Below are positions 1 through 64,000 of a DNA stretch of 64,000 bases, piece by piece. The notes under the pieces were generated by a model, which did not search any database, had not been told where the DNA came from, and saw only the letters and a list, made by a program, of their open reading frames with translations. The stretch comes from Candidatus Hydrogenisulfobacillus filiaventi. Its GTDB lineage: Bacteria > Bacillota > Sulfobacillia > Sulfobacillales > R501. Numbering within the stretch: the first letter of the stretch is position 1; each line of letters opens with the position of its first letter. The translations under genes and the position numbers were made by a program. Location of the stretch: contig LR778114.1 in the NCBI GenBank assembly GCA_902809825.1, positions 1,860,001 through 1,924,000 on the forward strand, read 5' to 3'.

Positions 1-95
1 GGGTTCGCCTCCGCGCACTCCGGGCACAACAGGGCGCATCGCCCATCCCGGGTGTCCCAGAGAAAGCCGTAGATGCGCAGGTTCGATCCGGGCAT
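1..95 (-). CDS. Partial small zinc-ribbon-like protein
   Basis: The gene runs off the left edge; 31 residues are visible, starting MPGSNLRIYGFLWDTRDGRC. A CPEC motif near the cut end suggests half of a zinc ribbon. A GGGAGG ribosome binding site lies about 9 bases before the ATG. It has the leftward orientation of most genes in the element. The function cannot be given from this fragment. Confidence 0.6.
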   Translation of the reverse strand, partial: MPGSNLRIYGFLWDTRDGRCALLCPECAEAN

Positions 96-243
96 TCGAC
101 ATCGCCTCCCGGCTCTGCGCTGATCGCCGCGCCCGCATGCTACAATGACGCCGATGCCGATGAGGAGGAGCGGGTTCGCACGTGCCCTGTGCACGAGCGG
201 AGTCGTTCCTGGAGAGCGCCGGAATCGAGGAGGAGCAGGAGCC

Positions 244-645
244 ATGACCACCACCTATCGACCGCAGCCGCTGGCGCGAGCTTGGCAAGCCGTTGTGGAG
301 GGGAGGCTCGACCCGCACATTGCGCTGGGCGACTTTCTGGACGACTGGCGGAGAGCCCCGTCGACTGATCGGGCGCTCCTCATCGTGGACCCGATCCCGG
401 ACAGCGCGGATCCGACCGTCCATCGCTGGGGCGCGTTCGCGGCCGCGCTCGTGGAGCATCTCACCCGGACGGAGGGACTGCCCACGCCGCCCTGGGCGTT
501 CGACGAGCGCTGGGTGCTGCCGGAGCCGTGGTTCATGCTGGGGCGCGGCGCGCTGTGGGCCTGGCAGATGGTCGCGACGCCTCCGGCCTGGAAGCGGCGG
601 CGCATCTTCGGCGGCGATGAGACCATGCTGATCGGCCGGGTTTGA
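244..645 (+). CDS. Conserved hypothetical protein, partner-like to nucleotidyltransferase-fold proteins
   Basis: This 133-residue protein starts at an ATG preceded by GAGGAGGAGCAGGAG. A TACAAT box at 141-146 could be its -10. The composition, with aligned tryptophans, a PPWAF stretch and a C-terminal KRRRIFGGDE tail, resembles a widespread family of unknown function. I recall that family beside DUF6036-type nucleotidyltransferase genes; such a gene does occur at the other end of this element (56646-57212). It is one of few rightward genes here and is convergent with the next. Family assignment is from memory, so the function is open. Confidence 0.6.
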   Translation: MTTTYRPQPLARAWQAVVEGRLDPHIALGDFLDDWRRAPSTDRALLIVDPIPDSADPTVHRWGAFAAALVEHLTRTEGLPTPPWAFDERWVLPEPWFMLGRGALWAWQMVATPPAWKRRRIFGGDETMLIGRV

Positions 646-662
646 GGGTGCCTGCCCACCGC

Positions 663-1013
663 TCAGAGTGCCGCCGCGTCGGCCTCCGCCAGCAGGAGAG
701 GCGGGCTGTCGGCCATGGCCGCCAGCAGGCGGGCGCCCCGCAGCGCGGCCTCCCGGGCCATCGGGGTCGATGAGGGAAAGGGCGGATCTCGCAGTTGTGC
801 GCACGCATGCGCAACGGCCGCCAGACGCCGCACCTCGTCCAACGGCATGCAGATCCAATAGCCGCCGTCTTTTTGGACGCCCCCAACCAAATCCCACAGC
901 ATCCGGGGCTCTCCAGACGCCGGGTGGACGCGCATCAGGATTCCGGCCGCCTCCCGCAGTGCAACCATCGGTGGCCGCGGCACAAAATAATACGCCTCCA
1001 TGCGCTCACGCAC
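663..1013 (-). CDS. Hypothetical protein
   Basis: This 116-residue protein was not recognised. It starts at a GTG (an ATG twelve bases later is possible) that overlaps the stop of the upstream gene by eight bases, so the two are probably translationally coupled; GGAGGC lies just upstream. The N-terminal half is rich in hydrophobic and Arg residues and the C-terminal half is Ala/Leu-rich and probably helical. There is no signal peptide or membrane segment. Confidence 0.6.
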   Translation of the reverse strand: MRERMEAYYFVPRPPMVALREAAGILMRVHPASGEPRMLWDLVGGVQKDGGYWICMPLDEVRRLAAVAHACAQLRDPPFPSSTPMAREAALRGARLLAAMADSPPLLLAEADAAAL

Positions 1014-1581
1014 GCGCCTCCGCCTCCGTCCGCACCCCCATGGGTGCCGCTCCCAGCCATGTGGGGCGCGCCACCGCCATGCCCCAGACCGCCGCGACTC
1101 CGATCCCGATGGCTCGACCCACGGTGGCCTCGTGCTCCGCCCGCATCACGGCGTGCGCCGGGTCCATCGGCTCCGGATCGCGATCCGTCACCTCCACCAT
1201 CACGTCGCCCAACTCCACGCCCCATCTCTCCGCTGTGCGGCGATCGACGATGATGGGAGCCATCGATTGCAACAAGCGCAACTCGGCAATTGGGCGGACC
1301 TCCTCCTCCCGCTGCACCACCCACGCCATGGGCCGGATCGCCTCCGTGACACGGCGCAGACCGGCGACATCCTCCAATCGGTGGACCCGCGGGGCAGGCA
1401 TCCACACCGGCTCCGGCGGCAGCAGGCCAAGGGCCCTCCATCTGGCGGCGTCCAGCAGCGCCTGCTCAAGCACCCGATCCCCGTTGGCGGAGAAAGGAGC
1501 CGACGTGCGCCAGACGCGGGCCACAATTTCCCCGGTGGACGGGCGCATCACCGGTTGCAGCGCATACTGCACCACCCGCAA
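1006..1581 (-). CDS. Hypothetical protein
   Basis: This 191-residue protein was not recognised. The start is a TTG with AGGAGG seven bases upstream. The N-terminal 60 residues look like a small beta-rich domain followed by Pro-rich sequence; the middle is charged and helical. The C-terminus is Ala/Gly-rich and weakly hydrophobic but not a clear membrane segment. It sits in a leftward run with 663-1013 and 1616-1966. Confidence 0.6.
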   Translation of the reverse strand: MRVVQYALQPVMRPSTGEIVARVWRTSAPFSANGDRVLEQALLDAARWRALGLLPPEPVWMPAPRVHRLEDVAGLRRVTEAIRPMAWVVQREEEVRPIAELRLLQSMAPIIVDRRTAERWGVELGDVMVEVTDRDPEPMDPAHAVMRAEHEATVGRAIGIGVAAVWGMAVARPTWLGAAPMGVRTEAEARA

Positions 1582-1615
1582 TGCGGATCCTCCTCATCAT
1601 CCAGATCCAGATTGC

Positions 1616-1966
1616 TTAAAACGCATGGTCGGATCGTTGACCGGTTACCTCATCCTCTGGCGATTGGCCACGCACCCAAGTGGCCCATCGAAGGCCACGC
1701 AGCCAACTCCACCACGCCAGGCGGCGCACCCATCCCGGCCTCAGCGGCACGACCCATGGGCCTATGGGCGCCACCCAGGATCTGCGGGCGATCCGCGCGG
1801 CGGCCAGCGACGTGACCGCCGCCAATCCGCGCTGTGGGCGATGGCGCCGACGACGACCCACAGGCGATGCAGAGCGTCCGGATTGCCAGACGACGCCCAG
1901 CCAAGCCCCAATGACAAACGCCCAGGCCACCAGAGGAGCCAGGATCGCCAGCAACTCCAGCGCCAT
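1616..1966 (-). CDS. Small membrane protein
   Basis: This 116-residue protein opens with one strong hydrophobic segment (about residues 3-28, MALELLAILAPLVAWAFVIG) and continues as a very basic, Trp/Arg-rich cytoplasmic tail. AGGAGGCC lies eight bases before the ATG. It could be a membrane-anchored phage accessory protein; no family was recognised. Confidence 0.55.
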   Translation of the reverse strand: MALELLAILAPLVAWAFVIGAWLGVVWQSGRSASPVGRRRRHRPQRGLAAVTSLAAARIARRSWVAPIGPWVVPLRPGWVRRLAWWSWLRGLRWATWVRGQSPEDEVTGQRSDHAF

Positions 1967-2009
1967 GCCAAGGCCTCCTGTTCCAAGGCACCTCGCTGAG
2001 GCTCCGCCA

Positions 2010-2747
2010 TCATCGAGCCTTCGCGACCAGCGGGCGCCGTCGCTCCTGTCGCGAGGCCAACCACGCCACCCAGGCCTTGGCGGCCCGCCGCTCGTCCACG
2101 GTCACACCGGGCAGATCCGGCGTGATCAAGGTGACGGGCAGACCCAGCCGAGCGGAGGCTCGACCGACATAGCGGCGCAGATTGTCCGCATGGGATCGAC
2201 TGACCCCGTTGGCCAGCAGGTCGTCCCGCCATTCGTTCAGCAACGGATCATAATCCATCAGCGGCTTGCCGATCGATCGAGGCCGGGAGGCGGCGGGCTC
2301 CTCGGCCTCCACCACCAGCTCCACCATCTCCTCGACGGGGGCCTCCGAACCCTTCGATACTGTCGGCTCCTCCTTCGCCGTGCTCACGGCGGCCATGCGA
2401 CTCCAGGTCTCGCCCACGATTGCGTCCCACCGCTCCAGGTCGTTGGGTCCGGCCAACGCCGCTTCCCACTCCAGCTCGATGGACGGATCGTATGGCACCG
2501 GATCCCGCGCAAGGCCGCGCAGAGGCGCCCAGAACCGCCGCAGGCCGGTCACGAACTCGGCCAGACCCCAGGCAAGGCCCGCATCCTCCCAGTGATCCCA
2601 GACCCGCTCCCACAGGGCGTACCAGCGCCACTGGCGACCGTACTCCCGCTGCGTCTCGGGGGACGGGTCCCCGTCCCCGCGCCACTTCCTCCAAGCCGCC
2701 CGGGCCGCGCGGAACTCGGGCAGCACCGCATCCTTGTCGTTCCGCAT
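2010..2747 (-). CDS. Hypothetical protein with SAM-like C-terminal helices
   Basis: This 245-residue protein starts at an ATG preceded by GAGGGGATGGGCG. The first 110 residues are Trp/Arg-rich and helical, then comes an acidic linker (about 125-155). The last 90 residues contain LLNEWRDDLLANGVSRSHAD, which resembles the SAM-like core-binding fold of tyrosine recombinases; no catalytic recombinase domain follows. It may be a DNA-binding accessory protein, but that is inference from a short resemblance. Confidence 0.6.
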   Translation of the reverse strand: MRNDKDAVLPEFRAARAAWRKWRGDGDPSPETQREYGRQWRWYALWERVWDHWEDAGLAWGLAEFVTGLRRFWAPLRGLARDPVPYDPSIELEWEAALAGPNDLERWDAIVGETWSRMAAVSTAKEEPTVSKGSEAPVEEMVELVVEAEEPAASRPRSIGKPLMDYDPLLNEWRDDLLANGVSRSHADNLRRYVGRASARLGLPVTLITPDLPGVTVDERRAAKAWVAWLASRQERRRPLVAKAR

Positions 2748-2816
2748 CGCCCATCCCCTCGTCTTCCTCGAATCCTCGCGACGATCATCCTGAATTGGTG
2801 GCGGAGGATCCGACGT

Positions 2817-3065
2817 TCAGCCCCCGTCGTTCTCCTCCATCTCCGCCCACGGCACGCGGAGCTGTGCCAGCACCTGTCGTGTGCCGGGATCATAGGCGGT
2901 GCCGCACGACTCGCACACCACATACTCTCGCCCATACCGCAGGCGTGCCTGGGGACCGTCGCCGGTGTTCTCCCAGGCCAGCCGATCCATGCGGCGCTCG
3001 CCGCAGACCGGGCAGGCGAACCGATCCTGCACCAATGGATCATCAACGTGATCGTGGTAGGCCAC
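2817..3065 (-). CDS. Zinc-ribbon protein
   Basis: This 82-residue protein has two Cys pairs, CPVCG near residue 19 and CESCG near residue 51, as in a treble-clef zinc ribbon. The start is a GTG with GGAGGCG upstream. Such proteins are common in phage early regions. The target is unknown. Confidence 0.65.
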   Translation of the reverse strand: MAYHDHVDDPLVQDRFACPVCGERRMDRLAWENTGDGPQARLRYGREYVVCESCGTAYDPGTRQVLAQLRVPWAEMEENDGG

Positions 3066-3090
3066 TCCCGCATCGCCTCCGTGATCCGGC

Positions 3091-3903
3091 CTAGCCGTGC
3101 CGCACCAGCATCCCTCGCCGCTCCGCCAAGCTCAGGAACGCATCCACATGATCGTTCAGATCCCCGATGGCCGCCGCCTCCGCATCGTCCGGATCGAGGA
3201 GGCTGGCCATCTCATGGGCCACGCTGGTCCGCAGCTCGGCCTCCGCCTGCTCCCGGCTTGGATAGGTGGCGACGAACTCCGATTCGATCGGGTTGTCCGT
3301 CGCCGTGGCCCACAAGCCCCCCGCCGTCGGCGCCAGCCAGAACCCTGTGACGGCCTCCGGTCGATCCGCCAGCAACGTCCATCGCAGGATTGGCTGCCCC
3401 ACGTTCTCCTCCGGCGTCTCCAGCATCGCCGCGATGATTTTCCTCACCTGCGACGCCTGATTCGCCTCATCGCCTCCTTTCCGATGCCGCCGGATCCACA
3501 CCAGCAGAGCCTCCCGCCATGCCGTGTCGCTATCGCCTTCCGATCCCACCCACCCGGCCACGTTCGTCAGCAGCTGGCCCAGCCGCTGGTTCGGGGTCGT
3601 CCGCCATGCCAGGTCCAGCGCCCGCAACACCGTCTCCTGCTCGACGCCCAGTGGGGGGGCAGCCGCCGCGCCCAAGGCCAGCAGAGCCTGGTACCACTCC
3701 TCGTCGAAAGGATGCCACCAGCTCCGCCAGCCCCTGGATTCGGCCGTCTCGGCCACCACCCGGATGATCGGCCATTCGCTGTGCGCCATCCAGGCTCGAC
3801 GCAGGGCCGCCACCATCCACGGGATCCGATCCGGATTGAGGCGGAACCATCCGATCTCCACAGGAACAGGTAGAGTGCTCGGCAGATCTCCCATTGAACT
3901 CAT
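3091..3903 (-). CDS. Hypothetical protein, coupled to the cytosine methyltransferase gene
   Basis: This 270-residue protein was not identified. Its ATG overlaps the stop of the methyltransferase gene as ATGA, so translation is probably coupled. The part around residues 85-115 (VLRALDLAWRTTPNQRLGQL) resembles a small helical motif seen in DUF1040/YihD-like proteins. The C-terminal third is acidic. A role accessory to DNA modification is only inferred from position. Confidence 0.65.
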   Translation of the reverse strand: MSSMGDLPSTLPVPVEIGWFRLNPDRIPWMVAALRRAWMAHSEWPIIRVVAETAESRGWRSWWHPFDEEWYQALLALGAAAAPPLGVEQETVLRALDLAWRTTPNQRLGQLLTNVAGWVGSEGDSDTAWREALLVWIRRHRKGGDEANQASQVRKIIAAMLETPEENVGQPILRWTLLADRPEAVTGFWLAPTAGGLWATATDNPIESEFVATYPSREQAEAELRTSVAHEMASLLDPDDAEAAAIGDLNDHVDAFLSLAERRGMLVRHG

Positions 3904-5066
3904 GCGCTATCGCCTCCTACACCAGGTCGGGCATCCCCCACGCCATCCAAGCCGGGCCAATCCGAGGCCAGGATCGCCTGGGGGTCCAACCCCTCCAGTG
4001 CGGCCCGGACGCGGGCCAGCACCCACCACCCCATCGGCACGGCGACGGCGTTGCCGATCAGCCGATAGCGCACGGAGTCGACCAGCCGCTTGGCCGGCTC
4101 CCCCTCGGTCCAGTCGTTTGGGAATCCCTGCAGGCGTTCCGCCTCCCTCGGCGTCAGCCGGCGCACCGTTGTGCGACGTCCCGGCGACGGATGCGGCACT
4201 ATCAAGGTGTCCGCTGACGGATCCCCCCGCCATTTCGTCGGGACGGTCAGCGCGACCGCTTGCCGCTCCGTCGCGGTAAGGGCGAACATGGGATCGGACG
4301 ATCCTCGCACGCGCACATCGCGTCCGATGCCCCGCGCCCCGTGATTGACGTGCCGGATGCTGCCGAAGATCATCGGCCCTTCTCCGCCACAGGCGCCACA
4401 GGTCGCTGACCCCAGGTCCCCCACGATCCCGCGTCGTCGGCCCCAGCGGCCATGGTCGTCAGCGCCGTTCGCAGATCCTCCGGCAGCGTCCTGCCCCGCG
4501 CCACGGCCCGGCGCAGGATGCCCCGCGCGGCCAGGGGACTCAAGCAGTATTTGGCCGGAGCGTTCTCCTCCAAAATCCGCGACAAGGAAGACACGACGGC
4601 GCTGTTGGGGGACTCCGAAATATTGCGCGTCCAGCACTCGCCACGCGAGTTCACGAGCCCCGAGGTCCCGAAACGCGGCGAGGACAGCCGCGAAATCTCG
4701 TCCACGGTTGGTGGAAAGAGCTCCAGGGACGTTCTCCCATACAGCCAGAGCAGGGCGGACTCCGGCGATGATCCGGATCGCCTCCCAGAACAGACCACTG
4801 CGGCTTCCCTCCAATCCAGCCCGAGGACCGGCCACGGAGAAATCCTGGCATGGGCTGCCGAAGGCGACCACGTCCACCGGCTCCAGGTCGCCGGGATGCA
4901 CCCGCCTGATGTCCCCGAACCGGCGCACGGACGGCCAGTGCCGTGCCAGGACGGACGTGGCGTGGCGGTCGATCTCGATCTGCCAGGCGACCTCCATGCC
5001 CGCCTGCTCGGCGGCCAGATCGAAGCCGCCGATGCCGGAGAAGATGCTGCCGATCCTGATGGGCAT
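3900..5066 (-). CDS. DNA (cytosine-5) methyltransferase
   Basis: This 388-residue enzyme transfers methyl from S-adenosylmethionine to C5 of cytosine. The family motifs appear in order: FSGIGGFD (I, SAM binding), GSPCQDFSVAG (IV, catalytic Cys), ENVPG (VI, Glu), QRRRVFLV (VIII), a variable recognition region with two CxxC-like elements, RRLTPREAERLQGFP (IX) and GNAVAVPM (X). The chosen ATG begins MPIRIGSIFSGIGGFD, typical for the family; longer upstream frames are not needed. No cognate endonuclease is adjacent, which fits an orphan phage enzyme for evading host restriction. The GGGTGCGACA motif lies 31 bases upstream. Confidence 0.92.
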   Translation of the reverse strand: MPIRIGSIFSGIGGFDLAAEQAGMEVAWQIEIDRHATSVLARHWPSVRRFGDIRRVHPGDLEPVDVVAFGSPCQDFSVAGPRAGLEGSRSGLFWEAIRIIAGVRPALAVWENVPGALSTNRGRDFAAVLAAFRDLGARELAWRVLDAQYFGVPQQRRRVFLVADFGGERSGQILLESPGRAGHPAPGRGAGQDAAGGSANGADDHGRWGRRRGIVGDLGSATCGACGGEGPMIFGSIRHVNHGARGIGRDVRVRGSSDPMFALTATERQAVALTVPTKWRGDPSADTLIVPHPSPGRRTTVRRLTPREAERLQGFPNDWTEGEPAKRLVDSVRYRLIGNAVAVPMGWWVLARVRAALEGLDPQAILASDWPGLDGVGDARPGVGGDSA

Positions 5067-5132
5067 GCGCACCGTCCCCCTCCCCCCGATTCCAACGGGT
5101 GCGACACCACCGACCATCCTCCGCAAAACACG

Positions 5133-5164
5133 AGCGCCGCATCGCTCCGGGGCGATGCGGCGCT
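5133..5164 (-). terminator. Strong intergenic hairpin
   Basis: A perfect 13-bp stem (arms 5133-5145 and 5152-5164) with a 6-base loop lies between the two methyltransferase genes. No clear T run follows on the leftward strand, so it may be a terminator, an RNA-stability element or an attenuator. Confidence 0.5.
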
Positions 5165-5209
5165 TCCCGATCCTTGTGATGCCAAGCGTACCACGAGGCA
5201 GGCCATCCG

Positions 5210-6172
5210 TCAAGGCCCTTCCGACCACCACGGCAGCGCCTGCTGAGCGCATCGCCGCTGGATGATGGGCAGGTACGCCGGGTTCAGCTCGATGCCCCAC
5301 CCAGTCCGTCCGTTCCGTTGCGCGGCCACCAACGTGGTGCCCGACCCGGCGAACGGGTCCAGCACGACATCGCCAGGCTGGCTGGCGATGAGGATCACCC
5401 GCTCGGCCAACGCGAGAGGAAACGTTGCGTAGTGGGATCCCCCCGCCCCCCGGGCGTGCAGGACCCAGACATCGCGCAGGTGCCTGCGACCGCTCCCCTC
5501 GTTCTTGAACCCGGTGTGGGGCTTGTATGGACCCCCCAGATTCCAAGACTCGCCGGATCGGTCCCGCCGCTGCCGCTGGGGGTCCGTCCGCGCGGGCTCG
5601 GTGGCGGCCTCCAGATCGTAGTAGTAGTTTGGGGACTTGGCCAGCAGGAACACATGCTCATGGGATCGCGTGGGCCGATCCCGCACGCTCTCCGGCAGAG
5701 GGGCTGGCTTGGCCCAGATGATGTCGCTGCGCAGGATCCAGCCATCGGCCTGCAGGGCGAACGCCAGCCTCCACGGCACGCCCAGCAGCTGCTTGTCGGG
5801 TAGCACGGCGGTGCCCTGGGGCGCCGCATTGGCCCAGGCGGATTGACCGTGCGCCCACCGCTCCCGATCCCCGGCGCTCAGCACCCTGCGACCCCGACCG
5901 TACGTGTCGGCGATGACCACCCACAGGGTGCCGTCATCCCGTAGCACCCGATGCACCTCCCGGAACACCGCCACCAATCGGCCGATGTACTCGTCGATGG
6001 ATGGCTCCAGGCCAATCTGCCGCTCGACGCCATAATCCCGCAACTGGAAATACGGTGGCGAGGTCACGCAGGCCCTGACCGAGGCGTCCGGCAGGCGACG
6101 CAGCGTCTCCTCCGCATCACCGATCCAGACCAGCGCCGATCCGGTGGCTGTGCGCCATGCGGGGTCCATCAA
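5210..6172 (-). CDS. DNA adenine-N6 or cytosine-N4 methyltransferase
   Basis: This 320-residue enzyme belongs to the beta-class exocyclic amino methyltransferases. The catalytic TSPPY motif is near residue 38 and the SAM-binding DPFAGSGTT motif near residue 265, the reversed order that marks the class. A target-recognition region with WAKPAPLPESVRDRPTRSHE lies between. AGGTGAGG precedes the ATG. Whether it methylates adenine or cytosine N4 cannot be told from SPPY alone. It is the second of three element-borne methyltransferases. Confidence 0.9.
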   Translation of the reverse strand: MMDPAWRTATGSALVWIGDAEETLRRLPDASVRACVTSPPYFQLRDYGVERQIGLEPSIDEYIGRLVAVFREVHRVLRDDGTLWVVIADTYGRGRRVLSAGDRERWAHGQSAWANAAPQGTAVLPDKQLLGVPWRLAFALQADGWILRSDIIWAKPAPLPESVRDRPTRSHEHVFLLAKSPNYYYDLEAATEPARTDPQRQRRDRSGESWNLGGPYKPHTGFKNEGSGRRHLRDVWVLHARGAGGSHYATFPLALAERVILIASQPGDVVLDPFAGSGTTLVAAQRNGRTGWGIELNPAYLPIIQRRCAQQALPWWSEGP

Positions 6173-6175
6173 TCC

Positions 6176-6427
6176 TCACCTCGCCGGGCAGAGATTGGCG
6201 ATCGCGCCACCATCGCAAGAGGGGCCTGGGGCCCACGGCAGAAAAGCCGACGGGTCGGCCGCACCGGCGCGCGAACGGGCCCAGAAGCGGGCATCCAGTC
6301 GGGACAGCGTCCGGACATGCCGTTCGGTGAGGACAGCGGTCCGGTGCCGGGGGATGCCCCCGGCCAACACGCCTTGGGGGGATTGGCGAACGAGACATTT
6401 TCTGGCTACAGACGCCTTGCAGATCAT
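6176..6427 (-). CDS. Possible small hypothetical protein
   Basis: An 83-residue reading frame ends three bases before the next start codon. Its later codons have the C/G-ending bias of real genes here, and the C-terminus contains several Cys and Trp residues. No good ribosome binding site is visible before the ATG, so the start is uncertain. The stretch could instead be the untranslated leader of the methyltransferase gene. Confidence 0.35.
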   Translation of the reverse strand: MICKASVARKCLVRQSPQGVLAGGIPRHRTAVLTERHVRTLSRLDARFWARSRAGAADPSAFLPWAPGPSCDGGAIANLCPAR

Positions 6428-6506
6428 GCCAAGGACGCTCCCACGACCGTCTAATCACGACACATGATGAATGAGCTTTCGGCCATCCGGCTACTCCTTT
6501 CCGTAC

Positions 6507-6536
6507 TTGAACGTGCTCCGCGTGGCGGCTTACATT
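6507..6536 (+). promoter_or_regulatory. Promoter for the acetyltransferase gene
   Basis: TTGAAC (6507-6512) and TACATT (6531-6536) are separated by 18 bases. The element lies inside the longest possible frame of the acetyltransferase, arguing that translation starts downstream at 6591. Confidence 0.5.
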
Positions 6537-6561
6537 CGATTTCGACGGAGGCGATCGGATC

Positions 6562-6594
6562 ATGATCCGGACTTTTTGGATCGAAAAGCCATGA
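6562..6594 (+). CDS. Ten-residue leader peptide coupled to the acetyltransferase
   Basis: A GGAGG site lies nine bases before this ATG, which opens a ten-codon frame, MIRTFWIEKP. Its TGA overlaps the ATG of the acetyltransferase (ATGA). The downstream start has no ribosome binding site of its own, so ribosomes probably reach it through the leader. It could act in translational coupling or attenuation. It is too short to judge by codon bias. Confidence 0.4.
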   Translation: MIRTFWIEKP

Positions 6595-7280
6595 GCCACC
6601 TCATCTTGCGGGAAGGACGGGCAACAGACCTTGTGGCCGTCTTGCCTCGAATGGCACGGGATTTCCCTGGAGATGAGCGGATGCCCCCAGTCCAGATGAC
6701 GCGGTTGCTCCGTCGTGGGCGATACCGGTTGTTCCTGGCTTGGCATCCACTACTGGAGGAGATGGTGGGTTACGCCTGCGTTTTCGATCCGCCAGCCATT
6801 CCGGTGCTCTGGCTGGACTACATGGCCATCGAGCCCCGATTCCGGAGTGCAGGCTATGGCACGCTTTTGTTCAATCGATTGGCCCAAATCCGTCCCGATG
6901 CCCTCGGGATGGTGTTCGAGGTCGAGCCGGTGGATGCGCTGGAAGCGGGCCAACGCGCCGAACAGGAGCGCCGGATCGCGTTTTATCGCCGACTGGGAGC
7001 CCAATGCGTGACGGATCAGTACCAATTCCCGAATGCCGACGGAGGACGGCCCATGGGCTTGTGGGTCCGGTTGTCTCCCGGGGTCAAGATCCTGCCAGCC
7101 GAGGTGTCGCGCAAGGCCGTCATGGCGGCGTTCGACACGCTGCACGCCGATGTGCCCCAGCGGGATCGCCTGCTGCGGGAGATTCTGCCCCATATTGCAG
7201 ACGCGCATGCGCCATCACCGTGTGCCATGACGCTTTCGCCACCCGTCGGCCAACAAGAGTCCGGCCGACAGCGCCAGTAG
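6591..7280 (+). CDS. GNAT-family N-acetyltransferase
   Basis: The protein starts MSHLILREGRATDLVAVLPR and is about 229 residues. The GNAT signature appears as LDYMAIEPRFRSAGYGTLLF, with the acetyl-CoA-binding R/Q-x-x-G-x-G/A step as RSAGYG. A C-terminal extension beyond the fold (about residue 150 on) is of unknown use. The substrate cannot be predicted. It is a rightward gene with its own promoter inside a leftward region, typical of a cargo (moron) gene expressed in the lysogen. Its 3' end overlaps the convergent gene. Confidence 0.75.
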   Translation: MSHLILREGRATDLVAVLPRMARDFPGDERMPPVQMTRLLRRGRYRLFLAWHPLLEEMVGYACVFDPPAIPVLWLDYMAIEPRFRSAGYGTLLFNRLAQIRPDALGMVFEVEPVDALEAGQRAEQERRIAFYRRLGAQCVTDQYQFPNADGGRPMGLWVRLSPGVKILPAEVSRKAVMAAFDTLHADVPQRDRLLREILPHIADAHAPSPCAMTLSPPVGQQESGRQRQ

Positions 7281-7391
7281 AATCCCCTCGAACGGACTCT
7301 GCGAAGATGGTCCGGTCCACCGTATGCCGGCTCCGAGCACATCAAACAGGCCGATAACCGTTTCTAGGATTGCTATCACGACGGCATCCAC
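7215..7391 (-). CDS. Small two-segment membrane protein
   Basis: The GTG start is preceded by GGAG five bases upstream and gives 58 residues with two hydrophobic stretches (about 2-20 and 35-50) and a basic C-terminus. It overlaps the 3' end of the acetyltransferase gene tail to tail. It could be a holin-like or superinfection-type small membrane protein, but no family is recognised. Confidence 0.5.
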   Translation of the reverse strand: MDAVVIAILETVIGLFDVLGAGIRWTGPSSQSPFEGILLALSAGLLLADGWRKRHGTR

Positions 7392-7439
7392 TTCTTCTCC
7401 GTTTTCTCGCGAGGAACATGGCGCGAGCCCATAAGGAAT

Positions 7440-7484
7440 CCGTTCTGCAACTCGTGGACAAAAGTCGCACGAGCTGCAGAACGG
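7440..7484. other. Long imperfect palindrome
   Basis: Arms 7440-7456 and 7468-7484 pair over 16 of 17 positions (one A/C mismatch) around an 11-base loop. No T run follows on either strand, which is against a simple terminator. It lies upstream of the small membrane gene at 7391 and may be a protein-binding site or an RNA structure. Confidence 0.55.
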
Positions 7485-7620
7485 TTTGGCTGTGGCCAGG
7501 CCTGAGCGGGTTGGCGGGTGGGCTGAACGGCCTGTGCAACCGGATTCCGCACCGACAGGAAGCCTATTGGGACGGCACCCGGTTGTGGCGCCGCGCAAGC
7601 GCCCATTGCCGCCGGCGGCG

Positions 7621-7827
7621 TTAATCCCCCCAATGCAGGTCCGGCGCCAACAGACAGACCGCGCCGAAGCTCATCCAGATTACGTGGTCGACCCAGGCTG
7701 GCCAGGCCCGCATGTGGGAGAACAGCCCCACGATCCCAATGCCCATCCCGACCAGGCTCAACAGGCTCAAACCGCTTATCAGCCCGCCCAACGACCACAT
7801 CATCCATCGCTGTTGCATGTGGGTCAT
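7621..7827 (-). CDS. Small two-segment membrane protein
   Basis: The chosen ATG (MTHMQQRWMMWSLGG) has AAGGGAG just upstream; a longer form from 7887 is possible. The 68-residue product has two hydrophobic segments (about 8-32 and 42-60) separated by a short polar turn. Together with the gene at 7215-7391 it makes a pair of tiny membrane proteins. No family is recognised. Confidence 0.5.
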   Translation of the reverse strand: MTHMQQRWMMWSLGGLISGLSLLSLVGMGIGIVGLFSHMRAWPAWVDHVIWMSFGAVCLLAPDLHWGD

Positions 7828-8129
7828 TTCTCCCTTCCAACCCGGCAGGTCCGCCCAACGCTGCTGGTGCCATTCCCCGTTGCACATGCAACGGAAATCG
7901 CCAAAAGTGGGCGCGGCAAGGCTCTCCTTGTGGCTGCCGTCGCCCGATGGGTCCGCGGGTGGGGAAGGGCCGCACCGGAGCCTGGCACAACGCCGGCTAT
8001 CCGCTTCGTTTTCGGTAATCCACCCGGCGACGGGGGTGGGTCGATTCCTGTCGCAGAGTGGGCGGCCGAGCGGGCAGGAAACCGGGTTTCGTGCGGAGAA
8101 CCCACACTCTGGAGGAGTTGTCTAGCCAT
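7824..8129 (-). other. Ambiguous coding region
   Basis: A 101-residue leftward frame ends with an ATGA overlap onto the small membrane gene, which favours a real coupled gene. However, another frame here reads a plausible Trp-rich extension of that gene (MCNGEWHQQRWADL). I could not decide which frame is used. The rest of the stretch up to 8146 shows no further gene. Confidence 0.3.
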
Positions 8130-8146
8130 CCAGGAGGCATCGCCGC

Positions 8147-8431
8147 CTAATCGTGCGGGGGAAGGCCCCTATGAGAACCTTCCCTCCAAATCCGGACCAC
8201 AGGCGGGCGAATCTCCTTGACCCTGAGGGAATGGTCAAACTCCGGCAACGGCGTGGCCCCGTCCTGCGGCATCGGATGGGTTCCCTCAGCTTGGGACGAA
8301 GGATGGGGATCTTGCGGCGGGAGGACCGGGAGGTCTCCGTGGGAGTTCCTAACCCGTCCGCAAGGCAGGAAAATTTCCGTCACCTGGGCGGCAAAGTCAA
8401 AAGCCGGCAAAGGCTTGGCCCCATCACACAT
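8147..8431 (-). CDS. Hypothetical protein with an internal duplication
   Basis: The 94-residue protein starts at an ATG with GGGAGGTG seven bases upstream. Its two halves repeat a motif: residues 3-22 read DGAKPLPAFDFAAQVTEIFL, and residues 56-74 read DGATPLPEFDHSLRVKEIR. A tandem duplication is therefore likely. The Pro-rich middle links the copies. The function is unknown. Confidence 0.6.
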   Translation of the reverse strand: MCDGAKPLPAFDFAAQVTEIFLPCGRVRNSHGDLPVLPPQDPHPSSQAEGTHPMPQDGATPLPEFDHSLRVKEIRPPVVRIWREGSHRGLPPHD

Positions 8432-8474
8432 GGACAAGCACCTCCCAAACCGCCGCTTGGCCTCGACTGTGGGC

Positions 8475-8825
8475 TCATGAGGATGGCAGCGAGGCGTCGT
8501 CCGCATCGGCGGGCATCCACAGAGGCGCGTCCTCCATGACCACCAGCAGTAGTTGCCGGGCCTGGTAGGCCAAGCTGGCCGCGCTCCTGGCTTCCAACCT
8601 CGGGGACGCCAGAGCCAGACGGGCCAGCTCCCCCGCATCCAGAATCAGCGCCTCCAGCTCCCGCCCACGCAGGCAGACGCTCCCGTGCCAATCCACTCCC
8701 GTCGTCAGTTCACGGATCCTCCCCACCGTCGGATCCTTCGGAATAACGGGAGCCAGAATCTGGGACGCCTCTCCCAGCGCCCGCAAAGCCGACGCGGGAA
8801 CGAACCACCAACGCTCCGTTCCCAT
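8475..8825 (-). CDS. Hypothetical protein
   Basis: The start MGTERWWFVP has GGGAG nine bases upstream; an ATG at 8834 is an alternative. The 116-residue product has helical, Leu/Ala-rich sequence and no recognisable domain. Its first 116 bases overlap the 3' end of the previous gene in another frame, unusually long for this compact region, so one of the two frames may carry a shift. Confidence 0.5.
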   Translation of the reverse strand: MGTERWWFVPASALRALGEASQILAPVIPKDPTVGRIRELTTGVDWHGSVCLRGRELEALILDAGELARLALASPRLEARSAASLAYQARQLLLVVMEDAPLWMPADADDASLPSS

Positions 8826-9087
8826 CCAGCGCATCTCCCTTCGCGATTCCAGGGATCCAGCCGCCAACCGCCAATCTCGCGAGACGCCAGCGCTGTCGCC
8901 ACATCTCCATGCGACGCTCATGCTCCGCGCGATCCGTCTCCCTGGCACCCGGGCCCGGGCCGGACAGATCCAGGACCACCCCGAGAATGCCGGCGGACAC
9001 TGGCTCACCGTGCGCGTCGAACCGCATGACGATGCCGTCGTCCACGAACGTCGACCGTCCGTCCGGAAACCAATGCCACTCGCTCAT
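8710..9087 (-). CDS. Hypothetical protein following the Dam-like methyltransferase
   Basis: The ATG has GGAGGAG upstream and overlaps the methyltransferase stop as ATGA. The N-terminus (MSEWHWFPDGRSTFVDDGIV) is well formed. The last 40 residues overlap the next gene and have poor codon bias, so the natural end may be earlier or a frameshift may be present. No family is recognised. Confidence 0.5.
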   Translation of the reverse strand: MSEWHWFPDGRSTFVDDGIVMRFDAHGEPVSAGILGVVLDLSGPGPGARETDRAEHERRMEMWRQRWRLARLAVGGWIPGIAKGDALDGNGALVVRSRVGFAGAGRGVPDSGSRYSEGSDGGEDP

Positions 9088-9989
9088 GCGTCTCCTCCAT
9101 TGGCGGCGAACAGGGTTTGCTGCCGCGGACGGCCATTCCAGGCGGAAGGCGACCACCACAGGCATTCCGTGCGATAATCCGCCTCGCGAAGACGGCCCCC
9201 GGCCAAGCCGGTGGTGGCGGTTCTGCCAACCAGGTTCACCGGGACCCGCCGATTCTCCCGCCACCACCCGGCGTCGTCCAGTCGACGATACAGCGGATGG
9301 TCGTAGCCGCTGATCACCACCATGCCCCGCAGTGCCATCGCCGCGTCCAGCAGCGCCCGATGCTCCGCCTCCCCGAACTCCAAGCCGTATTGCGTCGTCT
9401 CCCCAGACGTCACCAAGTAGGGGGGGTCCAGGTAGAAGATGGTGTCCGGCCGATCGTACCGGCGCAGGATGTCACGCCATGGCGCGGTCTCGATCACCAC
9501 CCCGCGCAGGCGGCGGGCCACCCGCCAGAACCGCGACCGCGTTGTGATCAAGCGGTTCACCAGATCCCCGGACAGGCCGCCGGCCCAGGTGCCGGACGGC
9601 TCCTTGCCACCGAACCCCTGCAGTAGCCGGACGAGAAACCTTGCCGCCCGTTCCAGCTCCTCGTCCGCCCCATCCAGCCCGTCCGGCACGGGCGATCTGG
9701 ATCGCGCCCACTCCTCGCGATGGATGGGCGTCCATCCCAGGCGGCGATACAGGCGCCTGGCGCAGGCCTCGTCCTGCAGGCAGCGGTACACCGCAAGGAG
9801 ATCCAGGTTGCCGTCATGGATGATCTCCACTGGGCTCGGGCGCTTCGCCAGCAGCACGGCCAGCGTGCCGGCGAACGGCTCCACATACGCCCGATGGGGA
9901 GGCAGGCGATCCGCGATCCAGTGCGCCAGGCGCACCTTGCCCCCCCGCCACGGGAACAGCACCGGGCTCCCGTCACCATGGAACCCCAT
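9084..9989 (-). CDS. D12-class DNA adenine-N6 methyltransferase (Dam-like)
   Basis: This enzyme of about 301 residues methylates adenine N6. Motif X is PWRGGKVRLA near residue 13, motif I is VEPFAGTLAV near residue 36 and the catalytic motif IV is DPPY near residue 185, the usual order of the Dam class. The ATG at 9989 follows a GGGGG tract and gives the usual short N-terminus before motif X. Target specificity (GATC or other) cannot be read directly. A terminator lies upstream, so it begins its own transcription unit or depends on read-through. Confidence 0.9.
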   Translation of the reverse strand: MGFHGDGSPVLFPWRGGKVRLAHWIADRLPPHRAYVEPFAGTLAVLLAKRPSPVEIIHDGNLDLLAVYRCLQDEACARRLYRRLGWTPIHREEWARSRSPVPDGLDGADEELERAARFLVRLLQGFGGKEPSGTWAGGLSGDLVNRLITTRSRFWRVARRLRGVVIETAPWRDILRRYDRPDTIFYLDPPYLVTSGETTQYGLEFGEAEHRALLDAAMALRGMVVISGYDHPLYRRLDDAGWWRENRRVPVNLVGRTATTGLAGGRLREADYRTECLWWSPSAWNGRPRQQTLFAANGGDA

Positions 9990-10013
9990 GTTGCAACCCC
10001 CTCTCTGAAAAAG

Positions 10014-10050
10014 GAGGAGGCCCCGGATCCGATGGATCCGAAGCCTCCTC
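10014..10050 (-). terminator. Rho-independent terminator
   Basis: A nearly perfect 17-bp stem (10014-10030 with 10034-10050) is followed on the leftward strand by CTTTTTC. It would end transcripts of the membrane protein gene at 10077-10823. Confidence 0.75.
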
Positions 10051-10076
10051 GAGCCCACCGATCGTTTGGTTGTGGC

Positions 10077-10823
10077 TCAGCTGGGATCGACAGCCGGCGG
10101 GTCGACCACCAGCTCCATGGCCCACAGCTGCACCAGCACGACCTCCGCCACGCCCCACGCCAAGCCAAGCAGCTGGCCGATGACCGGGATCAGGCCCAGC
10201 ACCCCGACCAGCATGCCGATCACCAAGACGACGGCCACCGCCTGCAGGCTGCCCCACCAGAAGGTGCCAAGGCCATCCGGGCTCATCGCCATCCGCATGG
10301 CGGACGCGAACCCAAGCCGCCGCACGAACAGCAGGGCCAAGAACCGGAGGGGCAGCGGGATCCAAGCCAAGGCCAGCACCGCGGCCAGCACCCCGCCCAC
10401 CGCATGCAGCGTGGCGATGAGCAGGACCATCACCATGCCAAGCGCGGCCATCAGCAGCAGCGACCCGAGCATGGCGGCCCACGCGCGCCCGTACTGCGCC
10501 CGCGCCTCCCGCCAGAACGTCATGCCGTCCACAGGCTCTCCCCGCACCGCGTCCGCCAGCGCGCCGTTGAATCCGGCCAGAAAGACTGGCCCGATCATCG
10601 CCGTAATCACCAGCATTACGGGCAGCGCCCCAAGAATGGCGGCCACGACGGCGTGCGGGGACGCATGCCCCGCGCTGGTGCTCCCGAGGATGGCCCCCGC
10701 CCCCACCACGCCCATCACCACCAGCACCAGCAGGCTACCCAGAGCCTCCCACGCCGCCGCCCACCACACGCCGGGGTTGCGCACCACGTTCCGATAGCGA
10801 ATCCACGCCTCGCCCACGGTCAT
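10077..10823 (-). CDS. Polytopic membrane protein
   Basis: The ATG has AAAGGAGG upstream; 248 residues contain about five hydrophobic segments (roughly residues 20-45, 60-85, 112-140, 145-165 and 195-235) with a basic cytoplasmic loop around 165-185. It resembles DUF4013-like integral membrane proteins in overall layout, but I cannot assign it firmly. It is flanked by hairpins on both sides, so it may be expressed as a single-gene unit. Confidence 0.7.
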   Translation of the reverse strand: MTVGEAWIRYRNVVRNPGVWWAAAWEALGSLLVLVVMGVVGAGAILGSTSAGHASPHAVVAAILGALPVMLVITAMIGPVFLAGFNGALADAVRGEPVDGMTFWREARAQYGRAWAAMLGSLLLMAALGMVMVLLIATLHAVGGVLAAVLALAWIPLPLRFLALLFVRRLGFASAMRMAMSPDGLGTFWWGSLQAVAVVLVIGMLVGVLGLIPVIGQLLGLAWGVAEVVLVQLWAMELVVDPPAVDPS

Positions 10824-10851
10824 CGACCGACCTCCTTTCGCAAACGGACGA

Positions 10852-10878
10852 GGGCCGCGATCACGGAGATCGCGGCCC
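10852..10878 (-). terminator. GC-rich hairpin
   Basis: A perfect 11-bp stem with a 5-base loop lies 29 bases before the membrane protein ATG. The run after it on the leftward strand is weak in T. It may be an incomplete terminator or attenuator for transcripts coming from the DUF6166 gene. Confidence 0.5.
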
Positions 10879-10945
10879 GGGGAACCAGCCAGACCACGGC
10901 TTTGGCCGTGGAGCCTATGACCGGAATCGTGGACGGCGGCGATCA

Positions 10946-11428
10946 TCATCGCCTCGCCGGGTGTTCGGCCAGGAGCCGCTCCACCCACACCAACACGTCC
11001 GCTTGGGGCAGCTCCCATTCGTCATGCGGCAGGCGCGCAACCACGCCCCACTTGAAATCTTGCTCCATCCATCCAGCCAGGTCATCGTCTCCCGTCGCAT
11101 CGGCCAGCAGGGATCGCGCCAAATCGGCCGGCCCGGAGCCGCCGTACCCCCATTCAAACCCAGAAGGGGAGTGATTCCCGACATGGCGCAGCGGTCGCGT
11201 CGCGCCCTCCTCCAGCACCACCACCTCGGCGTGCGGCCTCCGCAGGCCCACGTACACGCGCTCGCTCACGATCTGTCCCCCCATCCCGATTCTGGCCAGC
11301 ACGGACGCCATTGGGCCGGATCCCCAGAGCCACGCAGCCAGCACCATCGCCACCGGCCACAACAGGAACAGCAGGAAGGCTGCCACGGGCGCACCGGGCG
11401 ACCCCCCGCCCCGGGATCCCACAGCCAC
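10946..11428 (-). CDS. Membrane-anchored DUF6166-like protein
   Basis: A hydrophobic segment (about residues 14-37) precedes a soluble domain with YVGLRRPHAEVVVLEEG and HSPSGFEWGYGGSGP, which match the DUF6166 family as I remember it. That family is usually soluble and small, so the membrane anchor is unusual. The GTG start lacks a good ribosome binding site. A different upstream frame (11537 leftward, MGWVMLALMA) encodes two more hydrophobic stretches, so a frameshift could have split a longer membrane N-terminus. Confidence 0.6.
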   Translation of the reverse strand: MAVGSRGGGSPGAPVAAFLLFLLWPVAMVLAAWLWGSGPMASVLARIGMGGQIVSERVYVGLRRPHAEVVVLEEGATRPLRHVGNHSPSGFEWGYGGSGPADLARSLLADATGDDDLAGWMEQDFKWGVVARLPHDEWELPQADVLVWVERLLAEHPARR

Positions 11429-11574
11429 CCCGCAGGCCCACCATGGCCGCCATAAGCAGCAGGAAGCCCAACGTGATCACGGACGGGCGCCACCAGACAG
11501 CCGCAATGGCCATCAGCGCCAGCATGACCCATCCCATCCGCCTCGCCTCGCTTCGCCCCGACGACGCCGGGCCG

Positions 11575-11760
11575 CTACGATCCCGCCAGCACCTCCAGGT
11601 GCATCCGGATGGCCTCCCACGCGGCCACCTGGCCGTCTCGGTAGCCCTGGGCGTACCCGTCGTCCTCCGGGGCCTCCATCGCCTGCGCCTGGGCCAGCCC
11701 CCGATCCGCGACAGCCATCAAATGCATCAGCAGATCCCGAAGCTCTTTCTTGGCAGCCAT
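11575..11760 (-). CDS. Small helical hypothetical protein
   Basis: The 61-residue product starts MAAKKELRDLLMHLMAVADR after a GAAGGGGGTGG tract. It is predicted mostly helical, with an acidic and Gly-rich middle, and could form a coiled coil or small regulator. It is not recognised. The 50 bases between it and the nucleotidase contain no hairpin. Confidence 0.6.
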   Translation of the reverse strand: MAAKKELRDLLMHLMAVADRGLAQAQAMEAPEDDGYAQGYRDGQVAAWEAIRMHLEVLAGS

Positions 11761-11844
11761 GCCGCCACCCCCTTCTCTCCGCGGAACCGCGTCTCCGCGC
11801 TGATCCGCCTATATATCTCGGGCACACATCGACGCCGCGCCTCC

Positions 11845-12444
11845 TCAGCCTCTCGAGGAGGAGACGATGGCGCGCGCCCAGCGGTCCAGGCGCGGCCACG
11901 GCGCCCGCAGGACGGAAGGCGGCGCGCTTTGGGTGTAGGGCCAGGGCGGAGTGGCCACCGGGAATCCAGCCCGGACCCTTGCCCACGTCGCCCATTCCGC
12001 CGGGTTGTCGTCGATCAGGGCGATCCCGCCCAGATCCGCCTTGCTACCGGACAGCACCGGGACGATCTCCACCGCCGTCGCCACGTCCGACGCATGCCGC
12101 CGCAGCCAGACCCGCTTGGCCATCAAAACGCCCGGATCCACGGTGGCGGTGGCCAGCACGAACGGCACCCCGTCCCGGACCCAACCCGCCAGCGTCGCCA
12201 GCGCGCCCGGCATCGGGCTGCTCTCCTCATAGAGCCGCGGATCCCCAATGGCGCGGTAGAAGTGCTCGGCCGCCTCGTCCCCAACGCATCGGCGCAGGTC
12301 GTAATCCCGCACCTGCCCCAGGCGGATTCGGCGATCCGGGTGCTCCCGATTCCATCGCGCCAGCCAGGCCGACACGATGTCCGCGATGGTGCCGTCCCAG
12401 TCCACCACGACGGGTCGAGATCCCACGGTGGCCACGCGCGTCAC
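11845..12444 (-). CDS. HAD-superfamily 5'-nucleotidase (deoxyribonucleotidase-like)
   Basis: The 199-residue protein carries DWDGTIADI, the HAD nucleophile motif, near residue 14, LATATV as motif II near residue 98 and IDDNP as the C-terminal acidic motif near residue 145. Length and motif spacing fit the NT5C family of 5'(3')-deoxyribonucleotidases, which dephosphorylate dNMPs. It starts with a GTG overlapping the upstream stop (GTGA). With thymidine kinase and NrdD it belongs to the nucleotide-metabolism set of this element. Confidence 0.8.
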   Translation of the reverse strand: MTRVATVGSRPVVVDWDGTIADIVSAWLARWNREHPDRRIRLGQVRDYDLRRCVGDEAAEHFYRAIGDPRLYEESSPMPGALATLAGWVRDGVPFVLATATVDPGVLMAKRVWLRRHASDVATAVEIVPVLSGSKADLGGIALIDDNPAEWATWARVRAGFPVATPPWPYTQSAPPSVLRAPWPRLDRWARAIVSSSRG

Positions 12445-12665
12445 GCCTCCATCCCGGCGATGGGCGTCGGCCGTCCCGTCATGGGGCAGGCGGCCTCACC
12501 CTCCGCGCGCTGAAAGGCGACCATAATGGACTCCAGGTCGTAATAATGGCGAACCTCCATGCCACAGCGAGAGCACCGCCACAAGGAGAATTTCTCCTCC
12601 CGGGTCTTCGCCCCGCGGGCACCCCCTCCATCCACCCGCCGCCAATCATGCGTGATCGTCGCCAC
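12441..12665 (-). CDS. Small zinc-finger-like protein
   Basis: The GTG start has GAGGGGGATCGCC just upstream and yields 74 residues. WRCSRCGMEV near residue 29 and a later Cys could bind zinc. It overlaps the 3' part of the transglycosylase frame by about 190 bases, and only one frame has good codon bias there. This suggests the upstream protein ends earlier or has run on after a mutation. Confidence 0.6.
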   Translation of the reverse strand: MATITHDWRRVDGGGARGAKTREEKFSLWRCSRCGMEVRHYYDLESIMVAFQRAEGEAACPMTGRPTPIAGMEA

Positions 12666-13261
12666 GGCGATCCCCCTCTTTCCAAGCAAACCCCAGCTGA
12701 CTGTCCAAGCGAACGGGTCGGGATCGGCAACTGGACTCGCTCCGCCGCCGGTCGATCCCACGACAGCAGCTTCCATCCAATCCGGTGCCAGACGGGTGGC
12801 TTGGGGCATCGCAGCACAGGCTCCGCCTGCCCGGATGCCAGAGCCGGCGGTGGTGTCGGAGGTGCTGGGGGTGTCGGAGGCGGCACCACGATGGCCGACT
12901 CCGTTCTCAGCACGTCCGTCCAATATGCGGCGGCGTCAGGCAGTCCGACGTCCGGCCTACCGGTGTGGTAAACGCTCAGCGCCACGCGCCATGACCGCCA
13001 TTTGGCGTACAGAGCGGCCATGGTCCTGGCCTCCCATTGCGCGGCCCAGGCGGGCTGATACGCTAGGACGGCCGGGACGCGAGGATGCGCCATCGAGTTG
13101 ATCTGCGCCAGACCCCGATCAATCGACCCGGGGCCATCCACCCTTCTGGCATTCGGCCGCCACCGGCTTTCGACCCATTGCTGGGCCAGCAGCAGCCGCA
13201 ACGGGACATGCCATCGCGCCGCCGCCGCCCGATCCCATGCCACCACCGATGGACTGGGCAC
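12479..13261 (-). CDS. Lytic transglycosylase-like (SLT) protein with run-on C-terminus
   Basis: The N-terminal half matches the lysozyme-like SLT fold: the catalytic Glu is in LLAQQWVESRW near residue 30, and the downstream SIDRGLAQINSMAHP motif is the usual second signature. Such enzymes cut peptidoglycan glycan strands. A Pro-rich linker (about residues 118-132) follows. The last 70 or so residues overlap the next gene and read like noncoding sequence, so a frameshift or lost stop is likely. Start TTG 13264 or GTG 13261 follows GGGAGG. It has no signal peptide, so it would need a holin or tail delivery. Confidence 0.7.
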   Translation of the reverse strand: MPSPSVVAWDRAAAARWHVPLRLLLAQQWVESRWRPNARRVDGPGSIDRGLAQINSMAHPRVPAVLAYQPAWAAQWEARTMAALYAKWRSWRVALSVYHTGRPDVGLPDAAAYWTDVLRTESAIVVPPPTPPAPPTPPPALASGQAEPVLRCPKPPVWHRIGWKLLSWDRPAAERVQLPIPTRSLGQSAGVCLERGGSPWRRSRMIGGGWMEGVPAGRRPGRRNSPCGGALAVAWRFAIITTWSPLWSPFSARRVRPPAP

Positions 13262-13317
13262 CAACGACAGCAAGCCTCCCTTCCGCTCCCCCGCGCCCGC
13301 CGTCTGTGGACGCGGGG

Positions 13318-14319
13318 TTAGACCAGCGGTACCAGCGGCATCAGCCAATGGGTGTACATCGGTCGCTCCATCGTGGCCAGCCTGGCCGGATGCGACGCCA
13401 CCGCGCTCAACCGCACCTCGGCGATCTCGCCGACCAGAGCCTGCACCGCCTCGGCCCAAAACTTGGGATTGTAGGAGGCGGTCACGATCTCCGCGCCATC
13501 GGCGAACTCGGTTTCCGCCTCCAGCTCCTCCGCCGCGTGGCCGACCTCGGACGCCGTGGTGGAGAGGATCAGCAAACCCGGCTCAACCCTCGCCACGAGA
13601 TCCGCCTGGGAATTCCCGCGTCCCGTCACCACCACCAGGCGCTCCGCGGCTCCGCGCAGATCCTCCAGTGGCAGGCGCACGGTCACGGACGTGGAACGGG
13701 ACGTCACCCCCTGCACGGGAGGATACTGGTCATCCAGCAGCCGTGCCACGCATCGGAGATGCGGCGTCCGCACCATCAGCGCGACATCCGATCGCGCGAC
13801 GGACACCTCCGCGTCATCGTCCGCCTCCGCCAGAGCCCTGGCGATCTCTGCCATCGCGCGGCTGGGCACCACGAATCGGCCGGAGACACCGCCAACCCCA
13901 GGCAGGTGCCACCGCGCCATGCGGGTGCTGTCGGACGCCACCATCTCGATGGCCTCGTCCTCCGGCGGGGCTGGCAGGGCGTCCTCCTCGTATTGGTGGA
14001 TGGTGGCGCGCCCGCGCCCGTACTGGATCGCCATCTGCTGGCCCGACGTCTCCATCGTCAGGGTGTCGGTGGGGATCCGCCGCACCAGCTCGGTCAAGGG
14101 ACCGGCGGGCACCACCGCCGATCCCGCCCCGTCCAGGGTCTCCACCGGCACGGAGGCGTCCATCCACAGCGTCAGGTCCGTGGCGATCACCCGCAAACTA
14201 GCAGCATCCACCGTCAGCTGCACTCCCCCCAACAGGGGCAGGGCCAGCTGATTCGCCACCGCACGGGTGACCCGATCCAGCGCGCCCGCCAGGGCATCCC
14301 GAGATACCGTAATCCGCAT
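13318..14319 (-). CDS. dnaN: DNA polymerase sliding clamp, beta-clamp-like
   Basis: The 333-residue product starts MRITVSRDALAGALDRVTRA and has the three-domain spacing of bacterial beta clamps, including RWHLPGVGGVSGRFVVPSRA in the second domain, SVTVRLPLEDLRGAAERL in the third and the C-terminal hydrophobic tail HWLMPLVPLV in place of the usual MPMRL-type end. It encircles DNA and tethers the polymerase. An ATG six bases upstream is also possible; AGGAGG precedes both. A phage-borne clamp beside a family A polymerase is uncommon. Confidence 0.85.
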   Translation of the reverse strand: MRITVSRDALAGALDRVTRAVANQLALPLLGGVQLTVDAASLRVIATDLTLWMDASVPVETLDGAGSAVVPAGPLTELVRRIPTDTLTMETSGQQMAIQYGRGRATIHQYEEDALPAPPEDEAIEMVASDSTRMARWHLPGVGGVSGRFVVPSRAMAEIARALAEADDDAEVSVARSDVALMVRTPHLRCVARLLDDQYPPVQGVTSRSTSVTVRLPLEDLRGAAERLVVVTGRGNSQADLVARVEPGLLILSTTASEVGHAAEELEAETEFADGAEIVTASYNPKFWAEAVQALVGEIAEVRLSAVASHPARLATMERPMYTHWLMPLVPLV

Positions 14320-14436
14320 GTGCATCAGTCCTCCTCGTGGTATGAAGCCCAGCGCCAGCCGTGCCAACGCTGCCTCGGCCGTGGTCAGACCCTCGAATCG
14401 TCCGGGGGGGGCATCCTCATACGCGATCCGCTCCTT

Positions 14437-14685
14437 TCATCCCAGTCGGCAAGTTGAGGCGCAACGCGCTCTCGTTGGGGCGAGGGACTGGTGGTGGAGG
14501 GTGCGCGACGAAAAGTCTGGCAAGGCTCTGGCGATCGGGGCTAACAAATGGTCGCCCAGCCAACGGACAACAGGAACCGCGACGCCATCGCCCATGGCGC
14601 GATACGCATCGTGATATTTTTCTGGAAGTAGACGAGCCTGTCGGAGAAATCCCCGCCAGCCCCCGCCTTTAGGCGTGGGGGCCAT
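14437..14685 (-). pseudogene. C-terminal remnant of a DNA (cytosine-5) methyltransferase
   Basis: The frame contains LPEKYHDAYRAMGDGVAVPV followed by a helical VRWLGDHLLAP tail, the motif X region and C-terminus of C5-methyltransferases. Motifs I to IX are absent. The first 20 codons run through an IS200/IS605-type hairpin (14655-14682), so the truncation coincides with a mobile-element end. The downstream neighbour in transcription order upstream (14770-15213) resembles a restriction enzyme domain, so a restriction-modification locus probably decayed here. Confidence 0.65.
14655..14682. repeat. Solo IS200/IS605-type end hairpin
   Basis: The hairpin CCCCCGCCTTTAGGCGTGGG has a TTTA loop and resembles the end structures of the IsrB element and of the copies at 29088 and 43775. 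No transposase gene is nearby. It is probably a relic of an insertion that truncated the methyltransferase. Confidence 0.5.
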
Positions 14686-14769
14686 GACCGGGAGCCTGTG
14701 TCGGTGTTTCTGCTTCCTGGAGCGGCTGCGGATGGAACGGGGCAGGACCCGCGATCCGTCTTCAGCGCA

Positions 14770-15213
14770 TTATTCCAGCTCCAGCAGATAGGTCCCGTCG
14801 GGGAATCGATACCAGTGCGCCGACCGCACCCCGGAGCGGATCAGGTCCGCCTCCGTGATGGGGCGGGCTGGGTCGGCAACGCCCATTTGCCGCCGCAGCC
14901 ACAGGCCCAGGGCCGCCGTGTCCCCATCGGACTCGATGGCCTTGCCACCATCCTGGGCCACCCGCAGCCGCATGCCGATGGTCCTGGCCCGATCCAGCCA
15001 CGCCCAGAACGTGGATCCCTCCGGAGGAAAGAACCCAGCTCTCGCCACCGCCCTGGGCACAGGAACATAGGCGGCGCCAACCGGTCGCCGGGGCGGCTTG
15101 GCCCAGTTCAGGCCGCCCATCTCATGCGGCACGCCGTCCCGCTGCGTCAGCGGGCAGATCGCCTGCGGAGCCGCCTTCAGCTCCGCCGCAGTCAGCGTGG
15201 GCATCCGCGCCAT
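14770..15213 (-). CDS. NgoFVII-family restriction endonuclease C-terminal-like (B3-type) protein
   Basis: The 147-residue protein begins MARMPTLTAAELKAAPQAIC and contains PLTQRDGVPHEMGGLNW and YVPVPRAVARAGFFPP, which I recognise from the C-terminal DNA-recognition region of NgoFVII-like restriction enzymes. The N-terminal phospholipase D-like catalytic domain is absent, so it should bind but not cut DNA. It may be a remnant or a retained DNA-binding domain. RBS and codon bias are good, suggesting it is still expressed. Confidence 0.65.
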   Translation of the reverse strand: MARMPTLTAAELKAAPQAICPLTQRDGVPHEMGGLNWAKPPRRPVGAAYVPVPRAVARAGFFPPEGSTFWAWLDRARTIGMRLRVAQDGGKAIESDGDTAALGLWLRRQMGVADPARPITEADLIRSGVRSAHWYRFPDGTYLLELE

Positions 15214-15355
15214 CTCCTTCTCCCATCACCAAAAACCCGTCAACGACGCGGTCAGGATCAGCGCACCAGCGCCGTCGACTCCTGGGAGCTGGCCGCACCA
15301 GGCGCATCGCCCGCCCTGGGCCTCCCATCATGCCGCCAGCCTCTGCGCACGGTCG

Positions 15356-15925
15356 TCAAGCCAAGGGCAAGCGCCATCTCACCAGCCCCCCGCGATCCAG
15401 ATCCGATACGCGAAGGATCCAGAACGGTTGCCCGGTCCGGTGGTTGATGCGCTCCTGCACCGGGATGTCGCCGGCCATAATCGCCAGCTGCAGATCCGGC
15501 CAGGAAACCACCACGGCGTCCTCCAGATCAGTCTCCGACTGGTTGAGCCAGCCAGTGAGCAGCCACTGCGGCACGCCCTTGTGGTACTCGCTGGGCGTAT
15601 GGCTGCAGGGATTCCAGAGGGTGATGGTGACGTCCCGCCTCTCGGGCGGGGTCTGCCTGCGAAACCGCTCCTGCACGGACAGCCGGATCCACTGCGGCGT
15701 CCTCGGCGTGGCTCCCGGGGGCCGAACCTCCAGCACATAGTCGACGCTCAGGCTCAGATCCAGAGTCCGGTTGACGTCTCCGGCATCGTCGGATCGCCGG
15801 ACCTCGACCTCGGCCACGGATCCAGCGGGTACCCCCCACCACGCGGGGTAGATGCGTTGCATCGCGATGCGATGGCCTTTGTCCGACAGCTCCCGGTTGC
15901 GCAGGCTGTACGAGGTGGCTGCCAT
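15356..15925 (-). CDS. Hypothetical protein
   Basis: This 189-residue protein is rich in beta-type and Trp/Arg sequence and lacks membrane segments. It was not recognised. GGGAGGAGCGCC precedes the ATG. The 5' side carries the GGGTGCGACA motif and a strong hairpin. Its position next to restriction-modification remnants could mean it belongs to the same locus, but this is only positional. Confidence 0.6.
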   Translation of the reverse strand: MAATSYSLRNRELSDKGHRIAMQRIYPAWWGVPAGSVAEVEVRRSDDAGDVNRTLDLSLSVDYVLEVRPPGATPRTPQWIRLSVQERFRRQTPPERRDVTITLWNPCSHTPSEYHKGVPQWLLTGWLNQSETDLEDAVVVSWPDLQLAIMAGDIPVQERINHRTGQPFWILRVSDLDRGGLVRWRLPLA

Positions 15926-15962
15926 CCCGGCGCTCCTCCCATCGTTTCATCACGATGAGAGG

Positions 15963-16006
15963 GCGGCGGCTCCGCCATCAGCGGAGCCGCCAAACTGGGT
16001 GCGACA
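15963..16006 (-). promoter_or_regulatory. Hairpin plus TGTCGCACCC motif
   Basis: A 12-bp GC stem (GGCGGCTCCGC... 15963-15990) is preceded on the leftward strand by TGTCGCACCCAG (15997-16006 as GGGTGCGACA on the + strand). The same motif-then-hairpin order appears before the genes at 36787 and 43737. It lies 38 to 81 bases before the ATG at 15925. Confidence 0.45.
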
Positions 16007-16103
16007 CGCTGGCGTGTCGCCGGAAACCCGGGCATGAGATTAGAAATGGCTCGTGCCAGCCCGTTTCGGGCTACCATCATCGTACTCGCATCCGGTCCAG
16101 CAG

Positions 16104-16274
16104 TCAACGATCCAACGCCAGGATCTGCCGCGCGACGCGATCCAGGCGGAACAGCGCGTCCGCCCGCTCCGCCTCCTCGTCAAACCAGCGGTCTGGCGGG
16201 GTCCTGTCCAGATGGCGGCGCAGCTCCCATCGGCGACGATTGGCCATGCGTGCGGAGGCTGTGCGAGACCCCAT
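16104..16274 (-). CDS. Small basic hypothetical protein
   Basis: A 56-residue frame starts MGSRTASARMANRRRWELRR after GGAGTGAGGAT. It is strongly basic at the N-terminus and amphipathic later, as a small nucleic-acid-binding or AAA adaptor protein might be. It follows the ATPase gene directly (11 bases apart). The function is unknown. Confidence 0.5.
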   Translation of the reverse strand: MGSRTASARMANRRRWELRRHLDRTPPDRWFDEEAERADALFRLDRVARQILALDR

Positions 16275-16285
16275 GCGCAAGATCC

Positions 16286-17509
16286 TCACTCCTTCGCCCG
16301 AAAGCCCATGTCGAACCCATCGTCGCCCTCGTGCTCCCGGCGGCGGCGATGCCAAGCAGCGGCCCAGCGATCCACCACCGTCCGAGGATCCTCCGCAAGC
16401 CCTCCTTCCTCCAGGGCCAGCCAGCGGAGCAGCAGTCCGATCTCGGTGAGAGCGGAGACGGGCATTCCTTCGCTGGCTGCCACGACGGCCCGCCGCTCCT
16501 CGTCCAGCAGGGCGTCCCCGAACCGCTCCCGCAGATACAGATCCCGCCATTCCGGACCCGGATTGGGAAACCGGAACACCCGGTCGAACCGGCCCGGCCG
16601 CAGGAACAGGCCGGGATCCACCAGATCCGGGTAGTTCGTGGTGGCGATCACGTAGACGCCCTCCAGCCGCCGATCCATACCGTCCAGCAGGTTCAGCAGC
16701 GTGGATCGGCTGGCCCGACTCTCCCGCACGGCGTCCAGATCCTCCAGCACCAGCATGCTGGGGGCCATCTCCCCGGCGACCCGGAACCACTCCACGAGAT
16801 CCGTGTCGGCCGTATCCCGGGTCAGGATCCTGACCATGCGGTAGACGCCAGGGGTCTCCAGCAACAGCGCATGCGCCGTGGTGGTCTTCCCGTTGCCGGG
16901 CGGCCCCGTGAACAGCACGCCGCGGCGATGGGGCAACCCCAGGCGCCTGTACTCGGACGCGCTCCGGAAAAAGCGCCGCACATCATCCCAGATCTCCCGG
17001 CGCATGGGCTCCGGCAGGATGACGCGGGGAGGCCCGGAGGGCGGGCGCTCCACCCCGTCGATCCCGATTCCACCCTGGTCCCGCATCCACCGCATCAGGA
17101 GGCCGCGCCAGGCGGCCAGGGCGCGATCCGCGTCCCGCAGGGGAGCCGCGACGGGCGTCAGCAGCAGCACGATCTCGGCTGGCGGCGTCGACAGTTCCCC
17201 GTCCTTCCTGCGCCACACGTCGTACCCACGCGCCAAGCCCCAGGGGGGATCCGCGTGATGGAACCACACCACTTGCCAAGCCGGCAGCACCACGTCCAGA
17301 GGGTCGTTGAGCCACACGGCCTCCTCATCCGCCACCCAGGAGGCCGCCTCCGGCAGCTGGGCCATCCAGCGCCAGAACCCAGCGTCCATCTCCCGGAACT
17401 CCCGAAGATCCCCCACGATGCGGACGATCCGCAGCGGAGGCAGGGACAGGGACGCGGCGGCCTCCCGTAGCCATCGGTGCACCTTCCGTCGCCATGTGCT
17501 GCCCGCCAT
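16286..17509 (-). CDS. AAA-family ATPase
   Basis: The 407-residue protein has a unique 180-residue N-terminal region and a C-terminal AAA module: Walker A GPPGNGKTTT near residue 208, Walker B MLVLEDLD near residue 254, sensor 1 ATTNYPD near residue 290 and the second region of homology LFLRPGRFDRVF with the arginine finger near residue 305. This is closest to the classic AAA clade (BCS1, FtsH or proteasomal type), not to helicase loaders. It probably remodels a protein complex. The partner is unknown; the small basic protein downstream is a candidate. Confidence 0.85.
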   Translation of the reverse strand: MAGSTWRRKVHRWLREAAASLSLPPLRIVRIVGDLREFREMDAGFWRWMAQLPEAASWVADEEAVWLNDPLDVVLPAWQVVWFHHADPPWGLARGYDVWRRKDGELSTPPAEIVLLLTPVAAPLRDADRALAAWRGLLMRWMRDQGGIGIDGVERPPSGPPRVILPEPMRREIWDDVRRFFRSASEYRRLGLPHRRGVLFTGPPGNGKTTTAHALLLETPGVYRMVRILTRDTADTDLVEWFRVAGEMAPSMLVLEDLDAVRESRASRSTLLNLLDGMDRRLEGVYVIATTNYPDLVDPGLFLRPGRFDRVFRFPNPGPEWRDLYLRERFGDALLDEERRAVVAASEGMPVSALTEIGLLLRWLALEEGGLAEDPRTVVDRWAAAWHRRRREHEGDDGFDMGFRAKE

Positions 17510-17530
17510 CCAGTCTCCTCCCTCACGGTC

Positions 17531-18058
17531 CTAGCGCACGGGGCGGTGCTTCACCAGCTGCCACCGCTTGCGCGCAGCCTCCGGGGTGCGCCCCAGCTGC
17601 GAGGCGATGTCGGTCCAAGACAGGCCCCGCTCCTTGCCGTGCCGCAACCTCCTCGTCTCCTCCTCCGACCACGGACGGGCCTCTGGCGGTGAGGAGGACC
17701 GGGAATGGTTGCTGTACCATCCCATCCTGATCGCCCGATCCCGCACAGAGGAAGGCGATCTCCCGATGCGCAGCGCGATGGCTCCCCAGGCTTCCCCTTT
17801 TCGGATCCCCTCCACGATCGATCGATCCTCCTCCGCCGTCCACTCCACCACCCGCTGTCGACGAGCGGACGGATCGTCGCCCCACCCCTTCGCACACAGC
17901 AGGCACGGCTCGGCTTCGGCCACCCGCCGAATGTACCAGATTGGCGGCTGCACCCACAGCGTTTCATCATGCCCGCAAATCCGATGAACCCGGATGGGCA
18001 TCCACGCCTCCACACCCGGTCGATCGCCGCCGGAGCTTCCAGTTTTCGCCTCGATCAT
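17531..18058 (-). CDS. Double SANT/Myb-like DNA-binding protein
   Basis: Two related helix-turn-helix repeats are visible: WTAEEDRSIVEGIRKGEAWG at about residue 73 and WSEEETRRLRHGKERGLSW at about residue 129, each followed by a recognition-helix-like stretch (GRSPSSVRDR and GRTPEAARKR). The N-terminal 65 residues contain CGHDE and CLLC, a possible zinc site. Such SANT-type phage proteins are probably sequence-specific regulators. It precedes the AAA ATPase gene by 21 bases, in the same direction. Confidence 0.75.
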   Translation of the reverse strand: MIEAKTGSSGGDRPGVEAWMPIRVHRICGHDETLWVQPPIWYIRRVAEAEPCLLCAKGWGDDPSARRQRVVEWTAEEDRSIVEGIRKGEAWGAIALRIGRSPSSVRDRAIRMGWYSNHSRSSSPPEARPWSEEETRRLRHGKERGLSWTDIASQLGRTPEAARKRWQLVKHRPVR

Positions 18059-18084
18059 GCGCGATCATCTCCATCCACTGCCGT

Positions 18085-18600
18085 TCATCTAGTTGCGCGG
18101 GAAACCCCGGCGTTCAGGCCGGGGAGGGATAGCGCAGCGGCGTAAGCCGCCCCTGTTACCGCTCCTCCTTTCGCAAAAGCTATCTTTGCCCACGAATACC
18201 CGTACCCGTCTGCCCGCTGAATCAGCGTACAGAAACGGTGATGGATGCCCTGTACCAGACCCGTTCCGGTTTGGATGTTAAAGCTGCCACTAGCGCGAAT
18301 CGCCACGCGACCCCGATACGTTCCCGCTTTTTTGCCCGTGGTGACGACGGCCTTGACCAGATCCCCGGTCTGGAATCCGAATGCGCTCTTGCGCCGCATC
18401 AGGTATCCACGCGGAAAGCCGTGTTTCGTCAGTCGCGTGCGCTGGTAGCTACCGCGTCCTGTGGCCTTGATGTTGAACACTGGCTGTTGCCATCCTTCGA
18501 TGGCGTCTACGTGCCCCACACATGCGGCGTCCAGGCAATGCTCCTTCGGTACCAGCAAGGCGTGGGGTCTATGACAAAATGCCTCCTTTTGCTGGCGCAA
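18085..18600 (-). pseudogene. C-terminal relic of an IscB RuvC/HNH nuclease
   Basis: The frame begins near the RuvC-III segment (EHCLDAACVG) and continues through the conserved C-terminal domain: RTRLTKHGFPRGYLMRRKSA, FGFQTGDLVKAVVTTGKKAG, GRVAIRASGSFNIQ and LIQRADGYGYSW, which are typical of IscB. The PLMP domain, RuvC-I and II, bridge helix and HNH are missing. The frame then reads into a GC hairpin (18104-18127) typical of the element's right end. It cannot be an active nuclease. It is a different subfamily from the IsrB at 38155-39192. Confidence 0.8.
18104..18127. repeat. Right-end hairpin of the IscB relic
   Basis: The stem CCCCGGCGTTCAGGCCGGGG sits at the 3' end of the relic, as the terminal hairpin does in IS200/IS605-type and ISC elements. 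Confidence 0.55.
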
Positions 18601-18711
18601 GCAAAAGCGGCGGCGACCGCCTCCCGCACCCGGGAGGCGGCGTGGTTGCCCACGCCGCCCATGCGGGTCCCAGGTCAGGCCGTGCTGGTCTTCGCGCGCT
18701 CCTTTTTTTTT

Positions 18712-19038
18712 CTAGGGGCGGCTCAGCCCATCCGCCCCCACGATGCGCCCATCCGCGTCCCGGATGGCTGGGCCCGGGGCGAAGACATCAGACCGACCCA
18801 TCGCAACGGCGGCCTGGGCCGCGAGGAGGGATGCCACATACACGACCCCAGGCTCCGGGGCTGGGAGATCCGTGATCTCCTGACCCAGGGTCATCCGATG
18901 AAGGAGAAGGCCCTCGATCTCCCCCTCCACCACGTCCTGGGCCGCCACCCGGGCGATGCGCCCGGAGGGCGGCAGGGTGAGAACGCTCCCATCCGCCTTC
19001 CGCAACTGGAGGGCGTGCGGCGTCAGGTTCAGGATCAT
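18712..19038 (-). CDS. Conserved phage hypothetical protein
   Basis: The 108-residue protein starts MILNLTPHALQLRKADGSVL after a GGAGGAG site. The pattern of NLTPH, then PPSGRIARV, then LPAPEPGVVYVAS is one I recognise from a common phage and bacterial small-protein family of unknown function. The length is normal. A terminator lies between it and the upstream gene. Confidence 0.7.
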   Translation of the reverse strand: MILNLTPHALQLRKADGSVLTLPPSGRIARVAAQDVVEGEIEGLLLHRMTLGQEITDLPAPEPGVVYVASLLAAQAAVAMGRSDVFAPGPAIRDADGRIVGADGLSRP

Positions 19039-19123
19039 CTCTCTCTGCTCCTCCTTCTTGCAATCTTCTTGCAATCGTCGTGGGCTGGGCGGCGACCGCC
19101 TGCCAGCCACATCAGGAGGAAAA

Positions 19124-19148
19124 GCCCCCGCCCGATCCGGGCGGGGGC
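19124..19148 (-). terminator. Rho-independent terminator
   Basis: An 11-bp GC stem with a 3-base loop is followed on the leftward strand by TTTTCC. It would end transcripts from the gene at 19181-19540. Confidence 0.7.
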
Positions 19149-19180
19149 GATCTCACCAAAAAACCCAACAGAATTTTATG

Positions 19181-19540
19181 CTATACGAGCAGGCATAAAC
19201 CCTCGCGCTCCCCCGTTTTTCTAAAACCATGCGCCAGAACCCGACCCGGGTCAGAGTTGGCGGGGCTTCGCCCACGGCGCTGGCGCGTCCATGAAGCAAT
19301 CTGGCATTGAACACAACGCCCGCGCATTCCCCTATGGGGCGACGCCAGCCCCGCGCCCCGGCGCGGGAGAGGATGATCGCGGCGCTTGCCCACGCACAGA
19401 GGGGCTCGCTGTTCGCGCATGGCGGCCGCGTATTCTTCGGGCCGACAAACAACCAGCACGTCCTCTCGGGTCTCTAGCACTCGGAGGACCGCAGTCTGGC
19501 CGTCTGATCGCCGGACTTGGATCAAATCACCTGCGTGCAT
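19181..19540 (-). CDS. Small hypothetical protein
   Basis: The frame starts MHAGDLIQVRRSDGQTAVLR and encodes 119 residues. The N-terminal 45 residues look like a small beta-barrel; the C-terminal half is basic with less convincing codon bias. The ATG overlaps an upstream TAA (TAATG), suggesting coupling. A good ribosome binding site is missing close to the start. Confidence 0.5.
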   Translation of the reverse strand: MHAGDLIQVRRSDGQTAVLRVLETREDVLVVCRPEEYAAAMREQRAPLCVGKRRDHPLPRRGAGLASPHRGMRGRCVQCQIASWTRQRRGRSPANSDPGRVLAHGFRKTGEREGLCLLV

Positions 19541-19550
19541 TATCCCAAGA

Positions 19551-19821
19551 TCAGCCTCCGCTTTCCTGGTTCGGATGCGATGGCTTTGCTGGCAACCCGC
19601 TTCGAGCGGGCCAGGTGGCCGTTCGCGGGGTGCCCGCCCCCCATATCCGCCACGGAGCCAAACTCCCGGCCCAACGCGGGGTGAGCGGGCGCGGCCAGTC
19701 GGCATGCCGAGCAACGACGAGCTCGTGTGGCTTCCAAGACATATACAGCGCCCGTCCTTTCCTTTTGCCGACTTCCGCCCCGCACAAGCGGACGGCGATG
19801 CGCGTGCGGGTGCGACACCAA
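19551..19821 (-). other. Coding region with unresolved frame
   Basis: Two leftward frames remain open here. One (to 19540) would end in TAATG overlap with the next gene and contains CSAC; the other (MSWKPHELVV onward, ending 19551) ends with a GGAGG that could serve the next gene. GC at third positions does not separate them. A GGGTGCGACA motif is at 19808-19817. The bases 19822-19887 show nothing. Confidence 0.3.
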
Positions 19822-19887
19822 TCCCGTTATCCAGGCTCCCGGGCATGCCGATACCAGGCGGGAGACCCCGCCTTGCCAAACAACATG

Positions 19888-20424
19888 CTACCTCGCCGCG
19901 CCACCGCTGTCGAGACCATCCATCCTGCGCCAGCCAGCCCGGGAACCGTCGACCCACACGGCGTCCACGCGATCCAGCAGCGCCGCCGCCACCAGGGATC
20001 GATGGCAGCGCAGGGCGTCGGCCTCCACGCACAGGAGGGCCATCCGATTCCCATCCCGCACCCTCTCCGCCAGCTCCTGCACCGTCGGCTCCTGCCACGC
20101 CAGCCATCGCCCATAGCCCAAGGCGAACGCCTCCCAGCTCCCGGAGGCCAGCAGATCCTGGCGCAGTGCTGGGGGACTGCCTAGACCCCGCGCCGACTCA
20201 TAGCCGACGCCCCATGCTGGCAGGGTCTCCGCCAATCCGCTGCGGGAGAAGCCGGGCTTGCGGCTGATGGGCGTCCATCGGATGTCCACGACGACCCGGA
20301 TCCGCTCCTCGGCCAGCAGGGCATGCAGGTCGTCCAGCGCCAGACCCTCGTATCCGATGGTGTGGAGGACCGGGCCTGCCTCAGCACTGTGGCGCGGGGC
20401 TTGCGCCGCCTGGTTTTCGATCAT
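19888..20424 (-). CDS. DUF488-family protein
   Basis: The 178-residue protein shows the family pattern: TIGYEGLALDDLHALLAEER at the N-terminus, VVVDIRWTPISRKPGFS next, and the Cys/His region LLCVEADALRCHRSLVA near residue 132. The biochemical role of DUF488 is not established. The ATG overlaps the stop of the upstream gene (ATGA). The length is usual for the family. Confidence 0.8.
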   Translation of the reverse strand: MIENQAAQAPRHSAEAGPVLHTIGYEGLALDDLHALLAEERIRVVVDIRWTPISRKPGFSRSGLAETLPAWGVGYESARGLGSPPALRQDLLASGSWEAFALGYGRWLAWQEPTVQELAERVRDGNRMALLCVEADALRCHRSLVAAALLDRVDAVWVDGSRAGWRRMDGLDSGGAAR

Positions 20425-20711
20425 TGTCCTGCCGCCCGCCGCACCTCGCCCGGCAGATCGTCCATCGGCATCTCCAGGCTGACCGAGACGCCGTCCACGG
20501 TTCGGAAGGCGGCGATCCGCACCCGGTCCGCGCCCACGCCCAGCGCGTCGAGCAGACGCAGCGCCCTCGCCAGATCGATCGCCACGACCTGCTCATCGCA
20601 GTCGAGCAGAATCGACAGAGACTCCTGAGACGCTCCGACATCCACCACGGCGACGTCAGACGCTCCAACCGCCTCCAGCCTCCGGCGCACCACGCCTAGC
20701 AACGTGTCCAT
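20421..20711 (-). CDS. Hypothetical protein coupled to the DUF488 gene
   Basis: This 96-residue acidic protein starts MDTLLGVVRRRLEAVGASDV. It alternates beta-type stretches (VAVVDVGAS, VRIAAFRTVDG) with helices and has no Cys. It was not recognised. Its TGA overlaps the DUF488 start, so the two are probably made together. Confidence 0.6.
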   Translation of the reverse strand: MDTLLGVVRRRLEAVGASDVAVVDVGASQESLSILLDCDEQVVAIDLARALRLLDALGVGADRVRIAAFRTVDGVSVSLEMPMDDLPGEVRRAAGQ

Positions 20712-20748
20712 GCCCTTCCTCCCTGCTCTTCATGCGGCTGCGGGGCGC

Positions 20749-21126
20749 TCAGCCGTCGATCTCCACGCCCGCCCGTTCCAGCCACCGGCGCAACCGCTCC
20801 GGCACGGGGTCCAATGGATGCCGCCGGGCATGCTCCACGTCCGCGGCGATTTCCCCGCTCACTTCAAACTCGAAGTACGCATAGGAGGGGTCATCCTCGT
20901 CATCCAGGTCGTGGCAATAATGGGGGTTCGTGGTCAGGGTCTCGTTGGTGGAGAACTCCCGGTTGGGACCGCCCGTCCGCGTCCCCACCACGATCCGCCC
21001 GTCATCCCACCACGCGCTACGGAATCGATCAATGTACGCTTGCCGCAACCCGATCAGCGCCAACAGCAGCACGGGATCGGGGTCGTGGTGATCATCCCCA
21101 AACAGTCGCAGGTGCCAATGGTCCAT
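20749..21126 (-). CDS. Hypothetical acidic protein
   Basis: The chosen ATG (MDHWHLRLFGDDHHDPDP) has AAGGGAG upstream; 125 residues. An Asp/His-rich N-terminus and the HDLDDEDDPSY stretch near residue 78 could bind metal, but no known motif is complete. No family is recognised. Confidence 0.6.
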   Translation of the reverse strand: MDHWHLRLFGDDHHDPDPVLLLALIGLRQAYIDRFRSAWWDDGRIVVGTRTGGPNREFSTNETLTTNPHYCHDLDDEDDPSYAYFEFEVSGEIAADVEHARRHPLDPVPERLRRWLERAGVEIDG

Positions 21127-21152
21127 TCCGTTTCTCTCCCTTCGAAACGCGA

Positions 21153-21542
21153 TCATGGGCGTGCCTCCGGCTCCGGCCTGGGCGCGTTGGTCTGGTCCCA
21201 TCGCCCGCCCCAGCCCATGGCCGCCTCCGCCGCCAGCCGCCAATGGTAGCGGGCGGAGGCGTCATCGTGTCGGAGCGCCCCGGGGGGCAGCGCCAGGCGC
21301 GCCACCGGCGGGGAGATGACGAGCAGGCGGTAGCCGATCCGCAGCCCGGGCACCCCGGACAGCGCCTCCTGCACCCGGACCAGCGCGGCGTGGGGCAGCC
21401 AGGCGTCGTCCCATCCGGCCAGCACCAGCCAGTCGCCGGGGCGCCAGGTCCAGTCGTCGGCCCGTCGGATTTCCCAGTGCTTCGCCTCCGCCAGGACGCG
21501 ATCCAGCCAGACCGGGGCGATCTTCTTGACCACCAGCCGCAT
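21153..21542 (-). CDS. DUF3850 / ASCH-like protein
   Basis: The 129-residue protein starts MRLVVKKIAPVWLDRVLAEA and continues KHWEIRRADDWTWRPGDWLV, a pattern of the DUF3850 family, which has the PUA-like ASCH fold and is thought to bind RNA or modified nucleosides. The GGGAGG site is eight bases upstream. It is common in phage genomes; the role is unknown. Confidence 0.7.
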   Translation of the reverse strand: MRLVVKKIAPVWLDRVLAEAKHWEIRRADDWTWRPGDWLVLAGWDDAWLPHAALVRVQEALSGVPGLRIGYRLLVISPPVARLALPPGALRHDDASARYHWRLAAEAAMGWGGRWDQTNAPRPEPEARP

Positions 21543-21565
21543 CGGGCGCCTCCCTCCCGGCATCG

Positions 21566-21595
21566 GCGGAGTCGCCCTATTCGGGGCGACTCCGC
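21566..21595. terminator. Hairpin spanning a stop codon
   Basis: A 12-bp perfect stem with a 6-base loop contains the TAG of the upstream gene in its loop region (stop at 21577-21579). No T run follows. It may stabilise the upstream message or limit read-through to the DUF3850 gene. Confidence 0.45.
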
Positions 21596-22386
21596 AGCCA
21601 GGCGTCCACCATCCGCACGGCCTCCTCGTCCGCAAGGTCGGCCAGGATGGCCCGGGCGATCTCGACCCGCGCCCCATGGGACACCCGCGCCCAGACGGAG
21701 GCGAGGTCGGCGCCCGAACCGGGAACGGGGCGGAGCGCCTCGGGATGGGCCAGGATTGCCCGCTGAGCGCGGGCGGGGGAGGCGTTGGCCGTCCGGCCGG
21801 CGGCGGGGGCCGTCCCCCGCCGGATGGACGCGGAGGGCGAACGCGCGGAGAAGCTGCGGATGGCGACGCCGCCGACCTCCGCGGCGTCCCGCAGCACGCC
21901 CTCCCATGCCCGCTCCGCGCCGTCGCGGATGATGCGCGGCGACCACTGGTCGCGCAGGCGCAGGATCATCCGATGGGCGTCGGTGTGGTCATAGGTCGAT
22001 TTGCCCGCCATCATCAAGGCGCGCCGATCCTTGGGGTCGGCGGTCAGCCATAGCGCCAGGTCCACGACCACGCTGGCCACCGCCTCCGCGCCCGGGGGCC
22101 CCATCAGCTGGGTGATCCATCGTTGCAGATCGTCTCCATCGAGCCCGCGGGCCCGGGCGCCGTCCAGGGGACGGAAGGCGGGGCCGATGCCGCGCAGGGC
22201 GTAGGTGACGGCCCGCATCCGTAGCCAGGCGTCCAGTCTGAAGGCCGGCGGCGCCTGTCGGCGCAGGAACGCGACGTCCCTGCCGTGCAGCGTCCGAAGC
22301 GCGACGTCCGCCGCAGCCAGCGCCGACCGGACGGGGCTGGCCCCCTCCAGATAGGCGTCCAGGATCCGCCTCCGGATCTCTCCCAT
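21577..22386 (-). CDS. Hypothetical protein
   Basis: The likely start is MGEIRRRILDAYLEGASPVR with GGAAGGAGAG upstream, giving 269 residues; an upstream ATG would add 12. The protein is mostly helical with a disordered Ala/Pro-rich stretch at about 200-225. It was not recognised. It is the last leftward gene before the rightward nrdD gene. Confidence 0.6.
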   Translation of the reverse strand: MGEIRRRILDAYLEGASPVRSALAAADVALRTLHGRDVAFLRRQAPPAFRLDAWLRMRAVTYALRGIGPAFRPLDGARARGLDGDDLQRWITQLMGPPGAEAVASVVVDLALWLTADPKDRRALMMAGKSTYDHTDAHRMILRLRDQWSPRIIRDGAERAWEGVLRDAAEVGGVAIRSFSARSPSASIRRGTAPAAGRTANASPARAQRAILAHPEALRPVPGSGADLASVWARVSHGARVEIARAILADLADEEAVRMVDAWLRSRPE

Positions 22387-22687
22387 CGGCTCTCCTTCCG
22401 ACCGGCCGTTGATCACCCGCATCGTCACCATACCCCGCGCCTCCCTCGTCGGTTTCGGGTCGGCCATCATCGCCGCCGTTTGGTGGAGCATCCCACGTTC
22501 GGGGCGATCTGTCAACGGTTCGGGCTGTGGGTTTCCGACCGCATCGCGAAGGATCCGTTCCTACGGACGTCCGGACGACCGGACCCGCCCGGTTCAGCCC
22601 GCTTCGGGCCGGTTTCCGGGGGGAACGACCCCAATGGACCACGCGGGGTCCCCATATCTTGTGGTATTCTTAGGAGGCATACTACAT
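22387..22687. promoter_or_regulatory. Divergent intergenic region before nrdD
   Basis: This 300-base gap separates divergent genes and must hold promoters in both directions. A TATTCT box is at 22665-22670 and AGGAGG at 22672-22677 serves nrdD. Inverted CCGG-rich sequences around 22590-22620 could fold. No clear NrdR box was seen. Confidence 0.35.
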
Positions 22688-24481
22688 ATGGGGGGGATCG
22701 CCATGAATCTGGTAGACGCCTACCTGGATCGCTCGGATTGGCGGGTCCAGGAGAACAGCAACATGGACTACAGTCTGCAGGGACTTAACACCTATCTGTC
22801 CGGTGCCGCTGTGGCGGATCACTGGCTGACGAGGGTGTATCCTGCTCCCATCGCGGAGGCGCATCGCTCCGGGGATCTGCACATCCATGATCTGGGCACC
22901 CTCGGACCCTATTGCGTGGGCTGGGACCTGTACGACTTCCTGCGCCGCGGCATCGCCGGCGTCCGGGGCAAGATCACCTCCACCCCGCCCCGCCATTTCC
23001 GCACGGCCCTGGGGCAGCTGGTCAACCTGCTGTACACCCTGCAGGGGGAGGCGGCGGGTGCGCAGGCGGTGTCGAACCTCGACACCCTCCTGGCCCCCTT
23101 CATCCGCGCCGACGGCCTCTCCTACGCCGACGTCAAGCAGGCCCTGCAGGAGTTCGTCTTCAATTTGAACGTCCCTACCCGGGTGGGCTTCCAGGCCCCC
23201 TTCACCAACATCACCCTGGACGTCACCGTCTCCCCCACCTACAAGGACTGGCCGGTGGTCATCGGCGGCGAGGACCAGGACACCACCTACGGCGACTACC
23301 AGGCGGAGATGGACCTGTTCAACCGCGCCTTCTGTGAGGTGATGCTGGAGGGCGACGGGCAGGGCCGGGGCTTCACCTTCCCCATTCCCACCTACAATGT
23401 GACCCGGGACTTCCCCTGGGACTCGGAGGTGGGCCAGGCCATCGCCCGCATGACCGCCAAGTACGGGACGCCCTATTTCGCCAACTTCGTGAGCGCGGAC
23501 CTGAACCCCGAGGACGCCCGCTCCATGTGCTGCCGGCTGCGTCTCGACCTCCGGGAGCTCAGGAAGCGGGGCGGCGGGCTCTTCGGCGCCAACCCCCTCA
23601 CCGGCTCCATCGGGGTGGTGACCATCAACCTGCCCCGCCTCGGGTACCTGTCCCGGAGCCGGGAGGAGTTCTTCCTCCGCCTCGCGCACCTGATGGACCT
23701 GGCCAAGGAGAGCCTGCTCGTGAAGCGCCGGCAGGTGGAGGAGTGGACCCGGCAGGGGCTCTACCCCTACTCCGCCGTTTACCTGGAGCCGGTGCGGGGG
23801 GCGTCGGGCGAGTACTGGAACAACCACTTCAACACCATCGGCCTGGTGGGCATGCAGGAGGCGGCCATGAACCTCCTGGGCCGGGGGATCGCGTCCGAGG
23901 CCGGGCACGCCTTCGCCCGCGAGGTGCTGGACTTCATGCGCGAGCGCCTGGTGCGCTACCAGGAGGAGACCGGCCAGCTCTTCAACCTGGAGGCCACCCC
24001 GGCCGAGGGCGTGAGCTACCGCTTGGCGCGCCTGGACAAGGAGCGCTACCCCGGCATCGTGCAGGCCGGAGACCCGGAGGGGGATCCTTACTACACCAAC
24101 AGCACCCATCTGCCGGTGGGCTACACCACCGACCCCTTCGAGGCCCTCGACCACCAGCACGACCTGCAGACCCGCTACACCGGCGGCACCGTGCTGCATC
24201 TCTTCTTAGGCGAACGGGTGGAGGATCCGCGGGTGATCGGGGAGCTGGTGACCGCCATCACCCGCAACTACGGCATCCCCTACTTCACCTTCACCCCCAC
24301 CTACAGCATCTGCCCCCGCCACGGCTACCTGGCGGGCGAGCAGTGGGAGTGCCCCTCCTGCCACGCCCCCACCGAGGTCTGGAGCCGGGTGGTGGGCTAC
24401 TACCGCCCGGTGCAGAGCTGGAACCGCGGCAAGCGGCAGGAGTTTTCCGATCGCCGCGCCTACGCCGTCCAGATGGATTGA
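22688..24481 (+). CDS. nrdD: Anaerobic ribonucleoside-triphosphate reductase (class III)
   Basis: The 597-residue enzyme makes deoxynucleoside triphosphates from ribonucleotides under anaerobic conditions with a glycyl radical. MCCRLRLD (Cys281-Cys282) holds an active-site Cys. C542-x2-H545 and C555-x2-C558 form the C-terminal metal site, and RVVGY puts the radical Gly at 570. The N-terminal ATP cone is absent, so allosteric activity control is probably lost. The ATG at 22688 lies ten bases after AGGAGG; 22703 is an alternative. No nrdG activase gene is in this window. Its very C/G-rich third positions look more uniform than its neighbours. Confidence 0.93.
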   Translation: MGGIAMNLVDAYLDRSDWRVQENSNMDYSLQGLNTYLSGAAVADHWLTRVYPAPIAEAHRSGDLHIHDLGTLGPYCVGWDLYDFLRRGIAGVRGKITSTPPRHFRTALGQLVNLLYTLQGEAAGAQAVSNLDTLLAPFIRADGLSYADVKQALQEFVFNLNVPTRVGFQAPFTNITLDVTVSPTYKDWPVVIGGEDQDTTYGDYQAEMDLFNRAFCEVMLEGDGQGRGFTFPIPTYNVTRDFPWDSEVGQAIARMTAKYGTPYFANFVSADLNPEDARSMCCRLRLDLRELRKRGGGLFGANPLTGSIGVVTINLPRLGYLSRSREEFFLRLAHLMDLAKESLLVKRRQVEEWTRQGLYPYSAVYLEPVRGASGEYWNNHFNTIGLVGMQEAAMNLLGRGIASEAGHAFAREVLDFMRERLVRYQEETGQLFNLEATPAEGVSYRLARLDKERYPGIVQAGDPEGDPYYTNSTHLPVGYTTDPFEALDHQHDLQTRYTGGTVLHLFLGERVEDPRVIGELVTAITRNYGIPYFTFTPTYSICPRHGYLAGEQWECPSCHAPTEVWSRVVGYYRPVQSWNRGKRQEFSDRRAYAVQMD

Positions 24482-24501
24482 GGATTGGACCCGAACGCGC
24501 A

Positions 24502-24530
24502 GCGGGGCCGGTCGCCAGGACCGGCCCCGC
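24502..24530 (+). terminator. Terminator after nrdD
   Basis: A 12-bp perfect GC stem with a 5-base loop lies 21 bases after the nrdD stop. The following TATT is only a weak T tract. It could also act on the convergent gene at 24568. Confidence 0.6.
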
Positions 24531-24567
24531 TATTCAGATGCCATCGCATGCGGCCGGCAGCGCCCGA

Positions 24568-25104
24568 TCAAGAAGCGCTCCTCCACATCAGCGCGGCGGA
24601 GACGGATACCGCCTGCACGGCGCAGACGGCCGTGGCCGCCCCGGGCGACGATCCCAGCTCCCGCAAGTCCGTGGCGGCGAGCGCCGCCCGCGCGAACGGT
24701 CGCCAAGCAGGCGGCGTAACGATCAGCACCTCCGCCTCATCGCCCTCCATCCGCATCCACGCCCAGGCGTCCGTGACTGGGGGCCATCGCGCCGCCAGTC
24801 CCAGCCGTAGGGCATGATCCGGCGTCCCGTCCGGAGCGCCCGCCAGCCGCCTGGCGGGCTCCACCCGCCGATCCGCCAAGCCCGGCCGCGCCAGCAGCCA
24901 CCATCTGGCCGTCTCCGCGGTGACTGGCACGTCGGCCCGTCCGGTGGAGATGACGAGACTCCCGTCGCCCAGGCGGCGAGGACGGCCCACAGCCACCAGG
25001 CCAACCTCGCCGTCCCGCAACCCGAACCGGAGGCCAGACCACAGCACCGCCGTCGCGGCCCACGTCCGCAAGTCCGCCATGGCCCGCCAATCGTTCCGAT
25101 CCAT
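24568..25104 (-). CDS. Hypothetical protein
   Basis: The start MDRNDWRAMADLRTWAATAV follows AGAGGAGGGCG. The 178-residue product is Ala/Trp-rich with several beta-like stretches in the middle and no membrane segment. No family is recognised. The 170 bases between it and the polymerase gene hold no other gene. Confidence 0.55.
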   Translation of the reverse strand: MDRNDWRAMADLRTWAATAVLWSGLRFGLRDGEVGLVAVGRPRRLGDGSLVISTGRADVPVTAETARWWLLARPGLADRRVEPARRLAGAPDGTPDHALRLGLAARWPPVTDAWAWMRMEGDEAEVLIVTPPAWRPFARAALAATDLRELGSSPGAATAVCAVQAVSVSAALMWRSAS

Positions 25105-25277
25105 CAGCGCCCTCCTCTTGCGCCCGCCATCATCCGGGGCACCCACGCCGTCCAGATCAGCGCTCTTGAATCGGTATCGCCTCCCGACGATCTAGCGCGA
25201 ACAAGCCAACGGGCGCGCCGGGTGCGAACGCAACCTGGTCTTCCTGATTACTAAAACACGCCGTAGTGCGCCAGTTG

Positions 25278-27962
25278 TCACTTCATCCACACCCTTGGCA
25301 GAGTCCCGTCCCGATCGCGCTTGATCTCGATCTCGCCGATGGGCACTCCCCATCGGCCCAGGACCCGATTCCCCGCGTCCGTCATGGCCCGTTGCAGGGC
25401 GGCGGCGTCCCGCTCCGCCTCGGCGTCCGGCGAGCAGATCAGGATCTCGTCGTGCACCTGCCCCACCACCCTGGCCGCGGTGTCCGGCGCCAGCTCCCAC
25501 AGGCGCCGGATGGCCAGCATGGTCATGTCCGCGCCGGAGCCCTGATCCTGGAGATTCAGGGCCTGCGTCGATTTCCACACGGAAAACGGGCGGTTCAGCA
25601 GGGTGCGCACCCTCCAGATGTCGAACGGCCGGCGGCGTGGCTCCCCACCCGGGCCGTTCCGGACCAACAGCCATCGGCCGCGCTCGGACGGCGTGGCCAG
25701 CGTCCACAACTGCCACACCCGGAGCTCCGGGAGCGCCGCGAACCAGCGCTCCCGCAGATCGACGGCATCCTGTTCGGACAGCTCCAGGTCATAGATGACC
25801 TGGGCATAGGTTCGGAAGCCATCGGCACCCATGCCGTACAGCAGGCCGAAATTCGCACCCTTGGCCCGATCCCGCAGCGCCTTGTGCTCCGCCTTGAATC
25901 GGGCCGCCTCCTCCGGCGAGGCGGGCAGCGGCATCTCGTTGATCAGGCAGGCGGTGCCCACATGGATGTCCAGCCCCGACGCCAGCAGCTCCCGCAGCGT
26001 CGAATAGGGCAGGCCGTTGCCCGACGCCCTCAGCACCTGCCGCAGGCGCAGAGCCAGCTCCGTCCACGTGGCGACCCGCTCGGCCCGCTCCGCCTCCCGC
26101 CATTTGCGCGCCCGCCGCAACTCGCCGATCTCGTCCCATCGCGCCCGCACCTCCTGCGGGCTGGGGTCGACCCCTCCATCCAGCACAGCCCGCAACCATC
26201 GCCGCAGCTTGTCCCGATTCGGATCTTGAGACGCGATCACCGCCAGGATCTCCTCCTGCGCCCGCAGCGCCAGCGCGGCGGCCACCCGCATCTCCTGAGC
26301 GGCGTAGTCAGCCGCCAGGATGCGCCATCCCGGAGGCGCCTCCACAATCGCCCGGAAATCCGGATCGTGCGGAAGGTTCTGGATGTTCGGCTCCTGGCTG
26401 GACAGGCGGCCGGAGATCGGGCCATGCGCCAGCAGGGGGTGGATCCTGCCGTCCGGGGCCAGCCGGGCGGCGTAGTCCAGCGCCATGTCGCGCCGCTTGC
26501 GCAGAGCGCCCACGGCGTCCCAGGCCTTGCGCACCGCGTCGGCGTCCTGGTTGCCATGGCTCGCCCGCTTCAGCGCCTTCCTGCTCACGGCGGCCTTGCC
26601 GGTGGCGGTGGTGCCGATGCCGGCTCCCCGCCCCCTCAGGGAGGCGGCCAGCGCGGTACGGAACTCCTCGGATACCCCTTTCCCCGCCTTCAGATCCTCG
26701 ACCCAGGGCGACAGCTCCGGAGCCAGCTCCGCCAGCCGATCCACCGCCTCCATCGCCTTGGCCTCCTGGGCGTGCGCATAGCGATGCGCCGCCTCGGCGC
26801 TCAGCGGCAGGCCCGCCTCGCGAATGGCCACCACGTCCCGAATCTGCTGGCCCATGGCCGTGGCGTTCCAGGCCGGGTGCGCCTCCTTCCACGCCGCCCA
26901 TTGCCGCAAGGGGTCGTCGCCGGGATCCCCGCCAACGAGAGCCATCCACAGCCAAAAGGCCACGTCCACGTCCCCGATGGCATATCGATACAGCGGCTCC
27001 CGCAAGGGAACAGGCAGTGTCCAATGCGCCGGGCCCTGCCAGGTCTTGTCCATGCGGCGACCCAGCACCAGCCAGGCTAGCGCCTCCAGGCTCCACCCCC
27101 CCTTCGGCTTGTGGGCGTCCATCAGGCCCTCGGCCAAATGCCGGGCCTCCATCACCCGATCGGTGCCGGAATCGTCCCGGCTGGCGGCGTCCAGCAGCTC
27201 CAGCGGGGCATCCGGGCGGGCCAGGCGGGCCAACAGCAAAGTGTCCACCACCTCGTCCGGCCACGCCGCCGCATCGGCTCCAACGACATGGCGCAACCAA
27301 AAGAGGTCGAACCCGGCGTTGTGCCCCACCAGCACGCCCCTCAAACAGGCCGCCGCCACCCTCCGACGATCCGCCGGGGTCAGCGCGTCCAAATCCCAGG
27401 CCGCCGTCTCCAACGTCCCGTCGTCGGCCGGCCAGGCCGCCGTCACCACGCGCAGCCTCGGCCTCGTATCCACCGGTCCCGATCGCGGCAACCCCACCGC
27501 GGCGCGAGCGCTCCTGGCCAGACTCTCCGTCACCGGCTCCGACCATGGGGTCAGCGCGGTCGTCTCCACGTCCACCACCTTCCACGGAGCCGCGGCCAGG
27601 CGGTCCACCCGGTCATCCGCTGGAGCCCACAGGGATCGGGCTGCGACATCCCGCTCGTCCTCCCAGAACGTCGACTGCGCGACGACGCCTTTCTGGTCAT
27701 CGCGCCCCGGACGGGATGCCGACCCGCTGGACGGGGTCGACGGCGCGATCCTCGACGTGCTCCCCCCGGACGACATCGATGCCTTCGTTGGCGCCGATTC
27801 CGGCCTCATCATCGTCTCCATCAAATGCCATCGATGCTGGCGCAGGGCGGCCAGCGCGGATCCGTCGTTCACGGGAGAGGCCAGCCGCAGCGCATCGCCC
27901 ACGCGCTCAATGGACGCCGCAGCCAGCAGGCTGGCGCACTCCGGGCAGACGTTCCTCGTCAT
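25278..27962 (-). CDS. Family A DNA polymerase with 3'-5' exonuclease domain
   Basis: The 894-residue polymerase has an N-terminal extension with CPEC and a Ser-rich linker. The exonuclease domain follows with D131-x-E133 (VDVETT), GHNAGFD (D219) and YAIGDVD (D331). Polymerase motifs are A (ADYAAQEMRV, D552), B (RAKGANFGLLYG, K701 and Y709) and C (QVHDE, D838-E839). Motifs A and B are about 149 residues apart against about 53 in E. coli Pol I, so roughly 95 extra residues are inserted in the fingers/palm. No 5'-3' exonuclease domain is present. It is the probable replicative polymerase. Confidence 0.93.
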   Translation of the reverse strand: MTRNVCPECASLLAAASIERVGDALRLASPVNDGSALAALRQHRWHLMETMMRPESAPTKASMSSGGSTSRIAPSTPSSGSASRPGRDDQKGVVAQSTFWEDERDVAARSLWAPADDRVDRLAAAPWKVVDVETTALTPWSEPVTESLARSARAAVGLPRSGPVDTRPRLRVVTAAWPADDGTLETAAWDLDALTPADRRRVAAACLRGVLVGHNAGFDLFWLRHVVGADAAAWPDEVVDTLLLARLARPDAPLELLDAASRDDSGTDRVMEARHLAEGLMDAHKPKGGWSLEALAWLVLGRRMDKTWQGPAHWTLPVPLREPLYRYAIGDVDVAFWLWMALVGGDPGDDPLRQWAAWKEAHPAWNATAMGQQIRDVVAIREAGLPLSAEAAHRYAHAQEAKAMEAVDRLAELAPELSPWVEDLKAGKGVSEEFRTALAASLRGRGAGIGTTATGKAAVSRKALKRASHGNQDADAVRKAWDAVGALRKRRDMALDYAARLAPDGRIHPLLAHGPISGRLSSQEPNIQNLPHDPDFRAIVEAPPGWRILAADYAAQEMRVAAALALRAQEEILAVIASQDPNRDKLRRWLRAVLDGGVDPSPQEVRARWDEIGELRRARKWREAERAERVATWTELALRLRQVLRASGNGLPYSTLRELLASGLDIHVGTACLINEMPLPASPEEAARFKAEHKALRDRAKGANFGLLYGMGADGFRTYAQVIYDLELSEQDAVDLRERWFAALPELRVWQLWTLATPSERGRWLLVRNGPGGEPRRRPFDIWRVRTLLNRPFSVWKSTQALNLQDQGSGADMTMLAIRRLWELAPDTAARVVGQVHDEILICSPDAEAERDAAALQRAMTDAGNRVLGRWGVPIGEIEIKRDRDGTLPRVWMK

Positions 27963-28219
27963 CGCCTGTCCACCCTCGATCCGAACGCATCGTACTCGAT
28001 CCCAACCGTGGCGCCAGCCTGACCGACGGGCACCACCAGGAACAGCAGAGCCGCCCGATCCGACGCGGGGAATCGGCGGGAGACGATCATCGCAGCCTCG
28101 CGCGCGGACGCGGCCTCCACCGTCACGTCGCCCAGTCCTGCGCCGCGCCCTTGCGCCACCCGCACCAGAAACCCGCCCATGCCCAGGCCCTCCCCCTCCA
28201 GACGATTCCGCAGGCTCAT
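27959..28219 (-). CDS. Small hypothetical protein coupled to the polymerase
   Basis: The 86-residue frame has ATGA overlaps at both ends, with the upstream gene and the polymerase. It is Gly/Val-rich with a basic N-terminus. No family is recognised. The tight coupling suggests stoichiometric expression with the polymerase. Confidence 0.6.
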   Translation of the reverse strand: MSLRNRLEGEGLGMGGFLVRVAQGRGAGLGDVTVEAASAREAAMIVSRRFPASDRAALLFLVVPVGQAGATVGIEYDAFGSRVDRR

Positions 28220-28611
28220 ACGCTCAGCGCCGGGCCGGACGGCAGACGACGCCAGTCAATGGATCCGTCCTCCCTCACCACGCCACGCCATCGGGCACCG
28301 GGACCATGCCCGTGGTGCCCAGGCAGCCACATCTCGAACTCGCCGCCTCTGCGCAGCACGGCCACCAGCTCCATGCCGTGGTGATCGGCATACGACCACA
28401 CCACGGCCGAGCCGACGATCGTCGCGGCGGTCATGGCGTTGTAGCCGCGGCGCAGAACCACCACGCGGGAGAAGTCCTCCTCCCGCAGAAACGTGGAGGC
28501 AACGCGGGCCGCCGAAGCGCGGCATGCGGCGTGAATCTCCACGCCGCCCATCACCGGCACGATGGCTGGGCGATGCCCCCAGGCGAAATCCGTGTCCACC
28601 ATGGGGCTCAT
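28216..28611 (-). CDS. Hypothetical protein
   Basis: This 131-residue protein starts MSPMVDTDFAWGHRPAIVPV after AAAGGATG. It reads as an alpha/beta fold with His-rich stretches (SYADHHGMELVAV, LPGHHGHGPG). Not recognised. It overlaps the next gene as ATGA and so belongs to the polymerase operon. Confidence 0.6.
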   Translation of the reverse strand: MSPMVDTDFAWGHRPAIVPVMGGVEIHAACRASAARVASTFLREEDFSRVVVLRRGYNAMTAATIVGSAVVWSYADHHGMELVAVLRRGGEFEMWLPGHHGHGPGARWRGVVREDGSIDWRRLPSGPALSV

Positions 28612-28744
28612 CCTTTCCTTGCCTTGCGATCAAGCCATTCTTGGCGCGATCTGGACGACAGCCGGCATGCTGGGCCACCGCCGGGCCGGAATCGTGGCGG
28701 TGTGCCCCCTGCGGGGGGAGCGGCAGGCGGGTATGCGGGCAGAT

Positions 28745-28796
28745 AGATGGGAAACCCAGATGGGAAACCTAGATGGGAAACCTAGATGGGAAACGA
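28745..28796. repeat. Four tandem 13-bp direct repeats (iteron-like)
   Basis: The unit AGATGGGAAACCT recurs at 28745, 28758, 28771 and 28784 with only terminal changes. The last units overlap the stop codon and final codons of the gene at 28782. They lie 134 bases before the polymerase operon. They may be binding sites for a replication initiator or regulator. Confidence 0.85.
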
Positions 28797-29048
28797 CAAA
28801 AAGAGAGTTGGACCGTCGTCGTCCGCCTCCATCTCCGCCGACGCCGGATCCACGCCCATCCGCCGCAACGTGCGGATCAGATCGGCGAGGCCGATCCGAG
28901 CGGTGCCACATCCCCGCCAACCAACCAGGACGACGGTGTCGCCGTCCTTTTCCAGGATCATCACCTCGTCCACCTCCGGTCCGGCGGCTGAGGTCCATCT
29001 AGCCAGGAAAGCCGATTCCTTCTCGTTCAGCTTGTTCTGCTTGTCCAT
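28782..29048 (-). CDS. Small hypothetical protein
   Basis: The start MDKQNKLNEKESAFLARWTS follows AAAGGAG. The 88-residue product is acidic at the C-terminus with a VMILEKDGDTVVLVGW beta hairpin-like stretch. It was not recognised. Its last codons (SFPI and stop) are part of the 13-bp repeat array. Confidence 0.6.
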   Translation of the reverse strand: MDKQNKLNEKESAFLARWTSAAGPEVDEVMILEKDGDTVVLVGWRGCGTARIGLADLIRTLRRMGVDPASAEMEADDDGPTLFLSFPI

Positions 29049-29087
29049 CCGTGGCTCCTTTCGTGTCGACATCCTCGCGCCTCATAT

Positions 29088-29116
29088 CCCCATGCCTAAA
29101 GGCGGGGGGTTTTATG
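29088..29116. repeat. Solo IS200/IS605-type hairpin with T run
   Basis: CCCCATGCCTAAAGGCGGGG followed by GGTTTTAT on the + strand matches the hairpin type at 14655 in the opposite orientation. It could also act as a terminator for rightward transcription, though no rightward gene is upstream. Confidence 0.5.
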
Positions 29117-29239
29117 GCGCATTATGGTAAAGTACTTGAAAGGGCAGGCCGCAGCCTGTCCCAAGAATTACCCGGCATGTTCGAAACCCCCTGATCGAAA
29201 CCGATCATCAAGCTTAACCGGTCACAGGAGGAATCCCAA

Positions 29240-29773
29240 TTGCTCAAGGCGGTCATCCTGGATTTGGGCAACACCCTCATCGAGGAAGTCGAGGATCGTG
29301 CGGCACCGCTCGATCGCCTGCCGGTTGTCGCAAAAGCTGGCGCGGAGACCCTGCTGACCTGCTGCCGCGCCCAAGGATGGGCGCTGGCCTTGCTCTCGAA
29401 TACCGTGCAATCCGACGAGAAGGTGCTGCGCCGGCTTTTGCGACGCCTGGGATGGCACGATTGGTTTGCCGTGGTGCGCGGCACCTGTTCCGAGGGGTCC
29501 AGCCACCGGCCGGGCAAACCCGCCGCGGTGGTCTTTGAGGAGGTGCTGCAGGCGTTGGGATGCGCCCCGGCCGAAGCCGTGATGGTCGGAGACACCTGGG
29601 CCGCGGATATCGTGGGCGCCACCGCCGTGGGCATGCACGCCATCTGGGTCGGCCCCACCGCCCCCGATCATCCACAGCCGGACACTGGGCATCCCATGGT
29701 GTTCGTGGGACACGCCCAAGACATCGCGCAGGTCGTGCCGTGCCTGCTGCGCCTGCGGGACGCGCTGGCATAG
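29240..29773 (+). CDS. HAD-superfamily hydrolase (phosphatase-like)
   Basis: The TTG start has a strong AGGAGG eight bases upstream. The 177-residue protein has LDLGNTLI (nucleophile Asp, motif I; general acid position replaced by Asn), LLSNTVQ (motif II), a Lys in RPGKP (motif III) and VGDTWAADI (motif IV). Replacement of the second motif I Asp by Asn is reported in some family members but may change activity. The substrate is unknown. It is a rightward cargo-type gene between leftward blocks. Confidence 0.8.
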   Translation: MLKAVILDLGNTLIEEVEDRAAPLDRLPVVAKAGAETLLTCCRAQGWALALLSNTVQSDEKVLRRLLRRLGWHDWFAVVRGTCSEGSSHRPGKPAAVVFEEVLQALGCAPAEAVMVGDTWAADIVGATAVGMHAIWVGPTAPDHPQPDTGHPMVFVGHAQDIAQVVPCLLRLRDALA

Positions 29774-29787
29774 CCCGTCCCAGCCGG

Positions 29788-30030
29788 TCACAGGGCCCAC
29801 GGCGTGGCCAGCACCCGCGCCAGATCGTCCAGCAGCACCGCCTGCTCCGGGGACCCGTGTTCGCGCCGGGCCGCAATCCACGCCCGAATCGCGCCCTCGC
29901 TCGCGGTCGGGGGCACCTCGCGGGCAAACGCGGCCTCCAGATCCCGAGCGGCGGACAGCCAGGTGGGATCCGAGCGAAAGGTCGCGGTCTGACGAGCCCA
30001 CCAGCGCCCCACCAGCAGCCACAAACCCAT
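29788..30030 (-). CDS. Small hypothetical protein
   Basis: The ATG (MGLWLLVGRWWARQTATFRS) follows AAAGGAGAGG. The 80-residue product has a short hydrophobic/Trp-rich N-terminus and a helical, charged rest; it may attach to the membrane. No family is recognised. An upstream ATG would add 21 residues. Confidence 0.5.
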   Translation of the reverse strand: MGLWLLVGRWWARQTATFRSDPTWLSAARDLEAAFAREVPPTASEGAIRAWIAARREHGSPEQAVLLDDLARVLATPWAL

Positions 30031-30092
30031 GCGCCGCCTCTCCTTTCCACCTCGGTCCACCAGGACCGCAGAAAACGACCGGGCATCCGCCA

Positions 30093-30557
30093 TCAGCCGC
30101 TCCGGGCCGCCGCCGAGGGAGGCAGGATGCGGCCGCGAACCGGCACCGAGACCAGGACATCCATCCAATCCACCGCGCCCAGCCGCGGCACGGCGGGCAG
30201 GTCGTCCTGTCCGATCCAGGCCCAGCGGATTTCCCGGGCCCGGTCCACCCGGGCCTCAAGCCGCCAGCCCACGGCGGCGGTGTCGGCCCCAGTCCGGTAC
30301 AGGACCACCGCCAGGTCGTACACCACCAGGCGGTCGGGGGTGTCGACCGTCACGACGGCCGGCTGACCCCAGCGCAGGGCCCAACTACCCACGGGCAAGG
30401 CGCGCCAGCCCGTGCGGGCGGTCACGAGCGGCCAGCCTTTGGCGCGCCAATCCAGGAGCGCGTTCGCCCAGGCCGCCTCGGCGGCGTGCTGCATCGCCAG
30501 GAGGCGCAGGGGATCCCCGGGCGGGAACGTGAGGGGAACCGGGGTGGTCAGCCGCAT
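30093..30557 (-). CDS. Hypothetical protein
   Basis: This 154-residue protein starts MRLTTPVPLTFPPGDPLRLL. It has mixed helical and beta-type sequence, with TGWRALPVGSWALRWGQPAV in the middle. It overlaps the upstream gene by ten bases. Not recognised. It belongs to a block of small genes with higher GC than average here. Confidence 0.6.
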   Translation of the reverse strand: MRLTTPVPLTFPPGDPLRLLAMQHAAEAAWANALLDWRAKGWPLVTARTGWRALPVGSWALRWGQPAVVTVDTPDRLVVYDLAVVLYRTGADTAAVGWRLEARVDRAREIRWAWIGQDDLPAVPRLGAVDWMDVLVSVPVRGRILPPSAAARSG

Positions 30558-30871
30558 GGGGGCACCTCCATCCGGTCCCAGCGCCCGCCGCCCACGCGGT
30601 AGCGGACGGACGGCCGCCAGGATCCAGCCCGGGTCCGTTCCCGGAGCTCGACGGGGACGGGCTGCGGGAAGGCCAGTCGGAAGGCGGCCAGCGCCCCCAG
30701 CAGGGCCTCATGGGTGGCGGGCAGGTACAGGATCACGCCATCCACCGCCGCCTGGGCGGATGCCCAGGCGAAGGCCGCCAGGAAGGCCCGTTCCCGGGTG
30801 ACGGGACCGGCCGGCAGCAGGCTGGCGCCACCGGGGGGCGCGGGGCCCCAGCAGGCCAGGATGACGGGCAT
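30548..30871 (-). CDS. Hypothetical protein
   Basis: The 107-residue product begins MPVILACWGPAPPGGASLLP. AAGGAGGTGC precedes the ATG and lies inside the upstream sigma-like frame, so its start overlaps that gene. A short hydrophobic stretch (AFAWASAQAAVDGVILYLP) is present. Not recognised. Confidence 0.6.
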   Translation of the reverse strand: MPVILACWGPAPPGGASLLPAGPVTRERAFLAAFAWASAQAAVDGVILYLPATHEALLGALAAFRLAFPQPVPVELRERTRAGSWRPSVRYRVGGGRWDRMEVPPCG

Positions 30872-31349
30872 CGGGAAGCACCTCCTTCGCGGAAGCGGCC
30901 TGGTGGCGGCTGGTGGTCCACAAGCCGCCCGGCAGGCGGGAAGCCCGGGTCAGCGGGTCGGTGGCCGCGTCGCCGATCCGTTCGGCCCATCCGGGCCCGT
31001 CCGCGGCGTCCAGCGGCTCCACGGTCGGGACCCGGGACGCGGGGACATCCCGGAGGCCGCCCGGGCGGTGCAGCCGCTGGGCCCAGCGCTGCAGCCGGGT
31101 CCGGATGACCGGTGCCAGATAGGTGCTGGGCTGCGTCCCGGCCTCGGGCCGGTACCGCTGCAGGGCCAGCCAGAGTTCCTCGGCCGCCCAGGCCTCCCAA
31201 TCCGTCTGGGCATCGCCGGAAGGCCGGGCGATGCCGCGGAGGATCCACCGGAGAAACCGGCGGGTGTCCGGCTCCGCCAGGGCTTGGGCGAAGGCGGCCG
31301 GATCGCGCGCGATCCGGGCCGCCGCCATCGGGTCTTGCAGCCAGGACAT
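30708..31349 (-). CDS. Truncated sigma-factor-like protein
   Basis: The start MSWLQDPMAAARIARDPAAF follows GGAAGGAGG. Residues 15-45 (AFAQALAEPDTRRFLRWILR) are clearly related to the protein at 47755-48483 (AFAAALAEPDTQRFLAWLQR). The paralogue has a C-terminal helix-turn-helix-like region; here the frame leaves the similarity near residue 145 and overlaps the next gene, so region 4 is missing or frameshifted. Sigma kinship is inferred from layout, not from clear region 2 motifs. Confidence 0.5.
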   Translation of the reverse strand: MSWLQDPMAAARIARDPAAFAQALAEPDTRRFLRWILRGIARPSGDAQTDWEAWAAEELWLALQRYRPEAGTQPSTYLAPVIRTRLQRWAQRLHRPGGLRDVPASRVPTVEPLDAADGPGWAERIGDAATDPLTRASRLPGGLWTTSRHQAASAKEVLPDARHPGLLGPRAPRWRQPAAGRSRHPGTGLPGGLRLGIRPGGGGWRDPVPARHP

Positions 31350-31473
31350 GGATGCCCCTCCTTCCGCGAGGCAGACGAACAAGACCAGCGGGCCAGCAAC
31401 GCCACCACCGGGGTGCTGCTCTGAACGGGCAGGCATAACCGGACGGCCTGCGCGCCGCCGGGCCGTTCAAGGG

Positions 31474-31650
31474 CTAATGATTGGAGAGGCGGATGCCCAG
31501 TTCGGCCAGCCGCTCCCGCCGGGCCGGATCCTGGCCGGCCCAGGCATGGTAGCGGGCTTCCGCCTCCTGGACGTGGGCAGTGCAGTAGTGATAGGAACCC
31601 AAGGTGTGGACAGCGGGCTGGCCGCACCAGCACCGCGGCGGAGTGCTCAT
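31474..31650 (-). CDS. Small Cys/His protein
   Basis: A 58-residue frame starts MSTPPRCWCGQPAVHTLGSY and continues with HYCTAH, giving a possible Cys3-His zinc knuckle. It ends in ERLAELGIRLSNH. A near-copy of this C-terminus (RLAARGIRLSN) is found without an intact gene around 33505-33545, pointing to a local duplication. GGTGAT is the only weak ribosome binding site. Confidence 0.55.
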   Translation of the reverse strand: MSTPPRCWCGQPAVHTLGSYHYCTAHVQEAEARYHAWAGQDPARRERLAELGIRLSNH

Positions 31651-31691
31651 GAGGGATCACCGGCTTTCTGGCAGGGGTGGGAAGCGGACCC

Positions 31692-32015
31692 TTACAACCG
31701 GCGCTTGGGCAATGCCGTGGGGAAGTGTCCCGGTCGCAGGTTGTTGCGCCTTCCGGAATTTTTTCCGGAAGGCGCTCTTGCAAGGCAGGACGGGAAAGAG
31801 GGGGACCGGCGGCCAAAGGTCAGGTCCTCGGAATCGTTCTCAGGGCCGGCTGGATTCCTCACGGGGCACGGGCTGTATACTAGGGCTGTAAACCAAACCT
31901 CCGGAGGTGCCATCTCCGGGGGCGGTGAGAGCCTGGCGGCGTCCCGCCAGTGGCACCACAGCGCAACCGTCAACGCGCCGGACAGCGTCAGGGGAACGGT
32001 TATCTGCAGGTGCAT
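31692..32015 (-). CDS. Possible small membrane protein
   Basis: A 107-residue frame starts MHLQITVPLTLSGALTVALW after GAGGCGAGGG. The first 22 residues could be a signal-anchor; the rest is low in hydrophobicity and less gene-like in codon use. The true end may differ. No family is recognised. Confidence 0.35.
   Translation of the reverse strand: MHLQITVPLTLSGALTVALWCHWRDAARLSPPPEMAPPEVWFTALVYSPCPVRNPAGPENDSEDLTFGRRSPSFPSCLARAPSGKNSGRRNNLRPGHFPTALPKRRL
31746..31775. terminator. Palindromic hairpin
   Basis: GCGCCTTCCGGAA pairs perfectly with its mirror arm across a short T loop. It could terminate in either direction. Confidence 0.5.
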
Positions 32016-32140
32016 CGCCCTCGCCTCTGCTCTAGGAAGTCGCCAAGGGCTTAGCGGGCTTCCGCATATGCGGGAGCCCGCTGGGCGTTTGGGGCGCAAT
32101 GCGGCACGTGGCTGGATCGACGGGGACGAATTCGGGCACG

Positions 32141-32554
32141 TTAGCCGGGATGTTTGAGCGGATTGCGGAAGCGCACGCCCTCGATTACCGCCTCCGTCGG
32201 GCCATCCTCGGTGAGCATTTCCTGCAACCCGTGTTCCCGGGCCACCGCCCACTGCATGGCGTCCCAGAAGCTGAGGACGTGCGCGGCCACCGCCGCCAAG
32301 GCCGACGCGACGGTTTGAGCCGAAGGGGCGAGGACCGTCCACGACCGTTGATACGCTGCGACCAAGTCCCGGCATTGCGCGGGCGGCATGCCCTCGCGTA
32401 GGGCGACGGCGCTGAATTCCGCCAGACTCTGCACGGTTAACGCGGCATCGCCCCGCACCGCATCCAACACGGCGATCGCTTCCTGCTGGCGTTCCCGCGT
32501 GGTGCGCAGGCCCGCCGCATAGACGAGTAAATTCGTGTCAACGAGGGCGCGCAT
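32141..32554 (-). CDS. PIN-domain toxin (VapC-like)
   Basis: The 137-residue protein starts MRALVDTNLLVYAA, with the first catalytic Asp in VDTN. Later acidic positions are E49 (SLAEFSAV) and D93 (SFWDAMQW). PIN toxins are Mg-dependent ribonucleases that cut tRNA or rRNA. It overlaps the antitoxin gene, the usual VapBC order. An ATG seven codons upstream is possible. It would stabilise the element in the host. Confidence 0.85.
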   Translation of the reverse strand: MRALVDTNLLVYAAGLRTTRERQQEAIAVLDAVRGDAALTVQSLAEFSAVALREGMPPAQCRDLVAAYQRSWTVLAPSAQTVASALAAVAAHVLSFWDAMQWAVAREHGLQEMLTEDGPTEAVIEGVRFRNPLKHPG

Positions 32555-32795
32555 CGGATTCCAGCCGGCCGGCATACGCGTCTTCCCGCCGGAATGGGGT
32601 GTGGGCGGAGGCGGCCGGCAGTGCGAGCAGGCGGGCCTTCAAATCCGCCCAAGCCTGGTCCGCTTCCTGGGCGGTTTGCCATTGGCGTGTCAGGGCTTCC
32701 CGGATCACGGCCGCCTCGGATTTATGCGCCCGCCGGGCAATCTCCTTGAGCCGCGCGTTGTCCTCGGCCCGCAGGTAAATCTGCTTGCGGATCAT
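32538..32795 (-). CDS. Ribbon-helix-helix antitoxin (VapB-like)
   Basis: The 85-residue protein starts MIRKQIYLRAEDNARLKEIA with a following RAHKSEAAVIREAL, the ribbon-helix-helix pattern. The C-terminal half (ADQAWADLKARLLALP) is the likely toxin-binding part. GGAGGAAGAG precedes the ATG. It should bind VapC and repress the shared promoter. Confidence 0.8.
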   Translation of the reverse strand: MIRKQIYLRAEDNARLKEIARRAHKSEAAVIREALTRQWQTAQEADQAWADLKARLLALPAASAHTPFRREDAYAGRLESDARPR

Positions 32796-32949
32796 GACGG
32801 CTCTTCCTCCCGCCCTGAGGTAGACTACACCACTAGTATACATTACGTGCGCATCCTGCGGGCATAGCCCGGGCGCGGTGCGGCCCGGCTCCTGGCCAGG
32901 CTGATCCTAAGGCGCAAAAGTCCCCTTGGGGTGCGGCGGCAGATGGATA

Positions 32950-33111
32950 TCAGGACAGCCGCTCCAGCAGCGCCGTGAGCGCGGCGGCTTGGGCGCTGCC
33001 CTGGCCGGGCAGGAAGGCCCGCACCTCTTCCAAGGAGCGATCCCACAAGAGCCGGCGGCGGTGCCAATACAGGCTGGCCCGGCGCTTGGGGCGGAACACC
33101 AGCAGATACAT
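32950..33111 (-). CDS. Small basic hypothetical protein
   Basis: A 53-residue frame starts MYLLVFRPKRRASLYWHRRR after GGAGGTGCGCCG. It is rich in Arg and Trp and could bind nucleic acid. It follows the gene at 33123 by 11 bases. Not recognised. Confidence 0.55.
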   Translation of the reverse strand: MYLLVFRPKRRASLYWHRRRLLWDRSLEEVRAFLPGQGSAQAAALTALLERLS

Positions 33112-33122
33112 CGGCGCACCTC

Positions 33123-33437
33123 CTACTCGACGTCCACCAACCGGAGCAGGCGCCGATAGGCGGCAACGGCCTCCTCCGCCGTCCCGGCGGGGACGGCGGG
33201 GAGCATCGCCTCCGCGAAAGCCCGGACGGTGGCGCGGCGGGCGGCGTCGGCCGGCGCCGCCGCCAGGTCGTCCAGGGCGGCCCGGAGGGTGCGCCACTGG
33301 CGCAGCGTCAATACTTCGAAGCCGGGTTCCCGGTCGAGGGCGGTCAGCCAGCGCTGCGCCAGGGCGGCGCCGGGAAGGCGGGAATCGTCACAGTCGTGGA
33401 GCAGCGCTTGGAGCAGGCGGCGGGGGCCACAGGACAT
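33123..33437 (-). CDS. Small helical hypothetical protein
   Basis: The 104-residue protein starts MSCGPRRLLQALLHDCDDSR after AGGAGGTGCTGCTC. It is Ala/Leu/Arg-rich and mostly helical, with no recognisable motif. Codon bias is strong. It forms a pair with the small basic gene downstream. Confidence 0.6.
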   Translation of the reverse strand: MSCGPRRLLQALLHDCDDSRLPGAALAQRWLTALDREPGFEVLTLRQWRTLRAALDDLAAAPADAARRATVRAFAEAMLPAVPAGTAEEAVAAYRRLLRLVDVE

Positions 33438-33585
33438 GAGCAGCACCTCCTAGGAGAACCCTGGGCCGGCGTCGAGCCCGCCGGCCGGATGTCACTACCA
33501 GGGGTTGTATTGGAGAGGCGAATGCCCCGTGCGGCCAGCCGTGCCGACCGGCCGCACGGGCCCAGGCAGCGACGACGGGGACACC

Positions 33586-34077
33586 TCAGCGCAGCCGCTC
33601 CAGCGGCGCCAAGGGGTTGTAGGCGTTGTAGACCCAGGTGAACCGGGGGGAATCCGGGTCCGCCAGGATCGGATTCAGAATGGTCAGGGTGCGCTGTAAA
33701 TCCTTCCGATACTCGTCATGGTCCACCGCAAATCCGTCCGGCATGGGCAGCAGGTCCGGTGCCCGCTCGGGATGGGCCAGCACGGTAACGACGGTATCGC
33801 GGAGGGTGCGGAGATCGCTGTAGGGAACCAGCGCGAGGCGGTAATCATCCACGCCGTCCTGAACACGGTCCACAAACCAACGATGGATGGCGATGGCCTT
33901 GTACCAGTACCCCATCTCTTCCAGACTCAGCGCGTCCCAAATGCGCTGGGCCTCTTGCCTCACCTCATCCAGGAGGGAGGACTCAAACGGGGCGAGACGG
34001 GCGAGGGCGTTCCAACGCTCCAGCAAGCGCGGGGCGTCAGGGTGGGCGGTGCGATTCAGGTACATTTCCAGGCCCAT
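33586..34077 (-). CDS. Conserved phage hypothetical protein (MGLxMYL family)
   Basis: The ATG has AGGAGGTCAGATT immediately upstream and starts MGLEMYLNRT. The middle has YWYKAIAIHRWFVDRVQDGV followed by DDY, a signature of a widespread phage and bacterial family of unknown function that usually reads MGLDMYL and W(R/K)KANAIHKWFV. The family length of about 150-165 residues matches the 163 here. The frame is open further upstream, but the internal ribosome binding site and family start support this one. Confidence 0.75.
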   Translation of the reverse strand: MGLEMYLNRTAHPDAPRLLERWNALARLAPFESSLLDEVRQEAQRIWDALSLEEMGYWYKAIAIHRWFVDRVQDGVDDYRLALVPYSDLRTLRDTVVTVLAHPERAPDLLPMPDGFAVDHDEYRKDLQRTLTILNPILADPDSPRFTWVYNAYNPLAPLERLR

Positions 34078-34560
34078 AATCTGACCTCCTGATGATATTC
34101 GCGTGCGCTCGAGGCACGCGCTTTCGACTGCTAGGAGGAGCGGACCCCTCCGGCAACGGAACGAATCCTGGCCCAGCGGCGCAAGGAGCGAATCCAGAAA
34201 GAGTTCCTGACCGTGCCAGGAAGATCCGTCCGGGTATGCCCAGTGATCCTCCCACCACGTCAGGACCAGATCATCGGCGAAAAACAAGTGCACGGTCCAG
34301 GGCCGCAAGGGATTAAGGACCGGATCAAAGACCGGATAGGAGAACAGTAGGGCGATGGAGGTGCTGCGTACGACGAGGCGTCGGAACAGCACATCGTCCC
34401 GGAGGACCAGGCGCCCTTGCGCGGCCATTAGTGCTTGTTGCAAGAAGGCATCAAATGCACGGACCACGAGCGGCCGGGCATCGAGGGACGGGGGCTGGGC
34501 AGCCGCCTCCTCCAGCGCCAGGAGCGCTTCAGCGGCCGCCAGCAGGCCACGATCCGGCAT
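34078..34560 (-). CDS. Hypothetical protein reading into the MGLxMYL gene
   Basis: A frame starting MPDRGLLAAAEALLALEEAA stays open into the next gene without a stop. Residues 60-130 (SIALLFSYPVFDPVLNPLRP, WTVHLFFADDLVLTWWEDHW) look like a genuine beta-rich domain. Around 34120 a TAG is available in another frame, so the natural gene probably ended there and a small indel removed its stop. Not recognised. Confidence 0.45.
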
Positions 34561-34752
34561 GGTGGCATCCGTCCTGAGGAACAAGTGCGTGTGACTGGCG
34601 GATACGGGCGTGTTGGGCCTGAGCGTTCTCGATCGCGTGTTTGTTGCGTGTCGCCACTATACCTCGCATCACCGCCCCAGCTTCATTGCCATCTTCTTCC
34701 CTCCCTGCGTGAGAAGAGGCGGAACTGGGTCAAACCTGGACGAAGGCGGGGT

Positions 34753-35220
34753 CTAGTTGTGCCTCATCCAGGACTCCAGGCTGAAAACCGTCCCGTCGGG
34801 GTGTGTCAACAAGGCTCTGCCCAACGGGTTCTCCCCGATGGCATGGCCCTGCCGCACGCGGATGACGAGGCTTTGGTCCCGGTTCTGGGCGGGGGAACGC
34901 ACATCGTACGTGATGAATTTGGCGTTCCCTATCCACTGCACGCTGGTCCCGACGTCAGGGAAGGCGTGGGCACCATCGCCCGCATCCCAGCGTTGCAAAG
35001 CCCACATCGCGTTGGCCACCCGGCGGGGCAGCGCGGGGACCGTGCGCGCGAAGGACTTGTAGTTGGCGCGGGCTTGCTGCGCCTGGACCTGATACCAGAG
35101 CATTGGGACACCCGCGAAGAGCGTCATGACTAGCCCAATCGCCGCAAGCATCTTAAGAAGCATCAGCGCGAGAAATCGATGCCCCTCTGGGGCGTCCTGT
35201 ACGTTGGTGCACGTAGCCAT
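34753..35220 (-). CDS. Single-pass membrane protein
   Basis: The ATG (MATCTNVQDAPEGHRFLALM) follows GGAGGTACAGCG. One membrane segment spans about residues 17-41, leaving a soluble C-terminal domain of about 110 residues with an alternating beta pattern (VQWIGNAKFITYDV, QSLVIRVRQGHAIG). The topology suggests N-in, C-out. No family is recognised. Confidence 0.6.
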   Translation of the reverse strand: MATCTNVQDAPEGHRFLALMLLKMLAAIGLVMTLFAGVPMLWYQVQAQQARANYKSFARTVPALPRRVANAMWALQRWDAGDGAHAFPDVGTSVQWIGNAKFITYDVRSPAQNRDQSLVIRVRQGHAIGENPLGRALLTHPDGTVFSLESWMRHN

Positions 35221-35330
35221 CGCTGTACCTCCATTAATCTTCATCAACGACAAAAGCCGACAGCAAGGACCGCGCCACATCCAGCGTGGTGGGGGCTGAT
35301 GGCGGCAAGCCGGGCCCGCCGGATGCGGGT

Positions 35331-35672
35331 TCAGCCCGCATCGGCCATCCATACCCGCACCCCGGCCGCCCGGGCAATCCGGATCATGTGATCCGTCCCC
35401 GGGCTGGGGCCGGGCGCCCGGAACGCCAGCACCACGTCCACGCCACGGGCCAGCATGGCCAGGTCCCGAAGGGGCCCAGCCGCCATGCCGTAGCGGGCCC
35501 AATCGGCGGGGTAGACCTCGACGGCGAGGCCCCGGGCCCGGGCCAGGGCGTCGGCCATCCGGTCGGCGCCGCGGGCGCCGCCATGAACGACGGGGCTGCC
35601 CGGAGGAATGCGGGCGATGACGGCGGCCATCAGGGCCCGGTCGGTCCAGGTGCGGCTGCCGCAGATGAGCAC
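35331..35672 (-). CDS. SLOG-domain protein (DUF2493 / YspA-like)
   Basis: The GTG start gives MLICGSRTWTDRALMAAVIA, and HGGARGADRMADALARARGL follows, the Rossmann-like nucleotide-binding signature of DUF2493. SLOG proteins are predicted to sense nucleotide signals and occur in phage and defence contexts. The 113-residue length fits a single-domain member. GGAGGGG is upstream. Confidence 0.8.
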   Translation of the reverse strand: MLICGSRTWTDRALMAAVIARIPPGSPVVHGGARGADRMADALARARGLAVEVYPADWARYGMAAGPLRDLAMLARGVDVVLAFRAPGPSPGTDHMIRIARAAGVRVWMADAG

Positions 35673-35742
35673 GCGCGCGGGAACCCCTCCTACTCAACAC
35701 GAAGCCCTGTCGGTGGGCATGCGGGACGTCAACCCGCAAAAG

Positions 35743-35773
35743 CAGCCACCCGCCGTGCTGAGGCGGGTGGCTG
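35743..35773 (-). terminator. Rho-independent terminator
   Basis: A 12-bp perfect stem with a 7-base loop is followed on the leftward strand by CTTTTGC. It ends the unit containing the tRNAs and the DUF2283 gene. Confidence 0.7.
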
Positions 35774-35793
35774 AGAAGGGGAAAGGCCCAGCC

Positions 35794-36021
35794 TTATTGC
35801 GGCTGGGCCATCGGCTGGCTGGCCAGCCAGCGGGCCGCCATCTCGGCGTGGTGCCGGGGATCGAGGATCTCGAGGCCCACCAGCCCGCCGTTGGCGGCGA
35901 GGTCGGCGATGATGGCGGGCGTGACGGTCATCTGCCGGGCCACCGGACCCGGGCCCAACCGCACATACAGGGCGTCGGCTTCGGGGTCATACGTGTGGGG
36001 AAAGCGGTCAAAGCCGAACAA
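35794..36021 (-). CDS. DUF2283-like protein
   Basis: The core TYDPEADALYVRLGPGPVAR and GLVGLEILDP match the small beta-rich DUF2283 domain. The best start is a TTG with GGAG nine bases upstream, giving 75 residues. The family role is unknown. It lies directly after two tRNA genes on the same strand and before a terminator. Confidence 0.65.
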   Translation of the reverse strand: MFGFDRFPHTYDPEADALYVRLGPGPVARQMTVTPAIIADLAANGGLVGLEILDPRHHAEMAARWLASQPMAQPQ

Positions 36022-36074
36022 CTGGAGGGGCTCCGTTCCTGTGCCGAGCCGAAGCGCATCGCAGTTTTCCGAAC

Positions 36075-36150
36075 TGGTCGGGACGGCGGGACTCGAACCC
36101 GCGGCCTCCGGCTCCCAAGGCCGGCGCGCCGCCATCTGCGCCACGTCCCG
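36075..36150 (-). tRNA. tRNA-Pro (UGG)
   Basis: All arms fold: acceptor CGGGACG/CGTCCCG, D stem GCGC/GCGC, anticodon stem CCGGC/GCCGG with loop CTTGGGA (anticodon TGG), T stem GCGGG/CCCGC with TTCGAGT loop, discriminator A and an encoded CCA. The C at position 1 is typical for tRNA-Pro. It is separated from the next tRNA by three bases, so both come from one transcript. Confidence 0.92.
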
Positions 36151-36153
36151 GTT

Positions 36154-36228
36154 TGGAGCTCCCAGGCGGACTCGAACCGCCATCTCCCGCGTACGGGGCG
36201 GGTGCCCTGCCGATTGGGCAATGGGAGC
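36154..36228 (-). tRNA. tRNA-Thr (CGU) with C33
   Basis: Acceptor GCTCCCA/TGGGAGC, D stem GCCC/GGGC, anticodon stem CCCGC/GCGGG and T stem GGCGG/CCGCC all pair; discriminator T and CCA are encoded. The loop CCCGTAC gives anticodon CGT (Thr, codon ACG). Position 33 is C, whereas almost all tRNAs have U33. The variable loop has four bases. Confidence 0.85.
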
Positions 36229-36282
36229 AAAAACGACGGAAGAGAGGGGATTGGATCCCTAGGCAGCCCAGCGAGATCTCGG

Positions 36283-36624
36283 TCAGACCCGTCGCAGACG
36301 CATGCCCCCCACCGCCGTCCGGAGGGCGCTCGGCCGGCATTTAGGCCAGAGGTAGATCTCACTCACACGGATTACCACCGTGCCGTTCGGCGCGAGCGTC
36401 CCGCGCACCACCAGCGCGAACATGGCGTTGGAAACCACGGTGATCCAATTCGATCCGACCGGATCGGGAGACACCGCGCCGTCAGTAATAACATCCTCGC
36501 TTCTTCCACGCGCAGCCGATCGCCCATTTTTTTGCGTCCGCCTCCCGTCACGCAGATCGCCGACATCCCTTGCATCAAGGGGAATTCTGCTCCAGCCACG
36601 TTGCCAAAGGCAGGCGCGCCCCAC
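36283..36624 (-). CDS. Hypothetical protein with uncertain start
   Basis: The C-terminal 70 residues (GSNWITVVSNAMFALVVRGT onward) have good codon bias. The N-terminal part overlaps the previous gene and reads poorly, and no standard start with a ribosome binding site was found near the transition. The protein may start about residue 45 with a rare codon, or be frameshifted. Not recognised. Confidence 0.4.
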   Translation of the reverse strand: MGRACLWQRGWSRIPLDARDVGDLRDGRRTQKNGRSAARGRSEDVITDGAVSPDPVGSNWITVVSNAMFALVVRGTLAPNGTVVIRVSEIYLWPKCRPSALRTAVGGMRLRRV

Positions 36625-36787
36625 CCGGGCCTACAACCTCAAACCGGGGGATCTGCCCCCACATTCCAGTGGTTTCCATTTCGGCGCCGGGGGGCAAAGC
36701 CCGCTTCAAGTCCTCCGCAGACGTAAAGCGGGCCACGCGATAAGATCCCTCGTCACACGACAGGCACGTGATGCACAAGGTGTACAT
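36575..36787 (-). CDS. Small hypothetical protein
   Basis: The 70-residue protein starts MYTLCITCLSCDEGSYRVAR after AAGGGAAGG. Three Cys residues cluster at positions 5, 8 and 11. It resembles a small beta-rich fold with no known family. Upstream lies the motif-plus-hairpin module at 36840-36879. Confidence 0.6.
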   Translation of the reverse strand: MYTLCITCLSCDEGSYRVARFTSAEDLKRALPPGAEMETTGMWGQIPRFEVVGPGGARLPLATWLEQNSP

Positions 36788-36839
36788 CGCACACCTTCCC
36801 TTCAGCGATGCGGGGGCAAGGCGGCATCGACACAGCGAT

Positions 36840-36879
36840 GGACCCCGCCCGAAGGCGGGGTCCATGATTGGGTGCGACA
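36840..36879 (-). promoter_or_regulatory. Hairpin plus TGTCGCACCC motif
   Basis: On the leftward strand TGTCGCACCC (36870-36879 in + coordinates) is followed after six bases by a perfect 10-bp stem with a TTCG tetraloop (36840-36863). It repeats the arrangement at 15963-16006. Confidence 0.5.
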
Positions 36880-37044
36880 TGCTTGACGAGGACGCGCCCG
36901 AGTTCCACACCCACGCAAGGGGGACGCTCCGCGCCCGGACCCCGCACCCAGCCGCCGCCCTGGCCAGCCCACCATAGCACACTCCGGGGTTCCGTGCCAA
37001 GCTCCCGATCGGATGGAGCCGGACCGGCGCGGCTGGGCGACGCC

Positions 37045-38127
37045 TCAGCCCGCCTTCCCCTGCTCCGCCACCCAGGCCTCCAGCGCCGAGCGGAACGCGG
37101 CCAGTCCGGCCGTCGGCACCCACACCACGGGGGCATGGATGCCAGCCAGCTGCTCGTCCATCCGGTGCTTGGCCCAGGCGGTCACCTCCACCACCAGATC
37201 CCATTGGCCGTTGGGCACCCGACTCCCGGTTACGCCATCCAGCTGCCGAACGGTCTCCGCCCCCATGGCGCGCAGGATGGCCTCGTAGCCCAGGCGATGC
37301 GACGGATCCCCGATCACCAGCACCCGGCGCCCGAGCAGCGGAAGCGGCGCCTCGTCCTGGCGGCTGGCGGTCCGGTCCGCCCACCGCCGCAGGCAGTCGG
37401 TGTGGTTGCGGATCAACGCCTCCATGGCGGTGTCCGCGTCGGCCCGGATCTCGGCAATCTCCCGCTCCGCGTCCGCCAGCCGCGCCTCGGCCGCGGCCAG
37501 CTCGGCCCGCAGCCGATCCCTGTCCGCCAGCAGGTCATCCACCAAGCGGGCGTCCGACCCGTCCCGGATCGCCCCCAGCCACGCCAGAACGGGCTGCAGA
37601 TCCAGCCGCGCCTCCCGCACCGCCGTCGCCAGCTCCTCGGAGCTCCAGCCCTCCAGGAACCGGATGGCGGTGGTCTCCGCATCGTCCAAATCCGGATGAT
37701 TGGCCAGCAGCCATGCCGCCATCAGCGGGTCCACCCTCCTGGCCTGCCAGAACTCCGACCACGCCTCCACATCCCCAACGGGCAGACCCCGTCGCAGGGC
37801 GGCCCGGATCTCGGCCTCCAGGAAGGCCCGGGTCGTCGGCAGCAGGGCCCGGCTCAGCAGGAGCCCACGGATTTGATCCGGGGGCAGTCCCCGAAAGGAG
37901 GCCGGAATCCGTCTCGCCTCCTCCCCGCCGGCACGCGACACGGCCAACCTCCATCGCAAACCGAGCGCGTGCAGATCCGCGATCGGCATCTCGGCCAGCC
38001 ATCCCGTCAGCACGGAGACGTACGCCACATCCTCGTCCGTAAACCGCCGCTGCACCAGATCATCCCACCGCTGGGCCCCGATCCCGACCGCCTTCGCGTC
38101 GTCCCGTTGTCGCTTGCCCTTCATCAC
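37045..38127 (-). CDS. Coiled-coil protein with DUF2325 domain
   Basis: The 360-residue protein has an N-terminal helical region, a coiled coil (about residues 195-245, DRLRAELAAAEARLADAERE) and a C-terminal domain with GRRVLVIGDPSHRLGYEAIL and WDLVVEVTAWAKH, matching DUF2325, a small Rossmann-like domain seen in phage and mobile-element proteins. The IsrB element is inserted right before its ATG, so its original leader may have been replaced. The function is unknown. Confidence 0.75.
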   Translation of the reverse strand: MMKGKRQRDDAKAVGIGAQRWDDLVQRRFTDEDVAYVSVLTGWLAEMPIADLHALGLRWRLAVSRAGGEEARRIPASFRGLPPDQIRGLLLSRALLPTTRAFLEAEIRAALRRGLPVGDVEAWSEFWQARRVDPLMAAWLLANHPDLDDAETTAIRFLEGWSSEELATAVREARLDLQPVLAWLGAIRDGSDARLVDDLLADRDRLRAELAAAEARLADAEREIAEIRADADTAMEALIRNHTDCLRRWADRTASRQDEAPLPLLGRRVLVIGDPSHRLGYEAILRAMGAETVRQLDGVTGSRVPNGQWDLVVEVTAWAKHRMDEQLAGIHAPVVWVPTAGLAAFRSALEAWVAEQGKAG

Positions 38128-38141
38128 TTTGCGGCGGCGCG

Positions 38142-38170
38142 GAGACCCCCGGCTTCAGCCGCGGGGAGGA
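38142..38170. repeat. Right-end hairpin of the IsrB element
   Basis: The stem CCCCCGGCTTCAGCCGCGGGG overlaps the last codons of IsrB and lies 15-40 bases before the DUF2325 ATG. Its form matches the other IS200/IS605-type hairpins in this window. Confidence 0.6.
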
Positions 38171-39192
38171 GCGCCGCCTTTCCTCCTTTCTTTCGGTCTC
38201 CACACGCGCCAAGAACATGGCGCTAGCGCAACGATGTCCTCACGGCGGGCATTTTGTGTTAGCCGTCTCCCGTCCCGCATTGCGTGCAGGCTAAGTCGAT
38301 TCCCCATATAACCACCCACGTAGCAAAAACCGAACTTTGGATGGAGCACTTGCGTTCCACGACGCAGACCCAGGCTGACCGTCCCGCCATGCCGCCGCCG
38401 CCCGCCGCCCTTGGCGGGTTGCCGCAGATGGAGTGACCGGCGCCGGAAGCGCAACGGGGCCATCCGGAGGATTGGGGTGTGGTCCGGCACGGCGCCGCCC
38501 ACGACGGAGGCCGCCAGCACCCAGGCATCCACGCAGTGCGCCCAGAAGGTCTCGCGAGACTTGTTTGCGGTTTTGGGCAGTCCCCGGGCGTCGCGGAGCC
38601 GCTTGGTGTCGTATCCCGGCACCATCGTCACCGGAGCCAGGCGTCCCAGCTCCATGGAAAACCAGCGTTTGCCGGCTTCCAATGGGGAGAAGCGGACGTT
38701 CCAGCGGTGTTGACCGGGCCGGGTTTGGGCCGCCACGTCCTCGACCACGAAATGGGTGATGGGGTACAGCGAAGCCAGAAACCCGGCGATCCGGAGCTTC
38801 CACCCCCATCGAGCCCGGGTGGATGGCGGCAGGCCGCCCCGTGCCCGGTTGGCCCGGGGCGGACGGCAGGGCGTCTTCCGGTACCGGCGCCCCCGCCGCA
38901 TGTCCCGCCGGGCGGTCACGGCCTCCCGCACATGCGTGACCGCGTCCACGTGGAGGTTGACGAACGTGCGCCGCGCGTCTTTGACCGCGATCCCTTCCCA
39001 TTTCGAGCCCGGGTCGATGCCGCAGGCGACGGGTTGCGCCGCGCCATCCGTGCGGTCCAGAAGCTGGAGGTAGAAGAAGCCCTTCCGAAACCGCCGCACG
39101 GCTCGGCCTCGGCGAACGAGTTCTCGCGCTCGGGCCGGGTGGCAGGGCATGAGGGGCGTTCCGCGAGCGGAAAGAACCGGTATCCATCGCAT
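38155..39192 (-). CDS. isrB: IsrB, RNA-guided RuvC nickase-like protein (HNH-less IscB relative)
   Basis: The 345-residue protein has the PLMP domain (GTPLMPCHPARARELVRRGR, residues 11-30), RuvC-I (CGIDPGSKWEGIAV, D60), an Arg-rich bridge helix (about 95-118), RuvC-II (THFVVEDVAAQ, E151) and RuvC-III (HCVDAWVLAASV, H219 and D222). Only about 65 residues separate RuvC-II and III, so the HNH domain of IscB is absent, which defines IsrB. The length is typical. Catalytic residues are intact, so RNA-guided nicking of the non-target strand is expected. An omega RNA precedes it. Confidence 0.9.
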   Translation of the reverse strand: MRWIPVLSARGTPLMPCHPARARELVRRGRAVRRFRKGFFYLQLLDRTDGAAQPVACGIDPGSKWEGIAVKDARRTFVNLHVDAVTHVREAVTARRDMRRGRRYRKTPCRPPRANRARGGLPPSTRARWGWKLRIAGFLASLYPITHFVVEDVAAQTRPGQHRWNVRFSPLEAGKRWFSMELGRLAPVTMVPGYDTKRLRDARGLPKTANKSRETFWAHCVDAWVLAASVVGGAVPDHTPILRMAPLRFRRRSLHLRQPAKGGGRRRHGGTVSLGLRRGTQVLHPKFGFCYVGGYMGNRLSLHAMRDGRRLTQNARREDIVALAPCSWRVWRPKERRKGGAPPRG

Positions 39193-39460
39193 GGAGAGTT
39201 ACCTCCCCGTCTCCCGTGGTATACGGGGCAATTGCTCCCCTTCGCCGCTGGCCGCCGGAGAGGCCGGGGACTAGGGGAGCATCCCCGGCATCCAGGCCCC
39301 GCCACGGGCGGGCGGCTCAGCTGCCTTCAAACGCCCCCGGAGACCCGTCGCCGGGTCCGGTGGCTAGGCCAGGCTAGTCGTTCGCGGTCAGGGACCGCCT
39401 CGCGGTTTCGTGGGTGGCAAGACCACTACTCCCGCAAGCCCCGGGCTTTGGCCCTGGGGT
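39193..39460 (-). ncRNA. Omega RNA of IsrB
   Basis: On the leftward strand the 270 bases before the IsrB start are gene-free, GC-rich and highly foldable. The part next to the start (GGGGAGCAATTGCCCCGTAT, then a GGGAGACGGGGAGG element) resembles the conserved 3' pseudoknot end of IscB omega RNA as I remember it. The 5' end begins with the left-end hairpin at 39433-39458. The guide would be the roughly 15-20 bases further upstream (about 39459-39480), taken from flanking element DNA. Confidence 0.75.
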
Positions 39461-39664
39461 ACTTGACCATCCAGCCTCTTCCTCCTCCCAGCCAGCAGCC
39501 CGTAATGGGCTCCGCACGGCGTTCCGCCCGGCCCCCGGGCTCCAGTGCCCCACAGACGCCCACAGAAGCCGCACAAGGCGACTGGATCCGGGGGTGGCTA
39601 TTCCAACCCCCAGTCCCCGATTCACTCGCGGCACGGACGTTCTATGGCGTTCTGTGGCGATGGA

Positions 39665-40531
39665 CTAGAACAGGGTCCAGGGTGGCTCGATGTCTGGCGG
39701 GGTGTCCGGTCCCAGGCCCAGCTCCCGGGCGGAGATCCGCCAGCTCTCCCACACCCCGATCCAGGCCCGCAGATCCGCCTGCTCCGCGGCGGCCTCCCAT
39801 GCGGCCTCCACGGAGGGTGGGGGTGCCCCCCACGCCAGCATACCAGCGTGAACGGCCAGGGCCAGGGCGTCCGACGCGGCCTCGTCCCACGGGGCGGGGT
39901 CCGCCGCCAGCCCGCGCAGCCACGCGGCCCACGCCTCCGGATCGTCCGACTCCGGGACGCCCACGGGGCGGGGGAGCGGGGCGATCTGGCGGGAGGACGC
40001 CTCCGCCCGCAAGACGGAATCCACGGCGTCCCGGAGGGCCGTCGGCACGGCGTCCTCCGCCTCCGGCGCGGCATCCCCCGCCCATCCCGCCACGACGGCC
40101 GCGGGCTCCACTCCGGCCCGGATGACGACCCACCAATCCGATTCTTCCACCAGGGGTCCCCAGGCCCATTGGTGCATCCGCATCTCCCGCCATCCCGCGC
40201 CGGCCGCCGGAGGAGCGACCCACCCGGAGCGCAGGGCCCACTCCAGCAGCGACCGACCCACCACCCAGTCGGCGTCCCCGGCGCGCTCTTCCTCGCGGAA
40301 CGGCCATCCGCCTCCCGGCCACCGCGCCACCGCCACCGCCCCCAGATAGCCCCGCCCGTCGGACAGCGGTCGCCACCAGATCGCGGCGCGGGAGGAGGGC
40401 ACCGGCAGGCGCCACCATTGGGGGCGGGAGGCGTCGAGATGGGGAGCCGCGACGTTTCCAGCCCCAGAGGCGGTCCCCCGATTTCTGCGTGCTCTCACCC
40501 GCTGCAGATCCCGTGCCATCAGGCCGTACAC
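39665..40531 (-). CDS. Hypothetical protein
   Basis: This 288-residue protein starts MYGLMARDLQRVRARRNRGT. It is very rich in Trp, Ala and Pro and mainly acidic; the sequence between 130 and 260 is helical. It was not recognised. The 200 bases downstream to the IsrB left end contain no gene. A foldable 42-base inverted sequence around 40580-40625 lies in its leader. Confidence 0.6.
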   Translation of the reverse strand: MYGLMARDLQRVRARRNRGTASGAGNVAAPHLDASRPQWWRLPVPSSRAAIWWRPLSDGRGYLGAVAVARWPGGGWPFREEERAGDADWVVGRSLLEWALRSGWVAPPAAGAGWREMRMHQWAWGPLVEESDWWVVIRAGVEPAAVVAGWAGDAAPEAEDAVPTALRDAVDSVLRAEASSRQIAPLPRPVGVPESDDPEAWAAWLRGLAADPAPWDEAASDALALAVHAGMLAWGAPPPSVEAAWEAAAEQADLRAWIGVWESWRISARELGLGPDTPPDIEPPWTLF

Positions 40532-40660
40532 AAGGCATCTCCTCTTCGTTGGTGGAATTCTCGCCCATAAAAGGAAAACCAGAAGAGGCGGGGTCCGTCT
40601 GAGTTCGGACGGCGAGGGGCCTCTTCGGTGCCAAATCCATCCTGTACTGGCAACAAACGG

Positions 40661-41035
40661 ATGGCGTCCTTACCTTTTTCGAGGGGTCGCATTACCTCTC
40701 GAAAATGGCCTCAAACCCGCATGGCTCTAGGAAAAATCGCGTGTGAACACCGCCTTACCTCTTCTGCGGAGATACCCCCTATGATCATCTGGGGAGATCG
40801 TTTTTTTTGCGGGTTTCTTGATCATCTGGATCTGGTAATGGGGATCTGGTAATGGGGATCTGGTTTCTCGTTTGATCTCCGTTTTTTCGAACAAAATTTT
40901 TGCCCCTATAATACATACTCTGTGGAGGTAAGACAGGTAAGAGAGGTAAGGATCCTTAAAAAATGGCGATATTATAACATCCACCACGTCTTGTGGTCCT
41001 TACCTCCCTTACCTCTCCGGCGCAATGAGGTAAGG
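40661..41035. other. AT-rich nonamer-repeat region, candidate replication origin
   Basis: This stretch is strikingly AT-rich for the window. It has nine copies of AGGTAAG or its complement: CTTACCT at 40669, 40692 (TTACCTC), 40754, 40999 and 41008, and AGGTAAG at 40926, 40935, 40944 and 41028. The 40924-40950 group is three exact-spaced 9-mers, and 40998-41015 two more. A 14-bp tandem repeat (ATCTGGTAATGGGG) is at 40830-40863. A TATAAT box is at 40907-40912. No gene is visible. The helicase gene lies right beside it. Confidence 0.65.
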
Positions 41036-41050
41036 CGAAGCGGCAAAAGG

Positions 41051-41086
41051 AGGACTCGGCGATCCGCATGCGGATCGCCGAGTCCT
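41051..41086 (-). terminator. Perfect 36-bp palindrome, terminator of the helicase gene
   Basis: The two 18-base arms pair completely. On the leftward strand it is followed by CTCCTTTTGCC. It lies three bases beyond the helicase stop and separates that gene from the nonamer region; it may work in both directions. Confidence 0.75.
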
Positions 41087-41088
41087 CG

Positions 41089-43737
41089 TCACTCCGCAGG
41101 CGGCGTCGCCGGGTCCGCCGCGGGCGAGGGCCTGATCCAGGTCTCCTTCGGCACGTCGAACCGGCGCAACATGGTCTCGATTCGCAGCACCACGCACTTG
41201 CGAGTGCCGTTGTGCACCCACTCGGCTTTGCTGACGTCGGCCACGAGCTCCGGATCCGACCGCAGCAAGCGCAGAAAGGCGCTGCGCCCCAGCCACGCCT
41301 CTCCGATCATCGCCGCCTGTCGCGCCATGGCCGCCAGCAGTTGCGCTTGATGGACGACCAGCAGCTCCGGGGCTTTGCGGGCCGGCTGCAGCATGACCTC
41401 CCTGCGATCCTCCGGCAGCGCGGCTTGCCGCTCCAGCAGCCGCACCATGGCCGCCACGGGACCCTCTTCCTGCCTGACCTCCTGTTGCGCGTCCATGGCT
41501 CGGAGGAAGACGGTCTGCAACACGTGCATCGCCTGATCCAGTCGCTCCAGCTCCCGCCCCAGGTCCGGAATCCACTCTCCCAGCCAATAAAGGCCGGCCC
41601 GCACGATGGCGATGTTGTGCCGGGGGCGTTCTGACAGCCCCCCAGCCTTCTGCGCGGCCTCGTCCTCTAAGCTGCCGTCAGCCGCCTCCAGCGCCTCCCG
41701 CACCCACGTCATCGGCGTCTCCGCCGCCCGGGCCCACAACCAGCCCGCCACCCTGCGGAGGGCGTCGTCCCCCAGATCCCGCAGATCCCGGAGGGCGTCG
41801 GCCGCGCCCGGGTGCCCGGCGATCTCCTCCCGACCCACCCAAACCGGCACCGAGCGCTCCATGAGCGCCCAGTCCTCCACGGCGGATTCTCCGACGAGGA
41901 CCACGGGCGCGGTCAGGTGGTAGTCCCGCGTGGTCTGGTTCGCCTGTCCCCGGGTCTCCCGCGCGCCCCGGTACGCCATGCGCAGGTAGTGGTGCAGCTG
42001 CTGCAGGTGCTCCTGCCGGATGTCCTGCGTGCGGTACTCGTCCAGCACCACCGGCAGGCTGTTGGTGGCGCTCAGCTCGCTCACCAGCGAGAACGGTGGC
42101 CTGCGGGCGCTGCCCAGGTCGTCCGTGGCGGCGAAGGCGAGCGCCAGCCGCTGGATCAGGGTCGATTTGCCCGTGCCCGCCGGCCCGTAGACGTTCAGGA
42201 ACGGGAACTCCCCCCAGCCCGCCGCCCGGATGAGGGGGGCGAGCAGGGCGGCGGCGAACCACCCCAGCAGGGTCCAGGCCACGGGAGGGGAGGCCGCCCG
42301 CGACAGCGGGGTCAGCACCCGTGCCGCCTCCGCCTCCGTGCCGCCGGGCAGGGGTCGGATCCGGCGCACGATCTCCGGAGCCTTGGGGTTGTCGAACCGC
42401 AGGTCGACGGCCTCGGCCGGATCTGGCAGTCCAGCGGCCCGTGCCTCGGGGGTTTTGACCCCCCACACCCCGCCGGGGTGCACCCAGATGCGGGGGGCGT
42501 CCGCCCCGTTCTCCTCCCACCGATCCAGCCCGTCCGCGGTGTGCTGGCCGGCCACGGGCGTCGTCTGCATCACGGGCAGGCCGGAGTTGGCCCAGGCCGT
42601 GATGTAGGCCATGGCGTCGCCCTTGATGGTGTGATCGATGGGCAGGCCGCGATCCGCCAGCCGCAGGATGAGCCGACTGTCCTCCGTCTCGCTCACGGCG
42701 GCCGAGAACGACTCCCATTGCCCGCCCTCGGTGAGGTGCCAGATCTCCCGGCGCCGCTCCCGCGTCTGCGCATCCACCAGAATGGCGGCGACGCAATACG
42801 GTCGGAGACCGGCTGGGCGCGGATCGGGCTCGGCGGGCGATCCGTCGTCCTCCTCCGCCTCCGCTTCCCGAGACCGGATCACCAGAGGCAGCTTGGTGTC
42901 GGGATCGAACAGCACGCCGTCCGGCACCCGCAGGGTCCGCAGCCGATCCGGCAAGCCCAGGGATCCCCAGACCTCGCCCAAGGACCCGACCCGCAGGGCC
43001 TCGTCCCGACCAGAGCGATCCCCGCCAGCGGATCCGTCCGTCGTGGACCCGGCGATATCCGTCTTGGACGGTCGCACCACCTGGAGACTCACCCGCCGCA
43101 ATCGCCGCTCGGCCTCTTGCTTGGGCACGCCGATGCCCCGCAGCCGATCGATGATCGCGGCATGGATGGACTGCGCCAGCGTGCCATCCAGCCGCGCCAC
43201 CTCGCGCTCCCATCGGGCGGCCTCCTGCAGATCCCGGTCCCGCAGGATGCGCTGGCCGCTTTGCCACTGCCGCAGCCATTGTCGGGCCTGCGCTTTGACG
43301 AGATACGCGCGCCGCCGCCGCCTCATCCGCTCGACGTGCTCCCGCCACCACTGCTTCGCCATGCTCCGCATCCAGGGCCTGGGATCCGTCCGACGCAGAT
43401 GCCGCAGCCACGACGGGAGATCGGAGCCGCCGTCCGCGCCGCATCTCCACATCCCGCCTGGGCCGAATTCCGGCCCAGCGTCCGCACCCCCGGCATGGAC
43501 ATGCGGATTGGCGGACAACCGGCGACGGGACCACGATGCCGCCGTCCAGCCTCCCCGCTCCCGATGCCGCGGCAGCAGGGATCGGATCGGGGAAGCCAGC
43601 CGGGTCCGCACCCGGGACGCGGCGTTGGCGCTGGCGCGCGCTTTCCGGGAGCCCGTGCTCCGCGCCCGCTTCCCGGCGTCCTGATCGGCGCTCGTCTGGG
43701 TCTCATCCGGCCGATGCGGGTCCTTGTCCTCCGCCAT
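41089..43737 (-). CDS. DUF927-type replicative helicase/ATPase
   Basis: The 882-residue protein has a basic N-terminal 220 residues, a DUF927-like middle, and an ATPase core with Walker A YGPAGTGKSTL (518-527) and Walker B LPVVLDEYRT (D566-E567). Similar proteins act as helicases next to primases in phages and plasmids. GGAGGTGG precedes the ATG. It lies between the primase gene (45306) and the nonamer-repeat region, supporting a role in initiation. The extreme N-terminus is low-complexity and basic and may bind DNA. Confidence 0.8.
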   Translation of the reverse strand: MAEDKDPHRPDETQTSADQDAGKRARSTGSRKARASANAASRVRTRLASPIRSLLPRHRERGGWTAASWSRRRLSANPHVHAGGADAGPEFGPGGMWRCGADGGSDLPSWLRHLRRTDPRPWMRSMAKQWWREHVERMRRRRRAYLVKAQARQWLRQWQSGQRILRDRDLQEAARWEREVARLDGTLAQSIHAAIIDRLRGIGVPKQEAERRLRRVSLQVVRPSKTDIAGSTTDGSAGGDRSGRDEALRVGSLGEVWGSLGLPDRLRTLRVPDGVLFDPDTKLPLVIRSREAEAEEDDGSPAEPDPRPAGLRPYCVAAILVDAQTRERRREIWHLTEGGQWESFSAAVSETEDSRLILRLADRGLPIDHTIKGDAMAYITAWANSGLPVMQTTPVAGQHTADGLDRWEENGADAPRIWVHPGGVWGVKTPEARAAGLPDPAEAVDLRFDNPKAPEIVRRIRPLPGGTEAEAARVLTPLSRAASPPVAWTLLGWFAAALLAPLIRAAGWGEFPFLNVYGPAGTGKSTLIQRLALAFAATDDLGSARRPPFSLVSELSATNSLPVVLDEYRTQDIRQEHLQQLHHYLRMAYRGARETRGQANQTTRDYHLTAPVVLVGESAVEDWALMERSVPVWVGREEIAGHPGAADALRDLRDLGDDALRRVAGWLWARAAETPMTWVREALEAADGSLEDEAAQKAGGLSERPRHNIAIVRAGLYWLGEWIPDLGRELERLDQAMHVLQTVFLRAMDAQQEVRQEEGPVAAMVRLLERQAALPEDRREVMLQPARKAPELLVVHQAQLLAAMARQAAMIGEAWLGRSAFLRLLRSDPELVADVSKAEWVHNGTRKCVVLRIETMLRRFDVPKETWIRPSPAADPATPPAE

Positions 43738-43772
43738 TGGACCACCTCCGCAAAGAGGAGGGGGCCCCCGCC

Positions 43773-43826
43773 CATATGGCGGAAGCCCCCGGCTTTAGGC
43801 GCGGGATCTAAGACTGGGTGCGACAC
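43773..43826 (-). promoter_or_regulatory. IS-type hairpin and TGTCGCACCC motif before the helicase gene
   Basis: GGGTGCGACA is at 43816-43825 (+ strand); the hairpin GCCCCCGGCTTTAGGCGCGG follows on the leftward side. A second GC hairpin (43748-43772) is closer to the ATG. The order matches the other two motif-hairpin modules. Confidence 0.5.
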
Positions 43827-43882
43827 GCAAGCCATCCGGCTTGGCGATCTCCATGCTCCAAGCGTGGAGGGCGCGAGATCCA

Positions 43883-44131
43883 TCATCCATCGTCAGCATA
43901 GCCCGTTGCGGGCTGGATGTCCAGCTGGTGGGATCGGCAGCGCGCGTGCTCGTCCGGGAGCGGGATGGTCCCGAGGCCAGGAAGGGCGCTCCCCAGGCCC
44001 ACCGGACGTGCCCTGCCCTGTTGCGTGTTTGGTGCCTTCACCACGATTTTCAGCTGATGGCCGTTGCTAAGCGTGGGAGGCTGTCTTCGCCTTGCGCATG
44101 CGGATCGCCGAATCAAAGCCTCGCCCGCCAC
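43883..44131 (-). CDS. Possible small hypothetical protein
   Basis: An 82-residue frame from a GTG has strongly C/G-ending codons from residue 22 on (NGHQLKIVVKAPNTQQGRAR). No good ribosome binding site precedes the GTG, so the start may be further in. No family is recognised. Confidence 0.4.
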   Translation of the reverse strand: MAGEALIRRSACARRRQPPTLSNGHQLKIVVKAPNTQQGRARPVGLGSALPGLGTIPLPDEHARCRSHQLDIQPATGYADDG

Positions 44132-44155
44132 ATCATTCAGGCCAGCCCCGAGAGA

Positions 44156-44431
44156 TCAATAAAAAAGGGCCAGCACCAGCCAACCGGCTGCCTCTACCGG
44201 ATCGTCCGACCATGCGGTCGATACCGTCGGGGTGGCGGAGGGTACCTCCAGCGGTTCTCCGATGTCCTCGATGTCCTGGGGTTCCCACTGGCAAGCTGGC
44301 AACGCCTCGCCCACACAGACCGCGAGCCGCGTGCCGTCCCGTTCGCCCACCACATGGGGATGAGGCCCATCCCGCCGAATCCCCCGCCGGATGCCTTCCA
44401 GCTGCGCGTGCTCCAGCAGCTTTCGTCGCAC
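44156..44431 (-). CDS. Small hypothetical protein
   Basis: The GTG start follows AGGAGAGGG and gives 91 residues, MRRKLLEHAQLEGIRRGIRR at the N-terminus. The basic N-terminus and acidic, Pro-rich middle are followed by a hydrophobic C-terminal end (AAGWLVLALFY) that could touch the membrane. Not recognised. Confidence 0.55.
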   Translation of the reverse strand: MRRKLLEHAQLEGIRRGIRRDGPHPHVVGERDGTRLAVCVGEALPACQWEPQDIEDIGEPLEVPSATPTVSTAWSDDPVEAAGWLVLALFY

Positions 44432-44494
44432 AGCACCCTCTCCTCTCTAGGGTTGGCTCAGGCTGTCGTGGGCGCTTGGCGCGCCCGGGCGTTC

Positions 44495-45034
44495 CTACTC
44501 CTCCGCCTGATTCTCCTCCAGGATGGCGTCGGGCTCCAAAAGCTCATCCCGCACCCACTTCGCGAAAGCCAGCACGCCCTCCGGCGCGTGCAAAGCCCAC
44601 GGATCTCCTTGCACCCACTGCCCAAATGGGTCGTTCTCATACCCGTCCACGCCCCCGAATGGGGAGGGGAACATCGTTTCGTACACCCCGTCCTCGTCGG
44701 GCACCGACGCCCGGAAACCCGTGCCATATTTCCGCGCGACTGCGGACACCGCGCCCGGGTCCGGCGGGAAGACCACCACAAGCGTGTGGTCGAAGTTCAT
44801 GACAATGCTTACCGTAATCGGGGCGGGATCCCACCCCAGCTCGGCTGCCAGGTGCAGGATCACGCCCAGAGGAATGTCAGGACCTCCCCGGTCCCGAACC
44901 AGGTACAGCGTGCCGTTGTATCCCAACCAGACGACCAGATCTTTGGAGGCGGCCGCCTCCGCCACCGCCTGGAGGTGGTCGACGGGAATGGGGACGTAGC
45001 ATTCGTCCGGAGCGGCACCGTAAACGTTTTGCAT
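44495..45034 (-). CDS. Hypothetical acidic protein
   Basis: The 179-residue protein starts MQNVYGAAPDECYVPIPVDH. It is acidic with an alpha/beta-like first half (DLVVWLGYNGTLYLVRDRGG, HTLVVVFPPDPGAVSA) and a C-terminal helix EGVLAFAKWVRDELLEPDAI. No catalytic motif is seen. The leader contains the inverted repeat at 45064-45084. Confidence 0.6.
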   Translation of the reverse strand: MQNVYGAAPDECYVPIPVDHLQAVAEAAASKDLVVWLGYNGTLYLVRDRGGPDIPLGVILHLAAELGWDPAPITVSIVMNFDHTLVVVFPPDPGAVSAVARKYGTGFRASVPDEDGVYETMFPSPFGGVDGYENDPFGQWVQGDPWALHAPEGVLAFAKWVRDELLEPDAILEENQAEE

Positions 45035-45063
45035 CGATTACGCTTCCGTTTCCTTCTCCTGAT

Positions 45064-45084
45064 AGCGATGCGAGGCGCATCGCT
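45064..45084. promoter_or_regulatory. Perfect inverted repeat, possible operator
   Basis: AGCGATGCG and CGCATCGCT face each other across three bases, 30 bases before the ATG at 45034. Further GATGCG copies follow to 45140. The rest of the gap to the primase gene (45085-45305) has no convincing gene. Confidence 0.45.
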
Positions 45085-45305
45085 CCCCATGCCGATGCGC
45101 CGCCATCAGCCGGCTGAGGCGCATCGCATGCGCATCGCCAGCGGGCCGGGAGGGGCGATCCCGCCGGCCGGGCGACCGGGATTGCCCCATCGTGGTGATC
45201 GCCGGAGATCGCGCCGTTTCCGGTCGCGATCCCCCGCGAAGTCCCCGGCTCCCGCGCCGATGCCAGCGGGCGGCCCCGGGTCGACCATGGCGCGGCCCCG
45301 CCACG

Positions 45306-46352
45306 TCAGCGCCGCCCAGCCCGTGCCCTTCTCCCGGGCCGTCCCTCCACCTCCGCCCGGAACGCGGCCCAGTGCCGATCCGCGCAATGGTCGTGCAGGC
45401 ACCGGAATCCCACCGCGCCGTCGCCGGACCACCAGACCATGGTCTCGCTGTCGTTCGAGGTGGAGTGCTCCGCCTGCCACGGGCAGGCGATCAGGATCTT
45501 CGCCCCGCCGCCCTCGGCGGGCTTGGTGCCCCGGATCGCCACCCCATGGGCGGCCAGCCAGGCGAGCAGGTCGTCCAGGGTGCGGGCGAAGGCGGGCCTG
45601 GGCTGCGGGCCGTCCCCCCGCCGCGCCCCCCGATCGTCCGCCCAGGCCGCCACCGCCCGCAGACGATCCGCCGGCACGACCAGGATCCGATCCGGGATGG
45701 CCAGGATCCGCGCCGGCCGCCACGGGCGGTCGGGCGCGTTGGGCCCCTTGCGGGCCGTCGTGCCGTACACCTTGGAGACCCGGCCGGCGTTCCAGACCGA
45801 CTCGTCCACCTTGGCCCCCGGCCCCCGGATCCGGGCCGCGATGCCCCGCAGGACGCGGCGGACCAGATCCGCCGAGGCGGCGTCGGCCGGCAGGTCGACG
45901 CGGTAGAGGAGATGCGCCCCGTTGCCGCTCGCGGCCCGCACCGGATCCGGCCAGTCCCAGATGGCCAGGGCGTCCCGGATCCGCCCCGCCAGGGCCAGCG
46001 CCGCCTCCAGCTCGGCGTCGGTCGCGTTCGTCCCCGCCGGGCGGTCGGGGTCCAGATCGATCAGGAGCCACCGCCGGGCCAGGATGTCCTCGTCCCGGGC
46101 CGCCCGCCCGCCCAGGCGCAGGCGGTCCAGGGGGCCGTCCCAGGGGGCATCAGGCCGGAGCGGGTTGATCGTGGCGTACACGCCGGTGACCTCCGCCCGA
46201 TCCGACGCCGCCGCCGCCCGGACGAAGGCGTCACGACGGAGGAACCGCCCCACCGCGGGCGGTCCGCCCCGGCGCAGCACGCGCAGCTCCAGAGGGCTCT
46301 CGCCGTCATGTAGCAGGTCCCAGGCGCGGGAGAGATCGCCCTCGTCGGCCAT
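45306..46352 (-). CDS. Archaeo-eukaryotic-type primase (AEP) with C-terminal zinc finger
   Basis: The 348-residue protein has LLIDLDPDRP, the metal-binding DxD of AEP primases, near residue 92 and SGNGAHLLYRV, the SGxGxHxxY-type nucleotide-binding motif, near residue 140. C-terminal CPWQAEHSTSND and CLHDHC form a likely zinc finger. It should make primers for the DUF927-type helicase complex downstream. The chosen ATG follows GAGGAGGCG; 18 more residues upstream are possible. Confidence 0.85.
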   Translation of the reverse strand: MADEGDLSRAWDLLHDGESPLELRVLRRGGPPAVGRFLRRDAFVRAAAASDRAEVTGVYATINPLRPDAPWDGPLDRLRLGGRAARDEDILARRWLLIDLDPDRPAGTNATDAELEAALALAGRIRDALAIWDWPDPVRAASGNGAHLLYRVDLPADAASADLVRRVLRGIAARIRGPGAKVDESVWNAGRVSKVYGTTARKGPNAPDRPWRPARILAIPDRILVVPADRLRAVAAWADDRGARRGDGPQPRPAFARTLDDLLAWLAAHGVAIRGTKPAEGGGAKILIACPWQAEHSTSNDSETMVWWSGDGAVGFRCLHDHCADRHWAAFRAEVEGRPGRRARAGRR

Positions 46353-46573
46353 GCGCGTCGCCTCCTCGGTGCCTGTCGTACGGCGAACCATATCATCGCA
46401 AAACACCGGCTTGCTTCAACGGCTTCCACGGAACCACGGTCAAGCGACCGTGGAAACAGGCCGCCCCGGACGCCTTGCCGCGTCGCCTTCGCGGCGGCCG
46501 GGTGCGCGGCTGCACACGAGTCTCCGGGCGGTGGCTGCTTGCTGGTTGATGCCTGGCAGTTGCGTGATGAAGG

Positions 46574-46693
46574 TCAACGCTCGGGGCTAGGCCAGATGTC
46601 GCCTAGGAGGACCAACAGTCGCCGCCGCCGATCCCCAATCGCCTCCCAGGTGATGAGATCCTCCCAAGACGGGTGTTCGTCACCATGGAACAT
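46574..46693 (-). CDS. Very small hypothetical protein
   Basis: A 39-residue frame, MFHGDEHPSWEDLITWEAIG at the N-terminus, overlaps the stop of the previous gene by 14 bases and has consistent coding bias. GGAGG abuts the ATG, closer than ideal. The product is acidic then basic. The 220 bases from here to the primase start contain a CCACGGTC hairpin but no gene. Confidence 0.45.
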   Translation of the reverse strand: MFHGDEHPSWEDLITWEAIGDRRRRLLVLLGDIWPSPER

Positions 46694-46880
46694 CCTCCTT
46701 CTGGGCGGAGGGGGCGAAGCCGGTCAGCCGCTGGAACGTCTGTTTCCATGTGTGGATTTGCCTGGCGTCGACGAACGCGAACCCGTCGGGACAGAGGGGC
46801 ATGCCCGTGGCGGTGAAGCAGCCGGCAACGACCTCTAACTGGTCTTCGGCACCGCAGCGGGGGCAGGTGGTGGCGTACAC
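46680..46880 (-). CDS. Small zinc-ribbon protein
   Basis: The GTG start follows AAAGGAGCGG and gives 66 residues beginning MYATTCPRCGAEDQLEVVAG, with CPRCG and later Cys residues (GCFTATGMPLCPDG). Similar small zinc proteins are common in phage genomes. The role is unknown. Confidence 0.6.
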   Translation of the reverse strand: MYATTCPRCGAEDQLEVVAGCFTATGMPLCPDGFAFVDARQIHTWKQTFQRLTGFAPSAQKEDVPW

Positions 46881-46952
46881 AAGAATCCGCTCCTTTCTCG
46901 ATGAACGCCGGAAGCGGGGGTGGCCGGGCACACGGAAGCCCGGCGTGCGGCT

Positions 46953-47498
46953 TCAGGCCTCGTAGTCAGCTAGGCCTTCCCGCATCGCCCGCCGGGCGTC
47001 CCGGCGGTCCTGCGCACGGGTTTGCCGGCGCAGGATGCGCTTGTCCTTGCCCTTGCGCGGGCGTTCGTCCAGCCGGATCCACTCCCGCGACCACCACGGA
47101 GGGGACGGCGGTGTTTGCTGTGCGGACCCATGGGACACCTCCTGACGCGGATTCCGCCGCATGGGCGGGAGGCGGGCCGGCAGGTGCGCCTCCCGGAGGG
47201 GGCGGCCGTCCGGGTCGAGCCACCGGATCCGGAAGGCATGGCCGGGGGTCTTGCGCTGGCGCTCGGCGGTGAGCGCCAGCCAGTGCTGCCAGGCGTCCTC
47301 CGTGGCGCAGGGCAGGATGGCGCGCTCCAGCCAGATCCAGCCGCCGGGGATGGGGAAGCCTTCGGCAATGGCGGCCCGGTCGCCGGAAGCCGCCGGCGGG
47401 GCGGGCCGGGCATCGGGGAGGGGAGCGGCTGGGTGGTGCGCATCGGCATGGGGCGGGGCATGGCGTGGACACCTTCGGAACAGGGCTGCCGGATTCAT
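46953..47498 (-). CDS. Hypothetical protein
   Basis: This 181-residue protein starts MNPAALFRRCPRHAPPHADA at an ATG overlapping the upstream stop (ATGA). After a Pro/Ala-rich leader come FPIPGGWIWLERAILPCATE and a very basic C-terminus (RPRKGKDKRILRRQTRAQDR). It could bind nucleic acid. Not recognised. Confidence 0.6.
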   Translation of the reverse strand: MNPAALFRRCPRHAPPHADAHHPAAPLPDARPAPPAASGDRAAIAEGFPIPGGWIWLERAILPCATEDAWQHWLALTAERQRKTPGHAFRIRWLDPDGRPLREAHLPARLPPMRRNPRQEVSHGSAQQTPPSPPWWSREWIRLDERPRKGKDKRILRRQTRAQDRRDARRAMREGLADYEA

Positions 47499-47731
47499 GG
47501 GCGGCGCGGACGCCGGACGCGGCGAGGTGCCCACACGAGGTGCAGGATGGTGATGACTTGGTGGGTGGCGGGGTCGACGACGAGGCGCACGCTGCCTTTG
47601 ACGAACAGGGTCCGGCCCTGGCGGTCCGACTGGGTCCAGTCGGAAGCGCCATGGCAACGACCTCGCCAGCGGCTTCCACCTGTCGTATTTGGGTGCGACA
47701 GAATCCTCGATCCCGCTGTTCTGTAGCGCAC
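47495..47731 (-). CDS. Small hypothetical protein
   Basis: The C-terminal part GRTLFVKGSVRLVVDPATHQ then VITILHLVWAP reads like a small beta-rich toxin or DUF4258-like fold. The longest start (GTG 47731) runs through the GGGTGCGACA motif, so the true start may be downstream, near residue 30. ATGA overlap with the next gene supports the 3' end. Confidence 0.5.
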   Translation of the reverse strand: MRYRTAGSRILSHPNTTGGSRWRGRCHGASDWTQSDRQGRTLFVKGSVRLVVDPATHQVITILHLVWAPRRVRRPRRP

Positions 47732-47754
47732 GCATCCAAGCCCGGTTTGGACTG

Positions 47755-48483
47755 TCAGCCCGATTGTACCGGATCAGACCCCAGCGAGCAAGGAGATCGG
47801 CATGGGCTGGGTCGATCCCGGGCGGGGGGATCCTCCTCGGTCGCGTCCCACATCGCTCGTAGACGCTTGCGCGTCCGGATCAGATCCCGCGCTGGCAGGC
47901 CCAGGCGTCGCGCCGCATGGGCGGCGATGCCGCCCTCCTCCATCAAAGCCCAAACCACGCGACGGTCCGCCGTGGATAGTCGGCTCCACCATTTGGACCA
48001 TCGATCCCGCAAATCCAGGCGGTCCTCCAGATCGGGAGCCGGATCTGGGTGGCTGGGCAGCCAATAATCGGCCGGAGCATCGATCTCCTCATGGTCTGGA
48101 CGGGCATCGATGGACAGCACCTGGATGCATCCGTGGGCGTTCGCGGGCGATCTCGGTGCTTGGTGAATGCCTCCCGGCCGCCCAGTCAGCCCCCACGCTT
48201 CCCGGGCCGCCCGATACGGCACGTGCGCGGCGCACCAGCTGACGGGCGAAACGCCGCCTGGCTTGAAGGCGCGCAGGAGCAGCCAAAGGGTCTCCACGAC
48301 CACCCACCTCTGCTCCTCCTCGGTCAAACCGGGAGGCCAGGCGATGCGGCGCTGCAGCCACGCGAGGAAGCGCTGGGTGTCCGGTTCGGCCAGGGCGGCG
48401 GCGAACGCCTCTCCGTCCTGCGCCATGCGCAGGGCTTGTTCGGTGTCGTGCATCCACGTCGATGCGGACGCGCTGGGCGTCAC
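47755..48483 (-). CDS. Sigma-factor-like protein
   Basis: The GTG start, seven bases after AGGAGG, overlaps the upstream stop (GTGA). The 242-residue protein has an N-terminal helical domain shared with the protein at 30708-31349 and a C-terminal helix-turn-helix-like region, STADRRVVWALMEEGGIAAH then AARRLGLPARDLIRTRKRLR, like sigma region 4. It may direct RNA polymerase to phage promoters. No clear region 2 signature was found, so a DNA-binding regulator of other type remains possible. Confidence 0.55.
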   Translation of the reverse strand: MTPSASASTWMHDTEQALRMAQDGEAFAAALAEPDTQRFLAWLQRRIAWPPGLTEEEQRWVVVETLWLLLRAFKPGGVSPVSWCAAHVPYRAAREAWGLTGRPGGIHQAPRSPANAHGCIQVLSIDARPDHEEIDAPADYWLPSHPDPAPDLEDRLDLRDRWSKWWSRLSTADRRVVWALMEEGGIAAHAARRLGLPARDLIRTRKRLRAMWDATEEDPPARDRPSPCRSPCSLGSDPVQSG

Positions 48484-49010
48484 GACCACACCTCCTGTCG
48501 CTGGCCCGATGTGCCAAGGGCCAGCAGCAGCGCTCTGCTGGCATCCCGCTCCAGGCCCAGGTCCAGGGCCATCCACCACCGCGCCAGGGTGTCGCCCCGC
48601 AACACCCATGAGGTCCGCTCCTGCCGATGGGTCCAGTCCCGTGCCAGCAGCAACGTCCGCCGCGCCAGCACCGGATCCGGAATGGTGCTGGGGGCGTGTC
48701 CCAGAAGGCCGTCCGCCGCCGTCCAGTCGACCAGGATGGCGAGGCTCAGCAGGGTGTCCTGGTCGTCCCATCGACGAGGATCGCGTATATCATGAAACCT
48801 GGGGTCTCCCCGGGATCCGGGTCCCCAGAGCCACACCTCCGAATCCGCGGCGGATCGCCACGGCGCCGAGAGGGGCCGGATGGTCCCGTCCAGCACGACG
48901 CTCACGGTGCCCCACACAGGAGACCGGGGAGACCGATGGGGATCGCCCGGATACTGTCCAAACGCCCGGTAACTAATGCGACTATCTATCGGCATCCGAA
49001 AAGGGATCAT
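48480..49010 (-). CDS. Hypothetical protein
   Basis: The 176-residue protein starts MIPFRMPIDSRISYRAFGQY at an ATG overlapping thymidine kinase's neighbour. It has beta-type sequence in the first 70 residues and helices later (DPVLARRTLLLARDWTHRQE). Not recognised. Overlaps at both ends put it in an operon with thymidine kinase and the sigma-like gene. Confidence 0.6.
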   Translation of the reverse strand: MIPFRMPIDSRISYRAFGQYPGDPHRSPRSPVWGTVSVVLDGTIRPLSAPWRSAADSEVWLWGPGSRGDPRFHDIRDPRRWDDQDTLLSLAILVDWTAADGLLGHAPSTIPDPVLARRTLLLARDWTHRQERTSWVLRGDTLARWWMALDLGLERDASRALLLALGTSGQRQEVWS

Positions 49011-49576
49011 GGCAGCGAATCACCTCCAGCGGAGTGGGCCCAGCATCGGGGGCACAGCGGCACGTACCGGTCCCCGTCCCCCACCGCCACCCCGTCCTCG
49101 GGCAGGGTGACCCCGGGGCGGAGCGCGGTGTCGCGGGCGGGTCGTCCGCATCGGGCGCAGCGGGCGTGCAGCACGATGATCTCGTCCGCTGCCGCCAGCA
49201 GGGAGGGCATCGTCCCGAAAGGGCGGCCCAGGGCGTCGAGGCTGAGCCCAGCCAGATGCACCCGCAACCCCCACGCCCGCCATCGTCGGATGGCGTCCAG
49301 CCAGCTGGGCGGGGCGAACTGGGCCTCGTCCAGCGCGATCCCGTCCACGCCCTCCGCCCACGCCTCCGGATCCCGCTCCGGATCCCAGTCGTCCGGCAAC
49401 GGTGCCCATTGGACCGAGGACTCTGGCAGCAGGCCGCGCAGGCGGTCCGGCAGATCCCGTCCCTGCGGGCGGGCGGCCCAGGGGACCACGCCGATGCGCC
49501 AGCGCCCGCCGCGATCCGCGATGGATCGGGCCAGCGCCGTGGTCTTGCCGGCCCACATGGGCCCAGTCCAGGCCAC
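49007..49576 (-). CDS. tdk: Thymidine kinase (type II)
   Basis: The 189-residue enzyme phosphorylates thymidine to dTMP. The P-loop GPMWAGKTT is at residues 5-13, the DEAQF motif near residue 95 supplies the catalytic Glu region, and C-terminal CARCG and CPRC bind zinc. The GTG start with GGAGG seven bases upstream gives the usual short N-terminus. It salvages nucleotides for element replication together with NrdD and the nucleotidase. Confidence 0.9.
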   Translation of the reverse strand: MAWTGPMWAGKTTALARSIADRGGRWRIGVVPWAARPQGRDLPDRLRGLLPESSVQWAPLPDDWDPERDPEAWAEGVDGIALDEAQFAPPSWLDAIRRWRAWGLRVHLAGLSLDALGRPFGTMPSLLAAADEIIVLHARCARCGRPARDTALRPGVTLPEDGVAVGDGDRYVPLCPRCWAHSAGGDSLP

Positions 49577-49593
49577 GATCCAGCCTCCGGCCG

Positions 49594-51285
49594 TCAGCGG
49601 GTGGTTGCCCGGGCGCCGCGCGCGGCCAGCATTTCGTCGATGAGCCACGATGCCTCCCCCTTCGTCACGCTCTCCACGATTTCGGCTGGCGCGCCCAGGC
49701 GGCGGAGCAGCCGGCGCTGGGCCTCGGTGGCCGGCGCGATCTGCCACAGGGCGCCGGACAGGCGACCCCCGATGTCGTCCCGGTCGCCCCACAGCTCTCG
49801 CCAGATCCCGACGCGATGCCGGATCCAGGCGTCCATCGCCCGCTTGTGGGCGTCCAGCGCATAGCTCGCTTCCCACCTGGTGAGTCGTGCGACCTCGTCC
49901 TGCGGCCAGCCGAAGTCTCGGAGCCGCTTGGCCTGGGCCTCGGAGGGCGGCGCGTCCGGGTACTGCATGCGGGAGGCGGCCAGTTTTCGTTGCTCCCGGA
50001 GCAGATCCGGATCCTCCCGGATCTCGGCCAGATCTCGGGCCACATCCCGCCAGTCGGCGTAGGGCGCGTCCGCCCCAGCGAGATCCTCGTAGAGGTCCAA
50101 CACCCGTTCCGCCTCCACCCGATCCGGCCACAGGCGCGCCAACCAAGCCTCCGCGTCGGCGCTGAGCCGCGCCTCCCGGGCCATCCGCTCGCTGACCCGC
50201 GTCCCCTGCTCGGGCTCCTTGCGCAGGCCGAGCAGCGTGCGGATGGAGGCCAGCTTGTGCCTGCGGGTGGCGTCCACCACATCGATCACGATCACCGCGT
50301 CCTTGCCGGGCGCGATGCGGGTGCCGCGGCCCAGCATCTGGGTGTACAGCCCCAGGCTCTGGGTGGGGCGGGCGAGGATCACGGCGCCGATGGACGGCTC
50401 GTCGAACCCCTCGGTCAGGAGCATGGCGTTGCAGATGACTGGGGTTTCCCCCGTGTGCAGGCGCTGCAGCGCGGCCTGGCGATCGTTACGGGACATGCTT
50501 CCATCCACGGCCTCCGCAGGCACCCCGGCGGCGCGGAAGGTGTCGGCCAGGGCACGGGCATGGTCGACCCCGACGGCGAACACAACGGCACGCAGGCCGG
50601 GCGCATACTGCTGATACGCGCGCACGATGATGGCGTTGCGACCCGCGGTGTTGACGGCGCGCTCCAGCTCGCCGGGGGCGAAGTCGCCCGCCTGGATGCG
50701 CACCCGGTCCAAATCTGCCGACCCTTGCACCCGGTACGCCACGATGTCCGCCAGATAGCCCTCCCGGATCGCCTGCTGGATGGGGTAGGCATACGCGATG
50801 CCGTGGGGGAACACCGTGGCGAGGGAAATTTTGTCCCCCCGGAAGGGAGTGGCGGTGAGGCCCAGCAGCAAGCGGGGCCGGAAGTGGTCGATGGCCCGGC
50901 GATAAACGGGGGAGGGAGCGTGGTGCGCCTCGTCCACGACCACCAGGGGGAAGGCGTCCGGTGCCCATTGGGCGAGGCGCTTGGGCGTCAGGCTTTGCAC
51001 GGAGGCGAGCACGACGTGCGCGTCGGCCTCGTTCCGCTCGGCCTGCACCACGCCCACGGACGCCTCGGGCCAGACGCGGCGGAACGTGGCCCCGGCTTGA
51101 TCCAGCAGCTCCCCCCGATGCGCGATCCAGAGCACGCGATGACCGAGCTGCCGAGCGATGGCGACGGCTGTGACGGTCTTGCCGGTGCCGGTGGGGAGAC
51201 TGACCACCGTGCGCGCGGGGCCGGAGGCCAGTTGCTGACTGATCGCCTCGGCGGCCTCCCGCTGATAGGGTCGCATCTCCACCAT
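49594..51285 (-). CDS. Superfamily 2 DEAH-box helicase
   Basis: The 563-residue protein starts MVEMRPYQREAAEAISQQLA. Motif I is PTGTGKTV (residues 29-36), motif II DEAHHAP near residue 116, motif III TATPF near residue 145 and motif VI QMLGRGTR near residue 328. The C-terminal 220 residues are unique and helical. It is closest to the RecG/restriction-type or UvsW-like helicases that act on branched DNA. GGGGGAGG precedes the ATG and covers the upstream stop. It may serve recombination or replication restart. Confidence 0.88.
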   Translation of the reverse strand: MVEMRPYQREAAEAISQQLASGPARTVVSLPTGTGKTVTAVAIARQLGHRVLWIAHRGELLDQAGATFRRVWPEASVGVVQAERNEADAHVVLASVQSLTPKRLAQWAPDAFPLVVVDEAHHAPSPVYRRAIDHFRPRLLLGLTATPFRGDKISLATVFPHGIAYAYPIQQAIREGYLADIVAYRVQGSADLDRVRIQAGDFAPGELERAVNTAGRNAIIVRAYQQYAPGLRAVVFAVGVDHARALADTFRAAGVPAEAVDGSMSRNDRQAALQRLHTGETPVICNAMLLTEGFDEPSIGAVILARPTQSLGLYTQMLGRGTRIAPGKDAVIVIDVVDATRRHKLASIRTLLGLRKEPEQGTRVSERMAREARLSADAEAWLARLWPDRVEAERVLDLYEDLAGADAPYADWRDVARDLAEIREDPDLLREQRKLAASRMQYPDAPPSEAQAKRLRDFGWPQDEVARLTRWEASYALDAHKRAMDAWIRHRVGIWRELWGDRDDIGGRLSGALWQIAPATEAQRRLLRRLGAPAEIVESVTKGEASWLIDEMLAARGARATTR

Positions 51286-51287
51286 GA

Positions 51288-51647
51288 CTACGATGCCTCC
51301 CCCATCCGCTCCGCGAGATACCACCGCACAATGCCCCGCAGCAGCGTGCTGGGCGGCACGCCCAGCTGCTCGCCCCAGGCGACGAGCCGGGTCCGCAGCC
51401 CGGGCGGCAGCATGGTGCAGGCTTTGGGTCCCGCCAGGGCCTCCGTATCCTGTGCCCACCACACGGGGTCCAATTGGCTCTCCTCCACTGCGGCGGCGAT
51501 GGCCCGCCTGATGATCTCGGCCATCGGGACGCCCTTGGCGTCCGCCGCCTCCCGCAGCTGAGCCAGCACCCTGGGGGACACCCGCACGGTCCACGGCACC
51601 ATCGACGCCCTCGACCACGCCATGGCGGGGGCCAGACTTCTGCGCAT
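51288..51647 (-). CDS. Ribbon-helix-helix DNA-binding protein
   Basis: The first 70 residues include TVRVSPRVLAQLREAADAKG followed by VPMAEIIRRAIAAAVEE, an Arc-type ribbon-helix-helix. A second short helical repeat (LPPGLRTRLVAWGEQLGVPP then STLLRGIVRWYLAER) may be another copy. AGGAGGTGACACGG precedes the ATG. It is probably a transcription repressor or partition-like protein. Confidence 0.65.
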   Translation of the reverse strand: MRRSLAPAMAWSRASMVPWTVRVSPRVLAQLREAADAKGVPMAEIIRRAIAAAVEESQLDPVWWAQDTEALAGPKACTMLPPGLRTRLVAWGEQLGVPPSTLLRGIVRWYLAERMGEAS

Positions 51648-51665
51648 CCGTGTCACCTCCTTACA

Positions 51666-52634
51666 TCAGTCGATCGCCCCGAAGCCCGGGTTCTGGGTGC
51701 TGACCCATCTGCCGCCTCGCTTCTGGGCCCCCGTTCCGTCGTCCAGCCGCGGTCGATCGGGGCAGGGCTCCGGTTCGGTCACCCACCGATCTCCCCTCCA
51801 TTTCCTGGGCTCCGGCGACTCGCCTCGGCGTCGCCAGATCGACCATGGGTATGGCCCCCATCGCGCCTCGCGCGCCTTCTCCCGCCGCATCCGATCGCCG
51901 GAAGCGGTGGTGGATGGGATCCCGGCGAAACTGTCCGGCGTGGACGGCGGTCGCCATCCGACGCTGCGCTGCGCCCGGAACCGCAAATCGGTGAGGCGGT
52001 GGCACCACTCGCGATAGGCGTTGGACGTGACGCTCATCGCGAGACGCAATTCGGCCTCGGCCCGTCGTTGGGCCTCCAGCATGCGGGCGATGGCCTCCGC
52101 CCGGATCGAGAACAGCGTCCGATCCCAGGCGATCTCCCACCGTTCGACCTCGGCGTTGTGGTCCTGCACGTCATCCCGCGTCAGGCCCCGGGGATGGATC
52201 CTCCAGTCGGAGGCGTCCGGCTTACCCCAGATGTACTCCCGCGCCTCCGCGTCGGATCCGGTCAGCACCAGATCCTGGAACCCGGCCCACTCCGCCCGGC
52301 TCATCTCCCCGAGACTGAGCCAGCGCAGCCGAGCGGTGGTGGAGCCGCGAACCGGGTGCGGGGCTGGCAGCAGCGACACCACGTCGTCCACCATCCGGGG
52401 ATCCAGGCGGATCAGGCCCAGGGCCTTCCGCTCGTCCTCCCGCGCGATCCGCGCCGCCCGCAAATCGGCTCGGCATTGCCGGGCTATGCGGTGCAAATCC
52501 GCCGTGAACTTGCGCAGCACGGCGGTGACCCATGCGGAGGAGGGGTCCGGATCCTCCACGAGCAGGCGCTCGGCGGTGCGGATCGAGCACCCCAGGCCGT
52601 CCGCCATCCTGCGGGCGTTGACGATCATAGGCAT
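51666..52634 (-). CDS. Hypothetical protein with N-terminal helix-turn-helix-like segment
   Basis: The 322-residue protein starts MPMIVNARRMADGLGCSIRT, and GCSIRTAERLLVEDPDP could be a recognition helix. The middle is long, helical and charged; the last 80 residues are basic, Trp/Pro-rich and probably disordered. GGAGGATCTCCC precedes the ATG. Not recognised. Confidence 0.6.
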   Translation of the reverse strand: MPMIVNARRMADGLGCSIRTAERLLVEDPDPSSAWVTAVLRKFTADLHRIARQCRADLRAARIAREDERKALGLIRLDPRMVDDVVSLLPAPHPVRGSTTARLRWLSLGEMSRAEWAGFQDLVLTGSDAEAREYIWGKPDASDWRIHPRGLTRDDVQDHNAEVERWEIAWDRTLFSIRAEAIARMLEAQRRAEAELRLAMSVTSNAYREWCHRLTDLRFRAQRSVGWRPPSTPDSFAGIPSTTASGDRMRREKAREARWGPYPWSIWRRRGESPEPRKWRGDRWVTEPEPCPDRPRLDDGTGAQKRGGRWVSTQNPGFGAID

Positions 52635-52701
52635 GGGAGATCCTCCTTCGATGGGGGTGCGGGCGGGGGCGGATCTCCGCCCCCTCCGGCCGGAGCGTCT
52701 A

Positions 52702-53400
52702 CTAATCGTGGGGATCCGAGGCGGCTTCTTGCGCCCGCCATCCGGCGGCAATCGCGAGGACAGCGGGATGCGTCAATCGCGCCGCGAGCTTGGCCAGGTT
52801 GTCCTGGTCAAGATTTTCCAGTGTCTCGATGCGCAGCACCCCCCACTGCTCCGTGCCTCGCCGCTGTTCGACCACGCTGAGCCGCACCCGGACCTGCCAA
52901 GAGTGCGAGACACCGCGGGTGGCCATGAGCGAGACCCACCGCTTCAGCGGCACGATGGAGGTGGGCGGCGCGGAGACGACGACCGGGAATGCGTCCTGGT
53001 CCCGCAGGAAAAGGATCAGCCGCTTCTCTCTGCACGCCTTCCCCCGCCGGTGGGCACCGGTCTTGGCGTCCACCGCGCTACCCCATCGATTGGCCGGACA
53101 GGAGGCGCACTCCCGACGCTCGGTCGGCGAATCCGGGTCGCCGGGGCGCAGCACCCACTCCCCGACGCCGTATCCCACCAGTTGGCATTGCACAGCGGCC
53201 TGACCCTCTCCCCCCTCCGCCGGCAGCCACCGCGAGGGCTTGATCCCGAGGACGACCCCGGTAATGTCCTTGGGCGTGTCGTCTGGATCCGGCCCTTCAA
53301 AGCCCCGGCCCCGGATCCGGTAGATGATGGGGACGATATCCTCGGTAGGCAGATTGCCCCCGGGAATGGCGGGCAGCGATTCTGTGCGGAACTCCTCCAT
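52702..53400 (-). CDS. Conserved Cys-rich phage protein, possible ssDNA-binding role
   Basis: The 232-residue protein has IIYRIRGRGFEGPD at the N-terminus and CASCPANRWGSA followed by GKACREKRLILFLRD in the middle. I recognise this CxxCP-N-x-G-SA ... GKAC pattern from phage proteins located among replication genes. The Cys residues probably bind zinc. A single-strand-binding role is a guess from context. GGAGGAGGGC precedes the ATG. It is the second gene of the main leftward operon. Confidence 0.6.
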   Translation of the reverse strand: MEEFRTESLPAIPGGNLPTEDIVPIIYRIRGRGFEGPDPDDTPKDITGVVLGIKPSRWLPAEGGEGQAAVQCQLVGYGVGEWVLRPGDPDSPTERRECASCPANRWGSAVDAKTGAHRRGKACREKRLILFLRDQDAFPVVVSAPPTSIVPLKRWVSLMATRGVSHSWQVRVRLSVVEQRRGTEQWGVLRIETLENLDQDNLAKLAARLTHPAVLAIAAGWRAQEAASDPHD

Positions 53401-53423
53401 GTCGTGCCCTCCTCCTTGTTCCA

Positions 53424-53451
53424 TCGCTTATCGCTTATTGCTTATCGCTTG
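53424..53451. repeat. Four tandem 7-bp repeats
   Basis: TCGCTTA, TCGCTTA, TTGCTTA and TCGCTTG follow without gaps just upstream of the 52702-53400 gene. They may bind a regulator or have arisen by slippage. Confidence 0.7.
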
Positions 53452-53456
53452 TTGTC

Positions 53457-53498
53457 GATGCGGCCCGGGTGGCCGCATCGGAGCCCCCTCGAGGGGGC
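53457..53498 (-). terminator. Two consecutive GC hairpins
   Basis: Stems at 53457-53479 (9 bp) and 53483-53498 (8 bp, CCCCTCGAGGGG core) lie between the nuclease gene stop and the next gene. Neither has a T run, so they may be partial terminators. Confidence 0.45.
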
Positions 53499-53512
53499 GG
53501 CGGTGTCGAGGG

Positions 53513-54508
53513 TTAGGTCTCGGCCACCTCCGTACCCTCGAGCTGGGGAAAGCCGAACCGCTCGGCGCATAGATCCCGGAAGTCGCATCCGGCGCATCCG
53601 TAGCGGGTCATCGGATTCGGGATGATCCGATCCGGCCGCGTGGCCAGGTCTTGCGCCCAGGCCAGCTGGCGGCGCACGCGATCGATGGCCGCCTCGGTCA
53701 CCGGCACCGTCACCGGGGTGTACACGGCGCCCTTGGAGGAGGTACGCAGATAGTCGAGTCTGAAGCCGGCGGGCTCCTCCCCCGTCTGCTCCCGCCAAGC
53801 TGCCCAGTAGACGGGCGCCTGCACGCTCTCCCATGCGACGGTGGGGCGGATGGCGCGCCGGGTGGTCTTGAGGTCGCGGATTACCCCTCGCTCGTCGACC
53901 ACGTCGATCTGCGCCGTGACCGGCAGGCCGTCCAGCACGACCTCCATGCGGCCCTCCACCAACCGCGGCTGGCCGATGGTGGGGCGCACGTCCCGCTCCC
54001 ATCCCGCGATGAGCGGGCGCCATCCATCCTGCGGCGGGGTCTCACTGACCTCGATCGCGATCTGCCGCGCGAAGTCCGGATCCACCCCCCGCAGGCGGGC
54101 CTCGGCGTATGCGTGTACGATGTGGCCGATTTCCGCCGCCTCGCTCCGGGGCCAGGCCCAGTCCGCGGGCAAAGGGAAGACTCCGGTCTCCCACGCGCCC
54201 TTGGCGGGGCACATGAGCCACGCGGTGAGCCGGGTCGGGGACCAGTTGCCGACCGGTAGCGGATCCACGCGACCGGTCGTCTCCTCCCCGACCCCGAGAA
54301 TGCTGCCCAGCAGATCGACGGGATCGACCCCCTGGGGCGGCGCGGGCCGCCGCGCGTCGGTCGAGTTCGGGATGGCGGAGGCGGGCACCCGGACCAGTCG
54401 CCCGATCCGGACCGATTCCAGTCGCCCGGATCGGATCCAGCTGCGGATGGTGCCCTCCGGGCGCCCCAGGATCCGGGCCACCTCGGCCACGGTCAGCAGG
54501 TTCGCCAT
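53513..54508 (-). CDS. MerR/excisionase-type HTH fused to a Cas4/AddB-like Fe-S PD-(D/E)XK nuclease
   Basis: The 331-residue protein starts MANLLTVAEVARILGRPEGT; residues 4-50 form a winged helix-turn-helix of the excisionase type. From about residue 88 comes a PD-(D/E)XK nuclease with H132 region, D202, D212-x-K214 (RDLKTT) and Q230. C100, C305, C308 and C314 match the Fe-S cysteine layout of Cas4/AddB/RecB-family nucleases. It is the first gene of the leftward early operon. The HTH fusion is unusual; the phage nucleases I know lack it. It probably trims DNA ends during recombination or replication. Confidence 0.8.
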   Translation of the reverse strand: MANLLTVAEVARILGRPEGTIRSWIRSGRLESVRIGRLVRVPASAIPNSTDARRPAPPQGVDPVDLLGSILGVGEETTGRVDPLPVGNWSPTRLTAWLMCPAKGAWETGVFPLPADWAWPRSEAAEIGHIVHAYAEARLRGVDPDFARQIAIEVSETPPQDGWRPLIAGWERDVRPTIGQPRLVEGRMEVVLDGLPVTAQIDVVDERGVIRDLKTTRRAIRPTVAWESVQAPVYWAAWREQTGEEPAGFRLDYLRTSSKGAVYTPVTVPVTEAAIDRVRRQLAWAQDLATRPDRIIPNPMTRYGCAGCDFRDLCAERFGFPQLEGTEVAET

Positions 54509-54565
54509 CTCCGCTCTCCCTCCACCAGTCCAGATTGGGCTGTGGGTTGATGACTGCGCACCCCA

Positions 54566-54594
54566 ACCATAGCACAGAGCGGGCTGGTCAGCAA
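54566..54594 (-). promoter_or_regulatory. Leftward early promoter
   Basis: TTGCTG (54589-54594) and TATGGT (54566-54571) are 17 bases apart on the leftward strand. The spacer begins ACCAGCCCG, shared with the promoters at 54612 and 58058, a likely repressor site. Confidence 0.65.
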
Positions 54595-54611
54595 CGGTCG
54601 AATGCGTGGTA

Positions 54612-54640
54612 TTTACTTCCAGCCCGAGACGTGCTACGAT
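54612..54640 (+). promoter_or_regulatory. Repressor promoter
   Basis: TTTACT (54612-54617) and TACGAT (54635-54640) are 17 bases apart. The spacer contains CCAGCCCGAGACGTGCTA, similar to the divergent promoter, so the repressor probably regulates itself. Confidence 0.6.
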
Positions 54641-54689
54641 GCGGGGCGATCTGGAGCATCTTATCGCTATCCGTGAAAGGGGGATGACG

Positions 54690-55838
54690 ATGCGGAAGGT
54701 GACGCCCCAGCAGCGCAAGCGAATCGGCCGGCGCATTCGGCGGCTGCGCGAGCAGCGGGGATGGAGCCAGACCGCGGTGGCTGGGATGCTGGGGGTGCAG
54801 CAGCGCACCATTAGCAACTACGAATGCGGCAACCGCCTGCCGGCGGTGCCGCTCATGCATCGGCTGGCGGAGATCCTGAACGTCCCGATCACGGATCTGA
54901 CGAGTCCTGAGCCGTGGGAGGACGAGCCTCCGCTGGAGGGAGACGAGGCGACCGAGGCAGAGGAGCCGACAGTGGAGACGGCTGAGGCCAAGCGGCGCCG
55001 AGCGCTCACCACCTCACCATGGAACTGGCTCAGCATCGCGACGGCCGTCCGATCCCAGCGTCTCTGGAGACGATGGACCACAGCCAAGCTGGCAGAGCGG
55101 GTGGGAGTGGACGTGGCGGTCGTGGAGGCGATGGAGAGCGGCGATCCCGTGCCGCTCGACCTGCTGCGGAGGGTAGCTGATGAGCTGGGTCTGGGTCTGG
55201 CCTCCCTGCTGGCCACCGCGCGCAAGGATCGGGAGCCGGCCGTCGTGGAGGGAGGGGTGCCAGTCCGATCCGTGCCAGTGCTGGGGAGGGTGGTGGCGGG
55301 GGTGCCGATGGAGGCGCAGCCGGACAAGATCGGGATGGCTTGGGTGCCGTCCGCCTTGCGCGCCGATTTCGCGCTCGAGGTGCGGGGGGACTCCATGATC
55401 GGTGCTCACATCTTCCCCGGTGATTGGGTCATCGTGCGCAAGGTGGATGCGTGGCAGGACGTGGAGGATGGCCGGATGGTGGTGGCGGCCACGAACGGCG
55501 GGGAAACCACGTTGAAGTATCTGATCCGCGAGCCGGATCCGGCGGGGGATCGATGGTGGCTACGAGCCGCCAATCCGGCTTACCCGGATCGCCCCCTCGA
55601 CCCCGAACAGGATCGGGTGCTGGGGGTGGTGGTGCAAATCCAGAGCACCAGGCCGCCGGAGAGCCCTGCGGTCGCAGCCAGCCGGGCAGCAATCGCGCCC
55701 CTACCCGCCCAGGATCTGGACCCCCTTGAGGGGCTGACACCTGAGCAGCGGGCGGCGGTGCTTGCCCTGATCGCCCAGCTGCGATCCGCCAACCGGGATC
55801 ATGAGAAGAAGCAGCCGGGGAGTGACGAGGTGGATTGA
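54690..55838 (+). CDS. LexA/CI-like repressor with S24 autoprotease domain
   Basis: The 382-residue protein has an N-terminal XRE helix-turn-helix (residues 15-65), a second HTH-like region (about 128-172) and a C-terminal S24 peptidase: cleavage site Ala203-Gly204 in VVAGVP, Ser235 in RGDSMIG and Lys276 in TTLKYL. RecA-stimulated self-cleavage should induce the element after DNA damage. It starts at ATG 54690 after AAAGGGGG. Two DNA-binding domains in one such repressor is unusual. Confidence 0.88.
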   Translation: MRKVTPQQRKRIGRRIRRLREQRGWSQTAVAGMLGVQQRTISNYECGNRLPAVPLMHRLAEILNVPITDLTSPEPWEDEPPLEGDEATEAEEPTVETAEAKRRRALTTSPWNWLSIATAVRSQRLWRRWTTAKLAERVGVDVAVVEAMESGDPVPLDLLRRVADELGLGLASLLATARKDREPAVVEGGVPVRSVPVLGRVVAGVPMEAQPDKIGMAWVPSALRADFALEVRGDSMIGAHIFPGDWVIVRKVDAWQDVEDGRMVVAATNGGETTLKYLIREPDPAGDRWWLRAANPAYPDRPLDPEQDRVLGVVVQIQSTRPPESPAVAASRAAIAPLPAQDLDPLEGLTPEQRAAVLALIAQLRSANRDHEKKQPGSDEVD

Positions 55839-56602
55839 TGGGTGGGACGCCGGTGATGGTTCTCGACGTGGAAACCGTACCCGATGAGGAGGCCTGGAGC
55901 CGTCTGGGCGGGCGCTCGGAGGACGCCCCCCTCAAGCCGGCGCTGCAGCGGGTAGTGGCCGTCGCGGCGGCCTGGCTTGACGGCAACGGCGCTTTGCGGC
56001 GCCTGACGGCCCTGGAGTCGCCCGGCTCGGATGAGGCGACCCTGATCCGATCCACGTTTCGCATTCTCGAGAGCCGGCCGCGGCTCGTCGGCTGGAACAC
56101 CCGCGGCTTCGACCTCCCAGTGCTGGTGGCGCGGGCGATGCTGCACCAGATCCGGGCACCGGCCTACTACGCCGGCCCGCCGTTCCAGAGCTACCGCTAT
56201 CGCTACGCCGACGAGATCCACACGGATCTGATGGATGTCCTGTCCCAGTACGGAGCCGCCCCGCGCATGCGCCTGGCCGAGATGGCGGCTGTCCTCGGCA
56301 TCCCGGCCAAGGTGGACGGGGACGGGGGCGACGTGGTGGCCTGGGAGGCCGCTGGCGATCGGGATCGGATCCGGGCCTACTGCGAGACCGACGTCCTCGC
56401 CACCGCCGTGATCTGGGCCCGGTACGCCTGGCACCGGGGGTGGTGGGGCGAGGACCAGTGCGTCACCTTCGCCGCTTCCGTGCGCGAGTTCGTCAGCTCC
56501 GCTCCAGGCCCCCACTGGGACCCCTGGCGGACGCTTGATCTGAGGCGGGTGCTACCCATCGGGCTGGGGCACGCATGGGAGGCCGGGGAATCGGAGGCAT
56601 GA
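55838..56602 (+). CDS. 3'-5' exonuclease of the DnaQ-like DEDD superfamily (PolB-exo2 type)
   Basis: The 254-residue protein starts MGGTPVMVLDVETVPDEEAW (Exo I D10-x-E12 region), has GWNTRGFDLPVLVARAML (Exo II) near residue 86 and YCETDVLATA (Exo III) near residue 180. This matches the predicted PolB-like exonuclease family. The ATG overlaps the repressor stop (TGATG), so it is co-expressed with the repressor in the lysogen. The role may be DNA repair or degrading invading DNA. Confidence 0.82.
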   Translation: MGGTPVMVLDVETVPDEEAWSRLGGRSEDAPLKPALQRVVAVAAAWLDGNGALRRLTALESPGSDEATLIRSTFRILESRPRLVGWNTRGFDLPVLVARAMLHQIRAPAYYAGPPFQSYRYRYADEIHTDLMDVLSQYGAAPRMRLAEMAAVLGIPAKVDGDGGDVVAWEAAGDRDRIRAYCETDVLATAVIWARYAWHRGWWGEDQCVTFAASVREFVSSAPGPHWDPWRTLDLRRVLPIGLGHAWEAGESEA

Positions 56603-56645
56603 CCATTCCCGTCGCCGTCCGCATCGAACGATGCGCGGCTCGTGC

Positions 56646-57212
56646 TTATGCATCCTGTGGGCGGTCGAGGCGCCACATTTCCTGGGGCAGTCCGAGCGCC
56701 TCGGCCAGATCCCGCCAGGCCCAGGCGATCCATCGGGGATCGCCGACGTAGTCCGGCAGGGCGTTCAGCACCCGTTGCCGCGGTTCGACCGCGTCCACCC
56801 GTCGCGCGACGGAGAGGGCGTCCTCGGGATCCTGCTTCTGCCATCGCCCAAGCTTGGAGACGATCCAATCGATGGGATCCAGCCAGCCGACGGTCAGGTG
56901 CTCGAAACGGGCGGGTGACCACCGCGCCCGCTCCTCCCAGCCGGCCGGCAGCCAGGCCACTCCCTCGGCCCGGAACGAGAGGCCGAGGCGCGCGGCGATC
57001 TGCCGCAGGCGATCCGGCAGCGCGTCCGACGTGCGCAGCAGAGCGTCGATGTCCTCCGTGGATCGGGCCGGCCGATCGAAATAGAACGGCAGGGCGCTGG
57101 CACCCATTAGCACGACTATCGCATGGGCACCCGACGGCCATTCCTCGGCGGCGTCCCATGCCCGCAGGGCGTCCAGCACGGCCTCCTGGTCCGGAAACCC
57201 GAGATGCGTCAT
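56646..57212 (-). CDS. DUF6036-like nucleotidyltransferase-fold protein
   Basis: The 188-residue protein starts MTHLGFPDQEAVLDALRAWD. LMGASALPFY then RSTEDIDALLRT gives the GS...D-x-D pattern of the nucleotidyltransferase fold, with degenerate catalytic spacing. GGGAGGCGTGG precedes the ATG. Members of such families act in AbiEii-like toxin systems. A possible partner gene lies at 244-645, far away in this window. Confidence 0.65.
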   Translation of the reverse strand: MTHLGFPDQEAVLDALRAWDAAEEWPSGAHAIVVLMGASALPFYFDRPARSTEDIDALLRTSDALPDRLRQIAARLGLSFRAEGVAWLPAGWEERARWSPARFEHLTVGWLDPIDWIVSKLGRWQKQDPEDALSVARRVDAVEPRQRVLNALPDYVGDPRWIAWAWRDLAEALGLPQEMWRLDRPQDA

Positions 57213-57547
57213 TCCACGCCTCCCGCCCGCAGCAGGGGGCCGCAGTCCAGCCATCCAGCCCCCCACCGCGCCCGCGCGCGCCCCTCGACCGCGCAGGCCA
57301 CCATCGCCCACAGCACGGCACCCAGGCGCTCCAGCCGCAGCCAGTCCGCGACCGGACGCCTGGGCTCGCGCTCCCAGGCCTCGGCCAGGGACGACGGCCA
57401 GATGTCCTGGGTCAGCCACGCCACGATGGCCCAGGTCTCCGGCCGGGCGTACGGCCCCCATTCCAGGCTGCGCCAAAACCAGGCCGCCTCATGCCGCGCC
57501 AGCGCCTCGGTGTCCGACCGCGGCGGGCGGGACAGCAAGGGAGTCAC
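57209..57547 (-). CDS. Hypothetical protein
   Basis: The 112-residue product starts at a GTG directly after the previous stop and overlaps the next gene as ATGA. It is Trp/Arg-rich and helical (WFWRSLEWGPYARPETWAIV). It probably forms an operon with the nucleotidyltransferase-fold gene and may be its partner. Not recognised. Confidence 0.6.
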   Translation of the reverse strand: MTPLLSRPPRSDTEALARHEAAWFWRSLEWGPYARPETWAIVAWLTQDIWPSSLAEAWEREPRRPVADWLRLERLGAVLWAMVACAVEGRARARWGAGWLDCGPLLRAGGVE

Positions 57548-57781
57548 CTACGTCGGATCGCAGAGGAGCAGCCACGGCCCGCGCCACTCCCACCCGCGCC
57601 CGTCCACAGCCAGCAGCAGCCGCCAAGTTTCCTCATCCCCGCCCGGATCTCCTAGCCGTCGCGCGTCCCCCGTCGCCAGCCGGATGCGCCCAGCGACGGT
57701 CTCGCGCCATGCCGGCAGCTCCCGGCGGATGGAGGGATAGCTGTGATGCAGTGGTGCCGGGCGCGTCGGGGTCGCCTCCAG
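57548..57781 (-). CDS. Hypothetical protein with apparent CTG start
   Basis: A well-biased frame ends TWRLLLAVDGRGWEWRGPWL plus LLCDPT and stop. No ATG, GTG or TTG is available in frame after the excisionase stop; the best candidate is CTG at 57781, giving 77 residues. Alternatively the start is ATA or the gene lost its start. Its stop abuts the next gene's GTG. Confidence 0.5.
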   Translation of the reverse strand: MEATPTRPAPLHHSYPSIRRELPAWRETVAGRIRLATGDARRLGDPGGDEETWRLLLAVDGRGWEWRGPWLLLCDPT

Positions 57782-57791
57782 GGCTAGTGTA

Positions 57792-57986
57792 TCATGTCCC
57801 TGGTTTCCGCAGCCGCTCCAACAGCTCGTCCACTGCCCAGGCCGGAATCAGCCACGGTCGCCGAGCGGCCGAGAGGTACAGCGGCAACTCCCCCCGCCGC
57901 ACCATCTGGCGCACGGAGTAGGGTGCCACGCCCAGCGCGATCGCGGCCTCCCGGACGGTGTAGACCAGTCGAGTCTGCGTCTCCAT
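57792..57986 (-). CDS. Excisionase-type DNA-binding protein
   Basis: The 64-residue protein has VYTVREAAIALGVAPYSVRQ followed by MVRRGELPLYL, the winged helix-turn-helix of Xis/MerR-like proteins. GAGGGTGGGTGC precedes the ATG; an upstream ATG would add 12 residues. Near the integrase it is the natural candidate for the recombination directionality factor. Confidence 0.75.
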   Translation of the reverse strand: METQTRLVYTVREAAIALGVAPYSVRQMVRRGELPLYLSAARRPWLIPAWAVDELLERLRKPGT

Positions 57987-58057
57987 GCACCCACCCTCAT
58001 CGGGCACAGGCGCGATCCTCATCCGACATCGCTCCCCTCGCGAATGGGTCGGAATGG

Positions 58058-58086
58058 ATCATACCAGTCCATCTCGGGCTGGTCAA
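58058..58086 (-). promoter_or_regulatory. Leftward promoter for the excisionase operon
   Basis: TTGACC (58081-58086) and TATGAT (58058-58063) are 17 bases apart on the leftward strand. ACCAGCCCGAG in the -35/spacer region repeats the motif of the early promoters. It overlaps the end of the AbrB-like gene. Confidence 0.65.
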
Positions 58087-58331
58087 TCGAGGCGATGGGG
58101 CATGTCCGTCCGGCAGCGGGCGCAGACGGGGCGACCCTTGAACGACCGCAGGTCGACGGTGGAACCGCAGATGGCGCAACCCGGCACGAAGCGCCGCAGC
58201 GCCATGACGTCCCCGCCCACGAGGATCTCGATCGGGGATCCGGGCGACAGGCCCAAGGTTCGCCGAATCGCGATGGGAACGGTGACTCGGCCCAACGCCT
58301 CCACCGAGCGCACGATCGTATGATGGGCCAC
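58083..58331 (-). CDS. AbrB/SpoVT-type regulator with zinc ribbon
   Basis: The 82-residue protein shows RSVEALGRVTVPIAIRRTLG then LSPGSPIEILVGGDV, the swapped-hairpin AbrB fold, followed by CAICG and CARC, a C-terminal zinc site. GTG start with AAGGAAG upstream. AbrB-type proteins bind AT-rich promoter DNA. It may control the excisionase or integrase genes on either side. Confidence 0.75.
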   Translation of the reverse strand: MAHHTIVRSVEALGRVTVPIAIRRTLGLSPGSPIEILVGGDVMALRRFVPGCAICGSTVDLRSFKGRPVCARCRTDMPHRLD

Positions 58332-58436
58332 TCGGGGTGCTTCCTTTCCACGCTCGACAGGGTTCGATCCCTTTGCGACCCAGAACCCATTATGCTAGGT
58401 TGAGGCATCAGGCCTGTTCTGGAGGAGGATGGGCGC

Positions 58437-59612
58437 ATGGGACAGGATCGCCCGCGGGAGCCGCATGCGCGGGACCCGCGCCGCCTGCCGTCGGGGCGGT
58501 GGCAGGCCCGGGTGGCCTGGTGGGATGAGCACGGGCGGCGGCGGGAGAGCGCCAGAACCTTCGCCTCCCATCGGGAGGCCCGCGCCTGGGCCCGGGAGGA
58601 GGAGCGGCGGCTCCGGGAGCTGGGGCGTCCTCCGGCGGAGGACGCCCTGGCGTCCTATCTGGATCGGTGGCTGGAGTCGATGGTCGGTCGGGTGCGGCCG
58701 ACCACGCTGCGCAGCTACCGCGCCATGGCGGCCCATGCTCGGGCCGCCCTCGGGGATCGCCCCTTGACCCGGCTCACGCCCTTGGACCTGCAAGCCTGGC
58801 TGGCGGACCTCCAGGCGGCTGGCAAAAGCCCCCGCACGGCGCAGTATGCCTACGCGGTGTTGCGACACGCCCTGCAGGACGCCGCAGACTGGGGCCTCCT
58901 GCCCGCGAATCCGGCCGCACGGGCGAAGCCTCCCCGGGTGCCCCGGCGGGAACTGCGGGTGCCGACCCCGGAGGAGGCCCGCCGGCTGCTCCAGGCGGCG
59001 GAGGGTCATCGGCTCTACGCGCTATGGGCCTTTCTGGCCACCACCGGCACCAGGCGGGGCGAAGCCCTGGGCCTGCGGTGGGAGGATGTGGACTGGCAGC
59101 GTCGGGTCATCCTGGTGCGGCAGGCGCTGACGGGCACTGGATCCCGCAAGGCCCTGGGGCCGGTGAAGACCGATGGAGGTCGGAGGTCCGTCGCACTCGA
59201 TCCCTGGATGGAGGACGTGCTGCGCCGTCATCGGGAGGAGCAGCGCTTGGACCGTCTGGAGGCTGGCGCTGGATGGGAGGAGACCGGATTGGTGTTCACC
59301 ACCCGGCGCGGTCGTTGGCTGGATCCCGGCAACGTGCTGCGGGACTTCAAGATCCTCTTGGCGAAGGCTGGCCTGCCAACCACCTATCGCATCCACGACC
59401 TCCGCCACGCCATGGCCACGGCCTGGCTCGCGGCCGGGGTCAGCCCCAAGGTGGTGTCGGAGCGGCTGGGGCACGCCAGCGTGGCCTTCACGCTCCAGGT
59501 GTATGGCCATGTTCTACCCAACGCCCAAGCGGAGGCGGCAGCGCGGATGGTCCGCCTGCTGGCGGACGATCTCCACCAGCCCCCTGCGGACGGTGGGACC
59601 GGCGATGCGTAG
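58437..59612 (+). CDS. int: Tyrosine recombinase / phage integrase
   Basis: The 391-residue protein has an N-terminal arm-binding region, a core-binding domain (about 70-165) and the catalytic domain with R206, K244, H320-x-x-R323, H346 and Y356. GGAGGAGG lies before the ATG. It reads towards the tRNA remnant at 59911 about 300 bases away, the standard int-att arrangement. It should integrate the element into that tRNA gene and, with the excisionase, remove it. Confidence 0.92.
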   Translation: MGQDRPREPHARDPRRLPSGRWQARVAWWDEHGRRRESARTFASHREARAWAREEERRLRELGRPPAEDALASYLDRWLESMVGRVRPTTLRSYRAMAAHARAALGDRPLTRLTPLDLQAWLADLQAAGKSPRTAQYAYAVLRHALQDAADWGLLPANPAARAKPPRVPRRELRVPTPEEARRLLQAAEGHRLYALWAFLATTGTRRGEALGLRWEDVDWQRRVILVRQALTGTGSRKALGPVKTDGGRRSVALDPWMEDVLRRHREEQRLDRLEAGAGWEETGLVFTTRRGRWLDPGNVLRDFKILLAKAGLPTTYRIHDLRHAMATAWLAAGVSPKVVSERLGHASVAFTLQVYGHVLPNAQAEAAARMVRLLADDLHQPPADGGTGDA

Positions 59613-59832
59613 GCCGTCCGCCGCGCATGCGGGAGGATCAGGGCGTCGCCATGTTGCCCAGCTGGGAATCGGCGCGGGGCGTGCAACCCGCAGTGCATGT
59701 GGCGCGGGCGTTAGATCTGCCAGTGACCGGTGAGGCCCCCCGCACGATCCCCACACGATCCCCATGATCGCCCCGTTGCACCCGGACGCCGGCGTCACAC
59801 CCCGCATCCGGCTTTGGTGGGAGACACCCCCG

Positions 59833-59854
59833 AAACCGCGGTGCGACGCGGTTT
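59833..59854 (+). terminator. Terminator of the integrase gene
   Basis: AAACCGCG and CGCGGTTT flank a 6-base loop and TTTT follows in the arm. Direct repeats CACGATCCCC at 59741-59765 between int and this hairpin may be integrase or excisionase arm sites. Confidence 0.55.
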
Positions 59855-59910
59855 TCAGGCGAGATCCCCGTCCACCCCGACACGGGGGAAACGATCGATG
59901 GGTGGACTCA

Positions 59911-59951
59911 CATTCAAGAGGTCAGAGGTTCGATACCTCTCGCGCCCACCA
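59911..59951 (+). other. tRNA 3'-end fragment, probable attachment site
   Basis: The sequence has TCAAG (3' side of an anticodon stem), the variable loop AGGTC, the T arm AGAGG-TTCGATA-CCTCT and the acceptor end CGCGCCC-A-CCA. The 5' half of a tRNA is not found upstream, so the crossover probably lies near the anticodon loop and the intact tRNA should sit at the other end of the element. Amino acid identity cannot be fixed (a Met-type acceptor is possible). Confidence 0.7.
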
Positions 59952-59954
59952 TAT

Positions 59955-59990
59955 GAACCCCGTATCCGGCAAGGGAGGCGGGGTTCTTTT
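59955..59990 (+). terminator. Terminator after the tRNA end
   Basis: GAACCCCG pairs with CGGGGTTC and is followed by TTTTCTTT. It is the host terminator of the tRNA transcript. From here to 60273 no gene can be supported. Confidence 0.7.
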
Positions 59991-60273
59991 CTTTCCCGCC
60001 GACCCTGCCTCCACCCTGAATGCCCCCACCAACGCCCGCAGAACGTACGGCATGCGGTCGCGTTCCAGCCGCACCGGCATCCTCATCGGGACTCCTGCTG
60101 CAACAGGGAGGAATCGCGCCGGTTTGCATCCATGGCTTCGGCCCACAATCCGGCAGGCGCTCCAGAGCGGTCAGGCGCAGCACGGTCTTGGCCTGCAGGC
60201 CTGCGGGCCACCCCGGCGACGACCGCGTGCACATCGTCCCCGGTAAACGATGCCGGGGAGACGGGCGCTCGGT

Positions 60274-61045
60274 TCAACCTGATAGCTGCTTTCCGCAACA
60301 ACGAACAGGGAAACGACCCCTCGCCGCATCCGGCGGCGCCTCCGGGGCTCTTGCCAGGGCAGGGAACCCGCTACGCGCGGTCCAGCCCGCCAAAGTCGGG
60401 CCCATCCTCATGCGCGCGACGGCCTGGGCAGTCACCACGACGAAGGGGCTGGGCCCCTCCTGGTCGGCGGCCCGCAAAGCCGCCAGATACGCCGCCCGTT
60501 CCGCGACCACATACAACGGCAGCGGACAACCGGCCCGCATGGTCAACCAGGCCGTGAACAGCCGGGCGGTGCGGCCGTTGCCATCTGCAAACGGGCGGAT
60601 CCGCACAAGACGACGACGGTGGCCAACCTGGGCGCGGCCGCTATGCCTTGGCCCGCTGCCCGGTCCAGATGCATGCGGGCCGCAAAGGCGACCGGATGCT
60701 CCCCGCCTGCCGGCCCGGATTGAGCGTGCGGAGAGTCTCCTCGTCCGGCGGGTGGTCGGCCCGCACGGCCTGCCGGAGCCAGTCCAAGGCGTCGCGCATA
60801 TTCAATACCTCCAGCTGCTCGCGGACCGACTTGCCGCCGATGGTCACGCCCGTCTCCAGCACTGCTTGCGTCTCGGCGGGCGAGAGCGTATTGCCTTCAA
60901 GCGCGGTCGTCTCATACGCATAGCGCACGGTAAAGTCGCCCCCCCGCGCCTGCAGGGACGCCGCGGGCAGGAGCGGAGCCTGGTCAATCTCCCGTTGGTT
61001 CGCGTCCACACGAGCCAAGGCCACCAGCTGCGGATGACCGCCGGG
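60274..61045 (-). pseudogene. Degraded Fic-domain gene
   Basis: The N-terminal part (to about 60725) has YETTALEGNTLSPAETQAVL, an inhibitory-helix-like motif, and LNMRDALDWL. The C-terminal part (60606-60274) has RPFADGNGRTARLF, the Fic core, but in another frame and with some 25-30 residues missing between. The catalytic His of HPFxxGNGR is changed to Arg (CGC). It therefore cannot AMPylate. It is host DNA just outside the attachment site. Confidence 0.75.
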
Positions 61046-61430
61046 TAGCCGGCTGCGCTGCCGCCGTTGTTGGGGGTGAAGGTGACCCGTCCCGCGACGG
61101 TGCCGAAGCCGCTGCCCGATAGGGTAACCACCGTGCCCACCGGACCCTGCACGAGGGTCATGGACGCCGGCATGGGGGCCGCCGGCTGCCGGGCCGTTAC
61201 CGCCAGCCGGGGTGGAAGGCGCCGAACCCGACCCGGATCCGGTGGCGGTGGTGGTGTTGCCGGCCAGGAAGGGACGGCGGTGTGCGTCGGGGGGCGGTGG
61301 CGGGGGACGGCAGTGGTACGGGCATGGTCGGAAGCCGGCGCCGACGGGCCGCAACCGGCCGTCTCCAGCCCGGTCAGGACGGCTAGCAGCCGCGCCGGCC
61401 GCCACGCAAGCCTGAGCCTGTCATGACGGA
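61046..61430 (-). pseudogene. Remnant of a TIG-domain lipoprotein
   Basis: The frame shows a hydrophobic N-terminus ending LETAGC (lipobox-like), a long Pro/Thr linker and the start of an IPT/TIG domain (GPVGTVVTLSGSGFGTVAGR, VTFTPNNGG). The domain is cut off at AVIRSW, where Fic sequence begins. A Gly/Ser/Thr-rich linker is readable in a second frame, so a frameshift is also likely. Confidence 0.6.
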
Positions 61431-61762
61431 TGCTTCCCTTGAGGGCCGATCCCCCGGCCCGGCGGCAACTGGAGAAGAACCACAACCCGGTATCCTGTCA
61501 CCTTTGGCGCTAACCGGAAGGGGCCATCCAGCGCGGTTCGGGCCGGGCGGACCTTCTCCGGCAGCCCGGGCGGTCCCGGGCGCATCCGCCGCACCGTCCC
61601 GCGGACGGACATCCCCGCCCGCCGGGCGGGCTGCCTTGCCCCGGGCCGGCGGGTTAGGGTATTCTACAAGCAGACTTACCTGATAGTCGCTCTCAGTTGA
61701 TACGACTTCAGCAGCAACGTCGGCCCTTCGACGGGCACGGCCAAACCGGAGGTGACGGGACG
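61431..61762. other. Intergenic region before folE2
   Basis: About 330 bases hold no convincing gene. TATTCT at 61660-61665 could be a -10 for folE2. GC-rich inverted segments lie at 61570-61640. GGAGGTG at 61748-61754 is the folE2 ribosome binding site. Confidence 0.4.
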
Positions 61763-62614
61763 GTGCTCCCCGATATCCAGGACCAGCGCGACGAGCGGGG
61801 GCTGCCTATCCAGCGGGTCGGCATCAAGGATGTCCGCCTGCCGCTGACGATCCGGCAGCGCGACGGCCAACTGCAGACCGTGCAGGCCACAGTAACCCTC
61901 ACGGTCGACCTGGCCGCCCACAAGAAGGGCACCCACATGAGCCGGTTTGTGGCCGTGCTGCACGAATGGCGGACCCAGGAGGTGGATGCCTCCAGCCTGC
62001 GAGAGCTCCTGGAGGCCATGAAGCAGCGCCTGGGCGCCAGCTATGTAGACGTCATCCTGTCCTTCACCTATTTCGTGACCAAGCATGCCCCCGTCACCGG
62101 CCTGGCCAGCCTGCTCGACTACCGGGTCAGCCTGGCCGCCGAACTCGACCGCCACGACCAGTTCCGGCTGCTGGTGGGGATGGAGGTGCCCTACACCTCG
62201 CTCTGCCCCTGCAGCAAGGAGATCTCCGACTACGGCGCCCACAACCAGCGCGGCAGCCTGCGGGTCAAGCTGGAGGTCGACCCCGCCCATCCCGCCCTCA
62301 CCCTGGAGGACCTGGGTGAGCTGCTGGAGGCCCAGTCCAGCTGCGAGGTCTACCCGCTGCTCAAGCGGCCGGACGAGAAGTTTGTCACCGAGTACGCCTA
62401 CGACCACCCCAAGTTCGTGGAGGACATCCTGCGCGATACCGTGCTGGCGCTGCGCGAGGACCCGCGGGTGGGCTGGTTCGAGGCCGAGATCGAGAACTAC
62501 GAGTCCATCCACAACCACAACGCCTACGCCTATCACAACGAAGCCTGGGTGCAGGACGGCCCCGCCCAGCCCCTGGTGGCCAAACTGATGGTCCTGGAAG
62601 GGGCCGGCCGGTAA
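61763..62614 (+). CDS. folE2: GTP cyclohydrolase FolE2 (type IB)
   Basis: The 283-residue enzyme converts GTP to dihydroneopterin triphosphate for folate or queuosine synthesis. Signatures are DVRLPLTI, KKGTHMSRF, SLCPCSKEISDYGAHNQRG (the catalytic Cys/metal site) and YPLLKRPDEKFVTE. The GTG at 61763 follows GGAGGTG by seven bases and gives a start just before LPDIQDQRDERG; the in-frame TTG at 61697 lacks such a site. FolE2 functions with several divalent metals and is typical when FolE is absent or zinc is scarce. Confidence 0.95.
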   Translation: MLPDIQDQRDERGLPIQRVGIKDVRLPLTIRQRDGQLQTVQATVTLTVDLAAHKKGTHMSRFVAVLHEWRTQEVDASSLRELLEAMKQRLGASYVDVILSFTYFVTKHAPVTGLASLLDYRVSLAAELDRHDQFRLLVGMEVPYTSLCPCSKEISDYGAHNQRGSLRVKLEVDPAHPALTLEDLGELLEAQSSCEVYPLLKRPDEKFVTEYAYDHPKFVEDILRDTVLALREDPRVGWFEAEIENYESIHNHNAYAYHNEAWVQDGPAQPLVAKLMVLEGAGR

Positions 62615-62629
62615 TCCCGGCCCCGGCCC

Positions 62630-62657
62630 GCCCCCGGCCCCCGCCGGGGGCTTTTTT
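62630..62657 (+). terminator. Terminator of folE2
   Basis: GCCCCCGGC pairs with GCCGGGGGC across four bases and is followed by six T residues. Confidence 0.85.
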
Positions 62658-62736
62658 GTCCGCCGCCGGCCGTTCCCGGTCCGGGCCCGCATACCCTGGG
62701 GCAGGCCCCCCATGCCCCCGGAAGGAGGAATCCCTC

Positions 62737-63147
62737 ATGCCGGCCCGCCTCCCCGCCGCCGTCGCTGCGGCGCTCATGCTCACCGCCTGTGCAGGTCCGG
62801 CCACCCTCACCCCCCAGGTGACGGTGGGCACCACGGTCAACCGCCAGGCGGCCGCCCTGCCCGTCCACGGGACGGACTTCCGGCCCCTCACACCGCTCTA
62901 TACCCGGGTGTAGAACCCGGCCGCCTTCGGCACCACCCGCCTGGTGGTCCAGCTTCAGCGGCGCGCCGGCGCCGGCTGGGAGATGGTGGCCTCGCGCGGG
63001 GTAGCCGTCGACCCGGCTGACACCATCGCGGTCATCCCCCTGTTCGTGACCGCCGCCGGCACCGACCGCGTGAGCTTCGTCGACGGCAACCAGGTGCTGG
63101 GGGCGGCCGACTTCACCGCCCGCCACCCCGGGCCGGCCGCCCCCTAA
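62737..63147 (+). pseudogene. Lipoprotein gene interrupted by an in-frame amber codon
   Basis: The ATG has GGAAGGAGG upstream. MPARLPAAVAAALMLTAC is a lipoprotein signal with lipobox LTAC. At 62911-62913 a TAG interrupts the frame between TPLYTRV and NPAAFGTTRLVV, after which the same frame continues for 78 residues in good codon bias to TAA at 63147. A single CAG-to-TAG change would explain it. The product would be a small beta-rich secreted protein; unknown role. Confidence 0.65.
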
Positions 63148-63189
63148 GGGCTGCTCCCTGCCCGCCTTGACCGGATGTCGTCCGGGTCC

Positions 63190-63195
63190 TATAAT
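63190..63195 (+). promoter_or_regulatory. rnpB -10 box
   Basis: A consensus TATAAT lies eight bases before the start of the RNase P RNA. CTTGAC at 63167-63172 is a plausible -35, 17 bases away. Confidence 0.7.
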
Positions 63196-63202
63196 GGGAG
63201 GT

Positions 63203-63560
<358 letters not shown>

Positions 63561-63561
<1 letters not shown>

Positions 63562-63597
63562 CCCCGCCCGGATCGGGTTCCGGGCGGGGCGCTGTTT
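63561..63597 (+). terminator. rnpB terminator
   Basis: GCCCCGCCCGG pairs with CCGGGCGGGGC, followed by GCTGTTTT. Confidence 0.8.
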
Positions 63598-63648
63598 TGC
63601 GCATAACCGGCCCCGCAGCCGCCCATCCTGACGCCAGGAGGTGCGGCT

Positions 63649-63891
63649 ATGGCCCCGACCATCAAGACCTTCCGCATCCATGGCCATGACCCCAACTTCC
63701 AGGTCAGTGCCGTGCTCAACCCGGGCGGGGAGGACCCCCAGGACCTGGTAGTGGAACTGGGCCCCTGGGATTACGTGTCGACATTAAGCGAGTCCCAGCT
63801 GCGGACCCTCATCCGCACCAAGCTGGCGGAAAGCCGGGGGCCCGTTTTCACCGCCGCCATGCGCAACCTGAGCGGCCAAGCCCTGGACTAA
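63649..63891 (+). CDS. Small hypothetical protein
   Basis: The ATG follows CCAGGAGGTG; 80 residues begin MAPTIKTFRIHGHDPNFQVS. The sequence suggests a compact alpha/beta fold with DLVVELGPWDYVSTLSESQL. It is not recognised. It is a chromosomal gene, separately expressed from rnpB. Confidence 0.7.
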   Translation: MAPTIKTFRIHGHDPNFQVSAVLNPGGEDPQDLVVELGPWDYVSTLSESQLRTLIRTKLAESRGPVFTAAMRNLSGQALD

Positions 63892-64000
63892 CGGCGCCGC
63901 TCCCACCGCCGACCCGCCCTTTCTCGGGTCCCCGCCGTGCCGTACAATCGGCAGCAGGGAATTCTGCCCATTCCCGCCGCCGGCGGTGGCCCGGGGAGGT
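63892..64000 (+). other. Right-edge intergenic sequence
   Basis: No gene starts here. A TACAAT box at 63943-63948 and an inverted GGGTCCCCGCC-like sequence suggest a promoter for a gene beyond the window. Confidence 0.3.

What the first reader, a model, noticed from the sequence alone, without database searches (positions are those of the whole stretch)
38130..39480. IsrB nickase-like gene with intact catalytic residues and an upstream omega RNA inside a prophage-like element
Seen: PLMP domain, RuvC-I/II/III residues D60, E151, H219 and D222, an Arg-rich bridge helix, no room for HNH, and a 270-base foldable leader whose start-proximal part resembles the IscB omega RNA 3' end. Known: IsrB proteins are RNA-guided nickases encoded by IS200/IS605-group elements. 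Inference: the guide comes from element DNA just upstream of the left-end hairpin, so the nuclease may nick the empty site on sister or related phage genomes and favour its own retention. The host range and target motif of this variant appear unexplored.
Basis: partly seen in the sequence, partly recalled or inferred. Interest (0 to 1): 0.85.

Follow-up and report, generated by a model that had tools for sequence, protein, structure and literature searches.

The report
RNA-guided nickase docked before start codon
This is a small selfish DNA element carrying an intact RNA-guided DNA-nicking enzyme (IsrB) and its guide RNA, and comparison with about 150 relatives shows that these elements usually slot in exactly in front of genes' start codons, so that the guide RNA records the gene's ribosome-binding region and the start codon itself is the motif the enzyme reads.

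Summary
Window 38125-39467 (minus strand) is a 1,343-bp IS200/IS605-type element with an intact 345-aa IsrB (closest solved structure DtIsrB; D60/E151/H219/D222 kept in 147 of 149 relatives) and an upstream omega RNA, proven by covariation (26 of 41 pairs with compensatory changes, including a pseudoknot). The guide is the 20 bases left of the element. The carrier is not a prophage but a ~133-kb integrative conjugative element with 82-bp tRNA-Val attachment repeats. New here: of 48 distinct IsrB insertions with a recognisable right end, 45 have ATG 8-21 nt past the end hairpin, and 36 of these open a gene (ligA, leuA, phage head and polymerase genes). For two relatives, joined flanks match empty sites in sister genomes across the junction, guide and ATGA motif included. 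The residue that reads motif base 4 covaries with it (Gln/A 49 of 49; Lys or Arg/G 5 of 6). So the motif is usually a start codon, the guide is the ribosome-binding region, and the element often supplies a replacement ribosome-binding site or an overlapping stop codon. I found no report of this in the library searched. Activity is untested; no empty site was found for the window's own copy.

The parts
38125..39467 (-). whole IsrB element (1,343 bp), from GTCAAGTACC to the base before the target ATGA
   Evidence: both ends coincide with the ends of 73% similarity to L002, whose flanks are unrelated; same ends in relatives
38155..39192 (-). IsrB RNA-guided nickase, 345 aa; catalytic D60, E151, H219, D222; TAM-reading R310 and Q313
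39193..39467 (-). omega RNA scaffold (about 275 nt; conserved core 39205-39379)
   Evidence: covariation; HEARO hit in relative L154
39468..39487 (-). 20-nt guide GAGGAGGAAGAGGCTGGATG, copied from the left flank; holds the ancestral Shine-Dalgarno-like sequence of the downstream gene
   Evidence: sequence; unique in the genome at up to 3 mismatches; position by analogy with the 20-nt guide of DtIsrB (PMC9581776)
39434..39467 (-). left-end hairpin, also the first stem of the omega RNA; 91% identical over 34 nt to the right end of an IS605-type TnpB element of the same ICE
   Evidence: read
39237..39277 (-). omega RNA pseudoknot: hairpin loop 39273-39277 pairs with 39237-39241
   Evidence: helix 8: 4 of 5 pairs with compensatory changes
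38133..38178 (-). right-end hairpin (8-bp GGCGGCGC outer stem and inner hairpin)
   Evidence: DNA fold -20 kcal/mol, z -3.3; homologous in relatives
38182..38188 (-). element-borne Shine-Dalgarno AAGGAGG at the foot of the right-end hairpin; with the hairpin closed it lies 8 nt from GTG 38127 and 11 nt from ATG 38124
   Evidence: sequence; ribosome binding is inference
38121..38124 (-). target-adjacent motif ATGA = start codon of the downstream gene
37045..38127 (-). downstream ICE gene (360 aa from GTG, 359 from the ATG of the motif); no confident family
58437..59612 (+). tyrosine integrase of the carrier ICE
59905..59986 (+). right attachment repeat of the ICE (82 bp, identical to the tRNA-Val 3' end at G000:1786936)

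Best explanation
A non-autonomous IS200/IS605-type element encoding an apparently active IsrB nickase and its omega RNA, inserted in an ICE directly before a gene's start codon. Its ends would be recognised in trans by one of two Y1 transposases (TnpA) in the same ICE (inferred). On insertion, the 20 bases on the left become the guide and the first bases on the right (ATGA) are the target-adjacent motif. Any DNA copy without the element, such as the excised sister copy or a related ICE, would present guide + ATGA and be nicked some 8-11 nt before the start codon, within the ribosome-binding region; repair from the filled copy would restore or spread the element (inferred from TnpB/IscB work). 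Because the motif NTG(A/G) can be a start codon, most surviving insertions lie between a gene's Shine-Dalgarno sequence and its start codon, and the element limits the damage by carrying its own Shine-Dalgarno or by overlapping its stop codon with the start. Shown: protein, catalytic residues, omega RNA, ends, start-codon position, motif code, and empty sites in two relatives. Inferred: nicking, transposition in trans, retention or homing, and translation from the element's Shine-Dalgarno.
For: IsrB identity. Omega RNA. Ends. Position before ATG: 45 of 48 distinct right ends have ATG 8-21 nt after the hairpin, against 10-13 of 48 in equal windows further on; 36 of 48 open an ORF of at least 60 codons, against 2-7. 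In joined flanks 27 of 43 sites look like a real start codon (long ORF after, stop within 30 codons before) against 10.3% of ATGR in the same DNA, p 1e-16. Shine-Dalgarno in the last 20 nt of the left flank in 22 of 43, against 7 of 43 further left, p 4e-6. Genes include ligA, nadA, leuA and an ABC ATPase, and phage head, polymerase and endolysin genes. Empty sites: joined flanks of L066 match two sister genomes at 94% and 93% with guide 20/20 plus ATGA; joined flanks of L105 (leuA) match sister genomes at 88-98% across the junction, ATGA kept in all 8 read. Motif code: Q at position 313 with A 49 of 49, K/R with G 5 of 6, Fisher p 1.7e-6; the equivalent DtIsrB Q326 reads base 4 and DtIsrB nicks 8-11 nt upstream of the motif (PMC9581776). 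Element-borne SD: distinct sites in genome G156 read AGGAGCTAAC(N)TCT|ATG before different genes. IsrB stop codon within 15 nt of, or overlapping, the ATG in 14 of 43. Trans partner: two TnpAs and a matching end.
Against: No activity was measured. No empty site was found for the window's own copy, so its right boundary rests on L002 and on relatives. In the window the joined frame stays open 58 codons upstream of ATG, so the 'closed frame' test is not met there (weak in 69% GC DNA). 12 of 48 insertions are not at a clear gene start: 9 have an ATG without a long ORF and 3 lack the ATG; L183 looks intragenic. The Shine-Dalgarno is seen in only half of the left flanks. A co-directional gene close downstream is almost as common for 13 IscB loci (8 of 13) as for IsrB (101 of 127), so gene density alone explains part of the picture; the fixed spacing, empty sites and motif code do not depend on it. 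The thresholds of the end finder were set on these data.
Confidence: 0.78

Rival explanations
1. Plain selfish IsrB element: the transposase recognises only the tetranucleotide beside the motif, insertion is random over all such sites, and the start-codon pattern is merely what survives selection in gene-dense DNA. There is no adaptation to start codons.
For: 9 of 48 motifs are ATGs without a long ORF, so the motif alone suffices; insertions inside genes would be lost; a close downstream gene is also common for IscB.
Against: Distinct insertions in one genome share an element-borne Shine-Dalgarno spaced for the next ATG and 14 of 43 elements have their stop codon within 15 nt of, or overlapping, the ATG, which suggests adaptation; even so, the start-codon position itself would stand.
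Confidence: 0.4
2. Domesticated regulator: the IsrB-omega RNA complex binds or nicks guide + ATGA near a ribosome-binding region to control the empty allele of an incoming ICE or phage, serving the carrier rather than the element.
For: Guide lies at the ribosome-binding region; jumbo-phage copies (L033, L167-L169) keep the protein and an omega-RNA-like leader but no recognisable end hairpins, as expected of domestication.
Against: RuvC residues are kept in 147 of 149, unlike known dead TnpB-type regulators (own knowledge); the window copy keeps both ends; its guide has no other match in the genome.
Confidence: 0.12
3. Inactive relic: without its own TnpA the element is stuck and IsrB is on the way out.
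For: No TnpA within the element; one copy in the genome.
Against: ORF, catalytic residues, omega RNA fold including the pseudoknot, and both hairpins are intact; TnpA genes with a matching end lie in the same ICE.
Confidence: 0.1

Closest known systems
DtIsrB (Desulfovirgula thermocuniculi IsrB, PDB 8dmb) and orthologues CwIsrB, DsIsrB, CsIsrB, K2IsrB, BbIsrB (PMC9581776)
   Same: Domain order (PLMP, RuvC with bridge helix and no HNH, C-terminal TAM-interacting domain), RuvC residues, R and Q of the TAM reader, omega RNA of about 280-300 nt with a 20-nt 5' guide, motif class NTGA/NTG.
   Different: About 30-33% identical in protein; natural insertion sites and their coincidence with start codons are not described in the passages of that paper that I searched ('start codon' occurs 0 times).
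IscB (OgeuIscB and others) with HEARO RNA (RF02033)
   Same: Same N-terminal and RuvC fold; related 5' omega RNA sharing the signature hairpin; same element type.
   Different: IscB has an HNH domain and cuts both strands; NCBIfam IscB score 110 is below its cut-off of 175.
IS200/IS605 TnpB elements and their 'peel-and-paste' or gene-drive behaviour (e.g. PMC11870625)
   Same: Guide records the insertion site; empty copies are the target; ends with hairpins cut by Y1 TnpA; seamless excision.
   Different: Here the guide is at the 5' side (left flank) and the motif on the right; a nick rather than a double-strand break; the motif is usually a start codon.

Membership tests
IsrB | N-terminal PLMP/RRXRR region followed by a split RuvC nuclease | tested here: met
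   Pfam RRXRR 1.8e-36; alignment to 8dmb over residues 4-315
IsrB | intact RuvC catalytic residues | tested here: met
   D60, E151, H219, D222, kept in 147 of 149 relatives
IsrB | no HNH domain, about 350 aa | tested here: met
   345 aa; no HNH hit; model covers DtIsrB nearly end to end
IsrB | 5' omega RNA with conserved stems and pseudoknot | tested here: met
IsrB | NTG-type TAM read by C-terminal Arg and Gln | tested here: met
   R310 and Q313 conserved; insertion sites ATGA; residue-motif covariation; binding itself not tested
IsrB | RNA-guided nicking of the non-target strand | not testable with these tools
   needs the purified complex
IscB | HNH domain | tested here: not met
   NCBIfam IscB 109.8 bits against cut-off 175
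HEARO RNA (RF02033) | score above Rfam's curated cut-off | tested here: not met
   window 18.2 against 83; relative L154 108.9: the window RNA is of the same broad kind but does not reach this model's cut-off
IS200/IS605-type element | subterminal hairpins, no target duplication, empty site = joined flanks | tested here: met
   ends; empty sites of relatives L066 and L105, not of the window copy
IS200/IS605-type element | own Y1 transposase | tested here: not met
   none inside the element; two elsewhere in the ICE: non-autonomous
prophage | head, tail or terminase genes in the carrier | tested here: inconclusive
   none among the carrier proteins searched, but not every gene was searched
integrative conjugative element | integrase, att repeats at a tRNA, conjugation ATPases | tested here: met

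The most novel reading that the evidence does not exclude
IsrB elements as a family have made the start codon their docking signal: the motif read by the nickase (NTG plus A or G) is usually the start codon of a gene, the guide is that gene's ribosome-binding region, and the element's right end has evolved to hand translation back to the interrupted gene (own Shine-Dalgarno, hairpin-shortened spacing, or stop/start overlap), so that even essential host and phage genes can carry it.
Probability: 0.6. Interest if true: 0.75.

Novelty: new member of a known kind. Interest (0 to 1): 0.6.

Why it matters
It suggests a natural reason for the NTG-type motifs measured for IsrB nickases: they are start codons. 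It supplies a natural code between a protein residue and a motif base (Gln-A, Lys/Arg-G) across dozens of elements, which helps in choosing or predicting nickases by motif. It predicts that a mobile element can sit in front of essential genes while sparing their translation, and that RNA-guided nicking of empty copies falls in the ribosome-binding region. Both can be tested in laboratory strains.

Tried and rejected
Rfam HEARO at its curated cut-off does not find the window RNA; replaced by the covariation test. Empty site of the window's own copy: none by protein relatives of either neighbour gene or by an exact joined pattern in viral contigs. L176 neighbour gene: only its own contig. Flank of L067 in its family: no useful match. 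Prophage context: set aside after the att repeats and conjugation genes. The simple test 'is there a close co-directional gene downstream' does not separate IsrB from IscB, so it is not used as evidence. Early end finders missed or misplaced hairpins and were replaced. Two key papers (Altae-Tran 2021; the 2023 Nature paper on TnpB/IscB) are not held in the library, so the novelty claim is limited to what is held.

Full report
1. What is there. The ORF at 38155-39192 on the minus strand encodes 345 residues. It matches Pfam RRXRR (1.8e-36), scores below the IscB cut-off (109.8 against 175), and its best solved relative is DtIsrB, PDB 8dmb (2.9e-40, aligned over residues 4-315). The AlphaFold model from 18 natural sequences (mean pLDDT 80.6) has 8dmb as its best match over residues 2-334 (VIA-align Z 26.2, 311 residues, rmsd 4.8). 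There is no HNH domain.

2. The omega RNA. Rfam's HEARO model gives only a partial match to one hairpin (39263-39288, 18.2 bits, cut-off 83). A relative 53% identical in protein (L154) has a leader scoring 108.9 bits. In a 17-sequence alignment the consensus structure has 36 nested pairs. With one pseudoknot added (loop 39273-39277 with 39237-39241) there are 41 pairs: 96.7% of cells are paired (75.4% in shuffles, at most 44% when partners are slid), 26 pairs show compensatory changes, and the covariation score is 0.618 against 0.206 in shuffles. Four of the five pseudoknot pairs vary in a compensatory way. The RNA is real.

3. The element. An IMG/VR contig (L002) carries a copy 73% identical over 1,347 bp with unrelated flanks; similarity starts at GTCAAGTACC (39467) and ends around the TGATGA at 38121. 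The protein, RNA and both end hairpins are inside. No transposase is inside. Two IS200/IS605 TnpA genes lie in the same ICE, and a TnpB element there ends in a hairpin 91% identical over 34 nt to this element's guide-side end (read). Mobilisation in trans is therefore likely but inferred.

4. The carrier. The genome holds an 82-bp perfect repeat, once at the 3' end of a tRNA-Val (G000:1786936) and once at window 59905, just past a tyrosine integrase. Between them lie VirB4/TraC-like and FtsK-like ATPases, a lytic transglycosylase, two Tad-like secretion ATPases, an actin-like partition protein and replication genes. This is an integrative conjugative element of about 133 kb, not a prophage. 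I found no head, tail or terminase gene among the proteins searched, but not every gene was searched.

5. Where these elements sit. I gathered 80 loci from named genomes and 64 from viral contigs. A finder based on the right-end hairpin alone gave 48 distinct insertions. 45 have ATG 8-21 nt past the hairpin; equal windows further on have 10-13. In 36 of 48 that ATG opens an ORF of at least 60 codons, against 2-7 in control windows. For 43 elements both ends could be set. Joining their flanks, 27 of 43 look like a true start codon (long ORF after, stop within 30 codons before), against 10.3% of 3,539 other ATGA/ATGG in the same DNA (p 1e-16). A Shine-Dalgarno match of at least 4 nt lies in the last 20 nt of the left flank in 22 of 43, against 7 of 43 further upstream and 19.8% background (p 4e-6). 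The genes are real: DNA ligase, prephenate dehydrogenase, ABC ATPase, quinolinate synthase, response regulator, 2-isopropylmalate synthase; in phages, head morphogenesis, DNA polymerase, thymidylate kinase, endolysin. More distant IsrBs show the same by eye, and in Microcystis phage Ma-LMM01 the annotated start of gp170 is at the junction.

6. Empty sites. For L066 (before an ABC transporter gene) the joined flanks match two sister genomes at 94% and 93% with no gap at the junction; the 20 nt before the junction are identical in both and are followed by ATGA. For L105 (before leuA) the joined flanks match sister genomes at 88-98% across the junction. Of the eight read, one has guide 20/20, one lacks a single base, five have 2-3 mismatches and one is more diverged; ATGA is kept in all eight, with GGGAG just upstream. 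These comparisons show the ends, seamless insertion, the guide rule and the start-codon position directly, though in relatives 54% and 49% identical to the window protein, not in the window copy.

7. A motif code. In DtIsrB, R323 reads the G and Q326 the fourth base of the motif (PMC9581776). The aligned residues here are R310 and Q313. Over 57 elements, Gln goes with A in 49 of 49, while Lys or Arg goes with G in 5 of 6; Fisher p 1.7e-6. This is independent support that the ATGA/ATGG at the right end is the motif. The paper reports NTG motifs for four IsrBs, NTGA for DtIsrB and NTGG for another; it does not use the words 'start codon'.

8. Sparing the gene. Distinct insertion sites in one Ardenticatenales genome end in AGGAGCTAAC-N-TCT|ATG (with small variants) before different genes, so the Shine-Dalgarno belongs to the element. 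In 14 of 43 the IsrB stop codon lies within 15 nt of the ATG or overlaps it, which would allow translational coupling. In the window, AAGGAGG (38182-38188) stands at the foot of the right-end hairpin; with the hairpin closed it is 8 nt from GTG 38127 and 11 nt from ATG 38124. That the ribosome uses it is inference.

9. Mechanism. Best reading: TnpA in trans moves the element as single-stranded DNA; insertion leaves the gene's ribosome-binding region as guide and its start codon as motif. Empty copies (after excision, or in an incoming related ICE) would be nicked 8-11 nt before the motif, as measured for DtIsrB, and repaired from the filled copy. The guide has no other match with up to three mismatches in the genome, as expected of a self-sparing selfish element. 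TnpB elements are reported to act as gene drives on plasmids this way (PMC11870625); that a nickase suffices is not shown here.

10. Limits. No activity data. No empty site for this copy. The finder's thresholds were set on the data. Nine of 48 sites have an ATG but no long ORF, three lack the ATG, and L183 is probably inside a gene. The joined frame of the window copy is open 58 codons upstream. A close downstream gene is common for IscB too (8 of 13 against 101 of 127). Some elements in the counts come from the same genome or related phages, so the p-values are optimistic. Novelty is judged only against the library searched; two central papers are not held.

11. Verdict. The locus is an ordinary and intact member of the IsrB family in an ICE. 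What deserves attention is the rule it led to: IsrB elements usually dock in front of start codons, and the motif their nickase reads is the start codon.

Noticed in passing
G000:1786936-1919986 (window up to 59986): Integrative conjugative element of about 133 kb in tRNA-Val with 82-bp att repeats and two copies of a Tad-like pilus operon (L195 and L049).
   Followed up: partly
window 36075-36228 (-): Two tRNA genes, Pro(tgg) and Thr(cgt), carried inside the ICE.
   Followed up: no
window 22634-24481 (+): Full-length anaerobic ribonucleotide reductase (NRDD) on the strand opposite to most ICE genes.
   Followed up: no
window 32141-32843 (-): Probable PIN-domain toxin with a ribbon-helix-helix-like antitoxin, read from sequence only.
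   Followed up: no
L033 (LR745208.1, 485-kb phage), L167-L169: Jumbo-phage IsrB with an omega-RNA-like leader but no recognisable end hairpins and Arg at the motif-reading position: possibly domesticated.
   Followed up: partly
L048 3978-4625 (+), next to TnpA 3577-3975 (-): Short (215 aa), probably truncated TnpB whose element end nearly matches the IsrB element's guide-side end.
   Followed up: partly
L034 (Microcystis phage Ma-LMM01), upstream of the IsrB leader: Several tandem copies of the GTCACTAACCCC left-end motif upstream of the IsrB leader, as if guide ends had been stacked.
   Followed up: no
L173 about 2711-2745: Tandem duplication of the left-end hairpin directly upstream of the omega RNA.
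   Followed up: no

Follow-up and report, generated by a model that had tools for sequence, protein, structure and literature searches.

In an integrated mobile element of a GC-rich bacterium, a short, AT-rich stretch of repeats lies directly past a helicase gene; what is its function? We analyzed a window of 64,000 nucleotides (positions 1,860,001-1,924,000) from the genome of 'Candidatus Hydrogenisulfobacillus filiaventi' R50 (PMC10080006), a single contig of 2,570,337 bp that was also scanned as a whole. The original prediction, made from the letters of this window, described the stretch as a candidate replication origin that may depend on a new initiator. Our best reading, of high confidence, is that 40641-41088 is the replication origin of the element, with the adjoining helicase as its putative iteron-binding initiator.

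Two clusters of iterons flank the weakest duplex of the window

Searching both strands of the window, we found nine exact copies of AGGTAAG, compared to 0.96 expected, a number that none of 100 shuffles matched. Eight of these copies are located within the array, spanning 40669-41034 in two clusters and in both orientations (Table 1). In place of the nine AGGTAAG/CTTACCT sites originally counted, the array has eight exact sites and one degenerate site; the ninth exact copy is at 61675, 20 kb away. The grouping of five sites into exact 9-bp tandems in both orientations was confirmed, with the triplet and the pair facing each other across 44 bp. When the 450 bp located 3' of the helicase stop were shuffled with dinucleotides preserved, none of 300 shuffles reached eight copies. 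In a pattern search of the 2.57-Mb genome, AGGTAAG pairs at 9-bp spacing were found only here. A looser pair pattern (GGTAAG, wider gaps) was found at three further places, the same frequency as that of a backward control, so we claim uniqueness only for the 9-bp AGGTAAG pairs.

The AT-rich, presumed unwinding segment was also borne out. At scales of 60, 100, and 200 bp, the minimum of duplex stability for the 64 kb falls within this segment, and at the 375-bp scale the weakest stretch is 40632-41006, which spans it. The 14-bp tandem repeat described previously is present as well and has degenerate GGTAAT cores. Such an arrangement, with two clusters in both orientations around the weakest duplex and an AAA+ helicase beside them, is that of a helicase-initiator origin. 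The GC skew, a check named with the original prediction, kept nearly the same sign throughout the 144 kb surrounding the site, being negative almost everywhere, and did not switch at the array. This neither supports nor refutes an origin, because an element that is mostly copied passively in the chromosome makes the skew uninformative.

Table 1 Features of the array, the adjoining genes, and the replication module in the window.
Feature	Coordinates	Strand	Basis or remark
Iteron AGGTAAG	41028-41034	+	Exact word search
Iteron AGGTAAG	41008-41014	-	9-bp tandem with 40999-41005
Iteron AGGTAAG	40999-41005	-	Exact word search
Iteron AGGTAAG	40944-40950	+	Third of 9-bp tandem triplet
Iteron AGGTAAG	40935-40941	+	Triplet member
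Iteron AGGTAAG	40926-40932	+	Triplet member
Iteron AGGTAAG	40754-40760	-	Distal cluster
Degenerate iteron AGGTAAT (top strand ATTACCT)	40691-40697	-	Distal cluster; ninth site
Iteron AGGTAAG	40669-40675	-	Distal cluster
14-bp tandem repeat with degenerate GGTAAT cores	40819-40864	+	
AT-rich segment, presumed unwinding site	40779-40978	.	Duplex stability
Next gene past array, function unassigned	39665-40531	-	Codon usage; not conserved beside array in relatives
Perfect 38-bp palindrome	41050-41087	.	About 1 bp past helicase stop
882-aa AAA+ helicase, proposed initiator	41089-43737	-	Ends at array; winged-helix-like C-terminus, about residues 790-870
366-aa weakly AEP-like primase candidate	45306-46406	-	LigD_Prim-Pol E 0.0034, under curated cut-off
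Superfamily 2 (ResIII) helicase, same replication module	49594-51618	-	
Ribbon-helix-helix protein	51288-51656	-	
HTH and PD-(D/E)XK nuclease, same module	53513-54817	-	
CI/S24-type repressor of element	54606-55838	+	Divergent
Tyrosine integrase of element	58437-59612	+	

Limits of the gap and a palindrome at the helicase stop

The gene-free gap is larger than the 375 bases first described. It measures 448 bp (40641-41088) if the longest ORF in the other frame is taken as the next gene and about 557 bp (40532-41088) if the frame is fixed by codon usage, which favors the gene given in Table 1. The palindrome that was said to close the array at 36 bp is indeed perfect but is 38 bp long and has a likelier role elsewhere. 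As RNA, it folds with -46 kcal/mol and is followed by CUUUUG, and it lies directly after the helicase stop; it is therefore more likely to be the 3' end of the helicase (operon) transcript than a part of the array. A hairpin and a T-run were found at the same place in several helicase relatives. We read a transcript end at this position as shielding the array. A gene encoding an RRXRR-domain protein (38155-39192) was also observed close to the array.

The adjacent helicase resembles initiator helicases at the fold level

The original prediction placed DUF927-type helicase and primase genes beside the array. The 882-aa helicase does adjoin it, but the AEP-like gene is 4.2 kb away, and neither the window helicase nor its relatives in loci L012, L016, L017, L045, and L077 matched Pfam DUF927 at E 0.01. 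The helicase matches phage primase/helicase PHROGs (E 1.8e-10). An AlphaFold model of residues 330-882, of middling confidence with a mean pLDDT of 64, matched SCCmec Cch best (5dgk; Foldseek E 6.5e-8, with a VIA Z of 20.2 across 351 residues), while SaPIbov1 Rep (8tch) scored Z 16.8 and MCM helicases 14.0 or less. The last ~110 residues were modeled as E-H-H-E-E-H, a winged-helix-like order. This C-terminal model gave weak matches (Z ≤5.3), mostly to winged helices that bind DNA, RFX and the pCW3 oriT protein among them, and a Foldseek search with the C-terminal domain alone returned no significant match. We propose from the models that this helicase group, which we do not file under DUF927, may work like SaPI Rep and Cch, with which it has the fold in common. 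Since the helicase itself models as a Cch/SaPIbov1-Rep-type initiator helicase with a winged-helix-like C-terminus, the separate new initiator suggested originally is not needed.

Arrays follow the helicase gene in distant relatives

To place the array in the helicase family, we drew relatives from the same order, the same phylum, viral contigs, and annotated phages. This gave 16 loci from Bacillota elements, a metagenomic phage, and a haloarchaeal virus, two of which (L073 and L074) are near-duplicates, so that the independent cases number fewer than 16. Locus L070 was left out, as its match was to the N-terminal part, so that the stop found there was a different one from that of the helicase. 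A profile search of genome contigs with a closer set of relatives recovered mainly the same loci. Viral contigs searched with the window helicase alone gave no match, nor did a plasmid collection, and a DNA-level search of phages with the array gave only a 37-bp chance match.

In 14 of the 16 loci (the window and 13 of the 15 others), the 450 bp after the helicase stop was the top segment of the locus for a repeated 7-mer, which strongly supports the candidate origin. These post-helicase segments held 3-12 copies; among 483 control segments, one reached six copies and five reached five. Sites were found in both orientations, and 39 of the 45 close pairs had a same-strand spacing of 8-11 bp. 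The flank was the most AT-rich segment or nearly so in most loci, and the AT-rich stretch was not always located between the clusters. Only a weak array was found in L015. No array was found 3' of the full-length helicase relative in L018 (8899-10947), where the downstream DNA is GC-rich.

The search for the word in related elements, also named as a check, was positive. The flank in L016 contains the same word as the window, AGGTAAGG, with helicases that are only 28% identical overall. Most loci had their own lineage-specific word of 7-8 bp: GTTAAGA (L012), GTTAACA (L013), TGTAAGG (L017), TGTAACA (L045, a viral contig), GGTAACA (L073 and L074), AAGTTAC (L071), AAGGCAC (L072), ATAATAC (L075), GGTTAGA (L067), GTGGACA (L076), and TGTAACA (L077, Halorubrum virus CGphi46). 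These top words were more alike than words taken elsewhere (other segments, 0 of 400 draws; shuffled flanks, 4 of 400). This suggests common descent as a moderate signal, judged from the words themselves.

The array goes with the 3' end of the helicase gene rather than with the downstream gene or a promoter. The gene on the far side of the array is of the Bro-N type in L017 and an unrelated ORF in the window. In L016 it is a small convergent ORF, which looks from its sequence like a ribbon-helix-helix gene; no start codon faces the array there. These observations bear on whether the sites are operators, bound by a repressor or activator that controls a promoter in the gap for the next gene leftward. 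The element encodes CI-like and ribbon-helix-helix regulators, and a TATAAT hexamer (40907-40912) adjoins the triplet. This hexamer, originally described as a TATAAT box, is present, but no sigma-70-type site passed in a scan of the array gap, and a + strand transcript would just run antisense into the helicase gene. Promoter operators are unlikely in L016 because the next ORF converges on the array, and across the relatives it is the helicase gene that the array follows while the gene past it varies. We therefore consider operators a very improbable explanation.

A centromere-like partition site was also considered. Omega/ParR-type ribbon-helix-helix proteins bind short repeats in both orientations, a gene of this fold is found in the window, and ORFs resembling it were seen in L016 and L017. 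The gene in the window is 10 kb from the array, however, and the ParA/partition-like genes are far off on the left, whereas the constant neighbor of the arrays is the helicase. The AT-rich core and two separate clusters are also unlike contiguous heptad arrays. A partition site seems very improbable.

The loci with the fewest genes bear on which protein reads an origin of this kind. L012, L013, and L016 consist of regulator-like ORFs, the helicase, and the array, with no primase gene in between (ORF identities assigned by eye), and this makes the helicase the obvious candidate for a common binder. In many iteron plasmids the initiator and the helicase are separate proteins. With several uncharacterized ORFs near the array in the window, one of these or the ribbon-helix-helix protein could bind the iterons of the origin and merely recruit the helicase. 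The reduced loci, where regulator-like ORFs and the helicase are all that accompanies the array, speak against such a division of labor, as does the structural likeness to self-loading initiator helicases; we regard this division as unlikely, and the helicase is the best candidate for the array binder.

Two viral loci extend the helicase-linked arrays beyond Bacillota elements. In Halorubrum virus CGphi46 (NC_021537.1, 6068-6515), an unannotated gap of 448 bp after a gene annotated as 'DNA primase' contains about 12 GTGTAACAT-type sites in both orientations. As in the window, the repeats lie directly past the stop of a helicase of the same family; the differences are the archaeal nature of the virus, the word, and a PriCT_2 primase-type domain on the helicase. 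This gap is a likely origin of the virus. In the viral contig L045 (IMGVR_UViG_3300005068_000134, 9231-9580), about 12 TGTAACA-like sites follow a 1008-aa primase-helicase with a fused N-terminal region, and then ORFs that appear terminase-like by eye.

In L017, the Bro-N protein encoded past the array (10099-11208) repeats a piece of the helicase middle domain (E 1e-5). From this sequence likeness, it is possible that this protein is a regulator derived from the initiator.

The replication module and the surrounding element

Rightward of the helicase, the window contains the AEP-like gene, a thymidine kinase gene, and genes for the SF2 helicase, the ribbon-helix-helix protein, the PD-(D/E)XK nuclease, the CI/S24 repressor, and the integrase. 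The product of the AEP-like gene has no sequence match in the PDB and is 48% identical to that of the gene directly before the helicase in L017. The L017 module parallels that of the window, with an SF2 helicase, an AEP-like gene, the helicase, and the array (other L017 names were read by eye). The SF2 helicase of L017 (3153-5630) seems to have an intein-like insertion, as judged by eye from its translation.

The left part of the window encodes a family-A DNA polymerase, a sliding clamp, and methylases, and ParA, Tad-type secretion, and cell-wall-binding proteins are among the large left-hand genes. The sliding clamp and the polymerase (13318-14367 and 25278-27962) are unusual equipment for an integrated element. 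Further genes include an anaerobic ribonucleotide reductase (NRDD; 22409-24481) on the strand opposite to most of its neighbors, tRNA-Pro and tRNA-Thr inside the mobile region (36075-36228), and a DUF6036/AbiEii-like nucleotidyltransferase on the integrase side (56646-57476). A TnpB/Cas12f-like gene is located left of the window (L053, 13938-15329). In L055, two three-ORF blocks with identical lengths (82, 79, and 126 aa; 6793-8110 and 10469-11785) lie about 3.7 kb apart, probably as a recent duplication.

No terminase was found near the element with the phrog_2 model, which also gives hits in most control genomes. A comparison of the integrase side with the rest revealed no convincing direct repeat that could mark attachment sites; the longest was 18 bp and inside genes. 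A known plasmid initiator of the Rep_3/RepA type, which would mark an iteron plasmid with a separate initiator, was not found among the neighboring ORFs scanned.

Comparison with known systems and a proposed mechanism

The alpha protein of phage P4 is a helicase-initiator that reads short iterons in both orientations, as proposed for the window helicase. P4 alpha is a single primase-helicase-binding fusion, whereas the primase candidate in the window is a separate gene. SaPIbov1 Rep and the window helicase share the helicase fold and short iterons directly 3' of the helicase gene; the primase gene near Rep may have a counterpart in the weakly AEP-like candidate of the window. In contrast to SaPIbov1, the window helicase is too distant for the Pfam DUF927 model, the host is a Sulfobacillus relative with 70% GC, and the region comes with a polymerase and a sliding clamp of its own. 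SaPI Rep has been reported to recognize iterons directly downstream of its own gene via the C-terminal domain (PMC7581432). In SCCmec, which provided the best structural match (Cch), the C-terminal domain of Cch2, a member of a helicase family other than that of Cch, binds direct repeats downstream of cch2, a position shared with the array in the window (PMC7581432). The cch2 origin has only three 5-nt iterons (PMC7581432), compared to eight 7-mers in two clusters here, and the primase of SCCmec pattern 2 is an A-family polymerase-MP pair, unlike the candidate in the window.

By analogy with these systems, we propose that the origin would be used after excision of the element. On either side of the AT-rich segment, the helicase would bind the clustered AGGTAAG iterons through its winged-helix-like C-terminal domain, probably forming multimers of opposite orientation. 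Its AAA+ rings would next melt this segment and, once loaded on both strands, would unwind the DNA in outward directions. Priming could be carried out by the AEP-like primase of the element or by host DnaG, followed by polymerase extension.

Implications for the helicase family

This kind of origin is already known from staphylococcal islands. New here are the breadth, covering Bacillota elements, a viral contig, and an archaeal virus, the fixed position, and the drifting words; in the literature searched, with partial coverage, we found no description of such fixed-position, drifting-word arrays across this helicase family. The helicase-linked arrays of the Bacillota elements, the phages, and the haloarchaeal virus may or may not, with about equal probability, descend from one ancient module: an initiator helicase gene with a two-cluster iteron origin, in which an octamer close to RRGTAACA changes together with the C-terminal domain of the helicase, and neither the geometry nor the position changes.

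The results provide a positional rule, namely to inspect the DNA just past the stop codon of a member of the helicase family. This rule found likely origins in most of the distant relatives tested, and its reach included a phage contig and, in an archaeal virus, a gap left without annotation in the public record. A likely initiator and its recognition word can now be named for an element of a thermophilic H2-oxidizing bacterium, which opens a minimal replicon, and possibly a genetic tool, to testing. The loci also offer natural initiator-iteron pairs for studying the evolution of origin recognition.
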